From Prorocentrum cordatum (taxonomy: Eukaryota > Sar > Dinophyceae > Prorocentrales > Prorocentraceae), in NCBI GenBank assembly GCA_963575745.1, contig CAUYUJ010000946.1:43321-107320 (forward strand): 64,000 bases of DNA, given 5' to 3'. Made by a program: the position numbers and the translations under genes. The notes under the pieces were generated by a model. That model saw only the letters and a list, made by a program, of their open reading frames with translations, did no database searches and was not told the DNA's origin. Below, one piece after another: positions 1 to 64,000 of the stretch; the stretch's first letter is position 1, and every line of letters begins with the position of its first letter.

Positions 1-240
1 CCCACCCACATACCACCCTCGCGGCTTTCGCCGGCGCCACGTCCTGGCAGGGAACCTCAGGACAGGGTCCAGGAGGCTCCGGCCAGGCAGCGCTTTCCTT
101 TTGCCCCTTGCTGGCGCGAAGGCGCCGGCGCCGAGCCGTGACGGGGCCCCGGGGCCCGAGAACGTGTTCCGAGGTGCTTCGGGGCACCGCAGAGGCGAGG
201 GCCTGCTTTCCCTTGGGCCGGGCTGCCAAAAATGATTTTC
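1..240 (+). repeat. Right end of a YR retrotransposon (A2 tail plus B2 repeat)
   Basis: Positions 53-240 look identical over 188 bp to 38,501-38,688 and 39,151-39,338, the two B repeats of the large YR element. Positions 1-52 match the end of that element's A2 repeat (39,099-39,150) with one visible substitution. The block ends in GATTTTC at 234-240, the conserved terminus of this family. The window therefore opens at the last bases of another copy of the same element in plus orientation. Its body lies outside the window. Confidence 0.85.
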
Positions 241-637
241 CAGGTTTTAAATCAACCTCACAGGTGAGGTCAATGACCGCCGCTGGCAGCACCCAGCCGA
301 AGACAGACCACCGCGGCCCAGGCTATGCCCAGACCAGGAGGCAGAAGAGAGATGCCGCCCGCACAGCAGCCGCACGCTCCCGAGCGCCCAAGCAAGCCCG
401 AGAAGGGAGGCCGTCGTGCCGACCCGCACCCAGCTAATTAAAGCGAGCTGGCGCACACCTGCAGGCGCGCCAGTTTCAACACGATGTTTTGGAAAAACAC
501 ATGTCCACCCGATGGTCCAACGCCTGGAGCAGCGCGCGGAGGGCTCGTCGTCGTCGCCGCCGTCGTCGTCGCCGTCGCCGCCGCCGCCGCCGTCGCAACA
601 CGCGATGCTTCAAACGAGTCGGCTCAACTTTGGAAAA
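241..637. other. Intergenic spacer with CGT/CGC triplet tract
   Basis: No gene is seen. A degenerate CGT/CGC/CCG triplet run occupies about 545-598. It makes open frames on the plus strand encoding only Arg, Val/Ala or Ser/Pro runs, which is why these frames are not called. The flank after the YR terminus (from 241) shows no relation to the other insertion flanks. Confidence 0.6.
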
Positions 638-1795
638 TCACTCAAAATGCAAGAACCCTGGGTTCTTATATTCTAAGCGAACATCTAGGTTCTCAACGCA
701 AGAACCTTGGGACCTCAGGGTATCGGCAGAGAACAGATCGTCCACGAACCGGGGATATGCCACAAACAGATCTCGCGCAAGCAACGCCTGGAAAAACGGA
801 CCAAGCCTATGCCAGCTGTGAACAGAAGCGCTCGACCCAAAAGGGCAGCAAATCAACTGCAGACCTTTGGCCTGCTCGGCTGCAGCGCGCCAGGAAATGA
901 CAGCGAAAGGCAGGTGTTCCGCCCGCAGCGGCAGGGATTTGAAGGCACCTTTAAAATCCTCCTTCCGGAAGCACACAGCGCAGTCGCGCGGCGCATCGCC
1001 AGCAACAGACCGCGCAACAGCGAGCAGAGTGTCCAAAGTGTCGACCGGCATGGGTTCCCCAATTGCCGTTGCTGAATTGACGAGAGACCCTGAGAAATCA
1101 TCAATCAAGCGGACCTTGGGGATGAACTCGCCGCCTGCTTCCTTCCACCCTTCCAGGGCAGGCAATCGGGCAGAGATCACGAAGGCGGCGGGACGCAGCT
1201 CTGCCCACCATGCCTTCTTTTCGGCTACCTCTTGCACGCATTTCGCCACAAATGCGTCCCAGACTGCAGGCTGCGCGGCCGACGGTCGGCGCACTCGCTC
1301 TAAAGTGTTGGCGTTGTTCTCCAAACAACGCTCGGCAAGATATTCTGCAGTTTCTGACACTGCAGGGTACGCGACAGGCGGCAAAATGCCGCTCCGAGGC
1401 AACTGGCCAAGCAAAGGAAAGCCTCGTTTGAGATCTTCCACCAGGCGGCAGTCTGGCCAGCCAATTGCCTCAATCATTTCCGCAAGAAGAATGAGATTCT
1501 TCTCAGGCCCGAGGACAAGCTGACAATGCTCGGGCAAAAGCGCAAACGCACATCTCCAGGCTGAATCTGTTTCGCGCTTTCGCGCGGCCCAGTGCTGGAG
1601 CCTCGCCGCGCGGTGCGCGTGAAGCTCGGAATCTGACAGGGATTCCGCCCCCCTCAGTGCCTCAGCTATTACTGCTGGCACTGGCGGGAGCCCTTCGTGT
1701 GCAGGCAGAGAAAGAGCCCATTCCAGGTGACTCCAAGGGTCCATGGAGCCCAGCAAAACAGGATTGGCTAGCAAGGAGTCCACGGCTTCGCTCAA
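638..1795 (-). pseudogene. Reverse transcriptase of a YR retrotransposon, truncated after the catalytic motif
   Basis: The 385-residue frame is clearly homologous to the first part of the RT in the large YR element (34,543-36,693). Shared landmarks include LGPEKNL, a D-D-F-[ST] block, CPFGSSASV and the catalytic FVDD motif (about 733-750). Homology stops just after FVDD near 722. The last ~27 residues are unrelated, so the rest of RT, RNase H and the recombinase are missing. It lies just downstream of the gag-like remnant at 1,840-3,218, in the usual gag then RT order. The protein is well diverged from the intact copy, so this is a different, older lineage. A product could not be functional. 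Confidence 0.85.
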
Positions 1796-1839
1796 GGCAG
1801 CAAACCCGCCGAGCGAATGCTCCAGGGACTCCCGGTCCT

Positions 1840-3218
1840 TTAAAACACTTGTAGGGGTACTATCAGCATCACTGGCGGACGCCTCTTCGGACGCCTGGCT
1901 TCACCGGCTCGACCAGCTCTTGCCATGCTGCCAGCTCTGGCCTTTGCTCCACTGACTTTCTTTTTTGTTGCGGTCTGCCTGGGCGCGGCTGCGTGATCTG
2001 CGCCGCCGGACTGGCGACACAGGTGCAGGGCGCGCCCCCTTGGGCCCACCAGCACACTTGCCACTACCCTTGCCAGAGCTGCCCTTTGCCTGCGCCGGCT
2101 GCGCTGGACCTTTGCCTGCGGCTTCCCCGCGCGGCCGATCGCCGTCTGGGCCTTGTCCCGAGCGTCCCGCACGATCTCACGGTCCAACCTCTGGAAAAAG
2201 TGGGCAAATTGCTCGCCCCTCTCCAAGGAACGTGCCATCTCACGCCGCACCAGCCAATCGTAGAAATAGGCGGTGTGCACGCCCCCGAACTCCTCGGCAA
2301 CCCGAGTAAGCAGGAACACGTAACCCAGCACCTCGGACACAGAACAAACCTTCATGATGCAGATCTTGAGCCCCCACGCCATGACGTGGCCCAGGAACGT
2401 CGCGAAGCCAACGTAGCGCACCCGATCCTCGAGCGTCCGGGCGCGGCGCGCATCTCAAGAGACGCGCGCATCCGATCCTCCCGGGCGCCTCCTGCAGCGA
2501 CGACGTCGATCTCTGGGGTGCGGCTCCACTGAGGTCGGTGGGCTGCTTGGAGGTTGTCGCCATCAGCGCTGCCCACGAAGTGCCTGTCCCGGTCGGAAGC
2601 GGCGCGGCCGGCCGCCTCCCACTTGCCCGCGAGCTCTTCTGACGGCAAAGCCTCCGGGGGAAACTCGTGGAGCCCGACCTCACGGATCCTGTCTGTCAGG
2701 CTGAAGGACAGGCCCTTCTTCGGCTGCGAGCCAGCTTGCTTGACAAAGTCGCGCATCACCTCTGCGAAGGCATCGCTAGTCGTCGCAGCAGGGGCCACGT
2801 CACTGCTGCTTGGTCCTGCGCCGCTGCTGCCAGCGGTGCCTGCCTGGGCCACGCACTTGCCCTGGACGCGCAAAGCGTACACGATCTGCGCCGGAGAGAA
2901 TTTCAGAAGCTTCCAAGCCTCCGGGAAATCCTCAGCGCCGAAGGGGAAGTCGTTGGGCTTAATGCCCTGCGTGATCATGCCGCGGATCACCACGTCACTG
3001 TAATCACTCGGGTGGGTGCTGCCCACGAGGTTGGCGAGAGCTGCGGCTACACTGGTGTAGAAACGCAAGTCGTGTTTGGCACGTGGAGCTTCGTCGACGC
3101 TCAGTGCGATACGCACCCAGTTCAGCCTGTCTGCGGCGGGCGCCCCGGAGAACGCTGCGGCAGGCAAACCCTCGAGATCAGCCTTGATCTCAACGTCTGT
3201 GAACGAAACCTGCGCCAT
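1840..3218 (-). pseudogene. Gag-like protein of a YR retrotransposon, frameshifted
   Basis: The frame starts at the ATG at 3,216-3,218 (MAQVSFTD). It aligns with the gag-like protein of the intact element (33,222-34,418) through KHDL, SPAQIV-ALxVQG, KGLSF-L-DR, ALPSEE and WSRTP. Homology then jumps to another frame near 2,425, where [YF]VGFATFLGH, AEEFGGVxTAY and the basic C-terminus continue to about 1,840. One frameshift thus breaks the gene. The role is presumed to be that of a capsid or RNA-binding protein by position only. No zinc knuckle is seen. Confidence 0.8.
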
Positions 3219-3549
3219 GGTGTTGCGGACAACGAAGCAGGAATCTGCAGATTGGTTAGCTGGTGAGCAACAAAGACTGACTCGAACCGTGGAGGCTACG
3301 GACAGCACAGTAGCCACACAAAACCGCCGCGAGAAACGGGCAGACCCAGCAAAATCTGCGACGAGGAGCAGCAAACCAGTGCGGGCAGAAACACCTGCAC
3401 CAAGTTGCACCCAAAGGCGCGGGCGAAGCCGCGGCAGCTGGAAACGCCCAGCGTCAACCAACGTTGACGGTCGTTGAGTTTGGTTACCGGCGCGCCAGGA
3501 GAACCTGGAATTCGCAACTGTACCCCCTCAGCTTTGGCTTGGCCGACTA

Positions 3550-4440
3550 GAACCGCCCAGCGTTAGCAGTGGCACGCCATCATAACCCAACGTTAGCAGT
3601 CTTTGGTGACCGGGGCGTCGAGCGTCAGCAGGGGCACCAGCGAAACCCAGCGCCAGCAAGGGTTTGGTACCTGGGGCCGCTCACGCTAGGCCAGGGCGCA
3701 CCAGAGGAACCCAGCGTTCGGCCTGAGCAGCCGAGCGCGAGCAATGGCGCGCCAGCCGAACCCAGCGTTACCAACTGGGAGGACTGAAACCGTCCAGCGT
3801 TAGCCAGAGCACACCTGCCTTACCCAGCGTTAGCAAAGGCCTTTGCAAACTCGAGCCGCCCAGCGTTAGCTAGGGCGCACCAGCGTTGGCAGCACGGAGC
3901 CGCCCAGGGTCAGCAAGGGCGCACCAGCGAAACCCAGCGTCAGCAAGGGCACGGTGACTGAGCCGCCCAGCATGAGCTGGGGAACCCAGAGCTAGCAAGG
4001 GTATTTGGCGCCTGGAAGCGTTAGCAAGAGCGCTCCAGGAGAGCCCAGCGTTTGCGAGAGTTTTGGGCGCCGGAAACCGCCAGCGTTAGCAAGGGCGCAC
4101 CAGCGCACCACAGCGTTAGCAAGGGTTTGTTGTGACTGGAGCAGCCCAGCGTTAGCAAGGGCGCCCCAGCGGAACCCAGCGTTAGCCAGGGTTTTTGCAA
4201 GAGAAGCCGCCCAGCGTTAGCAAGGACGCACCAGCGGAACCCAGCGTTAGCAAGGGTTTGTGGTGACTGGAGCCGCCCAGCGTTAGCAAGGGCGCCCCAG
4301 CGGAACCCAGCGTTAGCAAGGGTTTTTGGCTCCTGGAGCCGCCCAGCGTTAGCAAGGGCGCACCAGCGGAACCCAGCGTTAGCAAGGGTTTGCCGTGAAT
4401 GGAGTCGCGCAGCGTTGGTAAGGGCGCACCAGCTGGCAGC
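3550..4440. repeat. 66-bp minisatellite (two CAGCGTTAGCAAGGG motifs per unit)
   Basis: Units start at 4,140, 4,205, 4,271 and 4,337, spaced 65-66 bp. Each has two copies of CCCAGCGTTAGCAAGG separated by a CGCACCAGCGGAA-type or a variable linker. The 3,550-4,000 part is more degenerate. Because 66 is divisible by 3, the array stays open on the minus strand and encodes a 22-residue repeat containing LANAGFRW and LANAGRL. This is a by-product of the period, not evidence of a gene. Confidence 0.9.
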
Positions 4441-5054
4441 GGAGCCGCTCGGCGCCACGAAATGCACTGGCGAAACCCAGCCAAGGGCGCACCTGGAACT
4501 ACCAGCTGCACGCTTGCGAGAGCACCCGTGCACGAACGCTAAATACCGAGGAGCGCCAGCACCAATGCCCAACGGCCCGCAGGCGAGAGCACGCAACGTG
4601 ACGCGGCGCTGAAGGCGAGGTGCTGCAAAGGGAAAAACCAGAAGACCCTCCCGCCTCCTATCCCCGTCTGCGACCTGAGTGCACCACCCAGGCCTGCAGA
4701 CGACGTCATAGGAGCACGGACGTACAGACAGGGGCGTGGGCCTTGACCCGAGAGCAGCCTGCACCGCGGCAGCGGCAGCCCCACGAGAAGCGATGCGCAC
4801 GCGCACCCCCTGACCCCGCAGGCCCTGCTGCGTCCGCGTGCTGACGCAGGGTCCACAAGGCCCCTGGTGCGCGCGACGACCAACGACAGACGGACACGGA
4901 CGGACGGACACGGACAGACGAGCAGAGAGGGAAACCGCACCCTGAACGGGCCAGGCGTGAGCAAGAATTTCCAGCTACCGGCCATGAGCCAGACGCACGA
5001 AGCTAGGAGGCCAGGCGGCCAAAAGGCCAAGAGTGGACAATAATCCTACTCCTC
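4441..5054. other. GC-rich spacer, no gene seen
   Basis: Open frames on both strands are short, Arg/Ala/Pro-rich and show no recognisable motif. A short GGACGGACACGGACAGAC-like run lies at about 4,890-4,920. Nothing else is supported. Confidence 0.5.
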
Positions 5055-5104
5055 ACATTTCACTGCCCCCCAAACCACTCGTGCCTCGTGATTTAGGGGC
5101 GACT
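5055..5104 (-). repeat. Degenerate copy of the inverted-repeat terminal module
   Basis: Read on the minus strand it contains TCGCCCCTAAATC, a spacer, then GGTTTGGGGGGCAG. The same two arms occur at 16,420-16,471, 23,400-23,450 and, more diverged, at 44,907-44,955. There the module marks an end of YR elements. Here it directly follows the stop codon of the helicase fragment. The outer GATTTTC/GAAAATC arms are not preserved. Confidence 0.55.
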
Positions 5105-6240
5105 ACTCCTGCGCCTTCTGCTTGGCGATTTCGAAACTCTCGAGCATCTTTTTTTCGAAGCGTTGGACACCGTCGCGGACGTACTCCAGAATGTCCCAGG
5201 GCGGCAGGTTGTAGACGAGCGCGCGGTGGGCCACGCGAACGCGACTGAGCATGACGTACAGGTGCAGCCACCAGTCATCGGCGCCCATGTTCATGGGCTT
5301 CTGGAGCACCATGGTGGCCGCATCCATGCCCATGCCCTGCGCAGTCTGCACGGTAAGAACTTTCTCTGGCAGCAACGGGATCTGGCACCTCGTAATCTTC
5401 ACCTTCCGAAGCTTTCGCTCGCCCTCGTCTTCGTAGTGATGGTTCCACTCCCAGGACGCCCTGTGCGGCGCGATCTGCACAACCCCTTTTCCGAACCCAA
5501 AATCCTTCTCGAGGCCATCAAACCTGACGAGGACACCGCGCGGCAAACATTTGCATCGATAGTAACCGATCCGGTGGGCGTTGTGAAGCTTCTTTTCGCG
5601 CCAATCCGCGTCTGGCGTCTCGAACTCTCGCGGGTGGAACCTCACGTCCACGACTTCCCCCACCGCGTCCTGGACGATCTGGTGCTTCGCCGACAACTTC
5701 ACGTTCAACCGCACAAGCATGCCGATGCACAGCGGGCACATGCCGATGAGGTGACCAGTGTTGTTCACGTTCGGCACCTGAAGCATGGCCTTGTGATGCT
5801 CCGCGCCGAATGGCCTTGGAGGCAGGTCCACGGCCTGCACGTACAGCAGCATCTGCCCTCTATCCCTGGCCTCTCGCACGGCCCGATACTGCATCTGCCT
5901 GTGCACGGCCTCCCAGGCGATGCCCATCTCGAACCCGTCCTTGACATGGGGGCCCTGCAACCGCTTGTCGTTCTTACCAGGTCGGACCACCCACTTTTGC
6001 ACCATCCTTTTCTGCTCGGCCGTGAACTTTTTGCCCTGCCTCATGGTCTTCAAGAAGCCGGGCATGAAAGGGCAGGGCGCGTGCGGAGTAACGAGACGGT
6101 CCTTGAAGCGGTGCGTCTCGTACAGAAACATCGCGTGGGCGAGCCCGTCCAGGAACATGGACTGCCCATTGCGGACGTGAACCGGCGCCTCGCACGTGCC
6201 CAGTCGTCGGACGACCAGCTGCGAGGGGAGCTCAACGACG
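5103..6240 (-). pseudogene. PIF1-type DNA helicase, C-terminal part only
   Basis: The frame ends at 5,103. It shows the second RecA-like half of a PIF1/RecD-type helicase: LIGMCPLCIGMLVRLN (like the PxxxGxxVMLxxN region), an A/DGEVVDV turn, and near the end TVQTAQGMGMDAATM followed by LYVMLSRVR. These correspond to the superfamily 1 TxHKxQGxT and VxLSR motifs. Walker A and B motifs and the N-terminal half are absent. The match stops at about 6,240, only a few bases from the start of the retroelement gag on the other strand. PIF1 helicases unwind DNA 5' to 3'; Helitron transposons also carry this type, so the source could be host or transposon. The frame stays open upstream to 6,668, but that part is the shadow of gag. 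Likely non-functional. Confidence 0.75.
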
Positions 6241-6244
6241 CGGC

Positions 6245-8848
6245 ATGAAGTGCGAGATGGCGGAGGCCGAGGCGTCCAGGCAGATCGCGGCTGCGTGGGC
6301 TGAGTGCGACATGAAGGTCGAATCAGCTCAGCACGAGGAGCGGGAACACAAGCGAGGCGCAGATTCGGCCAGGGTAAATTTCTACGCAAACCAGGCTTTG
6401 CACAACACCGAGAAGGAATACTACGAGCACGAGATCGACGAGTTGCGCGCCGAGTCCCGCGAGCTGAGGGACGAGAAGGCGGCCTTGGCGAGGGCGGCCC
6501 AGGAGCTGATGGACATCCAAGCTCCAGGACCGCATGAGCATGAGTACGCCGAAGGCCATTGGGAGCAGCAGGACGACATGGATTTCGGCAGTCGGACTGG
6601 ACCAGTCGATCCAGGACCTGCGGTCCCACCGGGACTTTCGAGGCAGTCGGCGGCAACGCCGGGTGCATCGTCCCAGGGCGCTGGCATCGCCGCGGCCATG
6701 ATGGAGTTCATGCGCCAGATGGCCGACCCGCAGCGTGCTGGGGTCGAGGAGCAGAGCGCGCTGCTGAAGGGGCTTACGCGCGCCCAGGAGAGCTTGGCCG
6801 AGGCGCAGCGCGAATCCCAGTCGAAGCTGAAGCCAGCGAAGCCTTCGCTCACGGGCAAGGATGCGAGCACCTTGAAAGTCGAGCTTGAGAAGTTCCGCAC
6901 CTACCAGACCGAAGCGCGCCAGAACAGCAAGGCGATCTGGTTCGAGGGCGCGAGGGCCATCGCTGAGGGCACCGCGAAGATCGAGCTCGAAGACATGATC
7001 GTTACCGAGATGGGTGGCGAGGAGGCTTTCCAGAAGCTGGTTCGTGTTCGGGACGATCCGCGATGGGACCTCTACTGGTCTCGCTACGAACGTAGGCTGA
7101 AGCGGGCCGTCCACCTCAACGACGAACACGAGTCCAACGAGGCGGTCCGGCGCTACAGCAGGTTGTCCTTGCCCAAGGACGCGAACCCGGAGGGCGTTGC
7201 CAAGTTCTTGAACGAGTACACGGGCGTCAGGACCGACATGCTGAAGTACGGCCTCCTGACCGATGACGCGGAGAGCCCGATGTTGATGAGGGAGATCGAA
7301 GAGTTCAAGACAAAGATCGAAGGCAGCGCTCTGTTGATCTACTTGATGGACCTCCCTACCTTCCCGAGGCGCATGGCCATCCGCGAGGACGAGGACAGCA
7401 GCATGACCATCCTGGGCCGGTGCCGCCAGTATGTCAGGGCACGAGCTCGAGTGGGGCTCCAGTCGTCCGAGACGAAGCCGGGGCAGCTGCTGAACACTTC
7501 GATCGAGCCGAACGCGAAGCGGTCGGCCGCGGCCAAGACTGAGGCCAAGAGGCAGGAGGAGGCGAAGGTGGCGAAGGCCAAGCAGATCATCGAGAGCCTG
7601 CAAGGTGCTTCGGCGGTATCGTCAGGTTTCCCGTCCCCGCCGACTCCGACGGCGCAGCAGCTGGACAGCCGGTGGAGGGCGGCCCGCGAGCCAGACAAGG
7701 GCAGGTCGAAGGCAGAGGCCGCGCCGCGGGCCGTCACGGGCGATTGCCCCCGTTGCAAGGGCACGCACCCCGAGTGCTCGGTCTGCCCGAATCAGAAAGC
7801 CAGCGAGGAGCAGGGCTGGGACGTCACCAAGGCGGTGAAGGACGCCATCCCATGCTGGTACAAGCATTTGAACAAGGGCCAGGCTTGCGGAGGCATGGGT
7901 CACCTCAGTCGCCACCACGCCCTTTGCTACACCGAGAAGGGCGCCAAGGAGGCGGAGGAGTACCTCAAGCAGAAGGCCGACAAGGGTGGTGGCAAAGGAC
8001 GAGGTAGAGGTGGCGAGCAGGGCGGTGGTAAGGCGAAGTCCAAGGGAAGAGGCGGCAATGCCCGCTTGCTTACGTTCGAGGGCTCGCACGCCACTGACCA
8101 ACAAGAGCGGACGGACCGTGCCGCGAGGCTCCTGGCGTCGTTGATGACGATGGAGACCGACAACGACATCGACAGCATCGGGGGCGAGGCCAAGTCCAAG
8201 AAGCTGTCTGATATGAATCTTAATTCGAGCGAGACCTTCGACTCGGAGTTGTGGGGCCCAGCTCGCCCGCGCAGCTGGCTTAGGCGTACTTTGTCTCAGG
8301 TGCGCTATTTCACGGGGAAGGCCGTCATGTTCCTCCTTGGGTTCGCAGCCCTCATGATGGTGATCGGGGTCATCGCTTGCGGCTTTGAGAGCAGAGTTGC
8401 CAATTCGCCCTCTCCGCTGATGGCAGCAGCGGCGAACCACGAGCTCGTTCGCAAGGTCGGTCATCTTTCAAGCGGTGGCTCCAAGCATATGGTCTTGCAG
8501 GTGTCGGGCGGATACAATTGTCGAGCCTTCACGTGGATAGGGGAAGCGAGAACTGAAACAGTCTTCGATACCGGAGCTACTCGCAACTCCATAGACCGCG
8601 ACTTCCTGAAGGCACTGCTCGAGGAGCCCCGGACGTCCAACTTCGTCGAGGACGTGGAGGCCATCGAGCCAATCACCTGCCGCTCTTTCGAGCGCGGCCA
8701 GACGGTGGTGGTGAACCGACTCGCTACATTGAAGGTTTCTTTTCGCGAGAACGGTGCTGTCGCCTGCGAGACGGTCAGCATGGGGTTCCTTGTCGTGCCG
8801 AATTGCACCGAGGACTTGCTCATCGGGAAGCCATCCTTGGACAGGTGA
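6245..8848 (+). CDS. Gag-aspartic protease polyprotein of the Ty3-like element
   Basis: 867 residues from the ATG at 6,245. The N-terminus (about residues 1-95) is a charged, probably coiled-coil segment rich in E, A and R. A central alpha-rich gag-like region follows. Residues about 500-560 hold Cys/His clusters (CPRCKGTHPEC and CWYKHLNKGQAC, then HHALC), probably zinc-binding for RNA packaging. A G/K/R-rich linker follows. Residues about 690-712 are strongly hydrophobic (VMFLLGFAALMMVIGVIACG), a likely membrane segment. The protease has the catalytic FDTGAT at residue 775 and LLIGKPSL near the end. The stop is TGA at 8,846-8,848. RT continues downstream in exactly the same frame, so the stop is either a mutation or a readthrough point. 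Confidence 0.8.
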   Translation: MKCEMAEAEASRQIAAAWAECDMKVESAQHEEREHKRGADSARVNFYANQALHNTEKEYYEHEIDELRAESRELRDEKAALARAAQELMDIQAPGPHEHEYAEGHWEQQDDMDFGSRTGPVDPGPAVPPGLSRQSAATPGASSQGAGIAAAMMEFMRQMADPQRAGVEEQSALLKGLTRAQESLAEAQRESQSKLKPAKPSLTGKDASTLKVELEKFRTYQTEARQNSKAIWFEGARAIAEGTAKIELEDMIVTEMGGEEAFQKLVRVRDDPRWDLYWSRYERRLKRAVHLNDEHESNEAVRRYSRLSLPKDANPEGVAKFLNEYTGVRTDMLKYGLLTDDAESPMLMREIEEFKTKIEGSALLIYLMDLPTFPRRMAIREDEDSSMTILGRCRQYVRARARVGLQSSETKPGQLLNTSIEPNAKRSAAAKTEAKRQEEAKVAKAKQIIESLQGASAVSSGFPSPPTPTAQQLDSRWRAAREPDKGRSKAEAAPRAVTGDCPRCKGTHPECSVCPNQKASEEQGWDVTKAVKDAIPCWYKHLNKGQACGGMGHLSRHHALCYTEKGAKEAEEYLKQKADKGGGKGRGRGGEQGGGKAKSKGRGGNARLLTFEGSHATDQQERTDRAARLLASLMTMETDNDIDSIGGEAKSKKLSDMNLNSSETFDSELWGPARPRSWLRRTLSQVRYFTGKAVMFLLGFAALMMVIGVIACGFESRVANSPSPLMAAAANHELVRKVGHLSSGGSKHMVLQVSGGYNCRAFTWIGEARTETVFDTGATRNSIDRDFLKALLEEPRTSNFVEDVEAIEPITCRSFERGQTVVVNRLATLKVSFRENGAVACETVSMGFLVVPNCTEDLLIGKPSLDR

Positions 8849-10650
8849 GGGTTCGTCTCCGACCGTGACTCCATCGAGCTCAGGTCGCTCGGGGTTCGCT
8901 TTCCGACCGTGCTGCCAGGCGAGCAGGACGACCCGAATACGCATACCTTCCTGCGGTGCTCGGACCACATTGTCGTGGAGGCGCCGCCTGGCCAGAGCAT
9001 CGTGAAGACGATCTCGATGCGCGCGCCGCTGGAGGCTCGCTCAAGCAGCCTTTGGATCGAGCCAGGTCCTGATCTACCCGACCATTGCCAGGTCATCGAG
9101 GGGCCGCTGATAGTCCAGAACGGCACCTACAACGTGGACCTGATCGTGCACGATCGCGTGCATCTTGGCCCTGGTCAACGACTACTTCGCGCCCGTGATG
9201 CCACCCAGCGCGACTTGGACGTCCTCAGCGCCCTCGGCAGGGAGGAGTCCAGACGGGCGGCGGAGATTTACTCATTGTGGCAGGCTCGAAGCGAGGCCTA
9301 CTGCGACTCAGAGGTCGAGACAAGTGCCAACGCTGCTACGTCGGCAAGTACTGCGACAGAGGCCCAGATGCTGAAGACGTCCTACAAGACTCGTGGAAAG
9401 AAGGAGCGCCACGAGGTCCTCTTCCCCGACCTGGTGAAAGAAATCGAGGAGGAAAAGAAGAAGCGCGCGTCGGAGGTCAGCTGGCCGAACCAGGAGTCCG
9501 AGGCCTACAAGGACGAGGCTGAGAGGCAGGCAGGCCCTCTCCTGGGGCCGCAGCTCACGGGGAAGCAGAAACGCCGCTTCCTCACCAAGGTCGTGCGTGC
9601 ATTTACGTGCTGTCTGTGGCTGCCTGGCTGCAACCCGCCGAGGGTCAAAGACTTCGTGGCCGACATCAAGGTCAGGCCAGATGCGGTGCCGAAGGTCACG
9701 CAGCCGTTCCCCCTCAGCAAGTTCGACGAGCTCCGTTTGCGCTACCGCGAGGACGTCGAGGTCGAGGAGGGCAAGGCACGTTGGCTACTTCCAGGTGAGC
9801 GTTCAGAGGGGGGATCTCCTTCGTTCGTAGTGGACCAAGACAGCAAGGGTCTCCTCGGGCGCCCTGTCAGGGAGTACCGATACCCCAACAGCTGCACCGA
9901 GGAGGAGGCGTGGCCGAGCTCGCGCGCCGACGAGTGCCTCGCACGAGCTCAACAAGGAGCTTTACATACGCAGCTGGACTGCATCTGGGGCTTCACGCAG
10001 ATCGAGCTTGCCCCCGAGGCGCAGAGGGCTTTTACGTTGCTTACCAAGCGCGGAATGCTCCGACCTTTGGTTCTGTTCTTCGGCGCCAAGCAAAGGCCCG
10101 CGATTTTCCAGAAGTTGATGGACTGGACGTTCGGCGACCTTCGCGGTAAGGACGACGAGGAGTTCCACTCGGTGTTCATGGACGACTGCACCTTGTCTAC
10201 CGAGGCGCACGAGCACGACGCCGACGACGACGTGGTGGACCGCCACATCGACCATTGCATTCGTTTCTTGCAGGCGGCCAAGGGCAGGAACATTCAGTTC
10301 AAACTCACGAAGTCCAAGTTCGCGCACGAGTTCATCCATCTCTTGGGTTTCAAGCTTGGGCGTGGCCTTCGCTACGTGAACCCAGGCAAGGCTGACAAGA
10401 TTGAGAAGTGGCCGGGGCCCAAAAGCATCGACGATCTGGTCAGCTTCAGGGCTTACTGCAGCTTCGTACGCGAGTTTATCCCGAACTTCAGGTCGTTAGA
10501 GACGCCGCAGAAAGGGGCTAAGTTCGTGGACTACCAGAAGGACGCAGAGGCACAGAAGGCTTTCAACGTGCTCAAGCGCTCGCTCGCCCGTGAGGTGGGT
10601 CTTGCCACGCTGGATTACTCCGCGGCAGCCGACCCGAACTCGGTCGCCCC
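8849..10650 (+). pseudogene. Reverse transcriptase of the Ty3-like element
   Basis: This frame continues from the protease after one TGA; the first ATG-type start is at about 8,909. It has the RT fingers/palm with TQLDCIWGFTQIEL (motif A, catalytic D), LLTKRGMLRPLVLFFGAK, and VFMDDCTL (motif C, two Asp at about 10,181-10,186). A thumb/connection follows with LLGFKL, then RAYCSFVREFIPNF, typical of Ty3/gypsy RTs. The reading frame is lost near 10,640-10,655, just before RNase H, by an indel. The frame then runs out at 10,699. Confidence 0.85.
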
Positions 10651-11430
10651 ATCGAGCTGTACGTCGACGCCTCGGACATCGCATGGGCGGCTACCCTAGC
10701 TCAGCGGCGCGAGAAAGACGGTCCCTTGCGCCCAGTGGCCGTAGTCGGCCGCGGCTTCAACGCCACCGAGCAGGGCTGGAGCACGTTCGAGCGAGAGCTC
10801 TGTGGCCTCAGGGAGGCTTTGTCTGCCACCCATCATTTGACAAAAGGGTTCGTTGTTCTAGTCTACACAGACCATCAGAATAATATCTTCACCGATTCGC
10901 TGTTCGCCAACAAGCGTATCTCCAAGAAGCTGTTGCGCTGGGCCCTCGACCTGGAGGACTTGGGCTCGCGGGTCGTTCGAGTTTGGCTGCGAGGTGAAGA
11001 CAACGTTCTGGGCGACGCCCCTAGTCGCAACCCCGAGGACAGGGACATATTGCATACTCTCCGAGTTCCTGGTGGACCTGTTCGTCGAGTCATAGAACAG
11101 ATGTTCACGGCGCCCACGAGCGCAGAGGAGCAGGCGCAGATGGATCGGCTTCTCGAGGAGATCGATGGCGCCCCAGTCAAGCCGAAGTCCGGCAAGGTCG
11201 ACGACGAGACCCAGAAGGCGAAGTCCGCCAAGGTAAAGCCTGCCGAGACCGATAACGCGGTCCCAGCCACAGAACGGATGGCTGCCTCTACTTCCTCTTC
11301 TACCAGATCGAAGTACCATGTCAGTACAGCGGGCCCGATATCGCGTGGCACCGCTCCAGAGTATCCTGATCGAGCTGCAGACGTCGCTGGCATGGGGGAT
11401 GCCGAGGCTGATGATCAAGTCACGTGGCCT
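10651..11430 (+). pseudogene. RNase H domain and linker of the Ty3-like element
   Basis: After the frameshift the new frame gives ELYVDASDIAWAATL (first Asp), FERELCGLREAL (Glu), VLVYTDHQNN (second Asp) and VLGDAPSRNP (last Asp). This is the complete Ty3-type RNase H motif set in normal order. A Lys/Glu/Pro-rich linker follows, probably disordered. The real sequence leaves this frame again near 11,430; the frame stays open to 11,673 only by chance. This domain would remove the RNA strand of the hybrid during cDNA synthesis. Confidence 0.85.
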
Positions 11431-12095
11431 TCCTCACTCGATCAGATGGCACCGACGGCGCGGACTTGGAGTACTTTGACTCTGAGCCGGAGGCTTACGC
11501 CGGCCTTCGGCAGTCCGTGCGCGCCTACGCGGAAAGCGACCCCCAGGTCGAGGCGAACCTCTGCAAGTTGGTGGCCAGCGTCGTGGACCCCGAGCGCGAC
11601 CCGCTCGAGGTTCGCCCTGTCTTTGTCGACACGCACTCGTGGGACGGGTCTTATCCGCGTCACCCCCTGGTGACATTCCTGCCGGCGGCCTCGTCCGCCG
11701 CGGCCGGGCCTGAGGAGGATCCTCGACTCCCACGAAACCCGCGAGTTCTACCTTACCGCATCACCTATGTCAAGGACGAGCGCGGCGAGAATTTCACCGT
11801 CCAGTACCGGGCGCCGCAGGTCTGCAATGACGGAGTGTGCAGGAAGACCATCTGGTACAGGTGCAAGCCGAACGGGGTCGCCGACGGCTCCGAAGAGGCG
11901 CTTGCTGGGCGGAAGAAGGCAGAGAACCAAGCATGGGCTCATGTCGAGGCTGTGCTTGCGCGTCCCACCGAGTCCGTGGAGGTGGAGCCCGCTGTCGGTT
12001 CAGGGCCGTTGTCCGGGACGGGTTTCTTCCGGCGGCACGGCGATCCTTTCGAGGGCTTCCAGTTCCACGTCCACCCGCGCAGGCCGGACTTCTGA
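11424..12095 (+). pseudogene. Unknown segment between RNase H and methylase-like domain
   Basis: The 223-residue frame begins where the previous frame degenerates. It includes EYFDSEPEAYAGLR, a region with VTFLPAASSAAAG, and a Cys-containing stretch (VCNDGVCRKTIWYRC) that could bind metal. I do not recognise a family. Sequence character (charged, few low-complexity runs) suggests it was coding in the parent element. The true frame shifts again near 12,095, into the frame of the methylase-like domain. Confidence 0.5.
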
Positions 12096-13080
12096 CTCGC
12101 ACCGTCTGGAGGCCGCTGCGCGACACTTTGCGGCCGTCTCACGAGTTCTGCCACGCCGCCGATTTCGTGAGGCGCTTGCCCAACGGCACCGAGGCCTACA
12201 GGTGCAAGGGCCACGAGATTCTCGGGAGCGGAGGTGAGGTGCTACCTGCCGAACTCCGCGACCGCCTTCTGCAGGGCAAGAGGTTGTGCGAGGTGTTCAG
12301 CGGCGTGGAGTCCGAGAAGGAGGCCGGTGCGATGCTATCCAGAGTTTGGGAGGCAGCCGGGGGGTCTGCGGAGCGCTACGACAGGCGGCTTGACGAGCGG
12401 ATGGACTTCCGCGGCCCTCACACACGCCAGTGGATGCGGGGCCACCTGGGCGACCCTTGCGACGTCTACCACTTCGCAATCCCGCGCACGAGCTTCAGCA
12501 TCGCCAAGACAACCCCGGTCAAGACCCGCAGCTTGGACAACCCATACGGCGACGAGACCGACGAGGAGATCGTGTATTTCAACAAGTTGGCGCAGTCTGT
12601 CTCTATCTTCGCATTGGGGTTGATGCAGAGAGGCGTGGTGGTCATGTTCGAGAACCCCCTGATGAGTTACCTTTTCTTCCTGATGGAGTGCTCCTGTATT
12701 CTGGGCTTCGACGGTTTCCACGTGGCCAGGAGCGATCACTGTCAGGACGGCGCGCCTTATCAGAAGCCGCAGGTCTTCGCAGGGAACACCGACGCGCTGA
12801 AGGACATCGGGAGGTTGTGCAACCACGTCAAGCACCAGGTGATGCTGACCGGCGCAACGACGCGACGTTCAGCTCCGTACCCGAGGGCGCTGTGCGAGAG
12901 GATTGTCGCAGGCTTCGCGACTGTCTTGAAAGCCACTGGCAGGCTGGGCAACGACTGCTCGAAGCAGGCCGGCGACTGCTTGGACAGGAACGCCATGAAG
13001 GTCAGCGTCGACACCTTCCCTTCAGGGTCGAGCTTTACCTCGCGCGTTGCGGAGGGCATCCGAAGAATCACTCAGCTGCG
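12096..13080 (+). pseudogene. DNA cytosine methylase-like domain captured in the Ty3-like element
   Basis: The frame has the order of motifs seen in C5-type DNA methylases. These are RLCEVFSGVESEKEAGAML (motif I, FxGxG-like), DVYHFAIPRTSFSIAK (motif IV, normally with PC; here Arg replaces Cys), VVMFENPLMSYLFF (ENP, like motif VI ENV), and GAPYQKPQVFAGN followed by APYPRALCERI. The last two blocks resemble methylase-like proteins I know from dinoflagellates. If the Arg is real the domain should not methylate by the usual Cys mechanism. C5 methylases captured by retrotransposons in algae and dinoflagellates are known from the literature. The domain sits between RNase H and integrase. The family call is from motif memory only. 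Confidence 0.6.
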
Positions 13081-14463
13081 ACATGGGGCTGCTCGGGCGA
13101 CGCCAGCGTCGTCGGACCCTCCAGCACCAGCCTCAGTACCCGAAGGTCGCGAGCAGGCGCCGCATCTTCGAGTGGAGGTTAAGCGCGCCGAGGAGTTCTT
13201 CGTTCCAGACGACAAAGGGCTCATGAAGAAGCGGGACGCCAGGACCGGCGAGATCTTGGAGGATATAGATATCGACCAGGACACTACTACCAAGTACCTG
13301 CAGCGCGGCCTTGACAAGCGCCGCGACCTCGTGGTGGAGGTGTGGTTTGATGACACGGAGGTGTCTGCCGAGGAGCCAGCGGCTGCCCCGCCAGTACCAA
13401 AGGCTTTCGACGAGTTGACTGAGCTGATCCCGTCAAGTCCTTCATCGATCCAGAGGGCACAGGTCGTCAACCTCCTGCAGCAGGACGAGGACTTCTCCGA
13501 CATCTACGCGGCACATGTACTCCTACGGCGGTTTGAGGACACGAACCAGAGCATCCAGAACGAGCAGATGAACAAGGGCTTGAAGACCGAGCTCGCTGCA
13601 CGCGGAGTCGGAGGACGCCAGGCTTCGCGACGTGCTTCGGCGGCGTTGAGGATGATGGGAGGCTACAGCTATCGTGAGGGACTGCTCTATAAGGACGAGC
13701 CGGACCCGATCGCATTGAGTTTCGCGCCGAAGGTGGTGGTCCCGAAGGGCGGCCTTCGCGCGTTTCGGTACAATGGTCGCATGTACCGGCTGCCTCTCAG
13801 GCGCCAGCTGCTCCTGTACTACCACGACTCCGAGTCGATGGGCATGCACAGCAGCGCCGAGGACACCTTGAGCAAGTTGAGCAAGCAGTTCTTCTGGCCG
13901 GGCATGGAGCACGATGTCCAGAAGTGGGTCAGTTCATGCAGTGTCTGCAGGTTGGTCAAGCCGGCCCGCGGCCTCACGGCCGACGCCCGCATGGAGCTTT
14001 ACGATCGACCATTTCGAGTTCTGGGCATCGACGATCTCGGACCTATCTCGCCTGAGAGTGCGGGCTGCTCCTACATCTTGCACGCCGAGTGCGCGTTCTC
14101 CCACTACGCGTGGCTCAAGGCTGCTCAGACAATTCTGCGGCTACCTGGGCCAAGTTCCTGCTTGAAGACGTGATGTTCGACTTGGCTGGTTTTCCTCCAG
14201 TGCTTCGCAGTGATCGAGGTGCAGCTTTCACCAGCGAGATCGTGGCGCAGATCAACCAGCTCCTGAATGTCACCCACAGCCTCGGCTCCGCCTACCATCC
14301 GGAGTCGCAGGGCTTCGTGGATGCGAGGCACCAGAAGGTGAACAGGATCTTGGCGAGCTACTGCAGCGCGCACCCGGAGAACTGGGCGCGCTGGGTGCCC
14401 TTGTGCCAGTGGTGCCTGCGAGCGACTCCGATGCCATATCGTTCGGGTCGCAGTGCTGTCTAG
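13081..14463 (+). pseudogene. Integrase (zinc finger and catalytic core) of the Ty3-like element
   Basis: After an acidic linker the frame shows an HHCC zinc finger: the H of YYHDSESMGMHSS, then QFFWPGMEHDV and CSVCRLVK. The catalytic core starts with RVLGIDDLGPI (first Asp, about 14,030). A frameshift near 14,130 moves the rest to another frame, with VLRSDRGAAFTSEI (second Asp, 14,212) and AYHPESQGFVDARH. In Ty3-type integrases the third catalytic residue is Glu at this place; here it is Asp (14,320-14,322), with exactly 35 residues between. An in-frame TAG at 14,461-14,463 ends this part. The enzyme would join cDNA ends to target DNA, but this copy is dead. Confidence 0.85.
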
Positions 14464-14466
14464 ATC

Positions 14467-15150
14467 GTGACGGGCATGCTGCCGGAGGGCCCGATCGAAG
14501 AGGTCTTCAGGCGTCTCGAGCCCGGGAAGATGCTGGACCCCGGGCATTACGTCAAGGACTTAGTTGAGCACCTGGAGGCGACGCACAAGACCGTGGCGAA
14601 CGAGCTCAAGGCGCAGCACGACGAGGAGGCGCACGCCAGGGCTTTGCAGGAGCCAGGCGAACGGGCATTTCAGGCAGGAGACGTTGTCTTTCTTCGTGCT
14701 CCTCCTCAGCAGGTCGCTCGTGCAGTCGGCGCCGTAGACGGCACCAGCACGAGGCCCTTGCCACGCTTTCGCCCACAGATTTTCAAGATCCACAAGATGG
14801 CGGGGCCCCAGTCGGCGATCCTCGCCGACCCTGACAGCGGCTCGACTACGTTGGGCTTCAGCCAGCCAGTGCACGTGAGCCGGCTTCGCCTTTTCGACTT
14901 GGCCGAGCTCGACGTGCCGATCAAGGACGAGTCCTTGCAGCTGGAGCTGATGCGCGGCTCGTCGCGGGTCAAGGCGGACATCGTCAGCCAGTCTGCGACA
15001 GGCAGGGTGGAGGTCGTTTTCGCCGACACGCCGAACGAGAGCACGTGGCTGGACTTGGCCAGTGAGCGGAGCGGCAGCAGGCCAGGCACGCCGGGGCGTG
15101 CGACTTGCTTGATCGGTCACAGGATGAAGGCTGGGGGATGCTGGGCGTGA
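14467..15150 (+). pseudogene. Integrase C-terminal region of the Ty3-like element
   Basis: It is in the same frame as 14,089-14,463, separated only by the TAG at 14,461. It contains an alpha-helical stretch (LVEHLEATHKTVANEL) followed by GDVVFLRAPP, FRPQIFKIHK and VHVSRLRLFDL. These match the SH3-like C-terminal domain of Ty3-type integrases (GDxVxLR and VHVSRLK patterns). The last ~80 residues are of unknown type. The polyprotein ends at about 15,150. Confidence 0.7.
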
Positions 15151-15849
15151 AACTTACCCCAAGCGTGTTCCCCTCACTTCTGTAAATGATATCCTTCACC
15201 TGTGTCATTCCGTACTAATGCACCAAATTCTGCCTTACAGTAAAAGCGCGTTTGCATCTGCTAGACCTTGCTAGTCATTGTATTCTCACTCAGGGTAGTC
15301 AACTTCCCATTGTGGCTTGCAGCTGTGGGCCCTGGGTGCATTTTCCTGAATGTCGATTTTCGGAACCCTTTCGGAAATAATTTCCGAGAGCTTTCCCGAA
15401 TCCATAATGAGCCAGGTTGTGCATTTCTCGAGTTCATTGTAGGTGAGTGTTTCGGGCAGTCTAGTGAGCCATGGGGCCCATAATCGAACGGGACAGGTCC
15501 CACTGTTTAGGTCTGTCCTAGTCTGAGCCCTGTAGGTCCACTACAGCCCGCCGACAGACCATTTGAGCACATGTGCACAAATGGTTCTTTGCCTTCTGAG
15601 TGTGCATTGTAGTGAAGCAGAGCATTTGCGCATGCACGAGCGTAGGGCGCAGCAGGTGCACGAGAGGACTGTGGACTGTATCCATTTTGGCTCCAGACCG
15701 AGGTAAAATACATGATCGAATCGTTCGTCGATTTCTCATTGTCAGTATTGTTCTAGTTTCCCGAACCAGTATTGCTTGGAATATTGGGCAGCACGAGAGA
15801 CCACGGGACCACCCGAGCAGCCCCGCAGAGCGCCCGCGCCACAGGCCAC
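15151..15849. other. Non-coding region after the Ty3-like element
   Basis: It is AT-richer than its neighbours. It may contain the 3' untranslated region or LTR of the element, but no matching copy exists upstream, so an LTR cannot be shown. A spliced-leader-like stretch at 15,675-15,696 is listed separately. No gene is seen. Confidence 0.5.
15675..15696 (+). other. Possible degenerate spliced-leader relic
   Basis: The stretch CTGTATCCATTTTGGCTCCA plus G matches the dinoflagellate spliced leader with about three mismatches in 21 positions. Such relics arise when trans-spliced mRNAs are retroposed. No recognisable reading frame follows, so it may be chance or the remnant of a lost retrocopy. 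Confidence 0.35.
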
Positions 15850-15959
15850 GGCCAACCACAAGAGCCGGCCAGGCCGCCAGGGCCACCCCACGAAGACCGC
15901 CGCCGACGTGCGCAAAACGCCCAACACAGAGGCGCTGCCCCCCCGCAGGAGCAACCGCA

Positions 15960-16330
15960 AACAGCCCGACCTGCGGGTGCACCCCAAACCGACGGCCTGG
16001 ACCCACCGCAAACAGAACACGGCGCCGATCGACCTGCGGGTGCACCTCCCGACCTGGGCACGAACGCTGCTGCCCGCTCGCGGTGCTTTCCCGAGCTGCG
16101 GGAGCGAACACTGCCCGCCGGGGCCCCCCAGCCCGCGGAAACGAAACGACGCTGCCCGACCTGCGGGTGCCTTCCACGACCTGCGGGATTGGAAAAGGTG
16201 GTGCCCGACTTGCGGGTGCACTTCCCGACCTGCGGGACCGAAAAGGTGCTGCCCGACCTGCTGCGGGTGCCCCCCCCCCGACCTGCGGGACCGAAAACGG
16301 TGTCGCCCGACCAGCACAACGATCCGCCGC
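15960..16330. repeat. Scattered CCTGCGGG motifs
   Basis: The motif CCCGACCTGCGGGTGC or close variants recurs at irregular spacing about eight times. Its inverse (CCCGCAGGACGGGA) recurs at about 16,845-16,945, so the two clusters could pair. Copies are kept at 22,940-23,290 and 23,815-23,910 in the duplicate. No function can be assigned. Confidence 0.6.
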
Positions 16331-16419
16331 GGCACGGGGGCAATGCCAGGCAGCGAACGAAAGCGACTCCACTGAGGCCACCGAGGCCAGGAAGCGAGGA
16401 GACCACTCGAGTCCCCCTG

Positions 16420-16471
16420 GAGATTCCCCTGCCCCCCAAACCGTTGCACGATTTAGGGGCGATGAAATCCT
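16420..16471 (-). repeat. Inverted-repeat terminal module (copy 1 of the duplicated unit)
   Basis: On the minus strand it reads GATTTCATCGCCCCTAAATC, a spacer, GGTTTGGGGGGCAG and GGGAATC. This parallels 44,907-44,955 (GATTTTCATAGCCCC, then TTTTGGGGGCAGGAAAATC), the end of a YR element. The identical module is at 23,400-23,450. On its upstream (minus-strand) side lies an acidic coding fragment. No second B repeat was found, so whether this is a true element end is open. Confidence 0.55.
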
Positions 16472-16800
16472 TGTGCTCCTCGCCGATGCCCGCGGGCAGC
16501 TCTTCCTCGTCCGCCATGCCCTGCGGCTCGTCCTCCGCGTCCGCCACCGCTGCGTCTCCCTCCTCCTGCTCCCTCCGCTCCTCGTCGGTCCTCTCCTGCT
16601 CCAGCTTTTGCGCTTTGAGTTGCAGGCGCAGCTCTCTGCCTGGGTGCCTCCAACAGGGGGCTGCGGCTCACGCGCCCGAGCGGCCTCACCTCCCGCTCGC
16701 CTCCGTCTTCCTCCTCTTCGCTGGCTGGCTGGTTGGTGGCTGGGATGTGCGGTGGAGAGCGCTCCTCGCTGCGGATGCTCCGATCCGTGTTCAGCACGTC
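16466..16800 (-). pseudogene. Acidic, coiled-coil-like coding fragment
   Basis: On the minus strand a continuous charged reading can be followed: ASEEEEDGGEREVRPLG, then ELRLQLKAQKLEQERTDEE and PQGMADEEELPAGIGEEH. It runs straight into the inverted-repeat module. Composition looks like a genuine coiled-coil or disordered protein region. The two duplicate copies (here and 23,445-23,770) differ by single-base indels that change frame, and a third partial copy lies at 45,042-45,422. The family is unknown. Confidence 0.4.
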
Positions 16801-16974
16801 GCAGCAGCGGGGCGACGCCCCGCAGCAGAGAGAATGTCCCGCAGGACGGGAGAGGCACTCCGCAGCGAGGCCGAGCTTCCCGCAGGACGGGAGGCAGCGC
16901 TGTGACAGGAAGAGCCCCCGCAGGACGGGAAGGCTTTCCGTCATGGAGCGCGCGGCGCCGCGCTGCCCACAGGA

Positions 16975-17395
16975 TGGGAGAGCTGGCGGCGAACCAGCCG
17001 GCAGAAGGTTCCCATGTGGGAACGGTGCAACAGCCGTGCGGCAGGCTGCTCTGCACACTCCTGGATAAGGAGCGGGTCCCTGCCTGGATAAGGCATACCC
17101 ACGGGTCGCCGGCGCTCCTCGTCGCCATTCTCCCAACAGGGCAAGCCCGAGGGTGCTCCAAGTGGGCCCCAATGCCCTTTCCGTTCCTGCCGGTGGCTGG
17201 CCAAGCGCACCAGCCGGCAGAAGGTTCCCAAGTGGGAATGGTTCATCAGCCGCGCGGCAGGCTGCTCTGCAAAGGTCCTGGATAAGGAGCGGGTCCCTGC
17301 CTGGATAAGGCATACCCACCAAGTCGCCGGCGCTCCTCGTCGCGATTCTCCCAGCCCGGGCACACCCGTGGGTGCTCCAAGTGAGGGACCCCCCC
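16975..17395. repeat. ~216-bp repeat containing CCTGGATAAGGAGCGGGTCC
   Basis: Two units are present; the GCAGAAGGTT landmark is at 17,001 and 17,217. Each holds GGCAGGCTGCTCTGC and TGCCTGGATAAGGCATACCC. Related units are at 23,945-24,365 (duplicate) and 39,600-40,050. The array ends in a C-run followed by CTAACCAACGAAAACC; the inverse of this edge is at 39,560-39,600. Confidence 0.75.
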
Positions 17396-17465
17396 CTAAC
17401 CAACGAAAACCAAACAAAAACCAAACGAAAAACCACCAAAACCAACGAAAAACCCAACCGAAAGC

Positions 17466-17705
17466 AGTGTTGTGTGCAGTGTTGTGGTGTTGGCGGGCTG
17501 TGCGGTGTTGTGCGGTGCTGTGGCGGTGTTGTGCGGTGTTGCGCGGTGCTTTGGAGTGCTGTGCGGTGCGGTGCTGTGTGCTGTGCGGTGCTGTGCGGTG
17601 TTTTGCTGTGTGCGGTGTTGTGCGGTGTTGTGCGGTGTTTGTGGGAGTGCTGTGCGGTGCCTGTGCCGTGCCTGTGCCGTGCCTGTGTGGTGCTGTGCGG
17701 TGCCG
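17466..17705. repeat. 10-bp minisatellite GTGCGGTGYT (copy 1)
   Basis: Runs of GTGCGGTGTT and GTGCGGTGCT alternate with a few degenerate units, ending with GTGCCTGTGCC units. The second copy is at 24,435-24,665 and differs in unit number and order. It produces Cys/Val/Arg-rich false frames on both strands. Confidence 0.9.
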
Positions 17706-17845
17706 TTGTTTTTGCTCTTCTTTGTGCTATGCCATTCGATGGCGCACGCGTGCAGCAAAGTGTTGTTTTTCCGTAGCCTTCCTGGATCAGCTCATGTTTT
17801 TTTGCGCTCGTGCTGATTGTTACTGTATTGCGCACGTGTGGCAAG

Positions 17846-20800
17846 ATGCTGTCTTGGCTAAACGCTACCAGACAGCCCGACAGAAGTGAGCGAGACGAAG
17901 GATTTCTACAGCAATGGCTCATTTCGCACAACTGCTCGAGGGATACATTCAATCGGATTCGCTTGGAAGTTGCCGAGGAGGCCCGCGTCCGAGGCAGTAC
18001 GCCAAAGAATGCCTGTGGGCGGGCGGTTTCACTCGACCACGCCACTAAACACAAACTCCGAACCCAATACGGCTACAACAAGAGGCAGAGGGACGACGCT
18101 TTACAAGCAAATCCACCACCACATGTACCTGCACCTGCTCCGCCAGCATCCCCTGAGATGACGAAGAGGAAGAGAAGCCACAACCACGGACAACCAAAAA
18201 AAGGAGGGTCTTGAGAAGCCCATCGCCACAACAAGATCCGCCCGAACAGGCTCCAGCCCCCGATCTTGCTGCTTCTCCCCCGAGCCCCCAAGCCGAAACA
18301 GAAGCACGGGCACCGCAGGTCAGACCAGAAAAAAGATTTGAGGTCATTCCAGATAGCCGAATCACAGCTACAGAAGGATTACAAAGAAACGCTTGGAAAA
18401 GGTGGGCCAAAAACAATGGCACGAGTTTCAAACGCATTGATGGACCATGCAATGACAAGTTCTATGCAGTTTGTGGGAAATGTCCAGCGGAAGCAAAATG
18501 CAAAGTGAAGTACCATCTTATACCAATTGGTGATGATACTTACCACGTTTTAAAGAATGCTGTAGAGCATGCTGGGGGACACCGACCAGCGCGCACTCCA
18601 CAGAATCCGAGAGACGACGTACCATCCATCACGAAAGAGCAGCTGCAGGAGATTGATAAGATTATGGCACAACACGGACCGCGAATCACGCCTGAGGCGG
18701 TTCACGATCGCATGTCTAGTGCTGCGCCAGGAGACGCCGTTCAAAGAGCTGTGCACAAACGCCGGAAAAGAGATGGAAGCAAAAAATCGTTCAAAGTGGA
18801 AGGATTGCAGGCTTGGTGCGCAGAGCGTTTTTTCTTAATCGATTCGGAACCCACGCCGCCAGCAAACAGATTGAGTTTGATTGTATTCAAAACTGCCGAT
18901 GGGAATTGCCCAAGCATTTCACCACAGTACGTAAACATACCTTTCACAATGTGGCATTTTGTCAACTACGCTGTCGAAGAAATCAGTACTGCTACTGGGT
19001 ATATTGCGATGTCAGATTTTGCGTCGAAGATTGTTTGGCAGGGATACAAATTGGGCGCGCTGGGTGTTCTAATTTATCGTTATACGCCAGACGCCCGCCG
19101 TTACCGCAAGCACTTCGTGCCTCTGATCTTCATTTTATCAATGGAAGAGGAGGCTACAGACTACAGCACCATGCTCGACGTAGCAATTAAAGCTCTTATT
19201 GTGGAATTTCGGCAGCAGGGCAAAGAAATCCCCACTCCGCTATTCGCTCAATTCCATTCGGATTTCGCCAAGAGCAGTCGCAAGGCTATCAAAGATATGC
19301 TACCAAATACGCAGCATGTCAACGATCTGGAGCACTTGGAGCGGGCGCTGCTGGACCACCAAAAGAGAGGAGAACCAAATTCACGTTTCCCTAGAGCGAT
19401 TGAAAGCGTAATCGCGGCTTGTTTTCTGACCGCGTATATCTTTAATAATGCAGCTTTCCATTTATACTGGACTCAAACACTGAAATATTGGGAAGAGGAA
19501 TTGAATGCAAAAGGATTCGCTAAGTACTTTCGTGACGAATATTTGCGTCCATTGGAACTTCCTGACGGCACAGTTCTCCTCAGAGCGTTTGGTGGTGTGG
19601 CCCGCTTTCTTCTGTCGAGCCAGGTTATCCAAGCAGCCAAAGCATGGTCGAATCTTTCATGGCCATGGTGCGGCGGCAGTTTGCGCAACAAGGCCACCAT
19701 ATAGATCCTGTTCCATTTTTGGATAAATTTGAGCAAAAATGCCGTCGATGGTGTACGACTCCAGGGGAAACCTTTTCCATAGCAGGACCGGGCCAGCGCT
19801 TGCACCACACACCTATTCCTTTGGATGACGCTTTACTCGACGGCGCTGGACGCACAATCAAGTTTGCAAAGAAAGTAATTCACATGCCTTCAGTGCGGCA
19901 AATAGCAGTGGCATTTACTCAAAGCGGGGGGCGGAATATTTTGGAATGGGAAGCGCCGAAAACAAAAGCACGCAAGGGAAGCAGATATTTCTACATGAAT
20001 AAGGAAAAACAGATCCCTATGGACAAAGAAATGTGTGGTCATGTATGGAATCTGCAGCAGGCGGCAAACTTTGCTGATTTGGAAGCTCTTTGGAGGAAAT
20101 ACGGCATTTTGAAGCACCAGAACAGCAGAGACGAATTGATTTGGGAGAAGTTAAGCGAGCATTACCGTGATATCGTTCGTGTCAAGGCCACCGATGGTGA
20201 ATTTACTTGTACGTGCGAGCTATATTGTGCGGAGAGCGTGTGCAGTCATATATACGGTGTGCGCGAATGTATATTTCAGGAAATTGTTCGGGACAGAGAT
20301 CTGGCTATAGCATCTGGCGGGCGTAAAGGAGCACCTCCAACTAGAACTGCCGCAGTGGGCGCCCGTTTAACGCAGGAAGCAGCAAATGAGGCAGCAGAGG
20401 CGAAAGCACGTGCAGAGAAAAAGACAACTTCCAAATATGAACTGAGAATCCCCAGGGCAGCCCCAGAGGACCCAAGTACATTTCAAGGGGAAAGTTTTGG
20501 AGCATTGAGGGATTCACTCAAAGATACTCTTGGTCCTTTGCTGGTTGGTGGGATCGAAGGAGAAATCGCTCTCTTCTTCCATTGGAATGCCTTACCTCCG
20601 CAACCCTGGCAGTATGTGGAATGGCGGGAATGGGTCAGACTTTTGAGCGCAGCTGCGAACGAACAGGACCCAGATAAGCACCCCGAGATTCTCGAAGGCT
20701 ACATCATCAATTTCTTCAGAATCCTAACAGACAACCTGGACTTGAAATTGAAGACAGATCGTGAGGTTGAGTCCGAATTGAAAAAACGATTCCAGGTTGG

Positions 20801-21551
20801 CGACGGCTCTCGCCACGGAGCAAATAATTGCTTGATCGATAGTCTGCTTCAGACAATGGTGGTAGCAAAGATTATCAAATTAGACACTAAACATACAAAG
20901 AATTTGCGTAGGGACGCTTGCGCTGGAGCACGTGCAGCATTACAATCAGAAATCAATGACCCTCATGGTTTCCTGGAGCATTTTAAACATGGTCCGGAAT
21001 TGTTTGAATATCTCTTGCGGCATTTCGAACAGCATGTTGCCTCAGATGCAAAACATCGTGGTGTCCTGCTTGTGGTGCATTCGCGCTTCGATACAGAGCA
21101 AATCCCTGGAGAACCACGTCGCTTGAGAGATGGCGATAATGATATAGTGTTACATGTTTTCAATAGGTCAGGAGAGGGAGTGAGTGGTTATCATTACGAT
21201 CCCTTATTTCCCCTTGCAATTCCTGCACCAGCTACTCCCAGAACTGCCAGCGATGCACGACATACCAAATCGCCTTCGCAATCGCCTGCAAAACCTATTA
21301 TAAAGGCTGCCGATGCTTTAATGCAGCAGCGCGCTTCTGGAGTACTCGCGAATTTGAAAAGTCAAGTCAGGGAGAGTGGCAGTCCAGTTTGTACTTTGAG
21401 GTATGCGTTGGACCGTTTCTTTTTCTCCGGAACGATGTCTGCGGCACGTACAGAGTTTCGGTCGTGCATCGAGCATTTGGCTCGCAGCGATCATCTGACG
21501 ATTAGGGCAAAAAAAACAAATCTAGCTGACTGGATTGCGTCGATTCCTTGA
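17846..21551 (+). pseudogene. MULE-type transposase with SWIM finger and OTU-like domain, copy 1
   Basis: The frame starts at the ATG at 17,846 (MLSWLNATRQ). It has a one-base loss near 18,158 and a frameshift near 19,590, so it is now in three pieces. Features in order: basic/acidic N-terminus; a Cys-containing N-terminal domain (CGKCPAEAKCKVKYH) like FLYWCH/FAR1-type DNA-binding regions; a MULE-like DDE core (YIAMSDFASKIVW about 19,005; FHSDFAKSSRKAIKDML about 19,255; then DLEHLERALL); a SWIM zinc finger (CTCELYC with CSH, 20,205-20,252); and a C-terminal region with GANNCLIDSLLQ (about 20,820) and SGYHYDPL (about 21,186). The last two resemble the Cys and His blocks of OTU peptidases. The ancestral protein was about 1,200 residues. 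No terminal inverted repeats were identified. Confidence 0.75.
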
Positions 21552-21714
21552 TTTCTTGAACTGCCTTGCCTGAGGAAGTGCTGCAAAATAGTATCCTCGC
21601 TTGTCTTATCCAGGAGCGGATCAGAGAAGAGGTGGGAGTAGTTGGGATGGATGCAGTGAGGAGCAGGGGGAAGACACCAGCAGATTGCGAAATGTTCAAC
21701 TGATATTGCGGTCT

Positions 21715-22828
21715 GCGGTCCAGGGCGTTTTTGTGCTCAGATTGCCGTTCTGGGCGTTTCCGTGCTCGTTTGCTGTTCCGAGCGATTTCGTGCTTTGTTC
21801 GCAATTTGGAGCGTTATCTGCTCAGAGTGCCGTTCTGGGCGTTCCGTGCTCATATTGCTGTTCTGGGGTTTTCGTGCTTAGATTGCCATCCTGGGCGCTT
21901 TCGTGCTCAGATTGCCGTCCTGTGCGTTTCCGTGCTCAGATTGCCGTTCTGGGCGTTTCGGTGCTCAGATTGCCGTTCTGGGCGTTTTCGTGCTCAGATT
22001 GCCGTTCTGGGCGTTTCCGTGCTCAGATTCCCGTTTTGGGCGTTTCCGTGCTCAGATTGCCGTTCTGGGCGTTTTGGTGCTCAGATTGCCGTTCTGGGCG
22101 TTTCCGTGCTCAGATTGCCGTTCTGGGCGTTTCGGTGCTCAGATTGCCGTTCTGGGCGTTTCCGTGCTTAGATTGCCGTTCTGGGCGTTTCCGTGCTTAG
22201 ATTGCCGTTTTGGGCGGTTTCGTGCTCAGATTGCCGTTCTGGGCGTTTCCGTGCTCAGATTGCCGTTTTGGGCGTTTCCGTGCTCCGATTGCCGTTTTGG
22301 GCGTTTCCGTGCTCCGATTGCCGTTTTGAGCGTTTCTGTGCCCGGATTGCCCTTCTGGGCGTTTCCGTGCTCAGATTGCCGTTCTGGGCGTTTCCGTGCT
22401 CAGATTGCCTGTCTGGGCGTTTCGGTGCTCAGATTGCCGTTCTGGGCGTTTTCGTGCTCAGATTGCCGTTCTGGGCGTTTCTGTGCTCAGATTGCCGTTC
22501 TGGGCGTTTTCGTGCTCAGAATGCTGTTCTGGGCGTTTCCGTGCTCAGATTGCCGTTCTGGGCGTTTTCGTGCTCAGATTGCCGTTCTGGGCGTTTCCGT
22601 GCTCAGATTGCCGTTCTGGGCGTTTCCGTGCTCAGATTGCCGTTCTGGGCGTTTCCGTGCTCAGATTGCCGGTCTGGGCGTTTCCGTGCCCAGATTGCCG
22701 TTCTGAGCGTTTTCGTGCTCAGATTGCCGTTCTGGGCGTTTCGGTGCTCAGATTGCCGTTCTGGGCGTTTCGGTGCTCAGATTGCCGTTCTGGGCGTTTC
22801 CGTGCTCAGATTGCCGTTCTGGGCGAAC
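21715..22828. repeat. 29-bp minisatellite (CGTGCTCAGATTGCCGTTCT unit), copy 1
   Basis: The 29-bp unit is CGTGCTCAGATTGCCGTTCT followed by GGGCGTTTC. About 38 units are present, degenerate at the left and nearly uniform at the right. The array is the last part of the duplicated unit and is cut at about 22,826 by the duplication junction. Because 29 is not divisible by 3, all three frames are open and encode the same 29-residue repeat, so the long frames here are not genes. Sister arrays: 28,695-29,819 and 39,339-39,508. Confidence 0.95.
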
Positions 22829-24434
22829 GGCCAACCACAAGAGCCGGCCAGGCCGCCAGGGCCACCCCACGAAGACCGCCGCCGACGTGCGCAAAACGCC
22901 CAACACAGAGGCGCTGCCCCCCCGCAGGAGCAACCGCAAACAGCCCGACCTGCGGGTGCACCCCAAACCGACGGCCTGGACCCACCGCAAACAGAACACG
23001 GCGCCGATCGACCTGCGGGTGCACCTCCCGACCTGGGCACGAACGCTGCTGCCCGCTCGCGGTGCTTTCCCGAGCTGCGGGAGCGAACACTGCCCGCCGG
23101 GGCCCCCCAGCCCGCGGAAACGAAACGACGCTGCCCGACCTGCGGGTGCCTTCCACGACCTGCGGGATTGGAAAAGGTGGTGCCCGACTTGCGGGTGCAC
23201 TTCCCGACCTGCGGGACCGAAAGGTGCTGCCCGACCTGCTGCGGGTGCCCCCCCCCCGACCTGCGGGACCGAAAACGGCGTCGCCCGACCAGCACAACGA
23301 TCCGCCGCGGCACGGGGGCAATGCCAGGCAGCGAACGAAAGCGACTCCACTGAGGCCACCGAGGCCAGGAAGCGAGGAGACCACTCGAGTCCTCCTGGAG
23401 ATTCCCCTGCCCCCCAAACCGTTGCACGATTTAGGGGCGATGAAATCCTTGTGCTCCTCGCCGATGCCCGCGGGCAGCTCTTCCTCGTCCGCCATGCCCT
23501 GCGGCTCGTCCTCCGCGTCCGCCACCACTGCGTCTCCCTCCTCCTGCTCCCTCCGCTCCTCGTCGGTCCTCTCCTGCTCCAGCTTTTGCGCTTGAGTTGC
23601 AGGCGCAGCTCTCTGCCTGGGTGCTCCAACAGGGGGCTGCGGCTCACGCGCCCGAGCGGCCTCACCTCACGCTCGCCTCCGTCTTCCTCCTCTTCGCTGG
23701 CTGGCTGGTTGGTGGCTGGGATGTGCGGTGGAGAGCGCTCCTCGCTGCGATGCTCCGATCCGTGTCCAGCACGTCGCAGCAGCGGGGCGACGCCCCGCAG
23801 CAGAGAGAATGTCCCGCAGGACGGGAGAGGCACTCCGCAGCGAGGCCGAGCTTCCCGCAGGACGGGAGGCAGCGCTGTGTCAGGAAGAGCCCCCGCAGGA
23901 CGGGAAGGCTTTCCGTCATGGAGCGCGCGGCGCCGCGCTGCCCACAGGATGGGAGAGCTGGCGGCGAACCAGCCGGCAGAAGGTTCCCATGTGGGAACGG
24001 TGCAACAGCCGTGCGGCAGGCTGCTCTGCACAGCTCCTGGATAAGGAGCGGGTCCCTGCCTGGATAAGGCATACCCACGGGTCGCCGGCGCTCCTCGTCG
24101 CCATTCTCCCAACAGGGCAAGCCCGAGGGTGCTCCAAGTGGGCTCCAAGCGGCCTTTCCGTTCCTGCCGGTGGCTGGCCAAGCGCACCAGCCGGCAGAAG
24201 GTTCCCAAGTGGGAATGGTTCATCAGCCGCGCGGCAGGCTGCTCTGCAAAGGTCCTGGATAAGGAGCGGGTCCCTGCCTGGATAAGGCATACCCACCAAG
24301 TCGCCGGCGCTCCTCGTCGCGATTCTCCCAGCCGGGCACACCCGTGGGTGCTCCAAGTGAGGGACCCCCCCCTAACCAACGAAAACAAAAAAAAACAACG
24401 AAAACCACAAAAACCAACGAAAACCCAAACGAAA

Positions 24435-24665
24435 GCAGTGTTGTGCAGTGTTATGCGGTGTTGTGCGGTGCTGTGCGGTGTTGTGCGGTGCTGTGCGGTG
24501 TTGTGCGGTGTTGCGCGGTGCTTTGGAGTGCTGTGCGGTGCGGTGCTGTGCGGTGCTGTGCGGTGCTGTGCGGTGTTTTGCGGTGCTGTGCGGTGTTGTG
24601 CGGTGTTGTGCGGTGTTTTGGAGTGCTGTGCGGTGCCTGTGCCGTGCCTGTGCCGTGCCTGTGTG
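24435..24665. repeat. 10-bp minisatellite GTGCGGTGYT (copy 2)
   Basis: It has the same unit as 17,466-17,705 with a different number and order of variants, showing that the array has changed since duplication. Confidence 0.9.
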
Positions 24666-24822
24666 GTGCTGTGCGGTGCCATTGTTTTTGTTCTTCTTTG
24701 TGCTATGCCATTCGATGGCGCACGCGTGCAGCAAAGTGTTGTTTTTCCGTAGCCTTCCTGGATCAGCTCATGTCTTTTTTGCGCTCGTGCTGATTGTTAC
24801 TGTATTGCGCACGTGTGGCAAG

Positions 24823-27800
24823 ATGCTGTCTTGGCTAAACGCTACCAGACAGCCCGACAGAAGTGAGCGAGACGAAGGATTTCTACAGCAATGGCTCATT
24901 TCGCACAACTGCTCGAGGGATACATTCAATCGGATTCGCTTTGAAGTTGCCGAGGAGGCCCGCGTCCGAGGCAGTGCGCCAAAGGATGCCTGTGGGCGGG
25001 CGGTTTCACTCGACCACGCCACTAAACACAAACTCCGAACCCAATACGGCTACAACAAGAGGCAGAGGGACGACGCTTTGCAAGCAAATCCACCACCACA
25101 TGTACCTGCACCTGCTCCGCCAGCATCCCCTGCAGATGACGAAGAGGAAGAGCAGCCACAACCACGGACAACCAAAAAAAGGAGGGTCTTGAGAAGCCCA
25201 TCGCCACAACAAGATCCGCCCGAACAGGCTCCAGCCCCCGATCTTGCTGCTTCTCCCCCGAGCCCCCAAGCCGAAACAGAAGCACGGGCACCGCAGGTCA
25301 GACCAGAAAAAAAGATTTGAGGTCATTCCAGATAGCCGAATCACAGCTACAGAAGGATTACAAAGAAACGCTTGGAAAAGGTGGGCCAAAAACAATGGCA
25401 CGAGTTTCAAACGCATTGATGGACCATGCAATGACAAGTTCTATGCAGTTTGTGGGAAATGTCCAGCGGAAGCAAAATGCAAAGTGAAGTGCCATCTTAT
25501 ACCAATTGGTGATGATACGTACCACGTTTTAAAGAATGCTGTAGAGCATGCTGGGGGACACCGACCAGCGCGCACTCCACAGAATCCGAGAGACGACGTA
25601 CCATCCATCACGAAAGAGCAGCTGCAGGAGATTGATAAGATTATGGCACAACACGGACCGCGAATCACGCCTGAGGCGGTTCACGATCGCATGTCTAGTG
25701 CTGCGCCAGGAGACGCCGTTCAAAGAGCTGTGCACAAACGCCGGAAAAGAGATGGAAGCAAAAAATCGTTCAAAGTGGAAGGATTGCAGGCTTGGTGCGC
25801 AGAGCGTTTTTTCTTAATCGATTCGGAACCCACGCCGCCAGCAAACAGATTGAGTTTGATTGTATTCAAAACTGCCGATGGGAATTGCCCAAGCATTTCA
25901 CCACAGTACGTAAACATACCTTTCACAATGTGGCATTTTGTCAACTACGCTGTCGAAGAAATCAGTACTGCCACTGGGTATATTGCGATGTCAGATTTTG
26001 CGTCGAAGATTGTTTGGCAGGGATACAAATTGGGCGCGCTGGGTGTTCTAATTTATCGTTATACGCCAGACGCCCGCCGTTACCGCAAGCACTTCGTGCC
26101 TCTGACCTTCATTTTATCAATGGAAGAGGAGGCTACAGACTACAGCACCATGCTCGACGTAGCAATTAAAGCTCTTATTGTGGAATTTCGGCAGCAGGGC
26201 AAAGAAATCCCCACTCCGCTATTCGCTCAATTCCATTCGGATTTCGCCAAGAGCAGTCGCAAGGCTATCAAAGATATGCTACCAAATACGCAGCATGTCA
26301 ACGATCTGGAGCACTTGGAGCGGGCGCTGCTGGACCACCAAAAGAGAGGAGAACCAAATTCACGTTTCCCTAGAGCGATTGAAAGCGTAATCGCGGCTTG
26401 TTTTCTGACCGCGTATATCTTTAATAATGCAGCTTTCCATTTATACTGGACTCAAACACTGAAATATTGGGAAGAGGAATTGAATGCAAAAGGATTCGCT
26501 AAGTACTTTCGTGACGAATATTTGCGTCCATTGGAACTTCCTGACGGCACAGTTCTCCTCAGAGCGTCTTGGTGGTGTGGCCCGCTTTCTTCTGTCGAGC
26601 CAGGTTATCCAAGCAGCCAAAACATGGTCGAATCTTTCATGGCCATGGTGCGGCGGCAGTTTGCGCAACAAGGCCACCATATAGATCCTGTTCCATTTTT
26701 GGATAAATTTGAGCAAAAATGCCGTCGATGGTGTACGACTCCAGGGGAAACTTTTTCCATAGCAGGACCGGGCCAGCGCTTGCACCACACACCTATTCCT
26801 TTGGATGACGCTTTACTCGACGGCGCTGGACGCACAATCAAGTTTGCAAAGAAAGTAATTCACATGCCTTCAGTGCGGCAAATAGCAGTGGCATTTACTC
26901 AAAGCGGGGGGCGGAATATTTTGGAATGGGAAGCGCCGAAAACAAAAGCACGCAAGGGAAGCAGATATTTCTACATGAATAAGGAAAAACAGATCCCTAT
27001 GGACACAGAAATGTGTGGTCATGTATGGAATCTGCAGCAGGCGGCAAACTTTGCTGATTTGGAAGCTCTTTGGAGGAAATACGGCATTTTGAAGCACCAG
27101 AACAGCAGAGACGAATTGATTTGGGAGAAGTTAAGCGAGCATTACCGTGATATCGTTCGTGTCAAGGCCACCGATGGTGAATTTACTTGCACGTGCGAGC
27201 TATATTGTGCGGAGAGCGTGTGCAGTCATATATACGGTGTGCGCGAATGTATATTTCAGGAAATTGTTCGGGACAGAGATCTGGCTATAGCATCTGGCGG
27301 GCGTAAAGGAGCACCTCCAACTAGAACTGCCGCAGTGGGCGCCCGTTTAACGCAGGAAGCAGCAAATGAGGCAGCAGAGGCGAAAGCACGTGCAAAGAAA
27401 AAGACAACTTCCAAATATGAACTGAGAATCCCCCAGGGCAGCCCCAGAGGACCCAAGTACATTTCAAGGGGAAAGTTTTGGAGCATTGAGGGATTCACTC
27501 AAAGATACTCTTGGTCCTTTGCTGGTTGGTGGGATCGAAGGAGAAATCGCTCTCTTCTTCCATTGGAATGCCTTACCTCCGCAACCCTGGCAGTATGTGG
27601 AATGGCGGGGGTGGGTCAGACTTTTGAGCGCAGCTGCGAACGAACAGGACCCAGATAAGCACCCCGAGATTCTCGAAGGCTACATCATCAATTTCTTCAG
27701 AATCCTAACAGACAACCTGGACTTGAAATTGAAGACGGATCGTGAGGTTGAGTCCGAATTGAAAAAAAACGATTCCAGGTTGGCGACGGCTCTCCCCACG

Positions 27801-28534
27801 GAGCAAATAATTGCTTGATCGATAGTCTGCTTCAGACAATGGTGGTAGCAAAGATTATCAAATTAGACACTAAACATACAAAGAATTTGCGTAGGGACGC
27901 TTGCGCTGGAGCACGTGCAGCATTACAATCAGAAATCAATGACCCTCATGGTTTCCTGGAGCATTTTAAACATGGTCCGGAATTGTTTGAATATCTCTTG
28001 CGGCATTTCGAACAGCATGTTGCCTCAGATGCAAAACATCGTGGTGTCCTGCTTGTGGTGCATTCGCGCTTCGATGCAGAGCAAATCCCTGGAGAACCAT
28101 GTCGCTTGAGAGATGGCGATAATGATATAGTGTTACATGTTTTCAATAGGTCAGGAGAGGGAGTGAGTGGTTATCATCACGATCCCTTATTTCCCCTTGC
28201 AATTCCTGCACCAGCTTCTCCCAGAACTGCCAGCGATGCACGACATACCAAATCGCCTTCGCAATCGCCTGCAAAACCTATTATAAAGGCTGCCGATGCT
28301 TTAATGCAGCAGCGCGCTTCTGGAGTACTCGCGAATTTGAAAAGTCAAGTCAGGGAGAGTGGCAGTCCAGTTTGTACTTTGAGGTATGCGTTGGACCGTT
28401 TCTTTTTCTCCGGAACGATGTCTGTGGCACGTACAGAGTTTCGGTCGTGCATCGAGCATTCGGCTCGCAGCGATCATCTGACGATTAGGGCAAAAAAAAC
28501 AAATCTAGCTGACTGGATCGTGTCGATTCCTTGA
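24823..28534 (+). pseudogene. MULE-type transposase with SWIM finger and OTU-like domain, copy 2
   Basis: This is the duplicate of 17,846-21,551. It is intact where copy 1 is broken (near 18,158 and 19,590). It carries its own breaks: an extra A in the A-run near 25,313, an extra C near 27,430 and two extra A in the A-run near 27,770. The longest piece runs in frame from 25,317 to 27,658 and covers the DDE-like core and the SWIM finger. The OTU-like part is in the last piece (27,815-28,534), and its first block is changed (GSPHGANNC versus GSRHGANNC in copy 1). Neither copy can make the full protein, but their breaks do not overlap. The parent was therefore open when duplication occurred, or nearly so. 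Confidence 0.75.
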
Positions 28535-28694
28535 TTTCTTGAACTGCCTTGCCTGAGGAAGTGCTGCAAAATAGTATCCTCGCTTGTCTTATCCAGGAGC
28601 GGATCAGAGAAGAGGTGGGAGTAGTTGGGATGGATGCAGTGAGGAGCAGGGGGAAGACACCAGCAGATTGCGAAATGTTCAACTGATATTGCGG

Positions 28695-29819
28695 TCTGCG
28701 GTCCAGGGCGTTTTTGTGCTCAGATTGCCGTTCTGGGCGTTTCCGTGCTCGTTTGCTGTTCCGAGCGATTTCGTGCTTTGTTCGCAATTTGGGGCGTTAT
28801 CTGCTCAGAGTGCCGTTCTGGGCGTTCCGTGCTCATATTGCTGTTCTGGGGTTTTCGTGCTTAGATTGCCATCCTGGGCGCTTTCGTGCTCAGATTGCCG
28901 TCCTGTGCGTTTCCGTGTTCAGATTGCCGTTCTGGGCGTTTCGGTGCTCAGATTGCCGTTCTGGGCGTTTTCGTGCTCAGATTGCCGTTCTGGGCGTTTC
29001 CGTGCTCAGATTCCCGTTTTGGGCGTTTCCGTGCTCAGATTGCCGTTCTGGGCGTTTTGGTGCTCAGATTGCCGTTCTGGGCGTTTCCGTGCTCAGATTG
29101 CCGTTCTGGGCGTTTCGGTGCTCAGATTGCCGTTCTGGGCGTTTCCGTGCTTAGATTGCCGTTCTGGGCGTTTCCGTGCTTAGATTGCCGTTTTGGGCGT
29201 TTTCGTGCAAATATTGCCGTTCTGGGCGTTTCCGTGCTCAGATTGCCGTTTTGGGCGTTTCCGTGCTCCGATTGCCGTTTTGATCGTTTCTTTTGTGCCC
29301 GGATTGCCCTTCTGGGCGTTTCCGTGCTCAGATTGCCGTTCTGGGCGTTTCCGTGCTCAGATTGCCGGTCTGGGCGTTTCGGTGCTCAGATTGCCGTTCG
29401 GGCGTTTACGTGCTCAGCTTGCCGTCTGGGCGTTTCTGTCCTCAGATTGCCGTTCTGGGCGTTTTCCGTGCTCAGAATGCTGTTCTGGTCGTTCGTGGGC
29501 CGTGCTCAGATTGCCGTTCTGGGCGTTTCCGTGCTCAGATTGCCGTTCTGGGCGTTTCCGTGCTCAGATTGCCGTTCTGGGCGTTTCCGTGCTCAGATTG
29601 CCGTTCTGGGCGTTTCCGTGCCCAGATTGCCGTTCTGAGCGTTTTCGTGCTCAGATTGCCGTTCTGGGCGTTTCGGTGCTCAGATTGCCGTTCTGGGCGT
29701 TTCGGTGCTCAGATTGCCGTTCTGGGCGTTTCCGTGCTCAGATTGCCGTTCTGGGCGTTTCCGTGCTCAGATTGCCGTTCTGGGCGTTTCCGTGCTCAGA
29801 TTGCCGTTCTGGGCGTTTC
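28695..29819. repeat. 29-bp minisatellite, copy 2
   Basis: It is the same unit as 21,715-22,828, with extra irregular units around 29,285-29,500. At 29,819 the array is interrupted inside a unit (GGGCGTTTC then ATGAAG) by the YR retrotransposon and continues at 39,339. Confidence 0.93.
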
Positions 29820-30224
29820 ATGAAGCGTAAACTCGTTTCCGGCACAGGAAAATCATGTGGAGCAGGCCCAAGCGTGTTCGCCTCACCTCCTCTGCTCCAT
29901 CTCACACGCCTCTGCGCCTGCTTCGCGGGCAAGCGGTTCCTGGCGGGCCGGCTTGCGTTTTCGGAGGCGGAAGTATTCTCGGTGCTAGTCTCTTGTGTCA
30001 GCCGTTCTGGTCGCCCCACAGGAGGCGCTCTCGGTCTCTGCGGGGAGCAGGGCCAAGCCAGGCCAAAGCACGAGCGACGGCCTGGTGCGCTGTGGCACTG
30101 CCCGCTCCCTCGCAGGCACGTGCCTGAGAGCATGTCGGCAGGGGCCGCCTTCTCAGGCTCTCTGACCGAACGCTCTCCGCGTGGGACGGCGCCCGCAGGG
30201 CGGGCAGCAGCCGCCTGGCGGCGG
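29820..30224 (+). repeat. Left split repeat A1 of the YR element
   Basis: It matches 38,689-39,093 over 405 bp with one visible difference (TTGTGTCAG versus TTGGGTCAG). It begins ATGAAGCGTAAACTCGTTTC and has GAAAATC at 29,848-29,854, 28 bp from the element end. The last ~57 bp of the right copy are missing here; they are replaced by the RT fragment that follows. Confidence 0.9.
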
Positions 30225-30233
30225 CCGCTGCCG

Positions 30234-30384
30234 CTGCAGGCTGCGCGGCCGACGGTCGGCGCACTCGCTCTAAAGTGTTGGCGTTGTTCTCCAAACAACG
30301 CTCGGCGAGAGATTCTGCAGTTTCTGACACTGCAGGGTACGCGACGGGCGGCAAAATGCCGCTCCGAGGAAAAAACGCGGGCAC
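30234..30384 (-). pseudogene. Short RT fragment of a YR retrotransposon
   Basis: The minus-strand frame has GILPPVAYPAVSETAESL and ERCLENNANTLERVRRPSA. It matches the RT at 1,264-1,400 almost base for base, not the RT of the element it lies in. It abuts the truncated A1 repeat, so a second YR element recombined or inserted here and left about 140 bp. Confidence 0.85.
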
Positions 30385-30399
30385 ACCCAGAGTCCTGCC

Positions 30400-30600
30400 T
30401 TCTCGCGGGCAAACTCAGGCCGCACGTCTCCCGGGCTCTGCCGGGTACCGCGTGGCATGCTGCGTGCAGGTTACCTCGCTGCCTTCTCGCGGGCAAAGCC
30501 CTCTCGCGGCACCCAGAAGTCACTTTGAGGTCGCTGCCTTCTCGCGGGCTTTACCTCCCCGCGAGCGGCAAACCCAGGTCTGTCGAGCCACGCTCTCTGG
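30400..30600. repeat. Dispersed CTGCCTTCTCGCGGGC motif
   Basis: CTGCCTTCTCGCGGG occurs at about 30,401, 30,478 and 30,535, with related CCTCCCCGCGAG and CCCTCTCGCGG forms between. Spacing is irregular. No coding signal. Confidence 0.5.
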
Positions 30601-30829
30601 CCCTCTTCGCCAGAGGACGGGGCGCCCCGGGGCGCAGGCTCCTTGTTGGTTTCCAGTGGGTGCGGTCCTCAGTCCATTTCTGATGCCGCTGAGCGCCATT
30701 CTCGCACCCCGCCGTGAGGGCTACTCTCTCGCTGGTCCTTGCCGCCTGTGGTGAAATGTAAAGTGCGTCGTTGCTCCCCCGTGGGCGCCGTGCTCTGTCT
30801 CTGGCCAGTATTGCACTCTATGCTCCTAC

Positions 30830-31790
30830 CCTTTTGCGTTCTGGTGCCCAGGCGCATCCGGATTCGCAGTCTGAGCGCGACTTTGCGCTCGTGGGCGTCC
30901 GCGTGACCCAAAAAATTGCATTTTGTGCTCCTTTCGGCGTTCTGGTGCCGAGGCGCACCCAGTTTTGCAGTCTGTGCGCGATTTCGCGCTCCTGGGCCCC
31001 GCGCCCACAGAATTGCATTCTGAGCTCCTTTCTGCGTTCTGGTGGCCAGGCGCACCAAAATTCGCAGTCTGAGGGCGTCCGCGTGCCAGAATTGCATTCT
31101 GAGCCTTTCGGCAGCCTGGTACCCAGGCGCACGGGGCTTTGCAATCTGAGCGTGACTTTGCGTTGTTGGGCGTCCGCGCGCCCAGAATTGCATTCTGAGC
31201 TTCTTTTCTACGTTCTGGTGGCCAGGCGCACCAATATTCGCAGTCTGAAGGTTTCTGGGCATCCGCGCGCCCAGAATTGCATGCTGAGCTCCTCTCTGTG
31301 TTCTGGTGCCCAGGCGCGTGACTTAGCGCTCCTGGGTGTTCGCGCGCCCACAAAATTGCATCCTCAGCGCCTTTCTGGTTTTTTTTTGATTCCAGGCGCA
31401 CCCACGTTTGCAATCTGAGCGCTTGTGGCGTCCGCGCGCCCAGAATTGCACTCTGTGTCCCTTCTCCGTTCTGGAGCGCAGGCGCGCCCAGATTCGCAAT
31501 CTCAGCGCAGCAAAGCGCTCCTCAGCGTTCGCGCGCCCAGAATTGCATTCTGAACGCCTTTCTGCGTTCTACTGCGCTGGCGCCCTGATTCGCAAGCTTA
31601 GCGCACATTAGCGTTCGTGGGCGTCCGCGCGAAATTGCATTGTGAGTTCCCCCTTTTGCTTTCTGGTGCCCTTGCGCACCCAGATTCGCAACCTGAGTGC
31701 GACTTAGTGCTCCTGGGCGTTCGCGCGCCAGAATATCGCATTCTTAGTTCCTTTCTGCATCAGGGTGCCCAGGCGCGCCAAAATGCAGTG
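30830..31790. repeat. ~90-bp satellite (CCCAGAATTGCATTCTGAGC unit)
   Basis: The landmark CCCAGAATTGCA recurs at 31,181, 31,270, 31,347, 31,439 and 31,536 with spacing of 77-97 bp. Units contain a GCGTTCTGGTGCCCAGGCGC part, a CGCAGTCTGAGCGCGAC part and GGGCGTCCGCGCGCC. The array lies in the leader of the YR element and creates false frames on both strands. Confidence 0.85.
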
Positions 31791-33221
31791 ACCTGGCCGT
31801 CTCGACCGCGCGAGCCAGAAGCAGGGGCTACAGACACACTCTGGGGCACTCGGGGTCGGATGCGTGCAGGCGGCAGAAGCTAGTCCTTGATGGGGGAGCA
31901 TTTGCTAATCCCCCACCTGCATACAACGGGGGCGGGGTGCTTTGCATTTGCAGCGCGCCCGTCCTCGACCGACCCCGGGGGGCCTGCGTCCCAAACGGCG
32001 CGTAATCGGAATATCCATGCTGACGCTCTTTCACCAGCGAACTCAGAATTAAATTCTGGTGTGGCTGCTGAAAATACGGCGGCTGAGATTGCAACTGGAC
32101 GGATTTCCCATGGCAACTCGGCCCCTCGGATTTCGGAAGATTTTCGGCCCCAAAATGGGTGCCAAAGAAGCGTGGGTCGGAAGCGCCTCAGCAAGCAGTT
32201 CCTTGGCTGCGTTTCCTGTTGCCTTAGCTCCGAGGCGAAGCTGACATTCGCGTCGTTGCAATAGCGCGCAGTCGAGCTGCGCGCGCCCTCTAGCGAGTCG
32301 CCTTGGCGGCGTTGCCCGCCAAGACGGCGCGCCTCACATAAAGAATGGGGTCGCCCAGACCACCCACCAGGAAAGAAGCCGTTTGGAGACGGATTCGCCT
32401 GCTACGCGGCGACGCGCAGCATTCTATCGCGAAGGGCGAGCGTAAGCCCCTTCGCGCCGCGTCCAGGCGGACGCGCTCGCCCCAAAGATGGGCGCTCACT
32501 CATCCATCTCATCATTCAAATCTGCTCTGTGTCCTCTGGCGGCGGCGGTGACAAAGTTGAATCGCGTCGGCGGCGTGGTGGCGTCAGGGGATTCCTTTCT
32601 CTGACGGCAGCCCAGCACCGTCAAGCTGCAGGGAGCCAGCGCGGCAAGGCAGGTTCTCCACTGGGGCAGCATCGCACGCAGCGCTCGGCAGGCGCGCTTA
32701 TGACGCCCTCCGGAGGCCTGGGTGGTGCACTCAGGCTGCGGAGGGGGATAAGCATCGCAATCAGCGCTGGCCACGTTTTGCCCCGCAGTGCAGGCCGCGC
32801 CTGAGCAGGTTGTCGTCTCTTGTCTCGTGCGTTGTGCCGCACTAGCTCAGACGAGCACGCTCAGGCAATCTGCCCTCTCACAGCTCAGACCTTGCCCAGC
32901 CTCTCACAGGTTGCTGTCGCGTGTTTTGGTGGCGGCAGCAGGCGGCGTCAGAACTGATTTTGCGAAGGGAAGTCTTGGTTGAAGACATCTTTGGAGGGGC
33001 TGCCTGCCTGCATGTTTGAGGAATCGGAAATACGGTTGCTCTCACCCTGCCTGAGGCCACTCTCCTCTTTGTCTCGTCGGAAGAGAGGCCAGGTATCCGC
33101 CTGCGGGGGGAGATCCTTCACCTGTCCACTGCAACCGTGATGGCTCGGACAAGGTGTCTGAATTGCAGATTTGTGTCCTAGCACGCAGAGCAATCTGATT
33201 CTACGCGTCGTCCGAAGGAAG
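31791..33221. other. Leader region of the YR element, no gene seen
   Basis: No recognisable protein or RNA gene. It probably includes the 5' untranslated region of the gag-like ORF. Short frames on both strands lack recognisable motifs. Confidence 0.5.
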
Positions 33222-34418
33222 ATGTCTTTCTCTCCGAGTGACGTCGCGGCGATGATCGCCACCGCCGCCAGTGGAGCCTTCAACGGCGCAGGTGCAGATC
33301 AGGTGCGTGAGTGGGTGGACTTCGTCATCAATGTCGACGTCGACCCCGCCAAGAAGCACGATCTCTTCCACTGCGTGTCTGTCGCGCGGCTGCTGGCCGA
33401 GACGGGAGGCAGCATCGCGCCAGCCGACTTCGAAGACCCTCACATGCGGGACATGATCAAGGCGAGCATTCCCGTTCACGCCACCCCGTATGCCACCGAA
33501 CAGGACGACCCGTGGAAGAGCTGGAAAGTCTCGCCGGCACAGATTGTCTTGGCACTCAAGGTGCAGGGGGCGTGCGCGAAGAAAGCCTCGCCAGGACCAT
33601 CGGTGCCACCAGAGGTGGCCCACAACAACAAAGAGCTTTCGGGCATGGCTGAAGCAGTGAAGCAATTTGCGGAACTTCAGTCGCAGGCGCTGCAGAAAGG
33701 GAAGCCGAAAGGACTCAGTTTCAAGTTGCAGGACCGGAAACTCGAGCTGGGCATGCAGCATTTCGCCAAGGATGCACTCCCGTCAGAGGAGGTCCTCGCG
33801 AAGTTCGAGGCGGCGGGGAAGGTCGCGCACGACAAAGGCAGGCCGTGGGTCGGGTCCGCCGAGGGCGAGGATCTGCGCGATCACCACCGCCCAACTTGGA
33901 GCCGGACTCCTATGATCGACGCTGTCGTGGGGGACGGCTCTTACGAGGAGCGGGTGAAGCAGAGCGCTGCCGCCAAGCGGAACATGGCGTGGATGGACAA
34001 AGTCGACTACGCTGGCTTTGCCACGTTCATGGGCCACCTGCACGAGTGGGGATTCAAGGTAATCCTCACCAAGGCATGCAGCATCGCTGACTTCCTTGCG
34101 TACGCCCACAACATCGTGCGAATCGCCGAGGAACACGGTGGAGTCAGGACAGCTTATCAATACGATGTTCTCCAGAGGAGGGCCATGGCCAGGGCTCTGG
34201 AGGAAGACGTCGTAGATTTGGCGCCTTACTTTGCCAAGATCGATCGTGAAAACCTAGCTGACGCCAAAGACAAAGTGAACAAAAGCTTCACGGAGGCTGG
34301 CCGGGCTGTGACAGCTAAGGGGCAGCAGTCGAAGGGTCAGCCCAAAGGCTGCGCCAAGGGCGTCACCGACAAGGGCGGCAAGGGGAGCAAGAAAGAGTTC
34401 CGACGGCACAGAGGCTGA
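33222..34418 (+). CDS. Gag-like protein of the YR element
   Basis: 398 residues from the ATG at 33,222; the frame is open 51 bases further upstream without a better start. It aligns with the minus-strand remnant at 1,840-3,218 along most of its length (KHDL, SPAQIVLALKVQG, ALPSEEVL, HRPTWSRTP, YAGFATFMGHLHEWG, IAEEHGGVRTAY), which marks it as a conserved element protein. The C-terminus is Lys/Gly-rich and basic, suited to RNA binding. No CCHC knuckle is present. It precedes RT by 124 bp, the gag position in DIRS-like elements. Its function is inferred from position. Confidence 0.75.
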   Translation: MSFSPSDVAAMIATAASGAFNGAGADQVREWVDFVINVDVDPAKKHDLFHCVSVARLLAETGGSIAPADFEDPHMRDMIKASIPVHATPYATEQDDPWKSWKVSPAQIVLALKVQGACAKKASPGPSVPPEVAHNNKELSGMAEAVKQFAELQSQALQKGKPKGLSFKLQDRKLELGMQHFAKDALPSEEVLAKFEAAGKVAHDKGRPWVGSAEGEDLRDHHRPTWSRTPMIDAVVGDGSYEERVKQSAAAKRNMAWMDKVDYAGFATFMGHLHEWGFKVILTKACSIADFLAYAHNIVRIAEEHGGVRTAYQYDVLQRRAMARALEEDVVDLAPYFAKIDRENLADAKDKVNKSFTEAGRAVTAKGQQSKGQPKGCAKGVTDKGGKGSKKEFRRHRG

Positions 34419-34542
34419 CAACCGGCCTGTCCGGTCGCCGGCCAAGCGCCCCAAGGGCACGGCGGGCACCGATTATCAGCACAGGTCTCGCAGCCCCCGC
34501 TCCGGCAATCAGCAGTACAACAGTTGGGGAAACAAGTGGTGA

Positions 34543-36693
34543 GTGGGCCAAGCACCACTAGTCGAGGGCGCCGGGAGTGATATCTCGGAGGAAGCATCAG
34601 ACGACACGGAAGCGTCGCCGCTTCCAGGTACCAGTTCAAGGTCAAGTGAGTCAGCAAATTCTCCACTCGAAGCTGTCCAGGCAGCTTTCTCTGCATTTAG
34701 CGCCCGCGAGGATTTGCATAGCCTGGGTCCGAGCGACCACTTGCGCTGGGCCAGCGGCTTGCCAGAAGCCGACGATAGCCCGCGCGTGCCAACATTTTTA
34801 AACGGCCATTTTGCGAGATCGGTTTCAATGTCGGTTGCCGAGCTGCAAACCGCTCGCCAGTCTGCTCTTGCTTTTTGGAAGCATCGGAAGCTAGTGACGG
34901 ACCCACAGTGGCAGACTATCTTTAGAAGTTTGCCAGCTCACTGTCAGTCAGTGCTGGGTCCGGAGAAGAACCTTCTGCTGCTGAAAGAGATGCTCGAGGC
35001 TATAGCATGGCCAGATAATACCTTGTTTCACAACCTCTGCCATGGCTTCCCTTTGGTGGGGCGCCTGCCTGCTAGTGGCATCCATGCGCCCGCTGCCACG
35101 TCTCCGGAACCAGCCGAGACTTTGCGGTCGCTTTTAGCACATCCGCGCGAGCGGAATGAGGCGACTCTCGGTAGAATCGCCGCGGAAAAGGGCGGCGATA
35201 CGAGGGTTAGGACTCAATTTTTATCGGCCTGCTCAAAAGAGGTCGAAGATGGCAAGGCCCGCTTCCGTAACCTAGACGTAAATTCTTGTGTTTTAACAGC
35301 TCGCTTCCCTATCGTGCAGGGGGAGAGAGACGGAATGCCAAAAATTCGTTGCATAGACGATTTCACTGCGTCTGCGGTGAATGGCGCGGTTGTACATAGT
35401 GAAAGAACATGTCCAGACACGCTGGACACTTTGGTGGCATTAGTGCGCCACGCAGCAGCAGGCAAGCAACACATTGCCATGAGGTGGAGGAAAGATGACT
35501 TCCGGCACGCTTTTAAGACACTGCCGATTTGCAGCGGCCACTTGCCGCTAGCAGTGACAGCTTGGCCAGAAACAGTGGCAGACGGTAAAGCGTTACAGTT
35601 GCTGTGCCTACCATTTGGCTCTTCCGCATCAGTGTCCGGTTGGGATCGTTTCGGTCTCGCCATTCAAGGCATTTTGGCAGCTCTGTTTCACTTGTTATAT
35701 TTGCGTTTTGTCGACGATATGTTCGCCGGCGATTCGGCCCTGGAGGGGCGCGATATTGGCAGTGACTGCTTAATCGGCCCCGCCGGCTCTGCGCGCCTGG
35801 CAAGAGCAGTCGTGTCAGAACTGCTGGGCTGGGATCTCGACGCCGGCAAAGCCGTCACGGAGGCCACTAAGACCGTAATCCTCGGAGTCTGCGTAGAATT
35901 TGACGACCACAACCAGCTGATCCAGTTTTCTCTCGAAGCAGAGAGGTTGGAAAAATGGACCGCAGAAATTCGTGAGGCTCTGCGGCGAAGATCGCTCTCG
36001 CCTGCGCGGGCTTTAAAATTAGCAGGCAAATTGAGCTGGGGTGCGACCGCCGTCTTCGGCCGAGGCGCGCGCGTTTACCTTGCTGCCATTTACCACCACG
36101 GCTCAGGCAACCAGAGCCGGCTGTCCCAGCGCACCAAATTGTGTCTGCGTTGGTGGCTGCGGTTTTTACAGGAACCGCCATCGAGGAGCGTCCCGGTGAT
36201 ACGTCGCCAGAAGAAGCGTTGCATCCTTTACACCGACGCCACAGGCCAGGGACGGATGGCATGGGTCATCCAGACTCCCTGTTTAAAGGCTTGGGCTGCT
36301 GCTGATGTCCCAGCAAAGGCGAGGCAGTGGGTGCTTCATCGGAAGAATCAGATCGGCACTTGGGAGCTCATGGCGGCTCTCTGCGCGCTTAAGTTTTTGC
36401 TGAGTTATCTGCCTGGCGAGTTTGAAATCCTCGCCTTCGTGGATAACACAAGCGCGCTGGGTGCACTTTTACGCGGCTGTTCCAGGCAATTTGATTGGAA
36501 CGAGCTCATAGGCGAGCTTTGGTTTGCAGTCGCGCAGCGTGGTCATTATTTGCACCTTTGGCACGTGCCATCGCATTTAAATTTGGCCGACGCTCCGACC
36601 CGGCCAGAAGCCAAGTCAGAGCAGCTGCGTAAGTTAGCCGCCGACGGGTTTCAAGAAATGCCGTGGTCCTTCCCAGCCGACGCGCCCTGGTGA
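34543..36693 (+). CDS. Reverse transcriptase-RNase H of the YR element
   Basis: 716 residues, open throughout. RT landmarks: KIRCIDDFT and MRWRKDDFRHAFKTLP (motif A region), LLCLPFGSSASVSGWDR (motif B), and YLRFVDDMFAGD (motif C; catalytic Asp about residues 391-392). RNase H follows with ILYTDATGQG (Asp565), IGTWELMAAL (Glu608), LAFVDNTSAL (Asp634) and HLNLADAPTRPE (Asp683), in canonical order. All catalytic residues are present. The frame begins with GTG at 34,543. The first ATG is well inside (SVSMSVAEL), so translation may start at a non-ATG codon, by coupling from gag, or after processing of the transcript. RT would copy the element RNA; DIRS-like elements then form circular DNA used by the recombinase. 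Confidence 0.9.
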   Translation: MGQAPLVEGAGSDISEEASDDTEASPLPGTSSRSSESANSPLEAVQAAFSAFSAREDLHSLGPSDHLRWASGLPEADDSPRVPTFLNGHFARSVSMSVAELQTARQSALAFWKHRKLVTDPQWQTIFRSLPAHCQSVLGPEKNLLLLKEMLEAIAWPDNTLFHNLCHGFPLVGRLPASGIHAPAATSPEPAETLRSLLAHPRERNEATLGRIAAEKGGDTRVRTQFLSACSKEVEDGKARFRNLDVNSCVLTARFPIVQGERDGMPKIRCIDDFTASAVNGAVVHSERTCPDTLDTLVALVRHAAAGKQHIAMRWRKDDFRHAFKTLPICSGHLPLAVTAWPETVADGKALQLLCLPFGSSASVSGWDRFGLAIQGILAALFHLLYLRFVDDMFAGDSALEGRDIGSDCLIGPAGSARLARAVVSELLGWDLDAGKAVTEATKTVILGVCVEFDDHNQLIQFSLEAERLEKWTAEIREALRRRSLSPARALKLAGKLSWGATAVFGRGARVYLAAIYHHGSGNQSRLSQRTKLCLRWWLRFLQEPPSRSVPVIRRQKKRCILYTDATGQGRMAWVIQTPCLKAWAAADVPAKARQWVLHRKNQIGTWELMAALCALKFLLSYLPGEFEILAFVDNTSALGALLRGCSRQFDWNELIGELWFAVAQRGHYLHLWHVPSHLNLADAPTRPEAKSEQLRKLAADGFQEMPWSFPADAPW

Positions 36694-36774
36694 TTCGGAG
36701 ACAGTGAGCGGCAAAGGGGAAAAACATCATCGTAATCCTGTGTTGAGGTCATATCACGTGAGAATCGGTTGTCC

Positions 36775-38406
36775 ATGCAGCTACTTGTGCGCACATTCTC
36801 TGTGTCTTCTGTTCCGGAGCTCTGGCCCAGCATGGCTTTGAGATTCATCGACAAAAGCCGTGCCGCTAAGTACTCGCATCCGCCAGCTGCCAGCGATGAG
36901 GTCGCGGAGGTCCGCGTCGAGGTGGAAGCGTCCCCTCTGGCGGCCGTCGTCCGCGGCGTCGCGGCGCAGGCAGAGCCAGGGCACCACGTCACGGGCTTGA
37001 TCGCTGCGTTGACAGAATCGGGCTTCAAACACATGTCGGATCTGAGCGACGTTGGAGCCGACGACTTCGCAGAGCTCGTGCCGGCATTCGCCGCTTGCAA
37101 CAGCAGCTTCGTCAAAGCCTTCTTGTCGCACTGCCAGAGCAGCGCCAGTCGCGAGCAGGCAGCTCAAGCGCACAAGCCTGGCGGGCGAACGGAGCCCCAG
37201 CGCCCGGCATCTCTGGCAGCGGGCGTCGCTGCGCAGGCGGGCTCCGCCTCGGGCGGCGCCGGCGCTGGCTATGCTGGCGACCAGACGCCCACTGCGAAGC
37301 GATTGGACGCCCCCGCCGAAGAGAAGGCCCGCGCTGCTTTTCTAGTGCTTGGAGAGGCGCGGCGGGCGCGGGCCGCTCCTGCGCCTGCAGTGCTTGCAGC
37401 CGCCGTGGCAGCTGCTGCCAATTGCAGCTGCTATCCGGGAGCGGAGCCCACTGGCAGGCCACGGGACGAGATCAAGCGGGCTCGTCGCGAAGCCAGCGGC
37501 GGCGACCATCTGAGCTTGCACACCTTGTGGGTGGAATTTGCCAGCTGGAGGAAAAGCGCCTCCCAGTATGCTTCCGCAGTGCGCCTGTGGGGCGACGCTG
37601 CCACTGCTGTCGGGGCGCCTGGGTGGCCACCAACAGAACTGATCCTTGACACTTTCGTTGGTTTGTTTCGCAACGGCCACACCTTGCAGAGATACGTGTC
37701 GCACGTGCGCAGTGTCTTGCACTTGGTGCAGGCTCCGCTGGGCGTCCTCGCAGATACGCATAGATTGTCGAGAGGCGCCGAAAAGATAACGAAGTATGAA
37801 TTCAGAAGAGAGAAAATCCGTGCCACAGCTGAGGAGACCAGACGCATCCGTAAGTGGTGCTCGGAAGCCGGATATCCGACACTAGCGGCCTCGTGGGCGA
37901 TTGCCCGCCATTTTTGCTTGAGATATTCTGAAGTACTAAATCTGGGGACCCACGCGGTCGCATTTCGTTTTACCGGCGAGGGCCGTAAAACGTGCATCAT
38001 CCGTTTTGCTCACCGGAAGTCGTACAATGAACCCTGCGAGACGACGAGGCGTTGCATCTGCCACCAGCAGGGTCGGCTCCTGTGCGGTGCTTGCACACTG
38101 TTCTCCTTAGGAGAAACAAGCGCTGTTCCTTTTTCAGGAATCCAATACGCCGACGCTCTCGCTGTGCTAAAGCTGGCAGCGAACGCCCTGCATCTGCGCA
38201 GCGCGCCTGCTTGGGGCACGCATGCGTTCAGGAGAGGGTTCGCAAACGAAGCCCTCCAACAAGGAGGGCCGACAGCATTGTTCTTTAGCGGTGGATGGAA
38301 AGGCGTGGCTGCTTTCGGCTATGCTAGCGCCCAGAGCCGAGGGGCTCTCACGGCCGCTGAATGGCTAGTAGAACATTCTGACTCCAGCGACGGCGAGCAG
38401 GACTGA
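36775..38406 (+). CDS. Tyrosine recombinase of the YR element
   Basis: 543 residues from the ATG at 36,775 (MQLLVRTFSV). A 170-residue N-terminal region is followed by an Ala/Arg-rich linker and a core-binding-like domain (LHTLWVEFASWRKSASQYA). The catalytic domain has Arg383 (FCLRYSEVLNL), a Cys-cluster insertion (CICHQQGRLLCGAC), His483-x-x-Arg486 (HAFRRGFANEAL), Trp about 507 (SGGWKG) and the nucleophile Tyr516 (AFGYASAQ). All residues of the R-HxxR-W-Y set are present. It replaces an integrase and would insert a circular copy by site-specific recombination without target duplication, as the minisatellite joints show. RT and this ORF are in the same frame, separated by stops. Confidence 0.9.
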   Translation: MQLLVRTFSVSSVPELWPSMALRFIDKSRAAKYSHPPAASDEVAEVRVEVEASPLAAVVRGVAAQAEPGHHVTGLIAALTESGFKHMSDLSDVGADDFAELVPAFAACNSSFVKAFLSHCQSSASREQAAQAHKPGGRTEPQRPASLAAGVAAQAGSASGGAGAGYAGDQTPTAKRLDAPAEEKARAAFLVLGEARRARAAPAPAVLAAAVAAAANCSCYPGAEPTGRPRDEIKRARREASGGDHLSLHTLWVEFASWRKSASQYASAVRLWGDAATAVGAPGWPPTELILDTFVGLFRNGHTLQRYVSHVRSVLHLVQAPLGVLADTHRLSRGAEKITKYEFRREKIRATAEETRRIRKWCSEAGYPTLAASWAIARHFCLRYSEVLNLGTHAVAFRFTGEGRKTCIIRFAHRKSYNEPCETTRRCICHQQGRLLCGACTLFSLGETSAVPFSGIQYADALAVLKLAANALHLRSAPAWGTHAFRRGFANEALQQGGPTALFFSGGWKGVAAFGYASAQSRGALTAAEWLVEHSDSSDGEQD

Positions 38407-38500
38407 GTTCGCATCGTTTGCATTGGGGCAAGGGAAAACACATCACGATGTCCTCTCCTCAGGCGCTGCTGCGCGGTCCGCCGCCTCCTGGTGCATTGGG

Positions 38501-38688
38501 AACCTCAGGACAGGGTCCAGGAGGCTCCGGCCAGGCAGCGCTTTCCTTTTGCCCCTTGCTGGCGCGAAGGCGCCGGCGCCGAGCCGTGACGGGGCCCCGG
38601 GGCCCGAGAACGTGTTCCGAGGTGCTTCGGGGCACCGCAGAGGCGAGGGCCTGCTTTCCCTTGGGCCGGGCTGCCAAAAATGATTTTC
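38501..38688 (+). repeat. Split repeat B1 of the YR element
   Basis: 188 bp from AACCTCAGGACAGGGTCC to GATTTTC. It looks identical to B2 (39,151-39,338) and to 53-240. It lies 94 bp after the recombinase stop. Confidence 0.92.
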
Positions 38689-38723
38689 ATGAAGCGTAAA
38701 CTCGTTTCCGGCACAGGAAAATC
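38682..38723 (+). promoter_or_regulatory. Putative recombinase site at the B1/A2 junction
   Basis: GATTTTC (38,682-38,688) and GAAAATC (38,717-38,723) form an inverted repeat with a 28-bp spacer. One base further out the arms still match: ATGATTTTC and GAAAATCAT. An inner AAAC/GTTT pair is also present. The junction equals the joint expected in a circular intermediate. Equivalent modules are at 40,599-40,643 and 44,907-44,955. Confidence 0.6.
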
Positions 38724-39150
38724 ATGTGGAGCAGGCCCAAGCGTGTTCGCCTCACCTCCTCTGCTCCATCTCACACGCCTCTGCGCCTGCTTCGCGGGCA
38801 AGCGGTTCCTGGCGGGCCGGCTTGCGTTTTCGGAGGCGGAAGTATTCTCGGTGCTAGTCTCTTGGGTCAGCCGTTCTGGTCGCCCCACAGGAGGCGCTCT
38901 CGGTCTCTGCGGGGAGCAGGGCCAAGCCAGGCCAAAGCACGAGCGACGGCCTGGTGCGCTGTGGCACTGCCCGCTCCCTCGCAGGCACGTGCCTGAGAGC
39001 ATGTCGGCAGGGGCCGCCTTCTCAGGCTCTCTGACCGAACGCTCTCCGCGTGGGACGGCGCCCGCAGGGCGGGCAGCAGCCGCCTGGCGGCGGTTTTGCC
39101 CACCCACATACCACCCTCGCGGCTTTCGCCGGCGCCGCGTCCTGGCAGGG
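38689..39150 (+). repeat. Split repeat A2 of the YR element
   Basis: 462 bp. Its first 405 bp equal A1 at the left end. Its last 52 bp equal the first bases of the window with one visible difference. Confidence 0.9.
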
Positions 39151-39338
39151 AACCTCAGGACAGGGTCCAGGAGGCTCCGGCCAGGCAGCGCTTTCCTTTT
39201 GCCCCTTGCTGGCGCGAAGGCGCCGGCGCCGAGCCGTGACGGGGCCCCGGGGCCCGAGAACGTGTTCCGAGGTGCTTCGGGGCACCGCAGAGGCGAGGGC
39301 CTGCTTTCCCTTGGGCCGGGCTGCCAAAAATGATTTTC
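39151..39338 (+). repeat. Split repeat B2, right end of the YR element
   Basis: It looks identical to B1. It ends GATTTTC at 39,332-39,338, directly followed by CGTGCTTAGATTGCC, the resumed 29-bp minisatellite. Confidence 0.92.
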
Positions 39339-39508
39339 CGTGCTTAGATTGCCGTTGTGGGCGCGTTCGTGCTCAGATTGCCGTTCTGGGCGTTTCCGTG
39401 CTCAGATTGCCGTTTTGGGCGTTTCTGTGCTCAGAGTGCCGTTCTGGGCGTTTCCGTGCTCAGAGTGCTGTTCTGGGCGTTTCCGTGCTCAGATTGCCGT
39501 TCTGGGTG
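39339..39508. repeat. 29-bp minisatellite, remainder right of the YR insertion
   Basis: About six units of the array that stops at 29,819. It ends at GGGTGTGTG near 39,508. Confidence 0.93.
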
Positions 39509-39559
39509 TGTGATTCTTTTTTCTTCTTCATGTATGACTCAGTGCGTTTTCGTCGGTGT

Positions 39560-40060
39560 TTTCGTTGGTTTTTTCTTTTCGTTGGTTAGGGGGGGGTCTG
39601 CTCCAAGTGAGCCCCCAGTAGCGTTTCGGTTCGTGCCGGCGGCTGGCCAAGCGCACCAGCCGGTAGAAGCTTCCCAGGTGGGAATGGAGCAACAGCCGTG
39701 CGGCAGGCTGCTCTGCACAGCTCCTGGATAAGGTGCGGGTCCTTGCCTGGATAAGGCATACCCACCAGGTCGCCGGCGCTCCTCGTCGCCATTCTCCCAG
39801 CAGGGCACACCCGAGGTTGCTCCAGGTGGGCCCCCAGAGGTGTTTCGCTTCCTGCCGGTGGCTAGCCAAGCGGACCATCCAGCAGAAGGTTTCCCAAGTG
39901 GGAACGGTGCGCAGCTGGGCCCCAAGGGATGTTTCGGCTTCCTGCCGGTGATTGGCCAAGCGGGCCAGCCAGCAGAAGGTCCCCAAGTGGGACCCGCGCA
40001 ACAGCTGCTTTGCACAGCTCCTGGATAAGGAGCGGGTCCCTGCCTGGAGGAGGGTGCCCC
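39560..40060. repeat. Third cluster of the ~216-bp CCTGGATAAGG repeat
   Basis: Diverged units related to 16,975-17,395 are recognised by GGCAGGCTGCTCTGC, TCCTGGATAAGG and GGCATACCCACC. The left edge is the inverse of the C-run plus CTAACCAACG edge seen at 17,390. At about 40,050 the repeat is interrupted by the end of another YR element. No gene. Confidence 0.7.
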
Positions 40061-40073
40061 TTGGGGGCCACCG

Positions 40074-40179
40074 GAAAATCTATTTGCCCGCCTTCTGGTA
40101 GAGTGGGCGCGCCTGCAGTGGGCCAGGAATCTGGACGCTGCCGGCGCGACAGGCGAGTGAGAGCCCCGAAAGAAGCGCC
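40074..40179 (-). repeat. B2 repeat of a second YR element (family 2)
   Basis: This 106-bp block looks identical to 40,637-40,742. On the minus strand it ends CAAATAGATTTTC, the same GATTTTC terminus as the large element. It lies furthest from the recombinase remnant, as B2 should. Confidence 0.8.
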
Positions 40180-40636
40180 ACGCGCCGGCCCCGCACTCCC
40201 CAGAAGCCACACCAAGCCAAAAGGGCGGGCGGGCGGGCAACGACGAAGGCGATGACAAACAACACCACGGGCGCTGCGAACAGCACCTGGCCCACTATGT
40301 GGACCACTGGGGGCTTGCAAAGACCCTCCGGTGGAGCGAGTGCACCCCCGCAGGGCGCTTGCTCCGCGGCGGCCGTGGTGCCGGGAACTTGCTATCCCGC
40401 CCCCGAGCCGGGCGGTGCCCCGATCGGCCTCCGGAGTTGTCGAAGACCACCGCTGTTCCGAGTTGGAGCCAACCAGGCCTTGGAAGAAATCCGCTGCTCC
40501 GTCGGGAGCCCAAGCCGTGACTGCCCACGAGTTTACGTACACTGTTAAAGCCATCAATTGATGAATCCACCAACCGGTTTACATCAGGCGGGGCTTTAGA
40601 TTTTCCTCCCATCGAAACCTTTGGTTTAGGGGGTAT
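40180..40636 (-). repeat. A2 region of the second YR element
   Basis: About 457 bp between the two B copies, almost the same length as A2 of the large element (462 bp). On the minus strand it starts ATACCCCCTAAACC and has GAAAATC (plus-strand GATTTTC at 40,599-40,605) 31 bp in. The matching A1 would be at the element's missing left end. No gene. Confidence 0.65.
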
Positions 40637-40742
40637 GAAAATCTATTTGCCCGCCTTCTGGTAGAGTGGGCGCGCCTGCAGTGGGCCAGGAATCTGGACG
40701 CTGCCGGCGCGACAGGCGAGTGAGAGCCCCGAAAGAAGCGCC
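40637..40742 (-). repeat. B1 repeat of the second YR element
   Basis: 106 bp that look identical to B2 at 40,074-40,179, located between A2 and the recombinase remnant. With the remnant it gives the order recombinase-B1-A2-B2. Confidence 0.8.
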
Positions 40743-40923
40743 CCAATGGTGAGGGCTCGACTCGCCCTGTCCATAACACTCCCAATGTAGGCGACTCGGG
40801 CCCGGATCCCCGCGTGAGTTCTGGAGCATCGTTCCGTTTTTAAATCCCGGACCTCCTGGACTTGGGACAAGCAGGGCTCGCTCGGAATAGCGCCAGCCAG
40901 ATAGCATATTGCTGTCGTTTTTC

Positions 40924-41256
40924 TCAACTCTCTACGCCTGATCCATCGTCTGACGAATCGGAAAACTCTGCTGCCCACTTAGCAGCCAGAACTTCCCCCT
41001 TCGTCTGCGCCGCGGCGTAGCCGAACGCAGCTAAGCCACGCCAGCCGCCTGAATAAAACAAGGCTGGCACTCCCCCATGGCGCAGGGCGTCATTGGCCCA
41101 ACCGCGGCGGAAGCAGTGGGTGCCCCATTCTGCTCCTCTCGGGAAACCAAGTGCTAGAGCTGCAGTTTTCAATGCTGCTAAAGCCCTGTCGTACTGGAGG
41201 ATTGGAAATACTGCTCCCTGGCCGCAACGTCGACGCAAGACGCAGACCCCGCACAA
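40924..41256 (-). pseudogene. Tyrosine recombinase, C-terminal fragment (second YR element)
   Basis: The minus-strand frame shows a Cys pair (CGVCVLRRRCGQG), then WGTHCFRRGWANDAL (HxxR), YSGGWRGLAAFGYAAAQ (Trp and nucleophile Tyr) and the acidic C-terminus EFSDSSDDGSG. It aligns without gaps with the last ~110 residues of the intact recombinase at 36,775-38,406 but differs at many positions. Everything upstream is lost; the frame runs into a satellite at about 41,440. It belongs to the element whose B1-A2-B2 end follows. Confidence 0.85.
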
Positions 41257-41439
41257 GTCTGGCGAGCTCGCCGGCGCGCTCCTCGTCGCAAGCCCGCGCT
41301 CCTCGTCACCACGTCCGCCCCCGCTCCTTGTCGCCATGCGTTCACCGTCTCGCGCCCGCTCCTCGTCGTGAAGGGGTTTTTGGCCTTGCGGCCATGCCCT
41401 GGCTCGCGCCCTTGCTGGCGACTGCCGCTCGTCGCAGCG

Positions 41440-42835
41440 CCCGGCAAGGTAATCTGGGCGTGCAGGGCCCCCTGTCCGGGTGCGGTCTCGCCCTTGCACC
41501 CAGGAAGAGGCAATCTCGCGCGGTTGCGGGCGAACCGCGTGCGTTCCGCGCTCGCGCGCCCAGACGAGCCATTTGGCTACAATTCTGTGCTCACGCGCCC
41601 AGACGGGCCATCTGGGCGCCCAGACGGGCGGTCTGGGCGCAATTTCGCGCTCGCGTGCCCAGGCGGGCCATCCGAGCGCAATTCCGCGCTCATGCGCCCA
41701 GGCGGGCCGTTCGAGCGCAATTATGTGCTCGCACGCCCAGGCGGGCAATCCGGCGCAAATCCGCGCTCGCGCGCCCAGGCGCTCGCACGCCCAGACGGCG
41801 ATCCGGAAAAATTTCGCGCTTGCGCGCCCAGGTGGGCCATTTGAGCGCAATTCCGCGCTCGCGCGCCCAGACGGGCCATCCGAGCGCAATTCCGCGCTCG
41901 CGCGCCTAGACGGGCCATTCGGCTGCCATTCTGTGCGCACGCGCCCAGACGGGCGATCTGGGCGCAATTCCGCGCTTGCGCGCCCAGGCGCGCCATCCGA
42001 GCGCAATTTTGCGCTCGCGCCCAGACGGGCGATCCGGGCGCAATTCCGCGCTCGCGCGCCCAGGCGGGCCCTCCGAGCGGGAGCTCGCGCGACCAGGCGG
42101 GCCGGCCAATCGAGCGCAATTCCGCGCTGGCGCACCCAAACAGCCCATCCGAGCGCAATTCTGTGCTCAAGCGCCCAGACGGGCGATCTGGGCGCAATTC
42201 CGCGCTCGCGCGCCCAGGCGGGCCATCTGAGCGCACTTCCGCGCTCGCGCGCCCAGGCGGGCGATCCGGGCGCAATTCCGCGCTCGCGCGCACAGGGGGG
42301 CCATTCGTTCAGCGCGCGCACGCCCAGACGGGCGATCTGGGCGCAATTTCGCGCTCGCGTGCCCAGGCGGGCCATCCGAGCGCAATTCCGCGCTCATGCG
42401 CCCAGGCAGGCCGTTCGAGCGCAATTATGTGCTCGCACGCCCAGGCGGGCAATCCGGGCGCAAATCCGCGCTCGCGCGCCCAGGCGCTCGCACGCCCAGA
42501 CGGCGATCCGGGCGCGATTCCGCGCTGACGCGCCCAAGCGGGCCATCTGAGCGCAATTCCGCGCTCGCGCGCCCAGACGGGCCGTTTGAGCGCAATTCTG
42601 TGTTCACGCGCCCAGACGGGCGATCCGGGCGCAATTACGCGCGCGCGCGCCCAGGCGGGCCATTTGAGCGCAATTTCGCGCTCGCGCCCCCAGACGGGCG
42701 ATTCGGCGCAATTCCGCGCTCGCCGCCCAGGCGGGCCGTCCGAGCGCAATCCCGCGCTCGCGCGCCCAGACGGGCCATCCGAGCGCAATGTTGTGCTCAC
42801 GCGCCCAGACGGGAGATCCGGGTGCAATTCAGCAG
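41440..42835. repeat. 39-bp GC-rich satellite with a 703-bp higher-order repeat
   Basis: The unit is GCGCAATTCCGCGCTCGCGC followed by GCCCAGACGGGCCATCCGA; units at 41,845 and 41,884 show the 39-bp period. A block of variant units starting at 41,641 recurs at 42,344, offset 703 bp, which implies a later block duplication. The period is divisible by 3, so long Arg/Ala-rich frames appear on both strands; these are not genes. Confidence 0.93.
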
Positions 42836-44560
42836 CGCGGGACGGCGCGCGGCGGCACTCAGCGCGTGAACACGTGCTTGCGCAGGCACGCGCAAGCGCA
42901 CGTGGAGGCGCGCAGAGGCGCGAAGAAACGCGGAAGCGCACTTAGGCGTGCGCACGGTGAAGCGCGCGCAGGTTCAGGCGCATGCGCACACGGGCACACA
43001 GACGCGCAACTGCGCGGAGGGCGCGCACGAGCGTGCAGAAGCGCGCAGAGACGCGCAAAAGTGCGCAGAGGCGCGCTCGGACATGTAGACGCGCGCGCTC
43101 ACGTGCAGACGCGCGCGGGCACAGGCGCGCACGCGGGCAGGGCCGCGTAAACGCGCGCACGCACGCAGAGGTGAAGGCACGCGCAAGCGCGCAGAAACAC
43201 GCGCAGACGCGCAGGACGCGTTGGAACGCGCAACGGCGTGTGGAGACGCAGAAGCGCGTGAAAGCGCGCACAGGCGCGCGCTCAAAGACGGTTTAGCGTG
43301 CACAGGAGTCCCAGAGGCGCGCGATCGTGCAGAGGCGCGCTGAAGCGCACGCAGAGGCGCGCAGACGCGCCCAACTGGGCAAAAAGCATTTGCAGGCTCG
43401 CAAAAACGCGCAGAGACGCGTAAAGTCCCGCGACGATGCCGCAAGCGCGTAGCGCGCGCAGGAGTGCGCAGAGGCGCGCAGAGTTGCCGTGAGATGCGCT
43501 AAAACCAGGCGCGGAAGCGCTATATAAACGCGCAGTATCGCACAAACCTGCATAGGCGCGCAGAAACACACAGCTGCGCAGATAGAACGCGCACGCGCGC
43601 AGGAACGCGCAGAGGCGCGCAAAAGCCCGCGCAGGTGTCGCGGGGGCGCGGGCGGACGAACGTGTGCGCAGGCGCGCGAAAGCGCGAGCAGAGTTGCGGA
43701 CGGCCGCGCTAAAACGCCCGCGGTCGCGCGAAACGCATACTGAGGCGCAGAAGCGTGGCATGCAGCGGGCACGCGCTGTGGCGCGCAGAAGCAGGCGCGA
43801 GCACACAGGGGCGCGTAAACCCGCACAGGCGCGCAGATTCGCACGCCAAGACGTGCAGAAGCGCACAAGGGCGCTTGAACACTCACGCGCGGAAGGGCGC
43901 GCAGGCGTAAGTGCGCAAGAACGCTCAGAGGCGCAGAAACGCGCGCAAGCGCGCAGAAGCGCGACCACGCGCACAGGCGCGCAACAGCGCGCGGAGGCTA
44001 GCATAAACGCATTCGAGCGTGCTGACGCGCACCAGCGCGCGGAAGCGCGCGCAGGCATGCGCGATTGCACAGGGGCGCCCGAGGACGCGGAAGCAGGCGG
44101 GCGCAGGCGCGCAGGAGCGCGCGCAGACGCGCGGAAGCACGCACAGGTATGCTGCGGCGCGCAGACATGCACAGGCGCGCAGAAAGCGTACGCAGAGGCG
44201 CGCAAAAACGCGATGGAGCGCGCTGGAACGCGCGGTGGCGCGCAGAAGCACGGACAGGCGCGCAGAACGCGGGAAGCACGCAAAAGCGCACATGCGCGCA
44301 GAAGCAAACACAGACGCGCAGAAGAGTAAAAGAAGCACGCTGATACACTCTGAGCGCGCAGGCAGGCACAAAAGCGCGGAGACGCGCGCAGAAACGTAAG
44401 GAGCGCACAGACGCGCGGAATAGCGCGCAATAGCGCGCCGAAGTATGCAGAAGTGCGCACACTCATACCAAGCAGGCGCACAGAGGCACGCAAAGGCGCG
44501 TAGTAGCATAAATGATAGCGCCAGCGCCTACGCGTTCAGGCGAACGGAAGCGCGCGCAGA
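42836..44560. repeat. Irregular GCGCGCAGA-type low-complexity tract
   Basis: About 1.7 kb made of short words such as GCGCAGAGGCGC, GCGCGCAGAAGC and ACGCGCAC, with no stable longer period. Alternating purine-pyrimidine runs are frequent. All frames through it are artefacts of composition. Confidence 0.85.
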
Positions 44561-44821
44561 CAGGCGCGGGCGCGGCGGAAGCGCGCGGAGGCGATGCGCG
44601 AGGCCGCGCAAACGGTCAAGCGGAGCCGAAGCCGGCCGCACAGCGATGTGGCCCGCGGGCGTGCACCAACCTGAGTGCGCGCAGAAGACAGCTCGTCTTC
44701 TCTACGCGCGCGCGCGCAGCCCAAGCATCTCCCAAGCAACGCCTTGTCTGTGCATTGGGCCCGGTGTTATCTCAGACGCGGGTCTGCCTCGGCAGCTGCT
44801 TGGCTGGGCCCTGGGTGCATT
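44561..44821. other. Spacer, no gene seen
   Basis: Non-repetitive GC-rich DNA before the B1 repeat of the third YR element. Nothing recognisable. Confidence 0.5.
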
Positions 44822-44913
44822 GGGCCTGGTGCGTTTGCCCAGGAGCCCAGCCCAGCAGCAGGCTTGACATCACTGCCCAACGCTCCTGCGAGGGCAGCCT
44901 GCAGGAGATTTTC
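44822..44913 (+). repeat. B1 repeat of a third YR element (family 3)
   Basis: 92 bp beginning GGGCCTGGTGCGTTTGCCC and ending GGAGATTTTC. It recurs at 45,498-45,589 with one visible change. The end is again GATTTTC. Confidence 0.75.
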
Positions 44914-45497
44914 ATAGCCCCGAAATCGCGCAGCCGTTTTGGGGGCAGGAAAATCTCCCAAGGTGACCTGTGCCAAATGGGTGCCTTTTCGCTTCCTGGC
45001 CTCTTAGCCTTTTGGCAGCCCTCAAAGAATGCGACGTCGGGCGCTTTGAGTTGCAGGCGCAGCTCTCTGCCTGGGTGCCTCCAACAGGGGGCTGCGGCTC
45101 ACGCGCCCGAGCGGCCTCACCTCCCGCTCGCCTCCGTCTTCCTCCTCTTCGCTGGCTGGCTGGTTGGTGGCTGGGATGTGCGGTGGAGAGCGCTCCTCGC
45201 TGCGGATGCTCCGATCCGTGTTCAGCACGTCGCAGCAGCGGGGCGACGCCCCGCAGCAGAGAGAATGTCCCGCAGGACGGGAGAGGCACTCCGCAGCGAG
45301 GCCGAGCTTCCCGCAGGACGGGAGGCAGCGCTGTGACAGGAAGAGCCCCCGCAGGACGGGAAGGCTTTCCGTCATGGAGCGCGCGGCGCCGCGCTGCCCA
45401 CAGGATGGGAGAGCTGGCGGCGCCGCAACCCACCCTCTGCCACCCTATGTATGTGCTGTGGCTGTGGCTATTCCTGCAGGCTGCCCTGCTGGACTGG
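44914..45497 (+). repeat. A2 region of the third YR element
   Basis: It starts ATAGCCCCGAAATCG and carries GAAAATC at 44,949-44,955, 35 bp in. The block 45,042-45,422 is near-identical to 16,611-16,984, the acidic coding fragment inside the duplicated unit. That block has therefore moved between element ends or hosts. Confidence 0.65.
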
Positions 45498-45589
45498 GGG
45501 CCTGGTGCGTTTGCCCAGGAGCCCAGCCCAGCAGCAGGCTTGACATCACTGCCCAACGCTCCTGCGCGGGCAGCCTGCAGGAGATTTTC
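45498..45589 (+). repeat. B2 repeat, right end of the third YR element
   Basis: Second copy of the 92-bp B repeat, ending GATTTTC at 45,583-45,589. The next bases are CTGCTCCTGCTCCTCC, which on the minus strand encode a Glu/Gln run of a gene-like sequence. Confidence 0.75.
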
Positions 45590-47170
45590 CTGCTCCTGCT
45601 CCTCCTCTTCCTGCTCCTCTTCCTCCTGCTCCTGTTCTTCCTCCTCCTCCCCGAGCGCCTCGTGGCGCGGCTCTTCGGCCGCCGGGGCAGCCATGGCTTC
45701 GCGGAAACGCCTGTCTTCGGCCAGGGCAGCGAAGAGGTCGAGCCCTGCCCACGCCCCGCACCCGCTCGCGGCGACCGCGACACCGAGCTCGAACGCCCGC
45801 GAGCGACGACGCGACACCACGGCGCGCTCTCGGCTTCCCCCCACTCTACATCTCCAGAACCCACCCACTCCTCCACCGCGCACACGTGGCCGCCGTCGAG
45901 CCACAGCAGAGCACCAGCGCAGAAGCCCGCCGCGTCCCCCAGCGCCCACGCCACACGCCTTCCTTCCTGCGCTTCGAACGCTTCCGCAGATTCCGCAGAG
46001 AACACGCGCAAGCGCAGGAAGCGGGAGCGCAAGTGCTGGACCACGACCTCCAGATTCCAGCGCTGCAACAGCGACCCACAAGCGCCCGAACCCGCGTGGT
46101 TCTTACACGCGCGACCGAAATGCCGCGCGGCGTCGCCCCCCACGAGATCAGCCACTGCGCTCTGCAGGCACTTCCCACGCCACTCGACGGGAGAACTGGC
46201 GCGCGCGCGGCGGTTCCCCCGCCCGCGTCCGCCGCGCGGCCGTGGGCGCGGTGGGCGCGCGAATCCGAACGCATTCGCAGACATGGGCACGGCGCCGTCC
46301 TGCGTCGCCCCGCTGAGCCCCGCCGGACACGCTCCGAGAGCGATCATGGCGCAGGCAGCGCAGACGGCCAGGTCCCCGACGAAGCCCTTGGACTCCTGCG
46401 CGGTCGGGCACTTCGCCCCGCCGATGCCCACGCCCGGCGAGAAACGGCACGCACAGACGCGGCGGCGGCCACACGTCCGCACCGAGAGCCCGTAGAGCAC
46501 GCAGCAGAACCACCTGGCAGTAACGACCGCGGCTGCACGATCGGCCAGCTCGGGCGCGTCCGGGAGCTCCCGCGCGAACACATCCTGGTGCCGCCACCAG
46601 CGCGCCACCGCGATCTTCCTCGTCATCACCACTCTGCTGTCTGGCTGTGGTGGGCACACGCCGAGAGCAACGAGAACGCAGGCAGCGCGCAGGGCCGCAT
46701 CGCCCACGGTCCACGACGACGCGTCGAGCGCAGCCGCGACGGCGGTGCGGAGCGCGCGCCCCGGCGGCTCACTCGGGTCGACGGCACGGGCCGCGCGCGC
46801 AGTGAGGAACTGCTCCAATCGCTCGCTCTTGCAAGCCGCCCCCCGCGCGCTGCGGCCAGACGAGACCCGCTCTGGTGACGCGTCGCGCAGCAAGGCGCAG
46901 GGCACGACAGGGAGCAACACACGGTGTACAAGCTGCTCGTTCCGCTCGGCCGCCGCCTCCGTCCGCCGCGCCCACTCCGCCTCCCGCCGCGCGCACCGAG
47001 ACCGCCGGCACGACGCGCGGCGCTTTTCGGATCGATTTCTGCTCGCGCTCCGCCGCCTTCAACGTGGAATCATCGACGACCTCCTGATGGACCAGGTCGT
47101 GCTCTGCGCGCAGACACTCCTGCACCCGCTCGTCCCATGCGCGCGACTTCCCCACTGACGCTGGGCGCTC
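45590..47170 (-). pseudogene. Degenerate unknown gene with a possible cysteine-peptidase-like region
   Basis: On the minus strand, coding-like sequence can be followed in pieces. It starts with a charged coiled-coil-like part near 47,150 (AWDERVQECLRAEHDLVHQE). Next is a 491-codon frame (46,920 to 45,445) with two related blocks (AALRAACVLVALGVCP and LAVCAACAMIALGACP). A region GKCLQSAVADLVGG ... QRWNLEVV ... GGHVCAVEEW follows. Then, in another frame from about 45,800, LDLFAALAEDRRFREAMAAP leads to a Glu/Gln run cut at 45,589 by the third YR element. The CLQ and GHVCAV blocks are spaced like the Cys and His regions of papain-fold/Josephin-like peptidases; this is weak. Frame changes may be introns or decay. 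Confidence 0.35.
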
Positions 47171-47470
47171 CGCGCAACCTGCAGTAACCGGAACCACCCT
47201 GCCCTGGTCCCGTCCTCGTGTGCGCCCTCGACCGAGTCCCGGTTCCGGTCCCGGAAACCGTGCGCCGGGCAGTCAAACGCCCGTGAAAAATAGCGAGCAT
47301 TCCCCCCTCCGAATGTGGAGCTCTCTGCCGTGTGTAGCAAGCAGTCGGAGGGATTGAATCTAAACTGATATGATCTGCCCTGTCCGGTACGGCCCAGGGG
47401 GTGCCTCTCGGCCTGGAGTGGAGGGTTCGGGCCCAGTACGTCGCCCGGAACGAGCACGTGCTGGCCCCTA

Positions 47471-47500
47471 CAATAGCACCCCGGTACGGCTGTGCTATTG
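47471..47500. other. Hairpin 1 (CAATAGCAC/GTGCTATTG)
   Basis: Arms of 9 bp with a 12-nt loop CCCGGTACGGCT. A second hairpin with the same ATAGCAC/GTGCTAT arms and a similar 12-nt loop lies 108 bp downstream. No gene context. Confidence 0.6.
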
Positions 47501-47580
47501 GGTCCACCAGTCGCCACTCGCCCCCGCCCGAGACGACAAAGGGCCCGGCACGGCTCCCGATGTCGTCCTCCAAGGTCTCC

Positions 47581-47606
47581 ATAGCACCTTGGCACGGCTG
47601 TGCTAT
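47581..47606. other. Hairpin 2 (ATAGCAC/GTGCTAT)
   Basis: Arms of 7 bp with loop CTTGGCACGGCT, related to hairpin 1. Confidence 0.6.
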
Positions 47607-47859
47607 AGAGCGCCAAGGAGGCGGCGAGCTGGAAAGAGAGAACTCCGGTCCGAGGGATAGACCGGTGTGAGGAGGTTCGCGCTCCCGAGCCTCCGGCCAG
47701 TGCCGGAAGCCCCGCTCAGGCGCCGCGCCTGCCGTGCGCGCCGCCCCCGGCCGGCCCCGCGGGGCTGGGGGTGCGCTGGCGGCCGCGTGGCGCTGTGGCG
47801 CGGGCGTCGGGGCGGGTCGTCGCCGTCGTTTTCGTCGTCGCTCCCGCTGTGCTCCGGCT

Positions 47860-48100
47860 CCCTTTCTTTCTGCTTGTCTTCTCTGCTGTTCTTTTCTCCC
47901 TCTCTTGTGTCTCCTTTTTTGTTATTCCTTTTCTGTCCTCCTCTGCTGCTTTCTCTGTTTATGTTCTTTTTTCTCTCTGTCTAGTTCTTTCCCTCTCTCC
48001 TGTCCTTTCTCTGTTCTTTCCCTCCTACCCTTTTCCCTCTCTGGCTTCTTGTCTGTCTCTTCACTCTCAGTCTCTTCTGTTTGTTTCCTGTCCCACTCGA
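47860..48100. repeat. Pyrimidine-rich CTTTCTCTC tract
   Basis: About 240 bp with very few purines on the plus strand. It produces Ser/Leu/Phe-rich hydrophobic false frames. The surrounding 47,607-48,220 has no recognisable gene. Confidence 0.75.
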
Positions 48101-48224
48101 GCAGTTTAACGACCTGCTCAGGTCGTGCTCAGGTCAGAGCTTGTCTGCCCGGAACGTGGGCGCGGCAATTCCGGTTCCTCGCCCCAGGGCGAGGCGTGCC
48201 CGCGTTCGTGCGAACGCTCTGAAT

Positions 48225-48475
48225 CTCTTCTGGGAGGCCCTGGGAGTCTCCCCGGAAGCTCTTCTGAAGCTCTTCCGAAGCGCTGCCAGCAACGCTGCCG
48301 CGCGTGCCTGCACGCGTGCGGGCACGCCTGAACGGGTGCCGGAAGCGCTGCCGGACCCGCTGCCGGCCCAGGCGAGCTGCTGCGAGGATCGTGGACCGGC
48401 GAAGGTGGGCGTCTTCCCGTCACCACCCCGGCTTCTTCTCTGACACCCTCAGCTCTCCAAGGAGCTATCCGGGAA
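48225..48475 (-). repeat. Dispersed repeat with GAAGCCGGxxGGTGGTG motif, inverted copy
   Basis: On the minus strand it has TTTCCCGGATAGCTCCTTGG, then AGAAGAAGCCGG and a GGTCCACGATCC block. Related plus-strand copies are at 48,725-48,990, 51,030-51,140, 56,195-56,330, 56,855-57,000 and 57,100-57,250. They always follow the CGTAGAGCT family. It behaves like a dispersed non-autonomous element; ends are not defined. Confidence 0.6.
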
Positions 48476-48645
48476 AATAACTCGTAGAGCTTCCCTTAGC
48501 CAGTTACTGCTGGAAGCTTAAGAGTAACTCGTAGAGCTCCCCTTAGCAAGTTATTGCTGGAAGCTTAAGAGCAATAACTCGTAGAGCTCCCCTTAGCAAG
48601 TTATTGCTGGGAGCTTAAGAGTAATACCGCGTAGAGCTCCACGTT
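48470..48645. repeat. AGCT-rich hairpin repeats (CGTAGAGCTTCCCTTAGC unit)
   Basis: Three units of about 53-60 bp. Each holds AACTCGTAGAGCTYCCCTTAGC, a short loop and GCTGGAAGCTTAAGAG. AGCTTCC and GGAAGCT pair as a stem. The same unit recurs at 48,985-49,100, 55,755-55,935 (inverted), 56,615-56,815 and 63,070-63,125. Confidence 0.75.
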
Positions 48646-49099
48646 ATGGATGAGCTAGAAGGATTCCGGCGCGGGGTGGAGCTAGTCGGCCGACCCGGCC
48701 AGAAAGGACAAAGTGATAACTTTTGGGTGGTTTTTCCCGGAGAGCTGAGAGCTAAAGGGTTTAAGATTAGAAGCCGGACGGTGGTGGTGGCCGCCAGGGG
48801 CCCCTCCACGGCGGTCCACAGGCCACACAGGGGTTGTTTGAGCCGGCAGCTGGTCCGGGAGAGCTCCCGGCAAGCTTCCACGCGTGCCTGCAAGCGTGCA
48901 GGCACGCATGGAAGCGTTTCTGGTAGCGCTTCAGCAGCGCAGCAGGGGGGCTCCCTTCGCTCTCCGGGTTTCGGACGCTACCAAGTGACTCGTAGAGCTT
49001 CCCTAAGCTAGCAGCTGGAAGCTTATTAAGAGTAATTCGGACGCACTGGCGGGCTAGTTGGCTCGAAAAATTATTCACTGCGTAGAGCTCCCCATATGT

Positions 49100-49350
49100 G
49101 CATCTATTCGCATGGACCTGTCTGCCGTGAATGTCTAGGCGCAAGAGTTCTCGAATATACACAGGCTTCAGTTGCGACGGTCTGGACATAAATCTATCTG
49201 CGAATAAATTGGAGTGTGAATGAGCCTCAGTAGTACGAGCGCGTTTTTGTGTATGAGCCTGGGGCCTCCTGGGGCCTCCTGAACCTACTGGGGCTTCCTG
49301 GGGTCTCCAGGAGCTTCGTGTGGCCTCCTGGCATCTCCTAGGGAGGTTTC
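49100..49350. other. Spacer, no gene seen
   Basis: It contains the first CCTCCTGGGGCCTCCTG words, a short version of the array at 49,625-49,870. Otherwise nothing is recognised. Confidence 0.5.
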
Positions 49351-49620
49351 GTGCCCCAGGAGAGGCGCAATATATAGCAACAAACGTACATAAAACATTA
49401 CAGATTAGAGCCACAGGAGAATGGCAATCTATAGGAGCACGCGTAAAACACCAAGGACTCGTGCCCCAGGAGAGGCCCAACATATAGGAACATTAGTAAA
49501 ACATGTAGGATTGTGCACACAAGATAAGGACAATATATAGAAACATACGTATAACATCAAAGAAAATGTGCTCCAGGCGATGCCCTATCGATAGGAGCAC
49601 ACGTAAAACACATGGGATTG
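49350..49620. repeat. ~55-bp tandem repeat (GTGCCCCAGGAGAGGC unit)
   Basis: Five diverged units of about 52-58 bp with GCCCCAGGAGAGG, ATATAGgAACA and GTAAAACAT parts. No coding signal. Confidence 0.7.
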
Positions 49621-49624
49621 GAGC

Positions 49625-49870
49625 CACTCTTGTTGTTGCCTTCTGAGGCCTACTGCTCCTGGGGCCTCTCGGGGCCTCCTGTTGCCTTCCGAGGCCTCCT
49701 GGCGCTTCCTGTTGCCTCCTGGGGCCTCATGTGGTTTCCTGAGGCCTTCTTCCTGGGGCCTCCTGGAGCCTCTTCGGACATCCTGTGGCCTCTTGAATCT
49801 TTCTGTGGCCTCCTGATGCCTCCTGGGACCTCATGTGGTCTCCTGGGGCCTCCTGTGGCATCCTGAGAAG
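49625..49870. repeat. CCTCCTGGGGCCTC minisatellite
   Basis: Irregular units of about 12-16 bp with the words GGCCTCCTG and TGTGGCCTC. Frames through it encode Gly/Pro/Leu repeats and are not genes. Confidence 0.8.
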
Positions 49871-49899
49871 AATCTGCGCCCACGAGCCTGGCCACCAAA

Positions 49900-50565
49900 A
49901 CAAGCAAACCGATCGAGACATCCTCAAAATCTGGCCCACCTGGGGGGTGAAAATGAGCGCTTCGCTCGAGACATCCTCCAAATCTGCTCCGAAAGCAAAG
50001 GATGCTGGCACAGAAAACAAGCAAACCGCTCGAGACATCCCCACAAAAACCAACGAAAGGGGTCGAGTGCAATCCCCCCCTTCCGCTCCCCTTAGGAACG
50101 TGAAAATGAGCGCCTCGCTCGAGACATCCTCCAAATCTGCCCCGAAAGCGAAGGATGCTGGCACAGAAAACAAGCAAACCGCTCGAGACATCCCCACAAA
50201 AACCCGCGAAAGGGGCCGAGTGCAATACCCCCCGCCGCTCCCCCTAGAAACGTGAAAATGAGCGCCTCGCTCGAGACATCCTCCAAATCTGCTCCGAAAG
50301 CGAAGGACGCTGGGACAGAAAACAAGCAAACCGCCTGAGACATCCCCACAAAAAAACGCGAACGGGACCCCGTGAAATACCCCCCCGCTGCCCCCCTTAG
50401 AGCGCTGAGACGAGCGAATCGCCTGAGACACCCTCCAAATCTGCTCCGAAAACGAAACATGTTGGATCAGAAAATGGCCAAACTGCCTGAGACATTCCCA
50501 CAAAATTCTGCGAACGGGACCCCGTGAAATACCCCCCCGCCGCCCCCCTTAGATTGCTGAGACGA
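49900..50565. repeat. ~152-bp satellite (CTCGAGACATCCTCCAAATC unit)
   Basis: The landmark GAGACATCCTCCAAATCTGC recurs at about 49,968, 50,121, 50,273 and, changed, 50,424. Each unit also contains AACAAGCAAACCGC, GACATCCCCACAAAAA and a C-run. Four units, increasingly diverged to the right. Confidence 0.85.
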
Positions 50566-50740
50566 GCGAATCGCCTGAGTCTGAGTGATGACTGAGTCTG
50601 AGTGATGAGAGAGCATGAGTGAGTCTGAGTGATGAGTGAATCTGAGTGGTGAGTCTGAGTGATGAGTGGTGTGTCTGAGTGAGGACTGAGTCTGAGTGAT
50701 GAGTGGGTCTTGATGAGTGAGTCTGAGTGATGAGTGAGTG
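50565..50740. repeat. TGAGTCTGAGTGATGAG minisatellite
   Basis: Tandem words of TGAGTCTGAGTGA and TGATGAG, followed by two copies of GGGGAATCAAxAACCCCATC (about 50,738-50,790). Confidence 0.85.
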
Positions 50741-50939
50741 GGGAATCAAAAACCCCATCTTTGGATATGGGGAATCAAGAACCCCATCTTAGGATATGGG
50801 AATAACTTACGTGTGTGTCTCAGTGATGGGTGTGGTGTTCTGTCCTGCAAGCGTCTCCTGCGAGGTGTCCAGCGTCCCGCGCATCGTTTCAGGCGGCCTG
50901 GCAGAGGTTTCCGTGCGGCGTTCCGCGCTTGGCTTCGCT

Positions 50940-51030
50940 ATCCAGGTTTTGGACGCTTACAAGTACCTCGTAGAGCTCTTCGCCATCGATGAGCTAGAGG
51001 AATTCCGGCGCGGGGTGGAGCTAGTTCCCG
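50940..51030 (+). repeat. CTCGTAGAGCTCTTCGxCAT repeat (encodes a VELFxIDELEEF peptide)
   Basis: The block CTCGTAGAGCTCTTCGCCAT then CGATGAGCTAGAGGAATTCC and GGCGCGGGGTGGAGCTAGTT recurs at about 48,640-48,690, here, 54,025-54,095 (inverted), 55,645-55,715 (inverted) and 56,525-56,625. In one frame every copy can be read as YLVELFGIDELEEFRRG. The frame is kept in most copies, but no longer protein is seen around it. Confidence 0.7.
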
Positions 51031-51145
51031 GATAGCTCCTTGGAGAGCTAAGGGCTTCAGAGAAGAAGCCGGACGATGCTTGTGCCTGCCAGGAGCTCCT
51101 CCACGGCGGTCCACGCTCGTCGCAGCGGCTTGCTGGAACTGGGCG

Positions 51146-51179
51146 CCGGCGGTAAACCGTCAACCTTGGTTACCGCCGG
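51146..51179. other. CCGGCGGTAA hairpin, copy a
   Basis: Arms CCGGCGGTAA and TTACCGCCGG, loop ACCGTCAACCTTGG; two more pairs extend this copy to 12 bp. It is always followed by CTCGTAGAGCT within a few bases. Confidence 0.8.
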
Positions 51180-51229
51180 CGAACTCGTAGAGCTTCCAAG
51201 CTCAACTTTTGAGAAAACCGAGAGAACCT

Positions 51230-52480
51230 ACCAACATTCTGACTCATAGTGAATATGTTTTGCCCTCTGAATGCGACAAGCGGACGGGTCTGATCAGACC
51301 GAGTTCAGACCTCTCAATGCGACAGGCGGGCGCGTCTGATGTCTGCGAATCGACTCATGTTTACCAGCCCTGCAGCCCCCCTACAGCCCGAGTTAAGTGC
51401 AGAAAACCGACAGCATCTCTCAGGATATAATAGTTTCGCAGACCTGTTTCGAGCAGCAGACCAAGTCTGAGCTCTCGAATCGACCAACGAACGCGCCTGA
51501 TGTGTGCAAATCGATTTCTATGACCCACTGCACTGTAGCCCTCCCCGAGCACAAGTTCAGTGCAGAAAATTGAGAGCACTTTTCACGATGATTCGGACAA
51601 TACGAATAGTTTCGCGAACCTAGCTCGGGCAGCAGGCCGAGTTCAGAGCTCTCGATACAAACGCGCCCGATAATTCACAATCGATTTCTGTGACTGTAGG
51701 CTCTGTAGCTGCCTACAGCGAGTTAAGTACAGAGAATACCGAGAGTGTTTGCCAAGATGACTCGAATAATACGAATAGATTTGCGGACCTAGCTCGGCTA
51801 GCAGACCGAGTTCAGACCTCTGGAGTCGAGAGGCGAACGCGCCTGATGATGCTGAGTGCGATAGGCGTGCTTACCAGCACTCTAGCTGCCCCGCAGCTCG
51901 AATTAAGTACAAAATACCCACCACGCGTATCAAGTTGATTCGAATAGTACGAATAGGTTTGCGGACCTAGCTCGGCTAGCAGACCGAGTTCAGAACTATG
52001 GATTCAACGGGCGAACGCGTCTGATGATTCTGAGGGCGATAGGTGTGCTTACCAGCACTGTAGCTGCCCTAGAGCTCGAGTTAAGTAGAAATTACCGACA
52101 GCGCGTATGCAGTTGACTTGAATGATACGAATAGGTTTGCGCAGCTACCTCGGCTAGCAGACCGAGTTCGGACCTATGGATTCAACAGGCGAACGCGCAT
52201 GATGATTCTGACTGCGATAGGTGTGCTCACCAGCACTATAGCTGCCCTACGGCTCGATTCAAGTAGAAAATACCGACAACGCAAATCAAGTCCACTCGAA
52301 TAATACGAATAGGCTTGCGGACCTAGCTCGGCTAGCAGACCGAGTTCAGACCTATCGATTCAACAGGCGAACGCGCCTGATGATTCTGAGCGCGATAGCT
52401 GTGCTTACCAGCTCTGTAGCTGTCTTACAGCTCGAGTTAAGTACAAAATACCAACAACGCGTATCAAGATGACTCGAAAC
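51230..52480. repeat. 178-bp satellite, block 1
   Basis: The landmark TTGCGGACCTAGCTCGGCTA recurs (with changes) at 51,781, 51,959, 52,137 and 52,315, exactly 178 bp apart. Each unit has a CTCGG/CCGAG hairpin around CTAGCAGA, an AACAGGCGAACGCGCCTGAT part and CAGCTCGAGTTAAGTAC. The left units are more diverged. No gene. Confidence 0.93.
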
Positions 52481-52715
52481 GGTCGATCCCGCCAGTGTGC
52501 TTTTGGGCCTTCAAAGTTACCCGATCGAGCTGAGATCAAGATGGCGAGCGGGAATAAGATCGAATATCACGGGAGAAAATACTAGAGCTCTAACGAATTG
52601 TTGAATTTCGAGAACATAATTTTCAACCGACCAAAAGTTGCGAAAAGTTCAGTTCTTTTTTTTCGAGCCAACTAGCTCTCCAGCGCGCCGGAATTACTCT
52701 TAGCTTCCAGCTACT
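52480..52715. repeat. Dispersed repeat S (GGCCTTCAAAGTTACCCGATC), copy 1
   Basis: It begins GACTCGAAACGG at the end of a 178-bp block. It contains CTTCAAAGTTACCCGATCGA, CAAGATGGCGAGCGGGAATA and CTAGAGCTCTAACGAATTG. Further copies: 53,548-53,695, 55,163-55,310 and, inverted, 62,917-63,065 beside the LINE. It always follows a satellite block or stands inverted to one. Confidence 0.8.
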
Positions 52716-52720
52716 GGGCG

Positions 52721-52754
52721 CCGGCGGTAAACCGTCAACCTTTCTTACCGCCGG
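52721..52754. other. CCGGCGGTAA hairpin, copy b
   Basis: Arms CCGGCGGTAA/TTACCGCCGG, loop ACCGTCAACCTTTC, followed by GGGACTCGTAGAGCTTCC. Confidence 0.8.
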
Positions 52755-52879
52755 GGGACTCGTAGAGCTTCCTGACAATATATAATGTGGGGAAGAATTT
52801 CAGAGAACGACTATTTTTTCAGCCCAAGCGATTATAGACCTCTCAAGATGACTCTAACAAAAGAAACGAACAGTTTTCC

Positions 52880-53550
52880 AATCGAGCTCGAGTATCAAAC
52901 CGAGTTCAGACCTCTGAATGCGATAGGCGGACGCGTCTGATTTCTGCGGATCGATTCCTGTGATTACCAGCTCTGCAGCCCCCCATACAGCCTGAGTTAA
53001 GTGCAGAAAACCGAGAGTAACTCGAATAATACAACAGTTTCGCGGATCTCGCTCGAGCAGGAGACCGTGTTCCGAGCTCTCGGTTCGACGAACGGACGCG
53101 CCTGATGTCTCGAAATCGATTCCTGTGACCAGCAGCACTGTAGCCCTCCCCCAGCACGATTTAAGTACAGAAAACCGAGAGCACTTCTCCAGATGACTCG
53201 AACAATACCAATAGGTTCGCGAACCTAGCTCGGGAAGCAGGCCGAGTTCAGAGCTCTTGATTCAACAGACGAACGCGCCTGATAATTCTCAATCGATTTC
53301 TGTGATTATCAGCCTGTGGCTGCCCTACAGATCGAGTTAAGTACGAAAAACCGAGAGCGTCTGCTACAATGACTCGAATAATACGAATAGGTTTGCGACC
53401 CTAGCTCGGCTAGCAGACCGAGTTCAGACCTCTGGATTCAACAGGCGAACGCGCCTGATCATTCTGAGTGCATTAGCTGTGCTGACCAGCTCTGTAGTTG
53501 TCCTGAAGCTCGAGTTATCTTGAGAAAACCGACAGCGCGTATCAAGATGA
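52880..53550. repeat. 178-bp satellite, block 2
   Basis: Same unit as block 1; ends in GACTCGAAACGGCCG and dispersed repeat S. Confidence 0.9.
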
Positions 53551-53702
53551 CTCGAAACGGCCGTTCCCGCCTGCCTGCTTTTTGGCCTTCAAAGTTACCC
53601 GATCGAGCTGAGATCAAGATGGCGAGCAGGAATAAGATCGAATATCATGAGAAAAAATACTAGAGCTCAACGAATTGTCAAATTTCGAGAACAAAACTGG
53701 CG

Positions 53703-53735
53703 CCGGCGGTGAACCGTCAACCTGGTCACCGCCGG
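53703..53735. other. CCGGCGGTGA hairpin, copy c (compensatory pair)
   Basis: Arms CCGGCGGTGA/TCACCGCCGG, loop ACCGTCAACCTGG. The ninth pair is G-C instead of the A-T of copies a, b and d, so pairing is kept. Confidence 0.8.
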
Positions 53736-53759
53736 GAACCTCGTAGAGCTCCTTGCACG

Positions 53760-54150
53760 CGTAAGAGAGCTCAGGATCGTAGCGAAGAGCTTATGGGAGC
53801 TTTTCTAGAAAAACATAAAATTGAGATTTTTCGGAGTCAACATGAAGTCGGTTCCCGGAAGTCAACTGATACTAAAACTGCCTCTAGAGAGCTGAGCTGC
53901 TCAGGAAACAAAGTTTATATGCCAATGCTCGGCGTAAAAATCTGCTTTTTCAAAATAAATGGTCAAATATCTTTCAAATATTCGTAGAACCACCCAAAAG
54001 TTATCACATTGTCCGCCTCGGCCGGCCCGGCCAACTAGCTCCACCCCGCGCCGGAATTCCTCTAGCTCATCGATGCCGAAGAGCTCTACGAGGTATTTTC
54101 AACCGACCAAAAGTCAGCAAAAGGTCCGTCGAGATTTTTCTTGCCAACTG
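53760..54150. other. Spacer between hairpins c and d
   Basis: It holds a non-coding stretch that recurs at 55,380-55,750 with changes (CTCGGCGTAAAAATCTGCTTT, AAATGGTCAAATATCTTTCA) and the inverted VELF repeat. No gene. Confidence 0.6.
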
Positions 54151-54154
54151 GGCG

Positions 54155-54188
54155 CCGGCGGTAAACCGTCAACCTTTCTTACCGCCGG
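54155..54188. other. CCGGCGGTAA hairpin, copy d
   Basis: Arms CCGGCGGTAA/TTACCGCCGG, loop ACCGTCAACCTTTC. Confidence 0.8.
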
Positions 54189-54319
54189 GAGACTCGTAGA
54201 GCTTCCTGACAATATATACTGTGGAAAAAAACTCGAAAGAACGACTATTTTTTAAGCCCAAGCGATTTCAGACCTCTCAAGATGACGCTAACAAAAAACG
54301 AACAGTTTTGCAACCCAGT

Positions 54320-55165
54320 TCGAGTATCAAACCGAGTTGAGACCTCTGAATGCGACAGGCGGGCGCGTCTGATGTCTGCGAATCCACTCATGTGATTCCC
54401 AGCACTGAAGCCCCCCTACAGCCCGAGTTAAGTGCAGAAAACCGACAGTATCGATTCGAATAATATAATAGTTTTGCGAACCTAGTTCGAGCAGCAGACC
54501 GAGTTCCGAGCTCTGGAATCGACCGAAAGACGCGCCTGATGTGTGCAAATCGATATATGTGACCTGCAGCACTGTAGCCCTTCCCCAGCACGAGTTGAGT
54601 GCAGAAAATTGAGAGCATGTCACAAGATCATTCGGACAATACGAACAGTTTCGCGAACCTAGCTCGGGCAGCAGGCCGAGTTCAGAGCTCTCGGTACGAT
54701 AGACGAACGCGACTGATAATTCCCCAGCGATGTCTGTCACAATGAGCCCTGTAGCTGCCCTACAGCTCGAGTTAAGTACAGAAAACCGAGAGCGTCTATC
54801 AAGATCACTCCAATAATACTGATAGGTTTGCGGACCTAGCTCGGCTAGCAGGCCGAGTTCAGACCTCTGGATTCAACAGACGAACGCGCGTGATGATTCT
54901 GAGTGCGATAGCTGTGCTTACAAGCACTGTAGCTGCCCCAAAGCTCGAGTTAAGTACAGAAAACCGAGAGTGTCTATCAAGATGACTCGAATAATACAAA
55001 TAGGTTTGCGAACCTAGCTCGGCTGGCAGACCGAGTTCAGACCTCTGGATTCAACAGGCGAACGCGCGTGATAATTCTGAGTGCGATAGCTGTGCTCACC
55101 AGCTCTGTAGCTGCCCTACAGCTCGAGTTAAGTACAAAATACCGATAGCGCGTATCAAGATGACT
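54320..55165. repeat. 178-bp satellite, block 3
   Basis: Same unit as blocks 1 and 2, about five units, ending in GACTCGAACCGGCCG and dispersed repeat S. Confidence 0.9.
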
Positions 55166-55314
55166 CGAACCGGCCGTTCCCGCCCGTGCGCTTTTTGGCC
55201 TTCAAAGTTACCCGATCGAGCTGAGATCAAGATGGCGAGCGGGAATAAGATCGAATAATGGGAAAAAATACTAGAGCTCTAACGAATGGTCAAATTTCGA
55301 GAACGAAACTGGCG

Positions 55315-55347
55315 CCGGCGGTGAACCGTCAACCTGGTCACCGCCGG
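55315..55347. other. CCGGCGGTGA hairpin, copy e
   Basis: Same form as copy c (G-C pair, 13-nt loop). Copies c and e both follow repeat S directly, so they share ancestry. Confidence 0.8.
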
Positions 55348-55754
55348 GAACCTCGTAGAGCTCCTCTCACTGGTAAGAGCGCAGAGAATCGACACAGGGT
55401 CAAAAAATTCAGATTTTACAAAAATCTTGAAGTTCGATTTTTTCGATTTTCATATTCGCTTAGTTCCTGGAAGTCAGCTCCTGTAAAAATGCATCGGGAG
55501 AGCTGAGCTGCTGTTAGAGGGAAGTTTATATGCCAATACTCGGCGTAAAAATCTGCTTTCTCAAAATAAATGGTCAAATATCTTTCAAAAAATCGCAAAA
55601 CCACCCAAAAGTTGCCACATTGTCCGTTCTGGCCGGGTGGGCCAACTAGCTCCACCCCGCGCCGGAATTCCTCTAGCTCATCGATGCCGAAGAGCTCTAC
55701 GAGGTATTTTCAACCGAGCAAAAGTCAGCAAAAGGTCCGTCGAGATTTTTCTTG

Positions 55755-55935
55755 CCAACTAGCTCTCCAGCGCGCCGGAATTACTCTTAGCTTCCAGCTA
55801 TAACCTAGCTAAGGGAAGCTCTACGAGTTACTAGCTCTCCAGCTCCCCGGAATTACTCTTAAGCTTCCAGCAATAACTTGCTAAGGGAAGCTCTGCGAGT
55901 TATAACTAGCTAAGGGAAGCTCTACGAGTTACTTG
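55755..55935 (-). repeat. AGCT-rich hairpin repeats, inverted cluster
   Basis: Units of 48470-type in reverse orientation (CTTAGCTTCCAGC, GCTAAGGGAAGCTCTACGAG). An opposing plus-orientation cluster lies at 56,615-56,815, making a large potential inverted repeat. Confidence 0.75.
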
Positions 55936-56329
55936 CAGCGGGTCCGGGAGCGTGGCTTCCTATCCCAAGACGCGTGGCTCCAGGGTGCGCGAAGCGCTTC
56001 GGCAGAGCTTCGGCAGAGCTTCGCCAGTGCTCGCAGGCTCCCAGGCAGATCTTCCTTGCGCGCTTTGAAGGGCCCCACGCATCGTACACGGCGCCCCTGC
56101 AAGCGTCTCCTGCGAGGTTTCCAGCGTCCCGCGCATCGTTTCAGGCGGCCAGGCAGAGGTCCCCGTCCGGCGTTCCGCGCTTGGCTTCGCTATCCGGGTT
56201 TTTCCCGGATAGCTCTTTGAGCTGAAGGGTTTCAGAGAAGAAGCCGGAGTGCTCGCTGGTTGGGTCGGACGCAAACGATCGCCGGTCCACGATTCTCGCA
56301 GCGCGCTGCCCGGCCTCGCAGCGGGTTCC

Positions 56330-56480
56330 GGAGCGCTTCGCAGCACGTCAAGCGCGCATCGCAGCGCTTCAGGGACACTTCGAAGCGTCGCTAGAAGCGC
56401 TTCAAGCGCGCTTCGCAGCGCTTCAGGAACGCTTCGAGGCGTCGCTGGAAGCGCTTCAAGCGCGCTTCGCAGCGCTTCGC
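56330..56480. repeat. 54-bp tandem repeat rich in AGCGCTTC
   Basis: Units of about 54 bp contain AGCGCTTCAAGCGCGCTTCG and CAGCGCTTCAGG. The period keeps an 18-residue repeat open on the minus strand (ALRSALEALLATLRSVPE); this is not taken as a gene. Confidence 0.8.
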
Positions 56481-56524
56481 GCACGCAGAATGGCCGCGCT
56501 TCAAGCGTGCGCCAGAGCTTTTAC

Positions 56525-57479
56525 CTCGTAGAGCTCTTCGGCATCGATGGGCTAGAGGAATACCTCGTAGAGCTTTTCGGCATCGATGAGCTAGAGGAAT
56601 TCGGGCGCGGGATGGAGCTCGTAACTCGTAGAGCTTCCCTTAGCTAGTTATAGCTGGAAGCTAAGAGTAATCCGGCGCGCTGGAGAGCTAGTAACTCGTA
56701 GAGCTTCCCTTAGCTAGGTATAGCTGGAAGCTAAGAGTAACTCGTAGAGCTTCCCTTAGCTAGTTATAGCTGGAAGCTAAGAGTAATTCCGGCGCGCTGG
56801 AGAGCTAGTTGGCTCGGAAAAAAAGAACTGAACTTTTCACAACTTTTGCTCGGTTGAAAATTTCCCGGATAGCTCCTTGGAGAGCTGAGAATTTCAGATA
56901 AGAAGCCGGCGGTGGGTGGTGAGGAGCACACGCCCACCTTCGCCGGTCCACGATTCTCGCAGCGACTCGCCGGAACTTGCAGCGGGTCCGGGAGCGTGGC
57001 TTCCTAGCGTTTCCCAATACGCGTGCCTCCAGGGTGCGCGAAGCGCTTCGGCAGAGCTTCGGAAGCGCTTCGGCAGTTCTTCCAGGCTCCTAGGCAGTTT
57101 CCCGGATAGCTCCTTGGAGAGCTAAGGGTTTAAGATTAGAAGCCTGACGGTGGTGGTGCCCGCCAGGAGCTCCTCCACGGCGGTCCACGCTCGTCGCAGC
57201 GGGTTGCCGGAGTTCGCAGCGTGTCCGGGAGCGTGGCTCCCTAGCGTTTCCCAATACGCGTGGCTCCAGGGTGCGCGAAGCGCTTCGGCAGAGCTTCGGA
57301 AGAGCTTCGCGAGTTCTTCCAGGCTCCTAGGCAGATCTTCCTGGCGAGCTTAGCAGGGCCCCACGCATCGTAAACAACGCCCCTGCAAGCGTCTCCTGCG
57401 ATGTTTCCAGCGTCCCGCGCATCGTTTCGGGCGGCCTGGCGTTCCGGGCTTGGCTTCGCTATCCGGGTTTTGGACGCTT
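56525..57479. repeat. Mosaic of AGCT-rich, VELF and GAAGCCGG repeats
   Basis: It contains two VELF blocks (56,525-56,625), three AGCT hairpin units (56,625-56,815) and two to three copies of the GAAGCCGG repeat with a CACGATTCTCGCAGCG or CACGCTCGTCGCAGCG block. It ends at GGTTTTGGACGCTTACAAGT, the LINE target site. No gene. Confidence 0.7.
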
Positions 57480-57490
57480 ACAAGTATGTT
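57480..57490 (+). repeat. Target-site duplication of the LINE, left copy
   Basis: ACAAGTATGTT, identical to 62,906-62,916. The uninterrupted parent of this flank (GACGCTTACAAGTA) is seen at 50,952. Confidence 0.88.
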
Positions 57491-57511
57491 CCGTAGCCAT
57501 TTTGGCTCAAG
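57490..57511 (+). other. Dinoflagellate spliced leader at the 5' end of the LINE
   Basis: A full 22-nt match to the known dinoflagellate spliced leader (core CCGTAGCCATTTTGGCTC, then AAG). The first base (T) overlaps the last base of the target duplication. The leader is normally added by trans-splicing to the 5' end of nuclear mRNAs. Its presence exactly at the insertion boundary means it was part of the reverse-transcribed RNA. GCGTCTGGATCAAG follows, partly repeated once. Confidence 0.93.
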
Positions 57512-57873
57512 GCGTCTGGATCAAGGCGTCTGGATCCCACAGGCGTCTAGTGTCTGGGGGGGGGGCGCGTCGCCGCGGGCGGCGGCGCGGCAGCCATCGC
57601 TGCCTTCATCGTCTTCTTCGGGTTCAGCAAGATCGAGGTCAGCTAGGCCGCTGCACTTGTTATTGTTATTGTGTGTGCCAGGCCGCCTGCACTTGTTTTT
57701 GTTATTGTTACTGCTGTAATTGTCTATTTTTCCTCTCTCTTGGGAAGACGGAGTGCTGGGGATCCGACTTCAGTCACGCGGACTGGGACTATCTAGCCAG
57801 ACAGGTCGGGACACCTCGAAGTGACAGGAGAGCTGTTATTTGTGTGCCATCGCTCACACCAACAGTACCGTTT

Positions 57874-57960
57874 GTGCAGGGTGAAGGTTACGATTTCAAT
57901 ATCTTGCGTAACCACTTTGTGCAGGGTGAAGGTTACGATTTCAATATCTTACGCAGCCAC
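57874..57960. repeat. 45-bp tandem duplication in the LINE leader
   Basis: GTGCAGGGTGAAGGTTACGA plus its continuation occurs at 57,874 and 57,919. It lies between the spliced leader and the ORF1 ATG. Confidence 0.8.
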
Positions 57961-57969
57961 AAAAGAAAG

Positions 57970-59069
57970 ATGGCTGCTGCAGGTTCTTCAGTTTCAGGTG
58001 TTGCACCAGCGATGCCAGCAGGTTCTTCAGTTTCAGGTGCTCCAGGCTTGCATGCGACGGGCCAGGACATGACAATTGATGATGGGGGTGGGGCGTTTGC
58101 TAGAGCTGTCCGTGCTCGTAATGTCAAAGGAGCAGGGAAAGGAGAAGGAGGAGGTGCGGGACAAACGTTGGGTGCGAAGGAGGTTGCCCAGGAAGCAGGC
58201 CTTGACATTGAACAGATGTTTCGATCCATCATGACGGGACAACAGACTATGACGGCAGACATGCAATCGTTCAGGAACACTATTCGTACGGAAATGGACG
58301 GTCTGAAAACATCTCTGGACTCTAGGGTATCAAAAACAGAATCGGCGATCCAGGACCTCACCAATGAAGTTCAGAAGCTCAAGCAGGGGGACGGGCTGTC
58401 GGTAGCAAGCGGATCCACGAAGGCGGGTACGGACAGGCACGACCCTGGTTGGAGTCCACGTTATGTTGAGTTCAAAGGGTGGGTTTCAAGGGAGGGATGG
58501 AGGAACCGTGAGATACGTCAGCGGGAGGCTCTTTCACAGGAGGCACTGACGACGGCGATGAATGGTCTCATTGACTCTAAACAAATCGATGCTACACAGA
58601 GGATGGCACTGGACTTGGATCGGACGGTTCAGGAGAATACTGGTAGATATGGCCGTATACGAGGGGTAGGATCTATTTCAAGCCAGGCACATCCGCTGAG
58701 ATCCTATGGGAAGCGAAACGTGTGTGGGAGAATGACTACAGGCGGGGACTCACTTCACTGCCGGCCAATGTGCGATTCCAAGTTGAATGCCAACCATGGA
58801 AGGTAGAACATGTTCGGGCAGTAGGACGGTTTCAAGCACTATTCTCTGATATCAAGAAAAATGCGACGGGTATTCTTCGAGGTGAGACGGGTCCGCCAAT
58901 GACATATATGTGGTATATGCCGAATGCTGATGATACTACACAAAAGACTCTGATTGCAGAATGGGGACCGACAAAAGGATGGAACCTCTATGGTGATAAT
59001 TTGACACACGTTGAGCCCGATATTAATCAGGTGCAGTTTCTTCAGACACTACGGTGCCCGAATCATTGA
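57970..59069 (+). pseudogene. LINE ORF1 (coiled-coil protein), one frameshift
   Basis: The start is taken at the ATG at 57,970 (MAAAGSSVSGVAP). The frame is open further up, but that part has the composition of a leader. After a Ser/Gly/Ala region with a short repeat (AGSSVSG twice), residues about 90-170 form a likely coiled coil (heptads in MDGLKTSLDSRVSKTESAIQ and LTNEVQKLK). A frameshift near 58,650-58,680 moves the rest to the frame 58,722-59,069 (GLTSLPANVRFQVE to VQFLQTLRC). No zinc knuckle is seen. By analogy with LINE ORF1 proteins it would bind the element RNA. It ends at TGA 59,067-59,069, in the frame of ORF2. Confidence 0.65.
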
Positions 59070-62000
59070 CGGGGCGGTAGGGCTGCGACAGAGACCGTGG
59101 TCGCAACCTGGAATGTGCAGAAAATATCCGACGGTCAAGTACCCAACCTGGTCGCTGCATGTGAAGCCAGGTCAATTCAAATGGTGTGCCTGCAAGAGTG
59201 TGAGCATACCAGTGCAAATACTTTTAACAGATGTGGATGGGAGATTCACTATAGCTCCTGCTCCAAGGCGGCGGTTGCATGGTGCAGGGATTGGGCACCA
59301 CATGTGATTGCTCGACGGAGTGGGGTACGATTTGCGTGTGTTGAATTCAGGGGTGCTCTAGTTACATCAGTGTATCTACCATGTGTGATGCGTGATGTGG
59401 ACCACTTGGGGGAATATTTAGATGTACTTACTAAGTGCAGTGTTACTATGTTTCAAACTACACAGGCTGGAGTCATACCATGGGTGGGGATGGATGCTCA
59501 GACGGAACTTGAACCAGATATGCTGGGAATGACGGGAGGAGGTCTTATGCAGGTGGACGGGAGGAGGGAGGAGGCGAACTACCATGCAGAGAGGAGGGAC
59601 ATGCTTATGAGGTTCATGAGTACTTGGGGGATCTGTGCGGCGAACACATATGGAGACCGACGTATCACACATATACCGTACTGTTCCACACATGTGCAGC
59701 GTGTGCTTGACTATATACTCATCCCTACACGTTGGTGCGCGGATGAGGCAAGAGCTCACCAGGAAATGAGATGCCAGGTCCAGTTTGTGGAACCCATCAA
59801 AGCTACGCCAGGTATACGTGCAAAAGCCAGTGCCTATAGTGATCACGCTCTGGTCTGGGTAAATCTCAAGACGACGGAGATCAGGCGCCCAGCTTTGCCA
59901 CCCCGCCCTGTGTCCATGGTTGGCTGGCAGCCGACGGATGACACGGCGAGGAACATGTTTCGTGTGCTTGCGGATGTGTCGATTGAGGGACTTGCATCGG
60001 ACACGGTAGGGACGGACCTGCAGCAGGTCGGACGGGTACTCTTGGAGACGGCAAAGCTTGTGGACCACACTAAGGGGCGCCCCAACTGCAAACCTATTCA
60101 GAGGCCCAGGGAGCTCATAGAGGTGGAGTCTGCCATCAGGCGTGGGGCCCTTGGGAATACTCGTAAACAACTGCTGCGTAGGAGGAAGACCCTTAGGAGA
60201 CAGCATAGGAGGAACCAACTCCTGCAGGACCACAGGGGATCCAGTAAGACCTCACGGTGTATCCTCAAGGAGCTGGAGTGTGAGGGTGTGCTGACAATGG
60301 ACAGGACTAGGTGGAGTACGGAAATCACTAGGTATGCGACGGCGTCTTACACGAACTCGGAGGAGGAAAAACGGACTTTGGAGGCCTTCCAGGAACTCAG
60401 ACACAACGACCGTGGGGTGGAGGGAAGAGTCATCACGATGGGCATGCTCATGCAGGCTCGTGCGTCTTTGAAGCCGGGCACGGCGCCTGGCAGCGATGGA
60501 GTCGTTGCGGAGGTCATTCGTGAGTTGCCGTGGAGGAGCCTGCAGTTTGTGCGGCGTGCTTTCCAGAGGATTTTCGAGCAGGGAGCCTCCAGCCCTGAGA
60601 CGTGGAGGCAGCTCAGTATCCAACTTGTGCCGAAGATGCGGGATGCTACACGACTCTCCAACACCAGAGGGATTTGCCTGATCAGTGTGATGAGTAAATG
60701 GTACATGGCATGTGTGTTGCAGTTTATTGATGCATTTCCTGTGAACCGACGGTTGTGCACATACGGATTTGAAAAGGATCAGAAGGTTACTAACGTCACG
60801 GCACCACTATCACATCTTACTAGACATGCAAATGTGTGGGGGAAGGCGGAGTCCATGCACGTGGGAGTCTTGGACATACACAAAGCTTTCGATAATGTCA
60901 CACTGCACACTATCATCAAGGCCATGTTGCACCTCAAGTACCCCGTGTGCCTCATCAGAGCCATTGTGGAGCCCATGCTGGATAACATTGCTACCTTTGA
61001 GTTTCAGAACGTGTGCGGCGATGAGGTGAGATACAACAAATCGGTCCGAACGGGAGGTAAGGAGGGACCCATACTTTTCAATATTGTCTTGGAGGCCATC
61101 TGGGGATCTGTGATTCAGACTTGGGATACCTTAGGATACGGTGTCCGTCTGGAAGGGGAGGGGACGGACGGTGCTCTTGTACATCACTTCTTGTGGGCGG
61201 ACAATGTTACGCTCTGTGCCGCATCGCAGCTCCAGCTACAACAGATGATCGGTATGATGACGGTGACACTCAGACGGGCGGGGATGGACTGGAAGGAGGA
61301 CTCTTTGGCGTATGTACTTTTTGGCCAGACGTACACAGGTGGCGATCCGCCGCTGCTCTGCCCGCTCTCACCAGCCATCTGTGCGATTTCTGGAGATGAG
61401 GATCTCCCAGAGCACTTGCGCTCGACTGTCGTTATGCCGAGGAAGGAGGAGGTGGAGGTACTAGGAGTGAAGCTCAGCTCGGAAATCAAGGGATATCACG
61501 GCTTGTATCATCGACTGGAGAAAGGGAGGAAGGCCTATTTTGCTGACATCCAGTTTTATCGCTCCAGATCGGTCTCACTCAAAGAGAAGTTTCGCAGGTA
61601 TGCCGCTCGCGTGCAGTCTGTGGTGTACCACGGATGTATAGGCTGGCCGTGCAATCTACGACTGCTGGAGAGGATTAAGGTATGGGAGGGGAGGTGTCTC
61701 AACGGTATGCGAGGATTACACAAGAGGGAGGAGGAGACGTGGGAGGAGTTCAGGGACAGGACCACACCGAAGTCATACGAGCTATTCTTGCAGGCTGGCC
61801 ACTGCAGTCTCCTAGAGAAGGTGGTCCGAGCCAATTTCGAGTTTGCGCTGGAGCTGGCCCAGTTTCATGATCGGGCCTTCGCCTCCACGGACTTGCGTGG
61901 GGCACGAGCCTGGCGTCAGACGCTGCAGGCCATGTTACACTGTGCGGGGGAATGGTCAATACGGAGGGACACACTTGTATCCATGTTCACGGGAGCCAGG

Positions 62001-62852
62001 AGGAGGGAAGGTACGAGGAGAGTGGGAGGAAGAGCGCATGCAAGCACTGACAGCTGGCATTGTCTTATGCTGGCGGCGAGTGGTAATTTACGCTGGTTCA
62101 GCATCAAGTGGAATGCGACGGACTGGTGGAATGTAGTTGCGTGCATGATAAAAATACAGCCTCGATGGGAGCCCATCTTCAGGAAACCGCCCGGTGCTCC
62201 TTGCCCTGTGGATACGTGGGACTCCCCTGAGGACTCCGACAGGCTCGCTCGTAGGATTGCCCACGGATATAACAACGAAACTGTCTGGCAGGAGGGCTCG
62301 GAGAACTCATTGTTGGTTGAAATGACTGGTGATAGTATGTGTGTGGTGAACTGGGCCCGAGGGATCTGGGAATGCCGTGATCGTTCGTACCGCAGGAGAG
62401 TGCACGGTCTACAAAACGATATGAATCAACTAGCGGAGGATTACGATATCAGGTGTGCCACTGTAGGGACGGATCCGTGGAAGCATATCTACAGAGAGTT
62501 CAATTGTGTTGCGGATGAGTTGACTTGGGAGGCGAGGAGGGGAAGGACGGGAAGATGGATTGACTTCAGATATTTACGACAACAGAGACATTGTATCAAG
62601 CGTATCCGTGGAGGATGGGACGGTGGCGTGAGTGTTGAAGGCTCTGCTCTAGGTTGCTATGTGGAGGTCTCATTTGGGGACAACCACTGGCGACGAGTTT
62701 TCCAGGAGGCTTCTTTACTCCCTCTGGGGGCCACTGTTACAGATAGCGAGCTCACAGCTTGTGAACGCCTGCTCCAAGGTGTTCGGCAGATTATCTCTGA
62801 GATCCTCGGGCCTCCAACCCCAAAGAGGTTGAGAGGGCGTGAGGGACCCTAG
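59070..62852 (+). CDS. LINE ORF2: endonuclease, reverse transcriptase and permuted RNase H
   Basis: The frame is open from 59,070, directly after the ORF1 stop and in the same frame. The first non-ATG start is GTG 59,097 (residue 1 here, 1,251 residues); the next ATG is inside the endonuclease. Endonuclease (1-255): TWNVQ, LQE (Glu34), GMDAQ (Asp133), LDYI (Asp205), SDH (Asp249). RT (about 440-730): LVPKMRDATRLSNTRGI, VLDIHKAFDNV (Asp593), GGKEGPILFNIVL, and HFLWADNVTL, where Asp702 is followed by Asn703 instead of Asp. C-terminal RNase H (about 1,075-1,225): GDSMCVVNWARG (Asp1079), HIYREFNCVADEL (His1130, Asp1140), then WDGGVS (Asp1175) and TDSELTACERLL (Glu1218). The last two blocks come first in ordinary RNase H, so the order is permuted. 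No gag-type zinc knuckle follows RT. Confidence 0.88.
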   Translation, partial: RGGRAATETVVATWNVQKISDGQVPNLVAACEARSIQMVCLQECEHTSANTFNRCGWEIHYSSCSKAAVAWCRDWAPHVIARRSGVRFACVEFRGALVTSVYLPCVMRDVDHLGEYLDVLTKCSVTMFQTTQAGVIPWVGMDAQTELEPDMLGMTGGGLMQVDGRREEANYHAERRDMLMRFMSTWGICAANTYGDRRITHIPYCSTHVQRVLDYILIPTRWCADEARAHQEMRCQVQFVEPIKATPGIRAKASAYSDHALVWVNLKTTEIRRPALPPRPVSMVGWQPTDDTARNMFRVLADVSIEGLASDTVGTDLQQVGRVLLETAKLVDHTKGRPNCKPIQRPRELIEVESAIRRGALGNTRKQLLRRRKTLRRQHRRNQLLQDHRGSSKTSRCILKELECEGVLTMDRTRWSTEITRYATASYTNSEEEKRTLEAFQELRHNDRGVEGRVITMGMLMQARASLKPGTAPGSDGVVAEVIRELPWRSLQFVRRAFQRIFEQGASSPETWRQLSIQLVPKMRDATRLSNTRGICLISVMSKWYMACVLQFIDAFPVNRRLCTYGFEKDQKVTNVTAPLSHLTRHANVWGKAESMHVGVLDIHKAFDNVTLHTIIKAMLHLKYPVCLIRAIVEPMLDNIATFEFQNVCGDEVRYNKSVRTGGKEGPILFNIVLEAIWGSVIQTWDTLGYGVRLEGEGTDGALVHHFLWADNVTLCAASQLQLQQMIGMMTVTLRRAGMDWKEDSLAYVLFGQTYTGGDPPLLCPLSPAICAISGDEDLPEHLRSTVVMPRKEEVEVLGVKLSSEIKGYHGLYHRLEKGRKAYFADIQFYRSRSVSLKEKFRRYAARVQSVVYHGCIGWPCNLRLLERIKVWEGRCLNGMRGLHKREEETWEEFRDRTTPKSYELFLQAGHCSLLEKVVRANFEFALELAQFHDRAFASTDLRGARAWRQTLQAMLHCAGEWSIRRDTLVSMFTGARRREGTRRVGGRAHASTDSWHCLMLAASGNLRWFSIKWNATDWWNVVACMIKIQPRWEPIFRKPPGAPCPVDTWDSPEDSDRLARRIAHGYNNETVWQEGSENSLLVEMTGDSMCVVNWARGIWECRDRSYRRRVHGLQNDMNQLAEDYDIRCATVGTDPWKHIYREFNCVADELTWEARRGRTGRWIDFRYLRQQRHCIKRIRGGWDGGVSVEGSALGCYVEVSFGDNHWRRVFQEASLLPLGATVTDSELTACERLLQGVRQIISEILGPPTPKRLRGREGP

Positions 62853-62862
62853 GGACTCTGCA

Positions 62863-62892
62863 CGGCTAGGGCGCACGCGCCCTGTGTAGCCG
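62863..62892 (+). other. Stem-loop at the 3' end of the LINE
   Basis: CGGCTAGGGCGC, loop AC, then GCGCCC, bulge TGTG, TAGCCG. The two arm pairs (CGGCTA/TAGCCG and GGGCGC/GCGCCC) give a strong stem 13 bp from the element end. Several LINEs use a 3' stem-loop as the RT recognition signal. Confidence 0.75.
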
Positions 62893-62905
62893 ACCCCAAC
62901 ACCCA

Positions 62906-62916
62906 ACAAGTATGTT
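62906..62916 (+). repeat. Target-site duplication of the LINE, right copy
   Basis: ACAAGTATGTT, identical to 57,480-57,490, directly after the CACCCAA end. Confidence 0.88.
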
Positions 62917-63235
62917 CTCGAAATTTGACCATTCGTTAGCTCTAGTATTTTTTCCCGTGATATTCGATCTTATATCCGCTCGCCATCTTGATCTCAGCTC
63001 GATCGCGTAACTTTGAAGGCCAAAAAACACACTGGCGGGAACGGCCGTTTCGAGTTATCTTGATACGCGCTGTAGAGCTTCCCTTAGCTAGTTATAGCTG
63101 GAAGCTAAGAGTAATTCCGGCGCGTCCCAGAGCTAGTTGGCAAGAAAAATCTCGACGGACCTTTTGGTGACTTTTGGTCGGTTGAAAATTTCGTTCTCGA
63201 AATTTGACCATTCGTTAGAGCTCTAGTATTTCCCA
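62917..63235 (-). repeat. Dispersed repeat S, inverted copy, with AGCT unit
   Basis: This is the reverse complement of the repeat at 55,163-55,310 (CCATTCGTTAGCTCTAGTAT, CTCGCCATCTTGATCTCAGC). An AGCT hairpin unit at 63,070-63,125 and a second short S edge at 63,190-63,235 follow. Together with the plus copies left of the LINE it forms a long inverted repeat around the insertion. Confidence 0.8.
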
Positions 63236-63317
63236 ACCATCCTGTGGTGTTGGGTCCTCGTTTTGAAGAGACGTCGCCCCGCGTTCCTTCCTTCCTTCCC
63301 GCTGCCCCCTCCCTCCT

Positions 63318-63392
63318 CCCATCTTCATCATCATCGTCATCATCCCCATCATCGTCATCGTCATCATCATCTGTCGTCATCATCATTATCAC
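63318..63392. repeat. CATCATCGT triplet microsatellite
   Basis: An imperfect run of CAT, CGT and CCC triplets. It causes Ser- or Asp-rich false frames. Confidence 0.85.
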
Positions 63393-63399
63393 CACCCAT

Positions 63400-64000
63400 G
63401 TCGGCACACCCCTCACACGTTTCGTGACCCCATAGGGAGCTCCACCGAAGGTCCCAGTGCGTGTGCCCGCATGCGTCCCGCACACTCATTTCGGCACACC
63501 CTTCACACGTTTCGTGGCCCCATAGGGAGCTCCACCGAAGGTCCCAGTGGGTGTGCCCGCATGCGTCCCGCACACCCATTTCGGCACGCCCCTCACGCGT
63601 TCCGTGGCCCCATAGGGAGCTCCGCCGAAGGTCCCAGTGGTGTGCCCGCATGCGTCCCGCACACCCATTTCGGCACACCCCTCACGTGTTTCGTGGCCTC
63701 ATAGGGAGCTCCACCGAAGGTCCCAGTGTGTGTGCCCGCATGCGTCCCGCACACTCATTTCGGTACACCCCTCACACGTTCGTGACCCCATACGGAGCAC
63801 CACAGAAGGTCCCAGTGTGTGTGCCCGCATGCGTCCCGCACACCCATTTCGGCACACCCCTCACACGTTTCGTGGCCCCATAGGGAGCTCCACAGAAGGT
63901 CCCAGTGAGTGTGCCCGCATGCGTCCCCCACACACATTTCGGCACACCCTTCACACGTTTCGAGGCCCCATAGGGCGCTCCACCGAAGGTCACAGTGGGT
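63400..64000. repeat. 90-bp satellite (CATAGGGAGCTCCACCGAAG unit)
   Basis: The landmark CATAGGGAGC is at 63,431, 63,521, 63,611 and 63,700, with later units at about 90-bp steps to the window end. Each unit also has GTGTGCCCGCATGCGTCCC and CATTTCGGCACACCC. The array continues beyond the window. The 90-bp period keeps frames open on both strands; no gene is supported. Confidence 0.93.

What the first reader, a model, noticed from the sequence alone, without database searches (positions are those of the whole stretch)
57480..62916. LINE inserted full-length starting exactly at the spliced leader
The sequence shows an 11-bp direct repeat (ACAAGTATGTT) at both ends. The first base after the left copy begins the dinoflagellate spliced leader, and the LINE body follows. 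It is known that dinoflagellate mRNAs receive this leader by trans-splicing and that retroposed mRNAs keep leader relics. Inference: an autonomous LINE has its own RNA trans-spliced and copies that RNA to the very 5' end. The leader would then be regained in each cycle and could supply the 5' cap and translation signal. The degraded GCGTCTGGATCAAG repeat behind it may be an older leader.
Basis: partly seen in the sequence, partly recalled or inferred. Interest (0 to 1): 0.9.

Follow-up and report, generated by a model that had tools for sequence, protein, structure and literature searches.

The report
Jumping gene copied with borrowed leader
A young jumping gene (LINE) in a dinoflagellate alga was pasted into the genome together with the short leader that the cell normally splices onto its messages, which suggests that such elements are copied from fully processed RNA and may use the host leader in place of a front end of their own.

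Summary
Confirmed: a 5.4-kb LINE (57490/57491-62905) starts exactly with the dinoflagellate spliced leader (SL), between 12-bp (not 11-bp) direct repeats. Paralogous flanks in the window show the repeat is a real target-site duplication (TSD). The genome (4.13 Gb, probably Prorocentrum cordatum) holds 242 matches to the family's 3' end, 171 to its body start and 29 SL-to-body joins (25 with at most one mismatch). ORF2 is uninterrupted in 34 of 37 scored copies and under purifying selection. Best reading: the LINE RNA is trans-spliced and copied by target-primed reverse transcription almost to its cap. Full-SL copies are scattered on the tree and use two acceptors. Corrections: full SL with a clean TSD is the exception; of 9 full-SL copies with both flanks known, one (the window) has it, one has a TSD behind 69 nt of filler, seven have none. 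The 14-nt repeat carries leader-like bases but fits slippage better than a stacked older leader. One copy extends upstream of the SL with its own repeats. At least 7 of 18 other sampled SL loci look like unrelated LINEs, so the habit seems general. That the leader is regained in each cycle is likely, not shown; no RNA was seen.

The parts
57480..57491 (+). left copy of the 12-bp target-site duplication ACAAGTATGTTC (last one or two bases shared with the leader)
57490..57511 (+). dinoflagellate spliced leader, T + CCGTAGCCATTTTGGCTCAAG, first bases of the element
   Evidence: T before the 21-mer in 18 of 18 sampled SL loci
57512..57525 (+). 14-nt unit GCGTCTGGATCAAG; unit number varies between copies
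57526..57969 (+). 5' untranslated region, starting GCGTCTGGATCCC (the n=0 acceptor side)
57970..59069 (+). ORF1 (366 aa in 21 of 27 copies that cover it; the window copy has a 1-nt deletion near 58650 and stops at aa 278)
59067..59069 (+). UGA, followed by CGG, in frame between ORF1 and ORF2; same in 29 of 29 aligned copies
59070..62852 (+). ORF2, 1260 aa
59103..59846 (+). endonuclease-like part (ATWNVQ ... LQECE ... DYILI ... SDH), by motif and a weak alignment
   Evidence: not found by Pfam
60654..61472 (+). reverse transcriptase domain (RVT_1, E 6.3e-14)
62862..62905 (+). 3' hairpin and unpaired tail ACCCCAACACCCA, no poly(A)
62906..62917 (+). right copy of the target-site duplication
50951..50965 (+). 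paralogous left flank without insert
52454..52636 (-). paralogous right flank without insert (others at 53532-53693 and 55147-55304)

Best explanation
A recent insertion of a target-preferring LINE whose RNA had received the host spliced leader by trans-splicing. (1) A LINE copy is transcribed from somewhere upstream (inferred). (2) The SL is spliced to an AG just before GCGTCTGGATC, at one of two neighbouring sites (junctions shown in DNA, splicing inferred). (3) The LINE protein nicks a host repeat at GGACGCT^ACCAAGT and copies the RNA from its hairpin-plus-ACACCCA end (target and 3' end shown, enzymology inferred). (4) The copy runs to or nearly to the capped end; the 5' end is then joined through a few matching bases, either with a TSD (window) or by joining the SL at host CTCT^CCG with about 16 nt of target lost (junctions shown). 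(5) Slippage or jumps between TGG or CGT motifs make 14-nt repeats from the end of the leader (inferred from spacing). The leader is most likely regained by trans-splicing in new rounds rather than carried in DNA (inferred, about 0.6).
For: Exact SL, TSD and supported empty site. 29 genome places join SL to the body start, 0 in the reversed control. Four full-SL copies sit apart on the tree, each next to relatives with other 5' ends; window, L017, L014 and L018 have identical 5' UTR stretches but different 5' ends, as do L024 and L032. Two acceptors: n=0 in 4 and n=1 in 8 of 12 further full-SL places. No upstream sequence common to the copies; similarities among flanks fit the target repeat. 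133 places have ACCAAGT right after the 3' end, background 12 of 259,798 strand positions. ORF2 uninterrupted in 34 of 37, nonsynonymous 249 against synonymous 777. At least 7 of 18 sampled SL loci look like other LINEs.
Against: No RNA was seen. Only 4 of 29 assessable copies have the full SL; 6 show only A-type 14-mers and no SL. Most full-SL copies lack a TSD. C14857 has 14-mers upstream of its SL. A mismatch test that seemed to favour regain did not survive a check (and full report).
Confidence: 0.75

Rival explanations
1. The SL was captured once and is now a DNA-encoded first exon of the element; new copies inherit it by transcription from at or above it, without new trans-splicing, and many copies lose it by incomplete copying.
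For: SL with n=1 is found in several lineages of the family; copies without SL could be short at the 5' end or rearranged by slippage; no SL-plus-relic copy was seen among the full-SL places read, although such relics are common elsewhere (2,747 places).
Against: Two acceptors, n=0 and n=1, among full-SL copies; other unrelated LINEs and a host-gene copy carry the same SL at unrelated junctions, which needs trans-splicing anyway.
Confidence: 0.2
2. Ordinary by-product: every dinoflagellate mRNA gets an SL, so LINE RNA does too; the leader has no role in the element's life and is simply copied when the enzyme reaches the cap.
For: SL-tagged host retrocopies are known (PMC6050394 part 1; PMC12014239 passages), and L076 looks like one.
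Against: Nothing here excludes it; it shares the mechanism of the best explanation and denies only a function. The absence of any common sequence above the leader, and the joining of SL CCG to target CTCT^CCG, would be a coincidence under it.
Confidence: 0.45
3. Chance match or assembly artefact.
For: Repeat-rich assembly; two pairs of loci look duplicated (L089 and L091; L092 and L017).
Against: 0 expected SL matches, 0 reversed-control joins, different flanks in more than ten copies.
Confidence: 0.01

Closest known systems
SL-tagged retrogenes of dinoflagellates (PMC6050394 part 1 of 3 read; PMC12014239 passages)
   Same: SL or its relic at the 5' end of a reverse-transcribed RNA
   Different: Those are host genes; here the copied RNA encodes the LINE's own RT, in a young multi-copy family
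Trypanosomatid L1Tc/ingi LINEs (PMC8190864, PMC4748587, PMC4035085: starts of abstracts in listings)
   Same: LINEs in hosts that trans-splice their mRNAs
   Different: Those are described with an internal Pr77 promoter, an HDV-like ribozyme and unspliced transcripts; here the SL is in the insert and no ribozyme was found
SLACS/CZAR/CRE elements of trypanosomatids (recalled)
   Same: LINEs next to SL sequence
   Different: Recalled to insert into SL RNA genes; here the SL is inside the insert and the target is another host repeat
Human L1 and R2-type LINEs (solved RT structures)
   Same: RT domain similarity (E 1.7e-10 to 5e-8); recalled: template jumping and microhomology at 5' ends
   Different: No poly(A) as in L1; leader at the 5' end; ADN in place of the second catalytic Asp motif

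Membership tests
Non-LTR retrotransposon (LINE) | reverse transcriptase of the LINE type | tested here: met
   RVT_1 6.3e-14; L1 ORF2p and R2-type RTs in PDB
Non-LTR retrotransposon (LINE) | insertion with target-site duplication and variable 5' truncation | tested here: met
   TSD of 10 nt or more next to the element in 10 of 28 copies with a scripted result, with filler in further copies, none in 11 of 28; deep truncation in 4 of 29
APE-type LINE | N-terminal apurinic-type endonuclease in ORF2 | tested here: inconclusive
   motifs ATWNVQ, LQECE, DYILI, SDH in 29 of 29, weak alignment to P0001 (E 0.001); no Pfam match, unusable model
SL-tagged dinoflagellate retrocopy | DinoSL at the 5' end of the inserted copy | tested here: met
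SL-tagged dinoflagellate retrogene | derived from a host gene | tested here: not met
   it encodes its own RT
SL-gene-targeting LINEs (SLACS/CZAR/CRE) | insertion into the SL RNA gene | tested here: not met
   target is GGACGCT^ACCAAGT in a host repeat; target-to-SL similarity reached by 95 of 5000 dinucleotide shuffles
L1Tc/ingi type | HDV-like ribozyme at the 5' end | tested here: not met
   no such Rfam match at 57380-58000 with E up to 5
trans-spliced transcript | SL joined to the body in RNA, not in DNA | not testable with these tools
   no RNA reads at hand

The most novel reading that the evidence does not exclude
Dinoflagellate LINEs have given up a 5' end of their own: they are transcribed by read-through of host units, the trans-spliced leader alone fixes cap, start and 5' boundary in every cycle, and its UCCG end then serves as landing sequence at the target. 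Trans-splicing would be a working part of the LINE life cycle, and many SL tags counted as host retrogenes would be LINEs.
Probability: 0.3. Interest if true: 0.82.

Novelty: new variant of a known kind. Interest (0 to 1): 0.62.

Why it matters
How a LINE keeps a promoter and an exact 5' end is a general problem. A LINE whose 5' end comes from the host's trans-splicing would be a third solution beside internal promoters and ribozymes, could help explain the many SL-tagged copies in dinoflagellates, and bears on retrogene counts that use the SL as a tag. It contrasts with passages that call Symbiodiniaceae LINEs remnants of an ancient expansion (PMC8045281) or non-active remnants (PMC10235124). 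I found no paper that joins LINE 5' ends with DinoSL in searches, of which I opened only a few papers.

Tried and rejected
Ribozyme at the 5' end: none. A stem-loop behind the UGA as support for read-through: not better than shuffles (z 0.65 and -0.52). SL-versus-body mismatch bias as proof of regain (1 of 12 mismatches in the SL, P 6.5e-5): dropped, because by my arithmetic about 4 two-mismatch joins are expected by chance among 33,832 SL matches, and two of the four one-mismatch joins are C-type units. Target resembling the SL: reached by 95 of 5000 dinucleotide shuffles and 77 of 4000 random window pieces, so weak. Structure of the endonuclease region: pLDDT 35, unusable, so no fold search was made. 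ORF2 in viral contigs: 2 pattern matches, none confirmed. Protein collection: 4 distant hits. A count of empty target sites did not complete. C637: the fetched 3' stretch lies inside the element, so its TSD is unknown.

Full report
Observation. The flanks belong to local host repeats: GGACGCTTACAAGTA occurs uninterrupted at 50951, and GTTCTCGAAATTT with its continuation at 52636, 53693 and 55304 on the minus strand, so host sequence covers both halves of ACAAGTATGTTC and the insertion duplicated it. The window lies in G000, 4.128 Gb in 21,875 contigs; its contig C1 has 3,562,531 bases. Prorocentrum cordatum CCMP1329 is published with 4.15 Gb, 22,724 scaffolds and a longest scaffold of 3.56 Mb (PMC10666404, passages). 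The species is therefore an inference.

Family. A protein search scored 37 matches (of 11,264 first-look candidates; a lower bound), all over residues 1-1260 at 99-100 % identity, 34 of 37 without internal stop. I read the 5' ends of the window copy and of 29 others; the remaining 7 were not aligned. ORF1 is 366 aa in 21 of 27 copies that cover it; the window copy is one of the 6 others. Between the window and 28 aligned copies ORF2 has 249 nonsynonymous and 777 synonymous codon differences, so the family was recently active under selection. Genome-wide, 242 places match the 3' end (one mismatch allowed) and 171 the body start (two allowed), 0 in the reversed controls.

5' ends. Of 30 copies one (L041) is cut by an N gap. 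The 29 others, grouped by eye: full SL 4 (window, L017, L024, L029); SL short by some bases 2 (L039, L014); TTTTGGCTCAAG, where TTTTGG may be host, 3 (L021, L023, L027); starting at or near GGCTCAAG 6 (L022, L025, L028, L031, L034, L038); with a C-type unit GCGTCTGGCTCAAG 2 (L033, L036); A-type units only 6 (L016, L018, L026, L030, L032, L035); just inside this zone 2 (L037, L040); deeply truncated 4 (L013, L015, L019, L020). I saw no upstream sequence common to the copies; among 24 flanks 144 of 276 pairs share some similarity, 7 of the matches in the same register, which I read as the shared target repeat. On the tree the four full-SL copies sit apart. The 5' UTR stretch is identical in the window, L017, L014 and L018, and in L024 and L032, although their 5' ends differ.

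Joins of SL and body. 29 places in the genome join the SL to GCGTCTGGATC with up to 2 mismatches: 21 exact, 4 with one, 4 with two; control 0. Twelve of them, besides copies known already, were read: n=0 (SL directly on GCGTCTGGATCCC) in L083, L084, L085 and L088, n=1 in the other 8. L092 has the flank of L017, and L091 that of L089, so 10 of the 12 are new and independent.

Junctions with the host. Scripted and read results for 28 of the 30 copies: TSD of 10 nt or more next to the element in 10 (window, L016, L018, L026, L030, L032, L033, L035, L037, L040); a repeat with filler in 5 (L013, L022, L024, L027, L034; 8 nt in L022); unclear because the target is tandem in 2 (L031, L036); none that I accept in 11 (L014, L015, L017, L019, L020, L021, L023, L025, L028, L029, L038). 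For 9 full-SL copies both flanks are known (window, L017, L024, L029, C2447, C2965, C13350, C19849, C20811). Two have a TSD: the window, and L024 behind 69 nt of filler. Five (L017, L029, C2447, C19849, C20811) join the leader at or next to host CTCT^CCG while the other side begins ACCAA, so about 16 nt of target (CCGGGTTTTGGACGCT) are lost or replaced. C2965 and C13350 have no TSD and a smaller loss. C14857, whose first SL base differs, has TSD ACCAAGTGGACAC, then three 14-mers, then the leader from CGTAGCC on; a jump at CGT explains it. Copies that start in the 14-mers often have a clean TSD. This fits joining of the 5' end through a few matching bases (inference).

The 14-mer. Its last nine bases differ from the leader's last nine by one (reached by 4 of 20,000 composition shuffles in register, by 215 of 20,000 at any offset); C-type units match all nine. 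TGG in the leader and TGG in the body are 14 nt apart, the length of the unit. Slippage from one TGG to the other makes this unit.

Target and 3' end. ACCAAGT stands at the 3' junction in 18 of 29 copies, allowing for a few extra tail bases (by eye), and right after the 3' end at 133 places in the genome, one mismatch allowed, control 0; its background is 12 of 259,798 strand positions. The window's target is a variant of the same site. The 3' end has a hairpin and a short tail (z -2.0, 5 of 200 shuffles as stable).

Wider pattern. The genome has 33,832 SL matches with up to 2 mismatches, 9 in the reversed control, and 2,747 matches to SL plus relic. I read 18 exact SL loci from the listed places: the first 8, all on C1, and 10 plus-strand ones from other contigs. 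LINE-like: L077 (PF03372 1.3e-9), L071 (PF03372 0.0019, below its cut-off; RT-like motifs by eye), L072, L073 and L079 (tblastn to L071), L008 (tblastn to L077), and L004 (endonuclease-like start, by eye only): 7 of 18. L076 matches GOST_TM and looks like a host-gene copy. The other 10 are undetermined; for 6 of these only 1.5 kb was read. The base before CCGTAG is T in 18 of 18, and 15 of 18 follow a triplet-rich stretch (period-3 score at least 0.54, the 95 % value of the control).

Mechanism and limits. Trans-splicing of the LINE RNA is the simplest account of one host leader on several unrelated LINEs and at two acceptors in this family. That it is regained in every cycle follows only if source copies lack a usable start above it, which I could not test. 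Whether the leader serves the element as cap, start signal or landing sequence is open. Papers were seen as passages unless stated otherwise; PMC6050394 was read in part 1 of 3. Zhang 2007 and Slamovits and Keeling 2008 were seen only as cited; SLACS/CZAR/CRE, target-primed reverse transcription, L1 and R2 behaviour and the meaning of LINE motifs are recalled.

Noticed in passing
window 61197-61205: The RT motif where a second catalytic Asp is expected (xADD) reads ADN in 29 of 29 aligned copies, although ORF2 is under purifying selection; unexplained.
   Followed up: partly
window 59067-59072: ORF1 and ORF2 share a frame and are parted only by UGA CGG, same in 29 of 29 copies. The first Met of ORF2 is residue 38, behind the endonuclease start ATWNVQ at residue 12, so read-through or a non-AUG start is likely.
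   Followed up: partly
L004-L011, L071-L080: 15 of 18 sampled SL loci follow a triplet-rich stretch, mostly CCT: another LINE group of this genome may prefer triplet repeats.
   Followed up: partly
L076 461-1432: SL followed by a GOST-domain protein (6.3e-10): probably a host-gene retrocopy beside a triplet repeat.
   Followed up: no
L002, L003, L001: Contigs in two Dehalococcoidia MAGs and one IMG/VR viral contig carry the exact SL; the MAG contigs may be misbinned dinoflagellate DNA.
   Followed up: no
window 15676-15696: SL-like stretch with 3 mismatches, 0 expected by shuffling; perhaps an old leader relic.
   Followed up: no
window 15848-22825 and 22827-29815: Tandem 7-kb duplication, 98.1 % identical, each copy ending in an array of about 29-nt repeats.
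   Followed up: no
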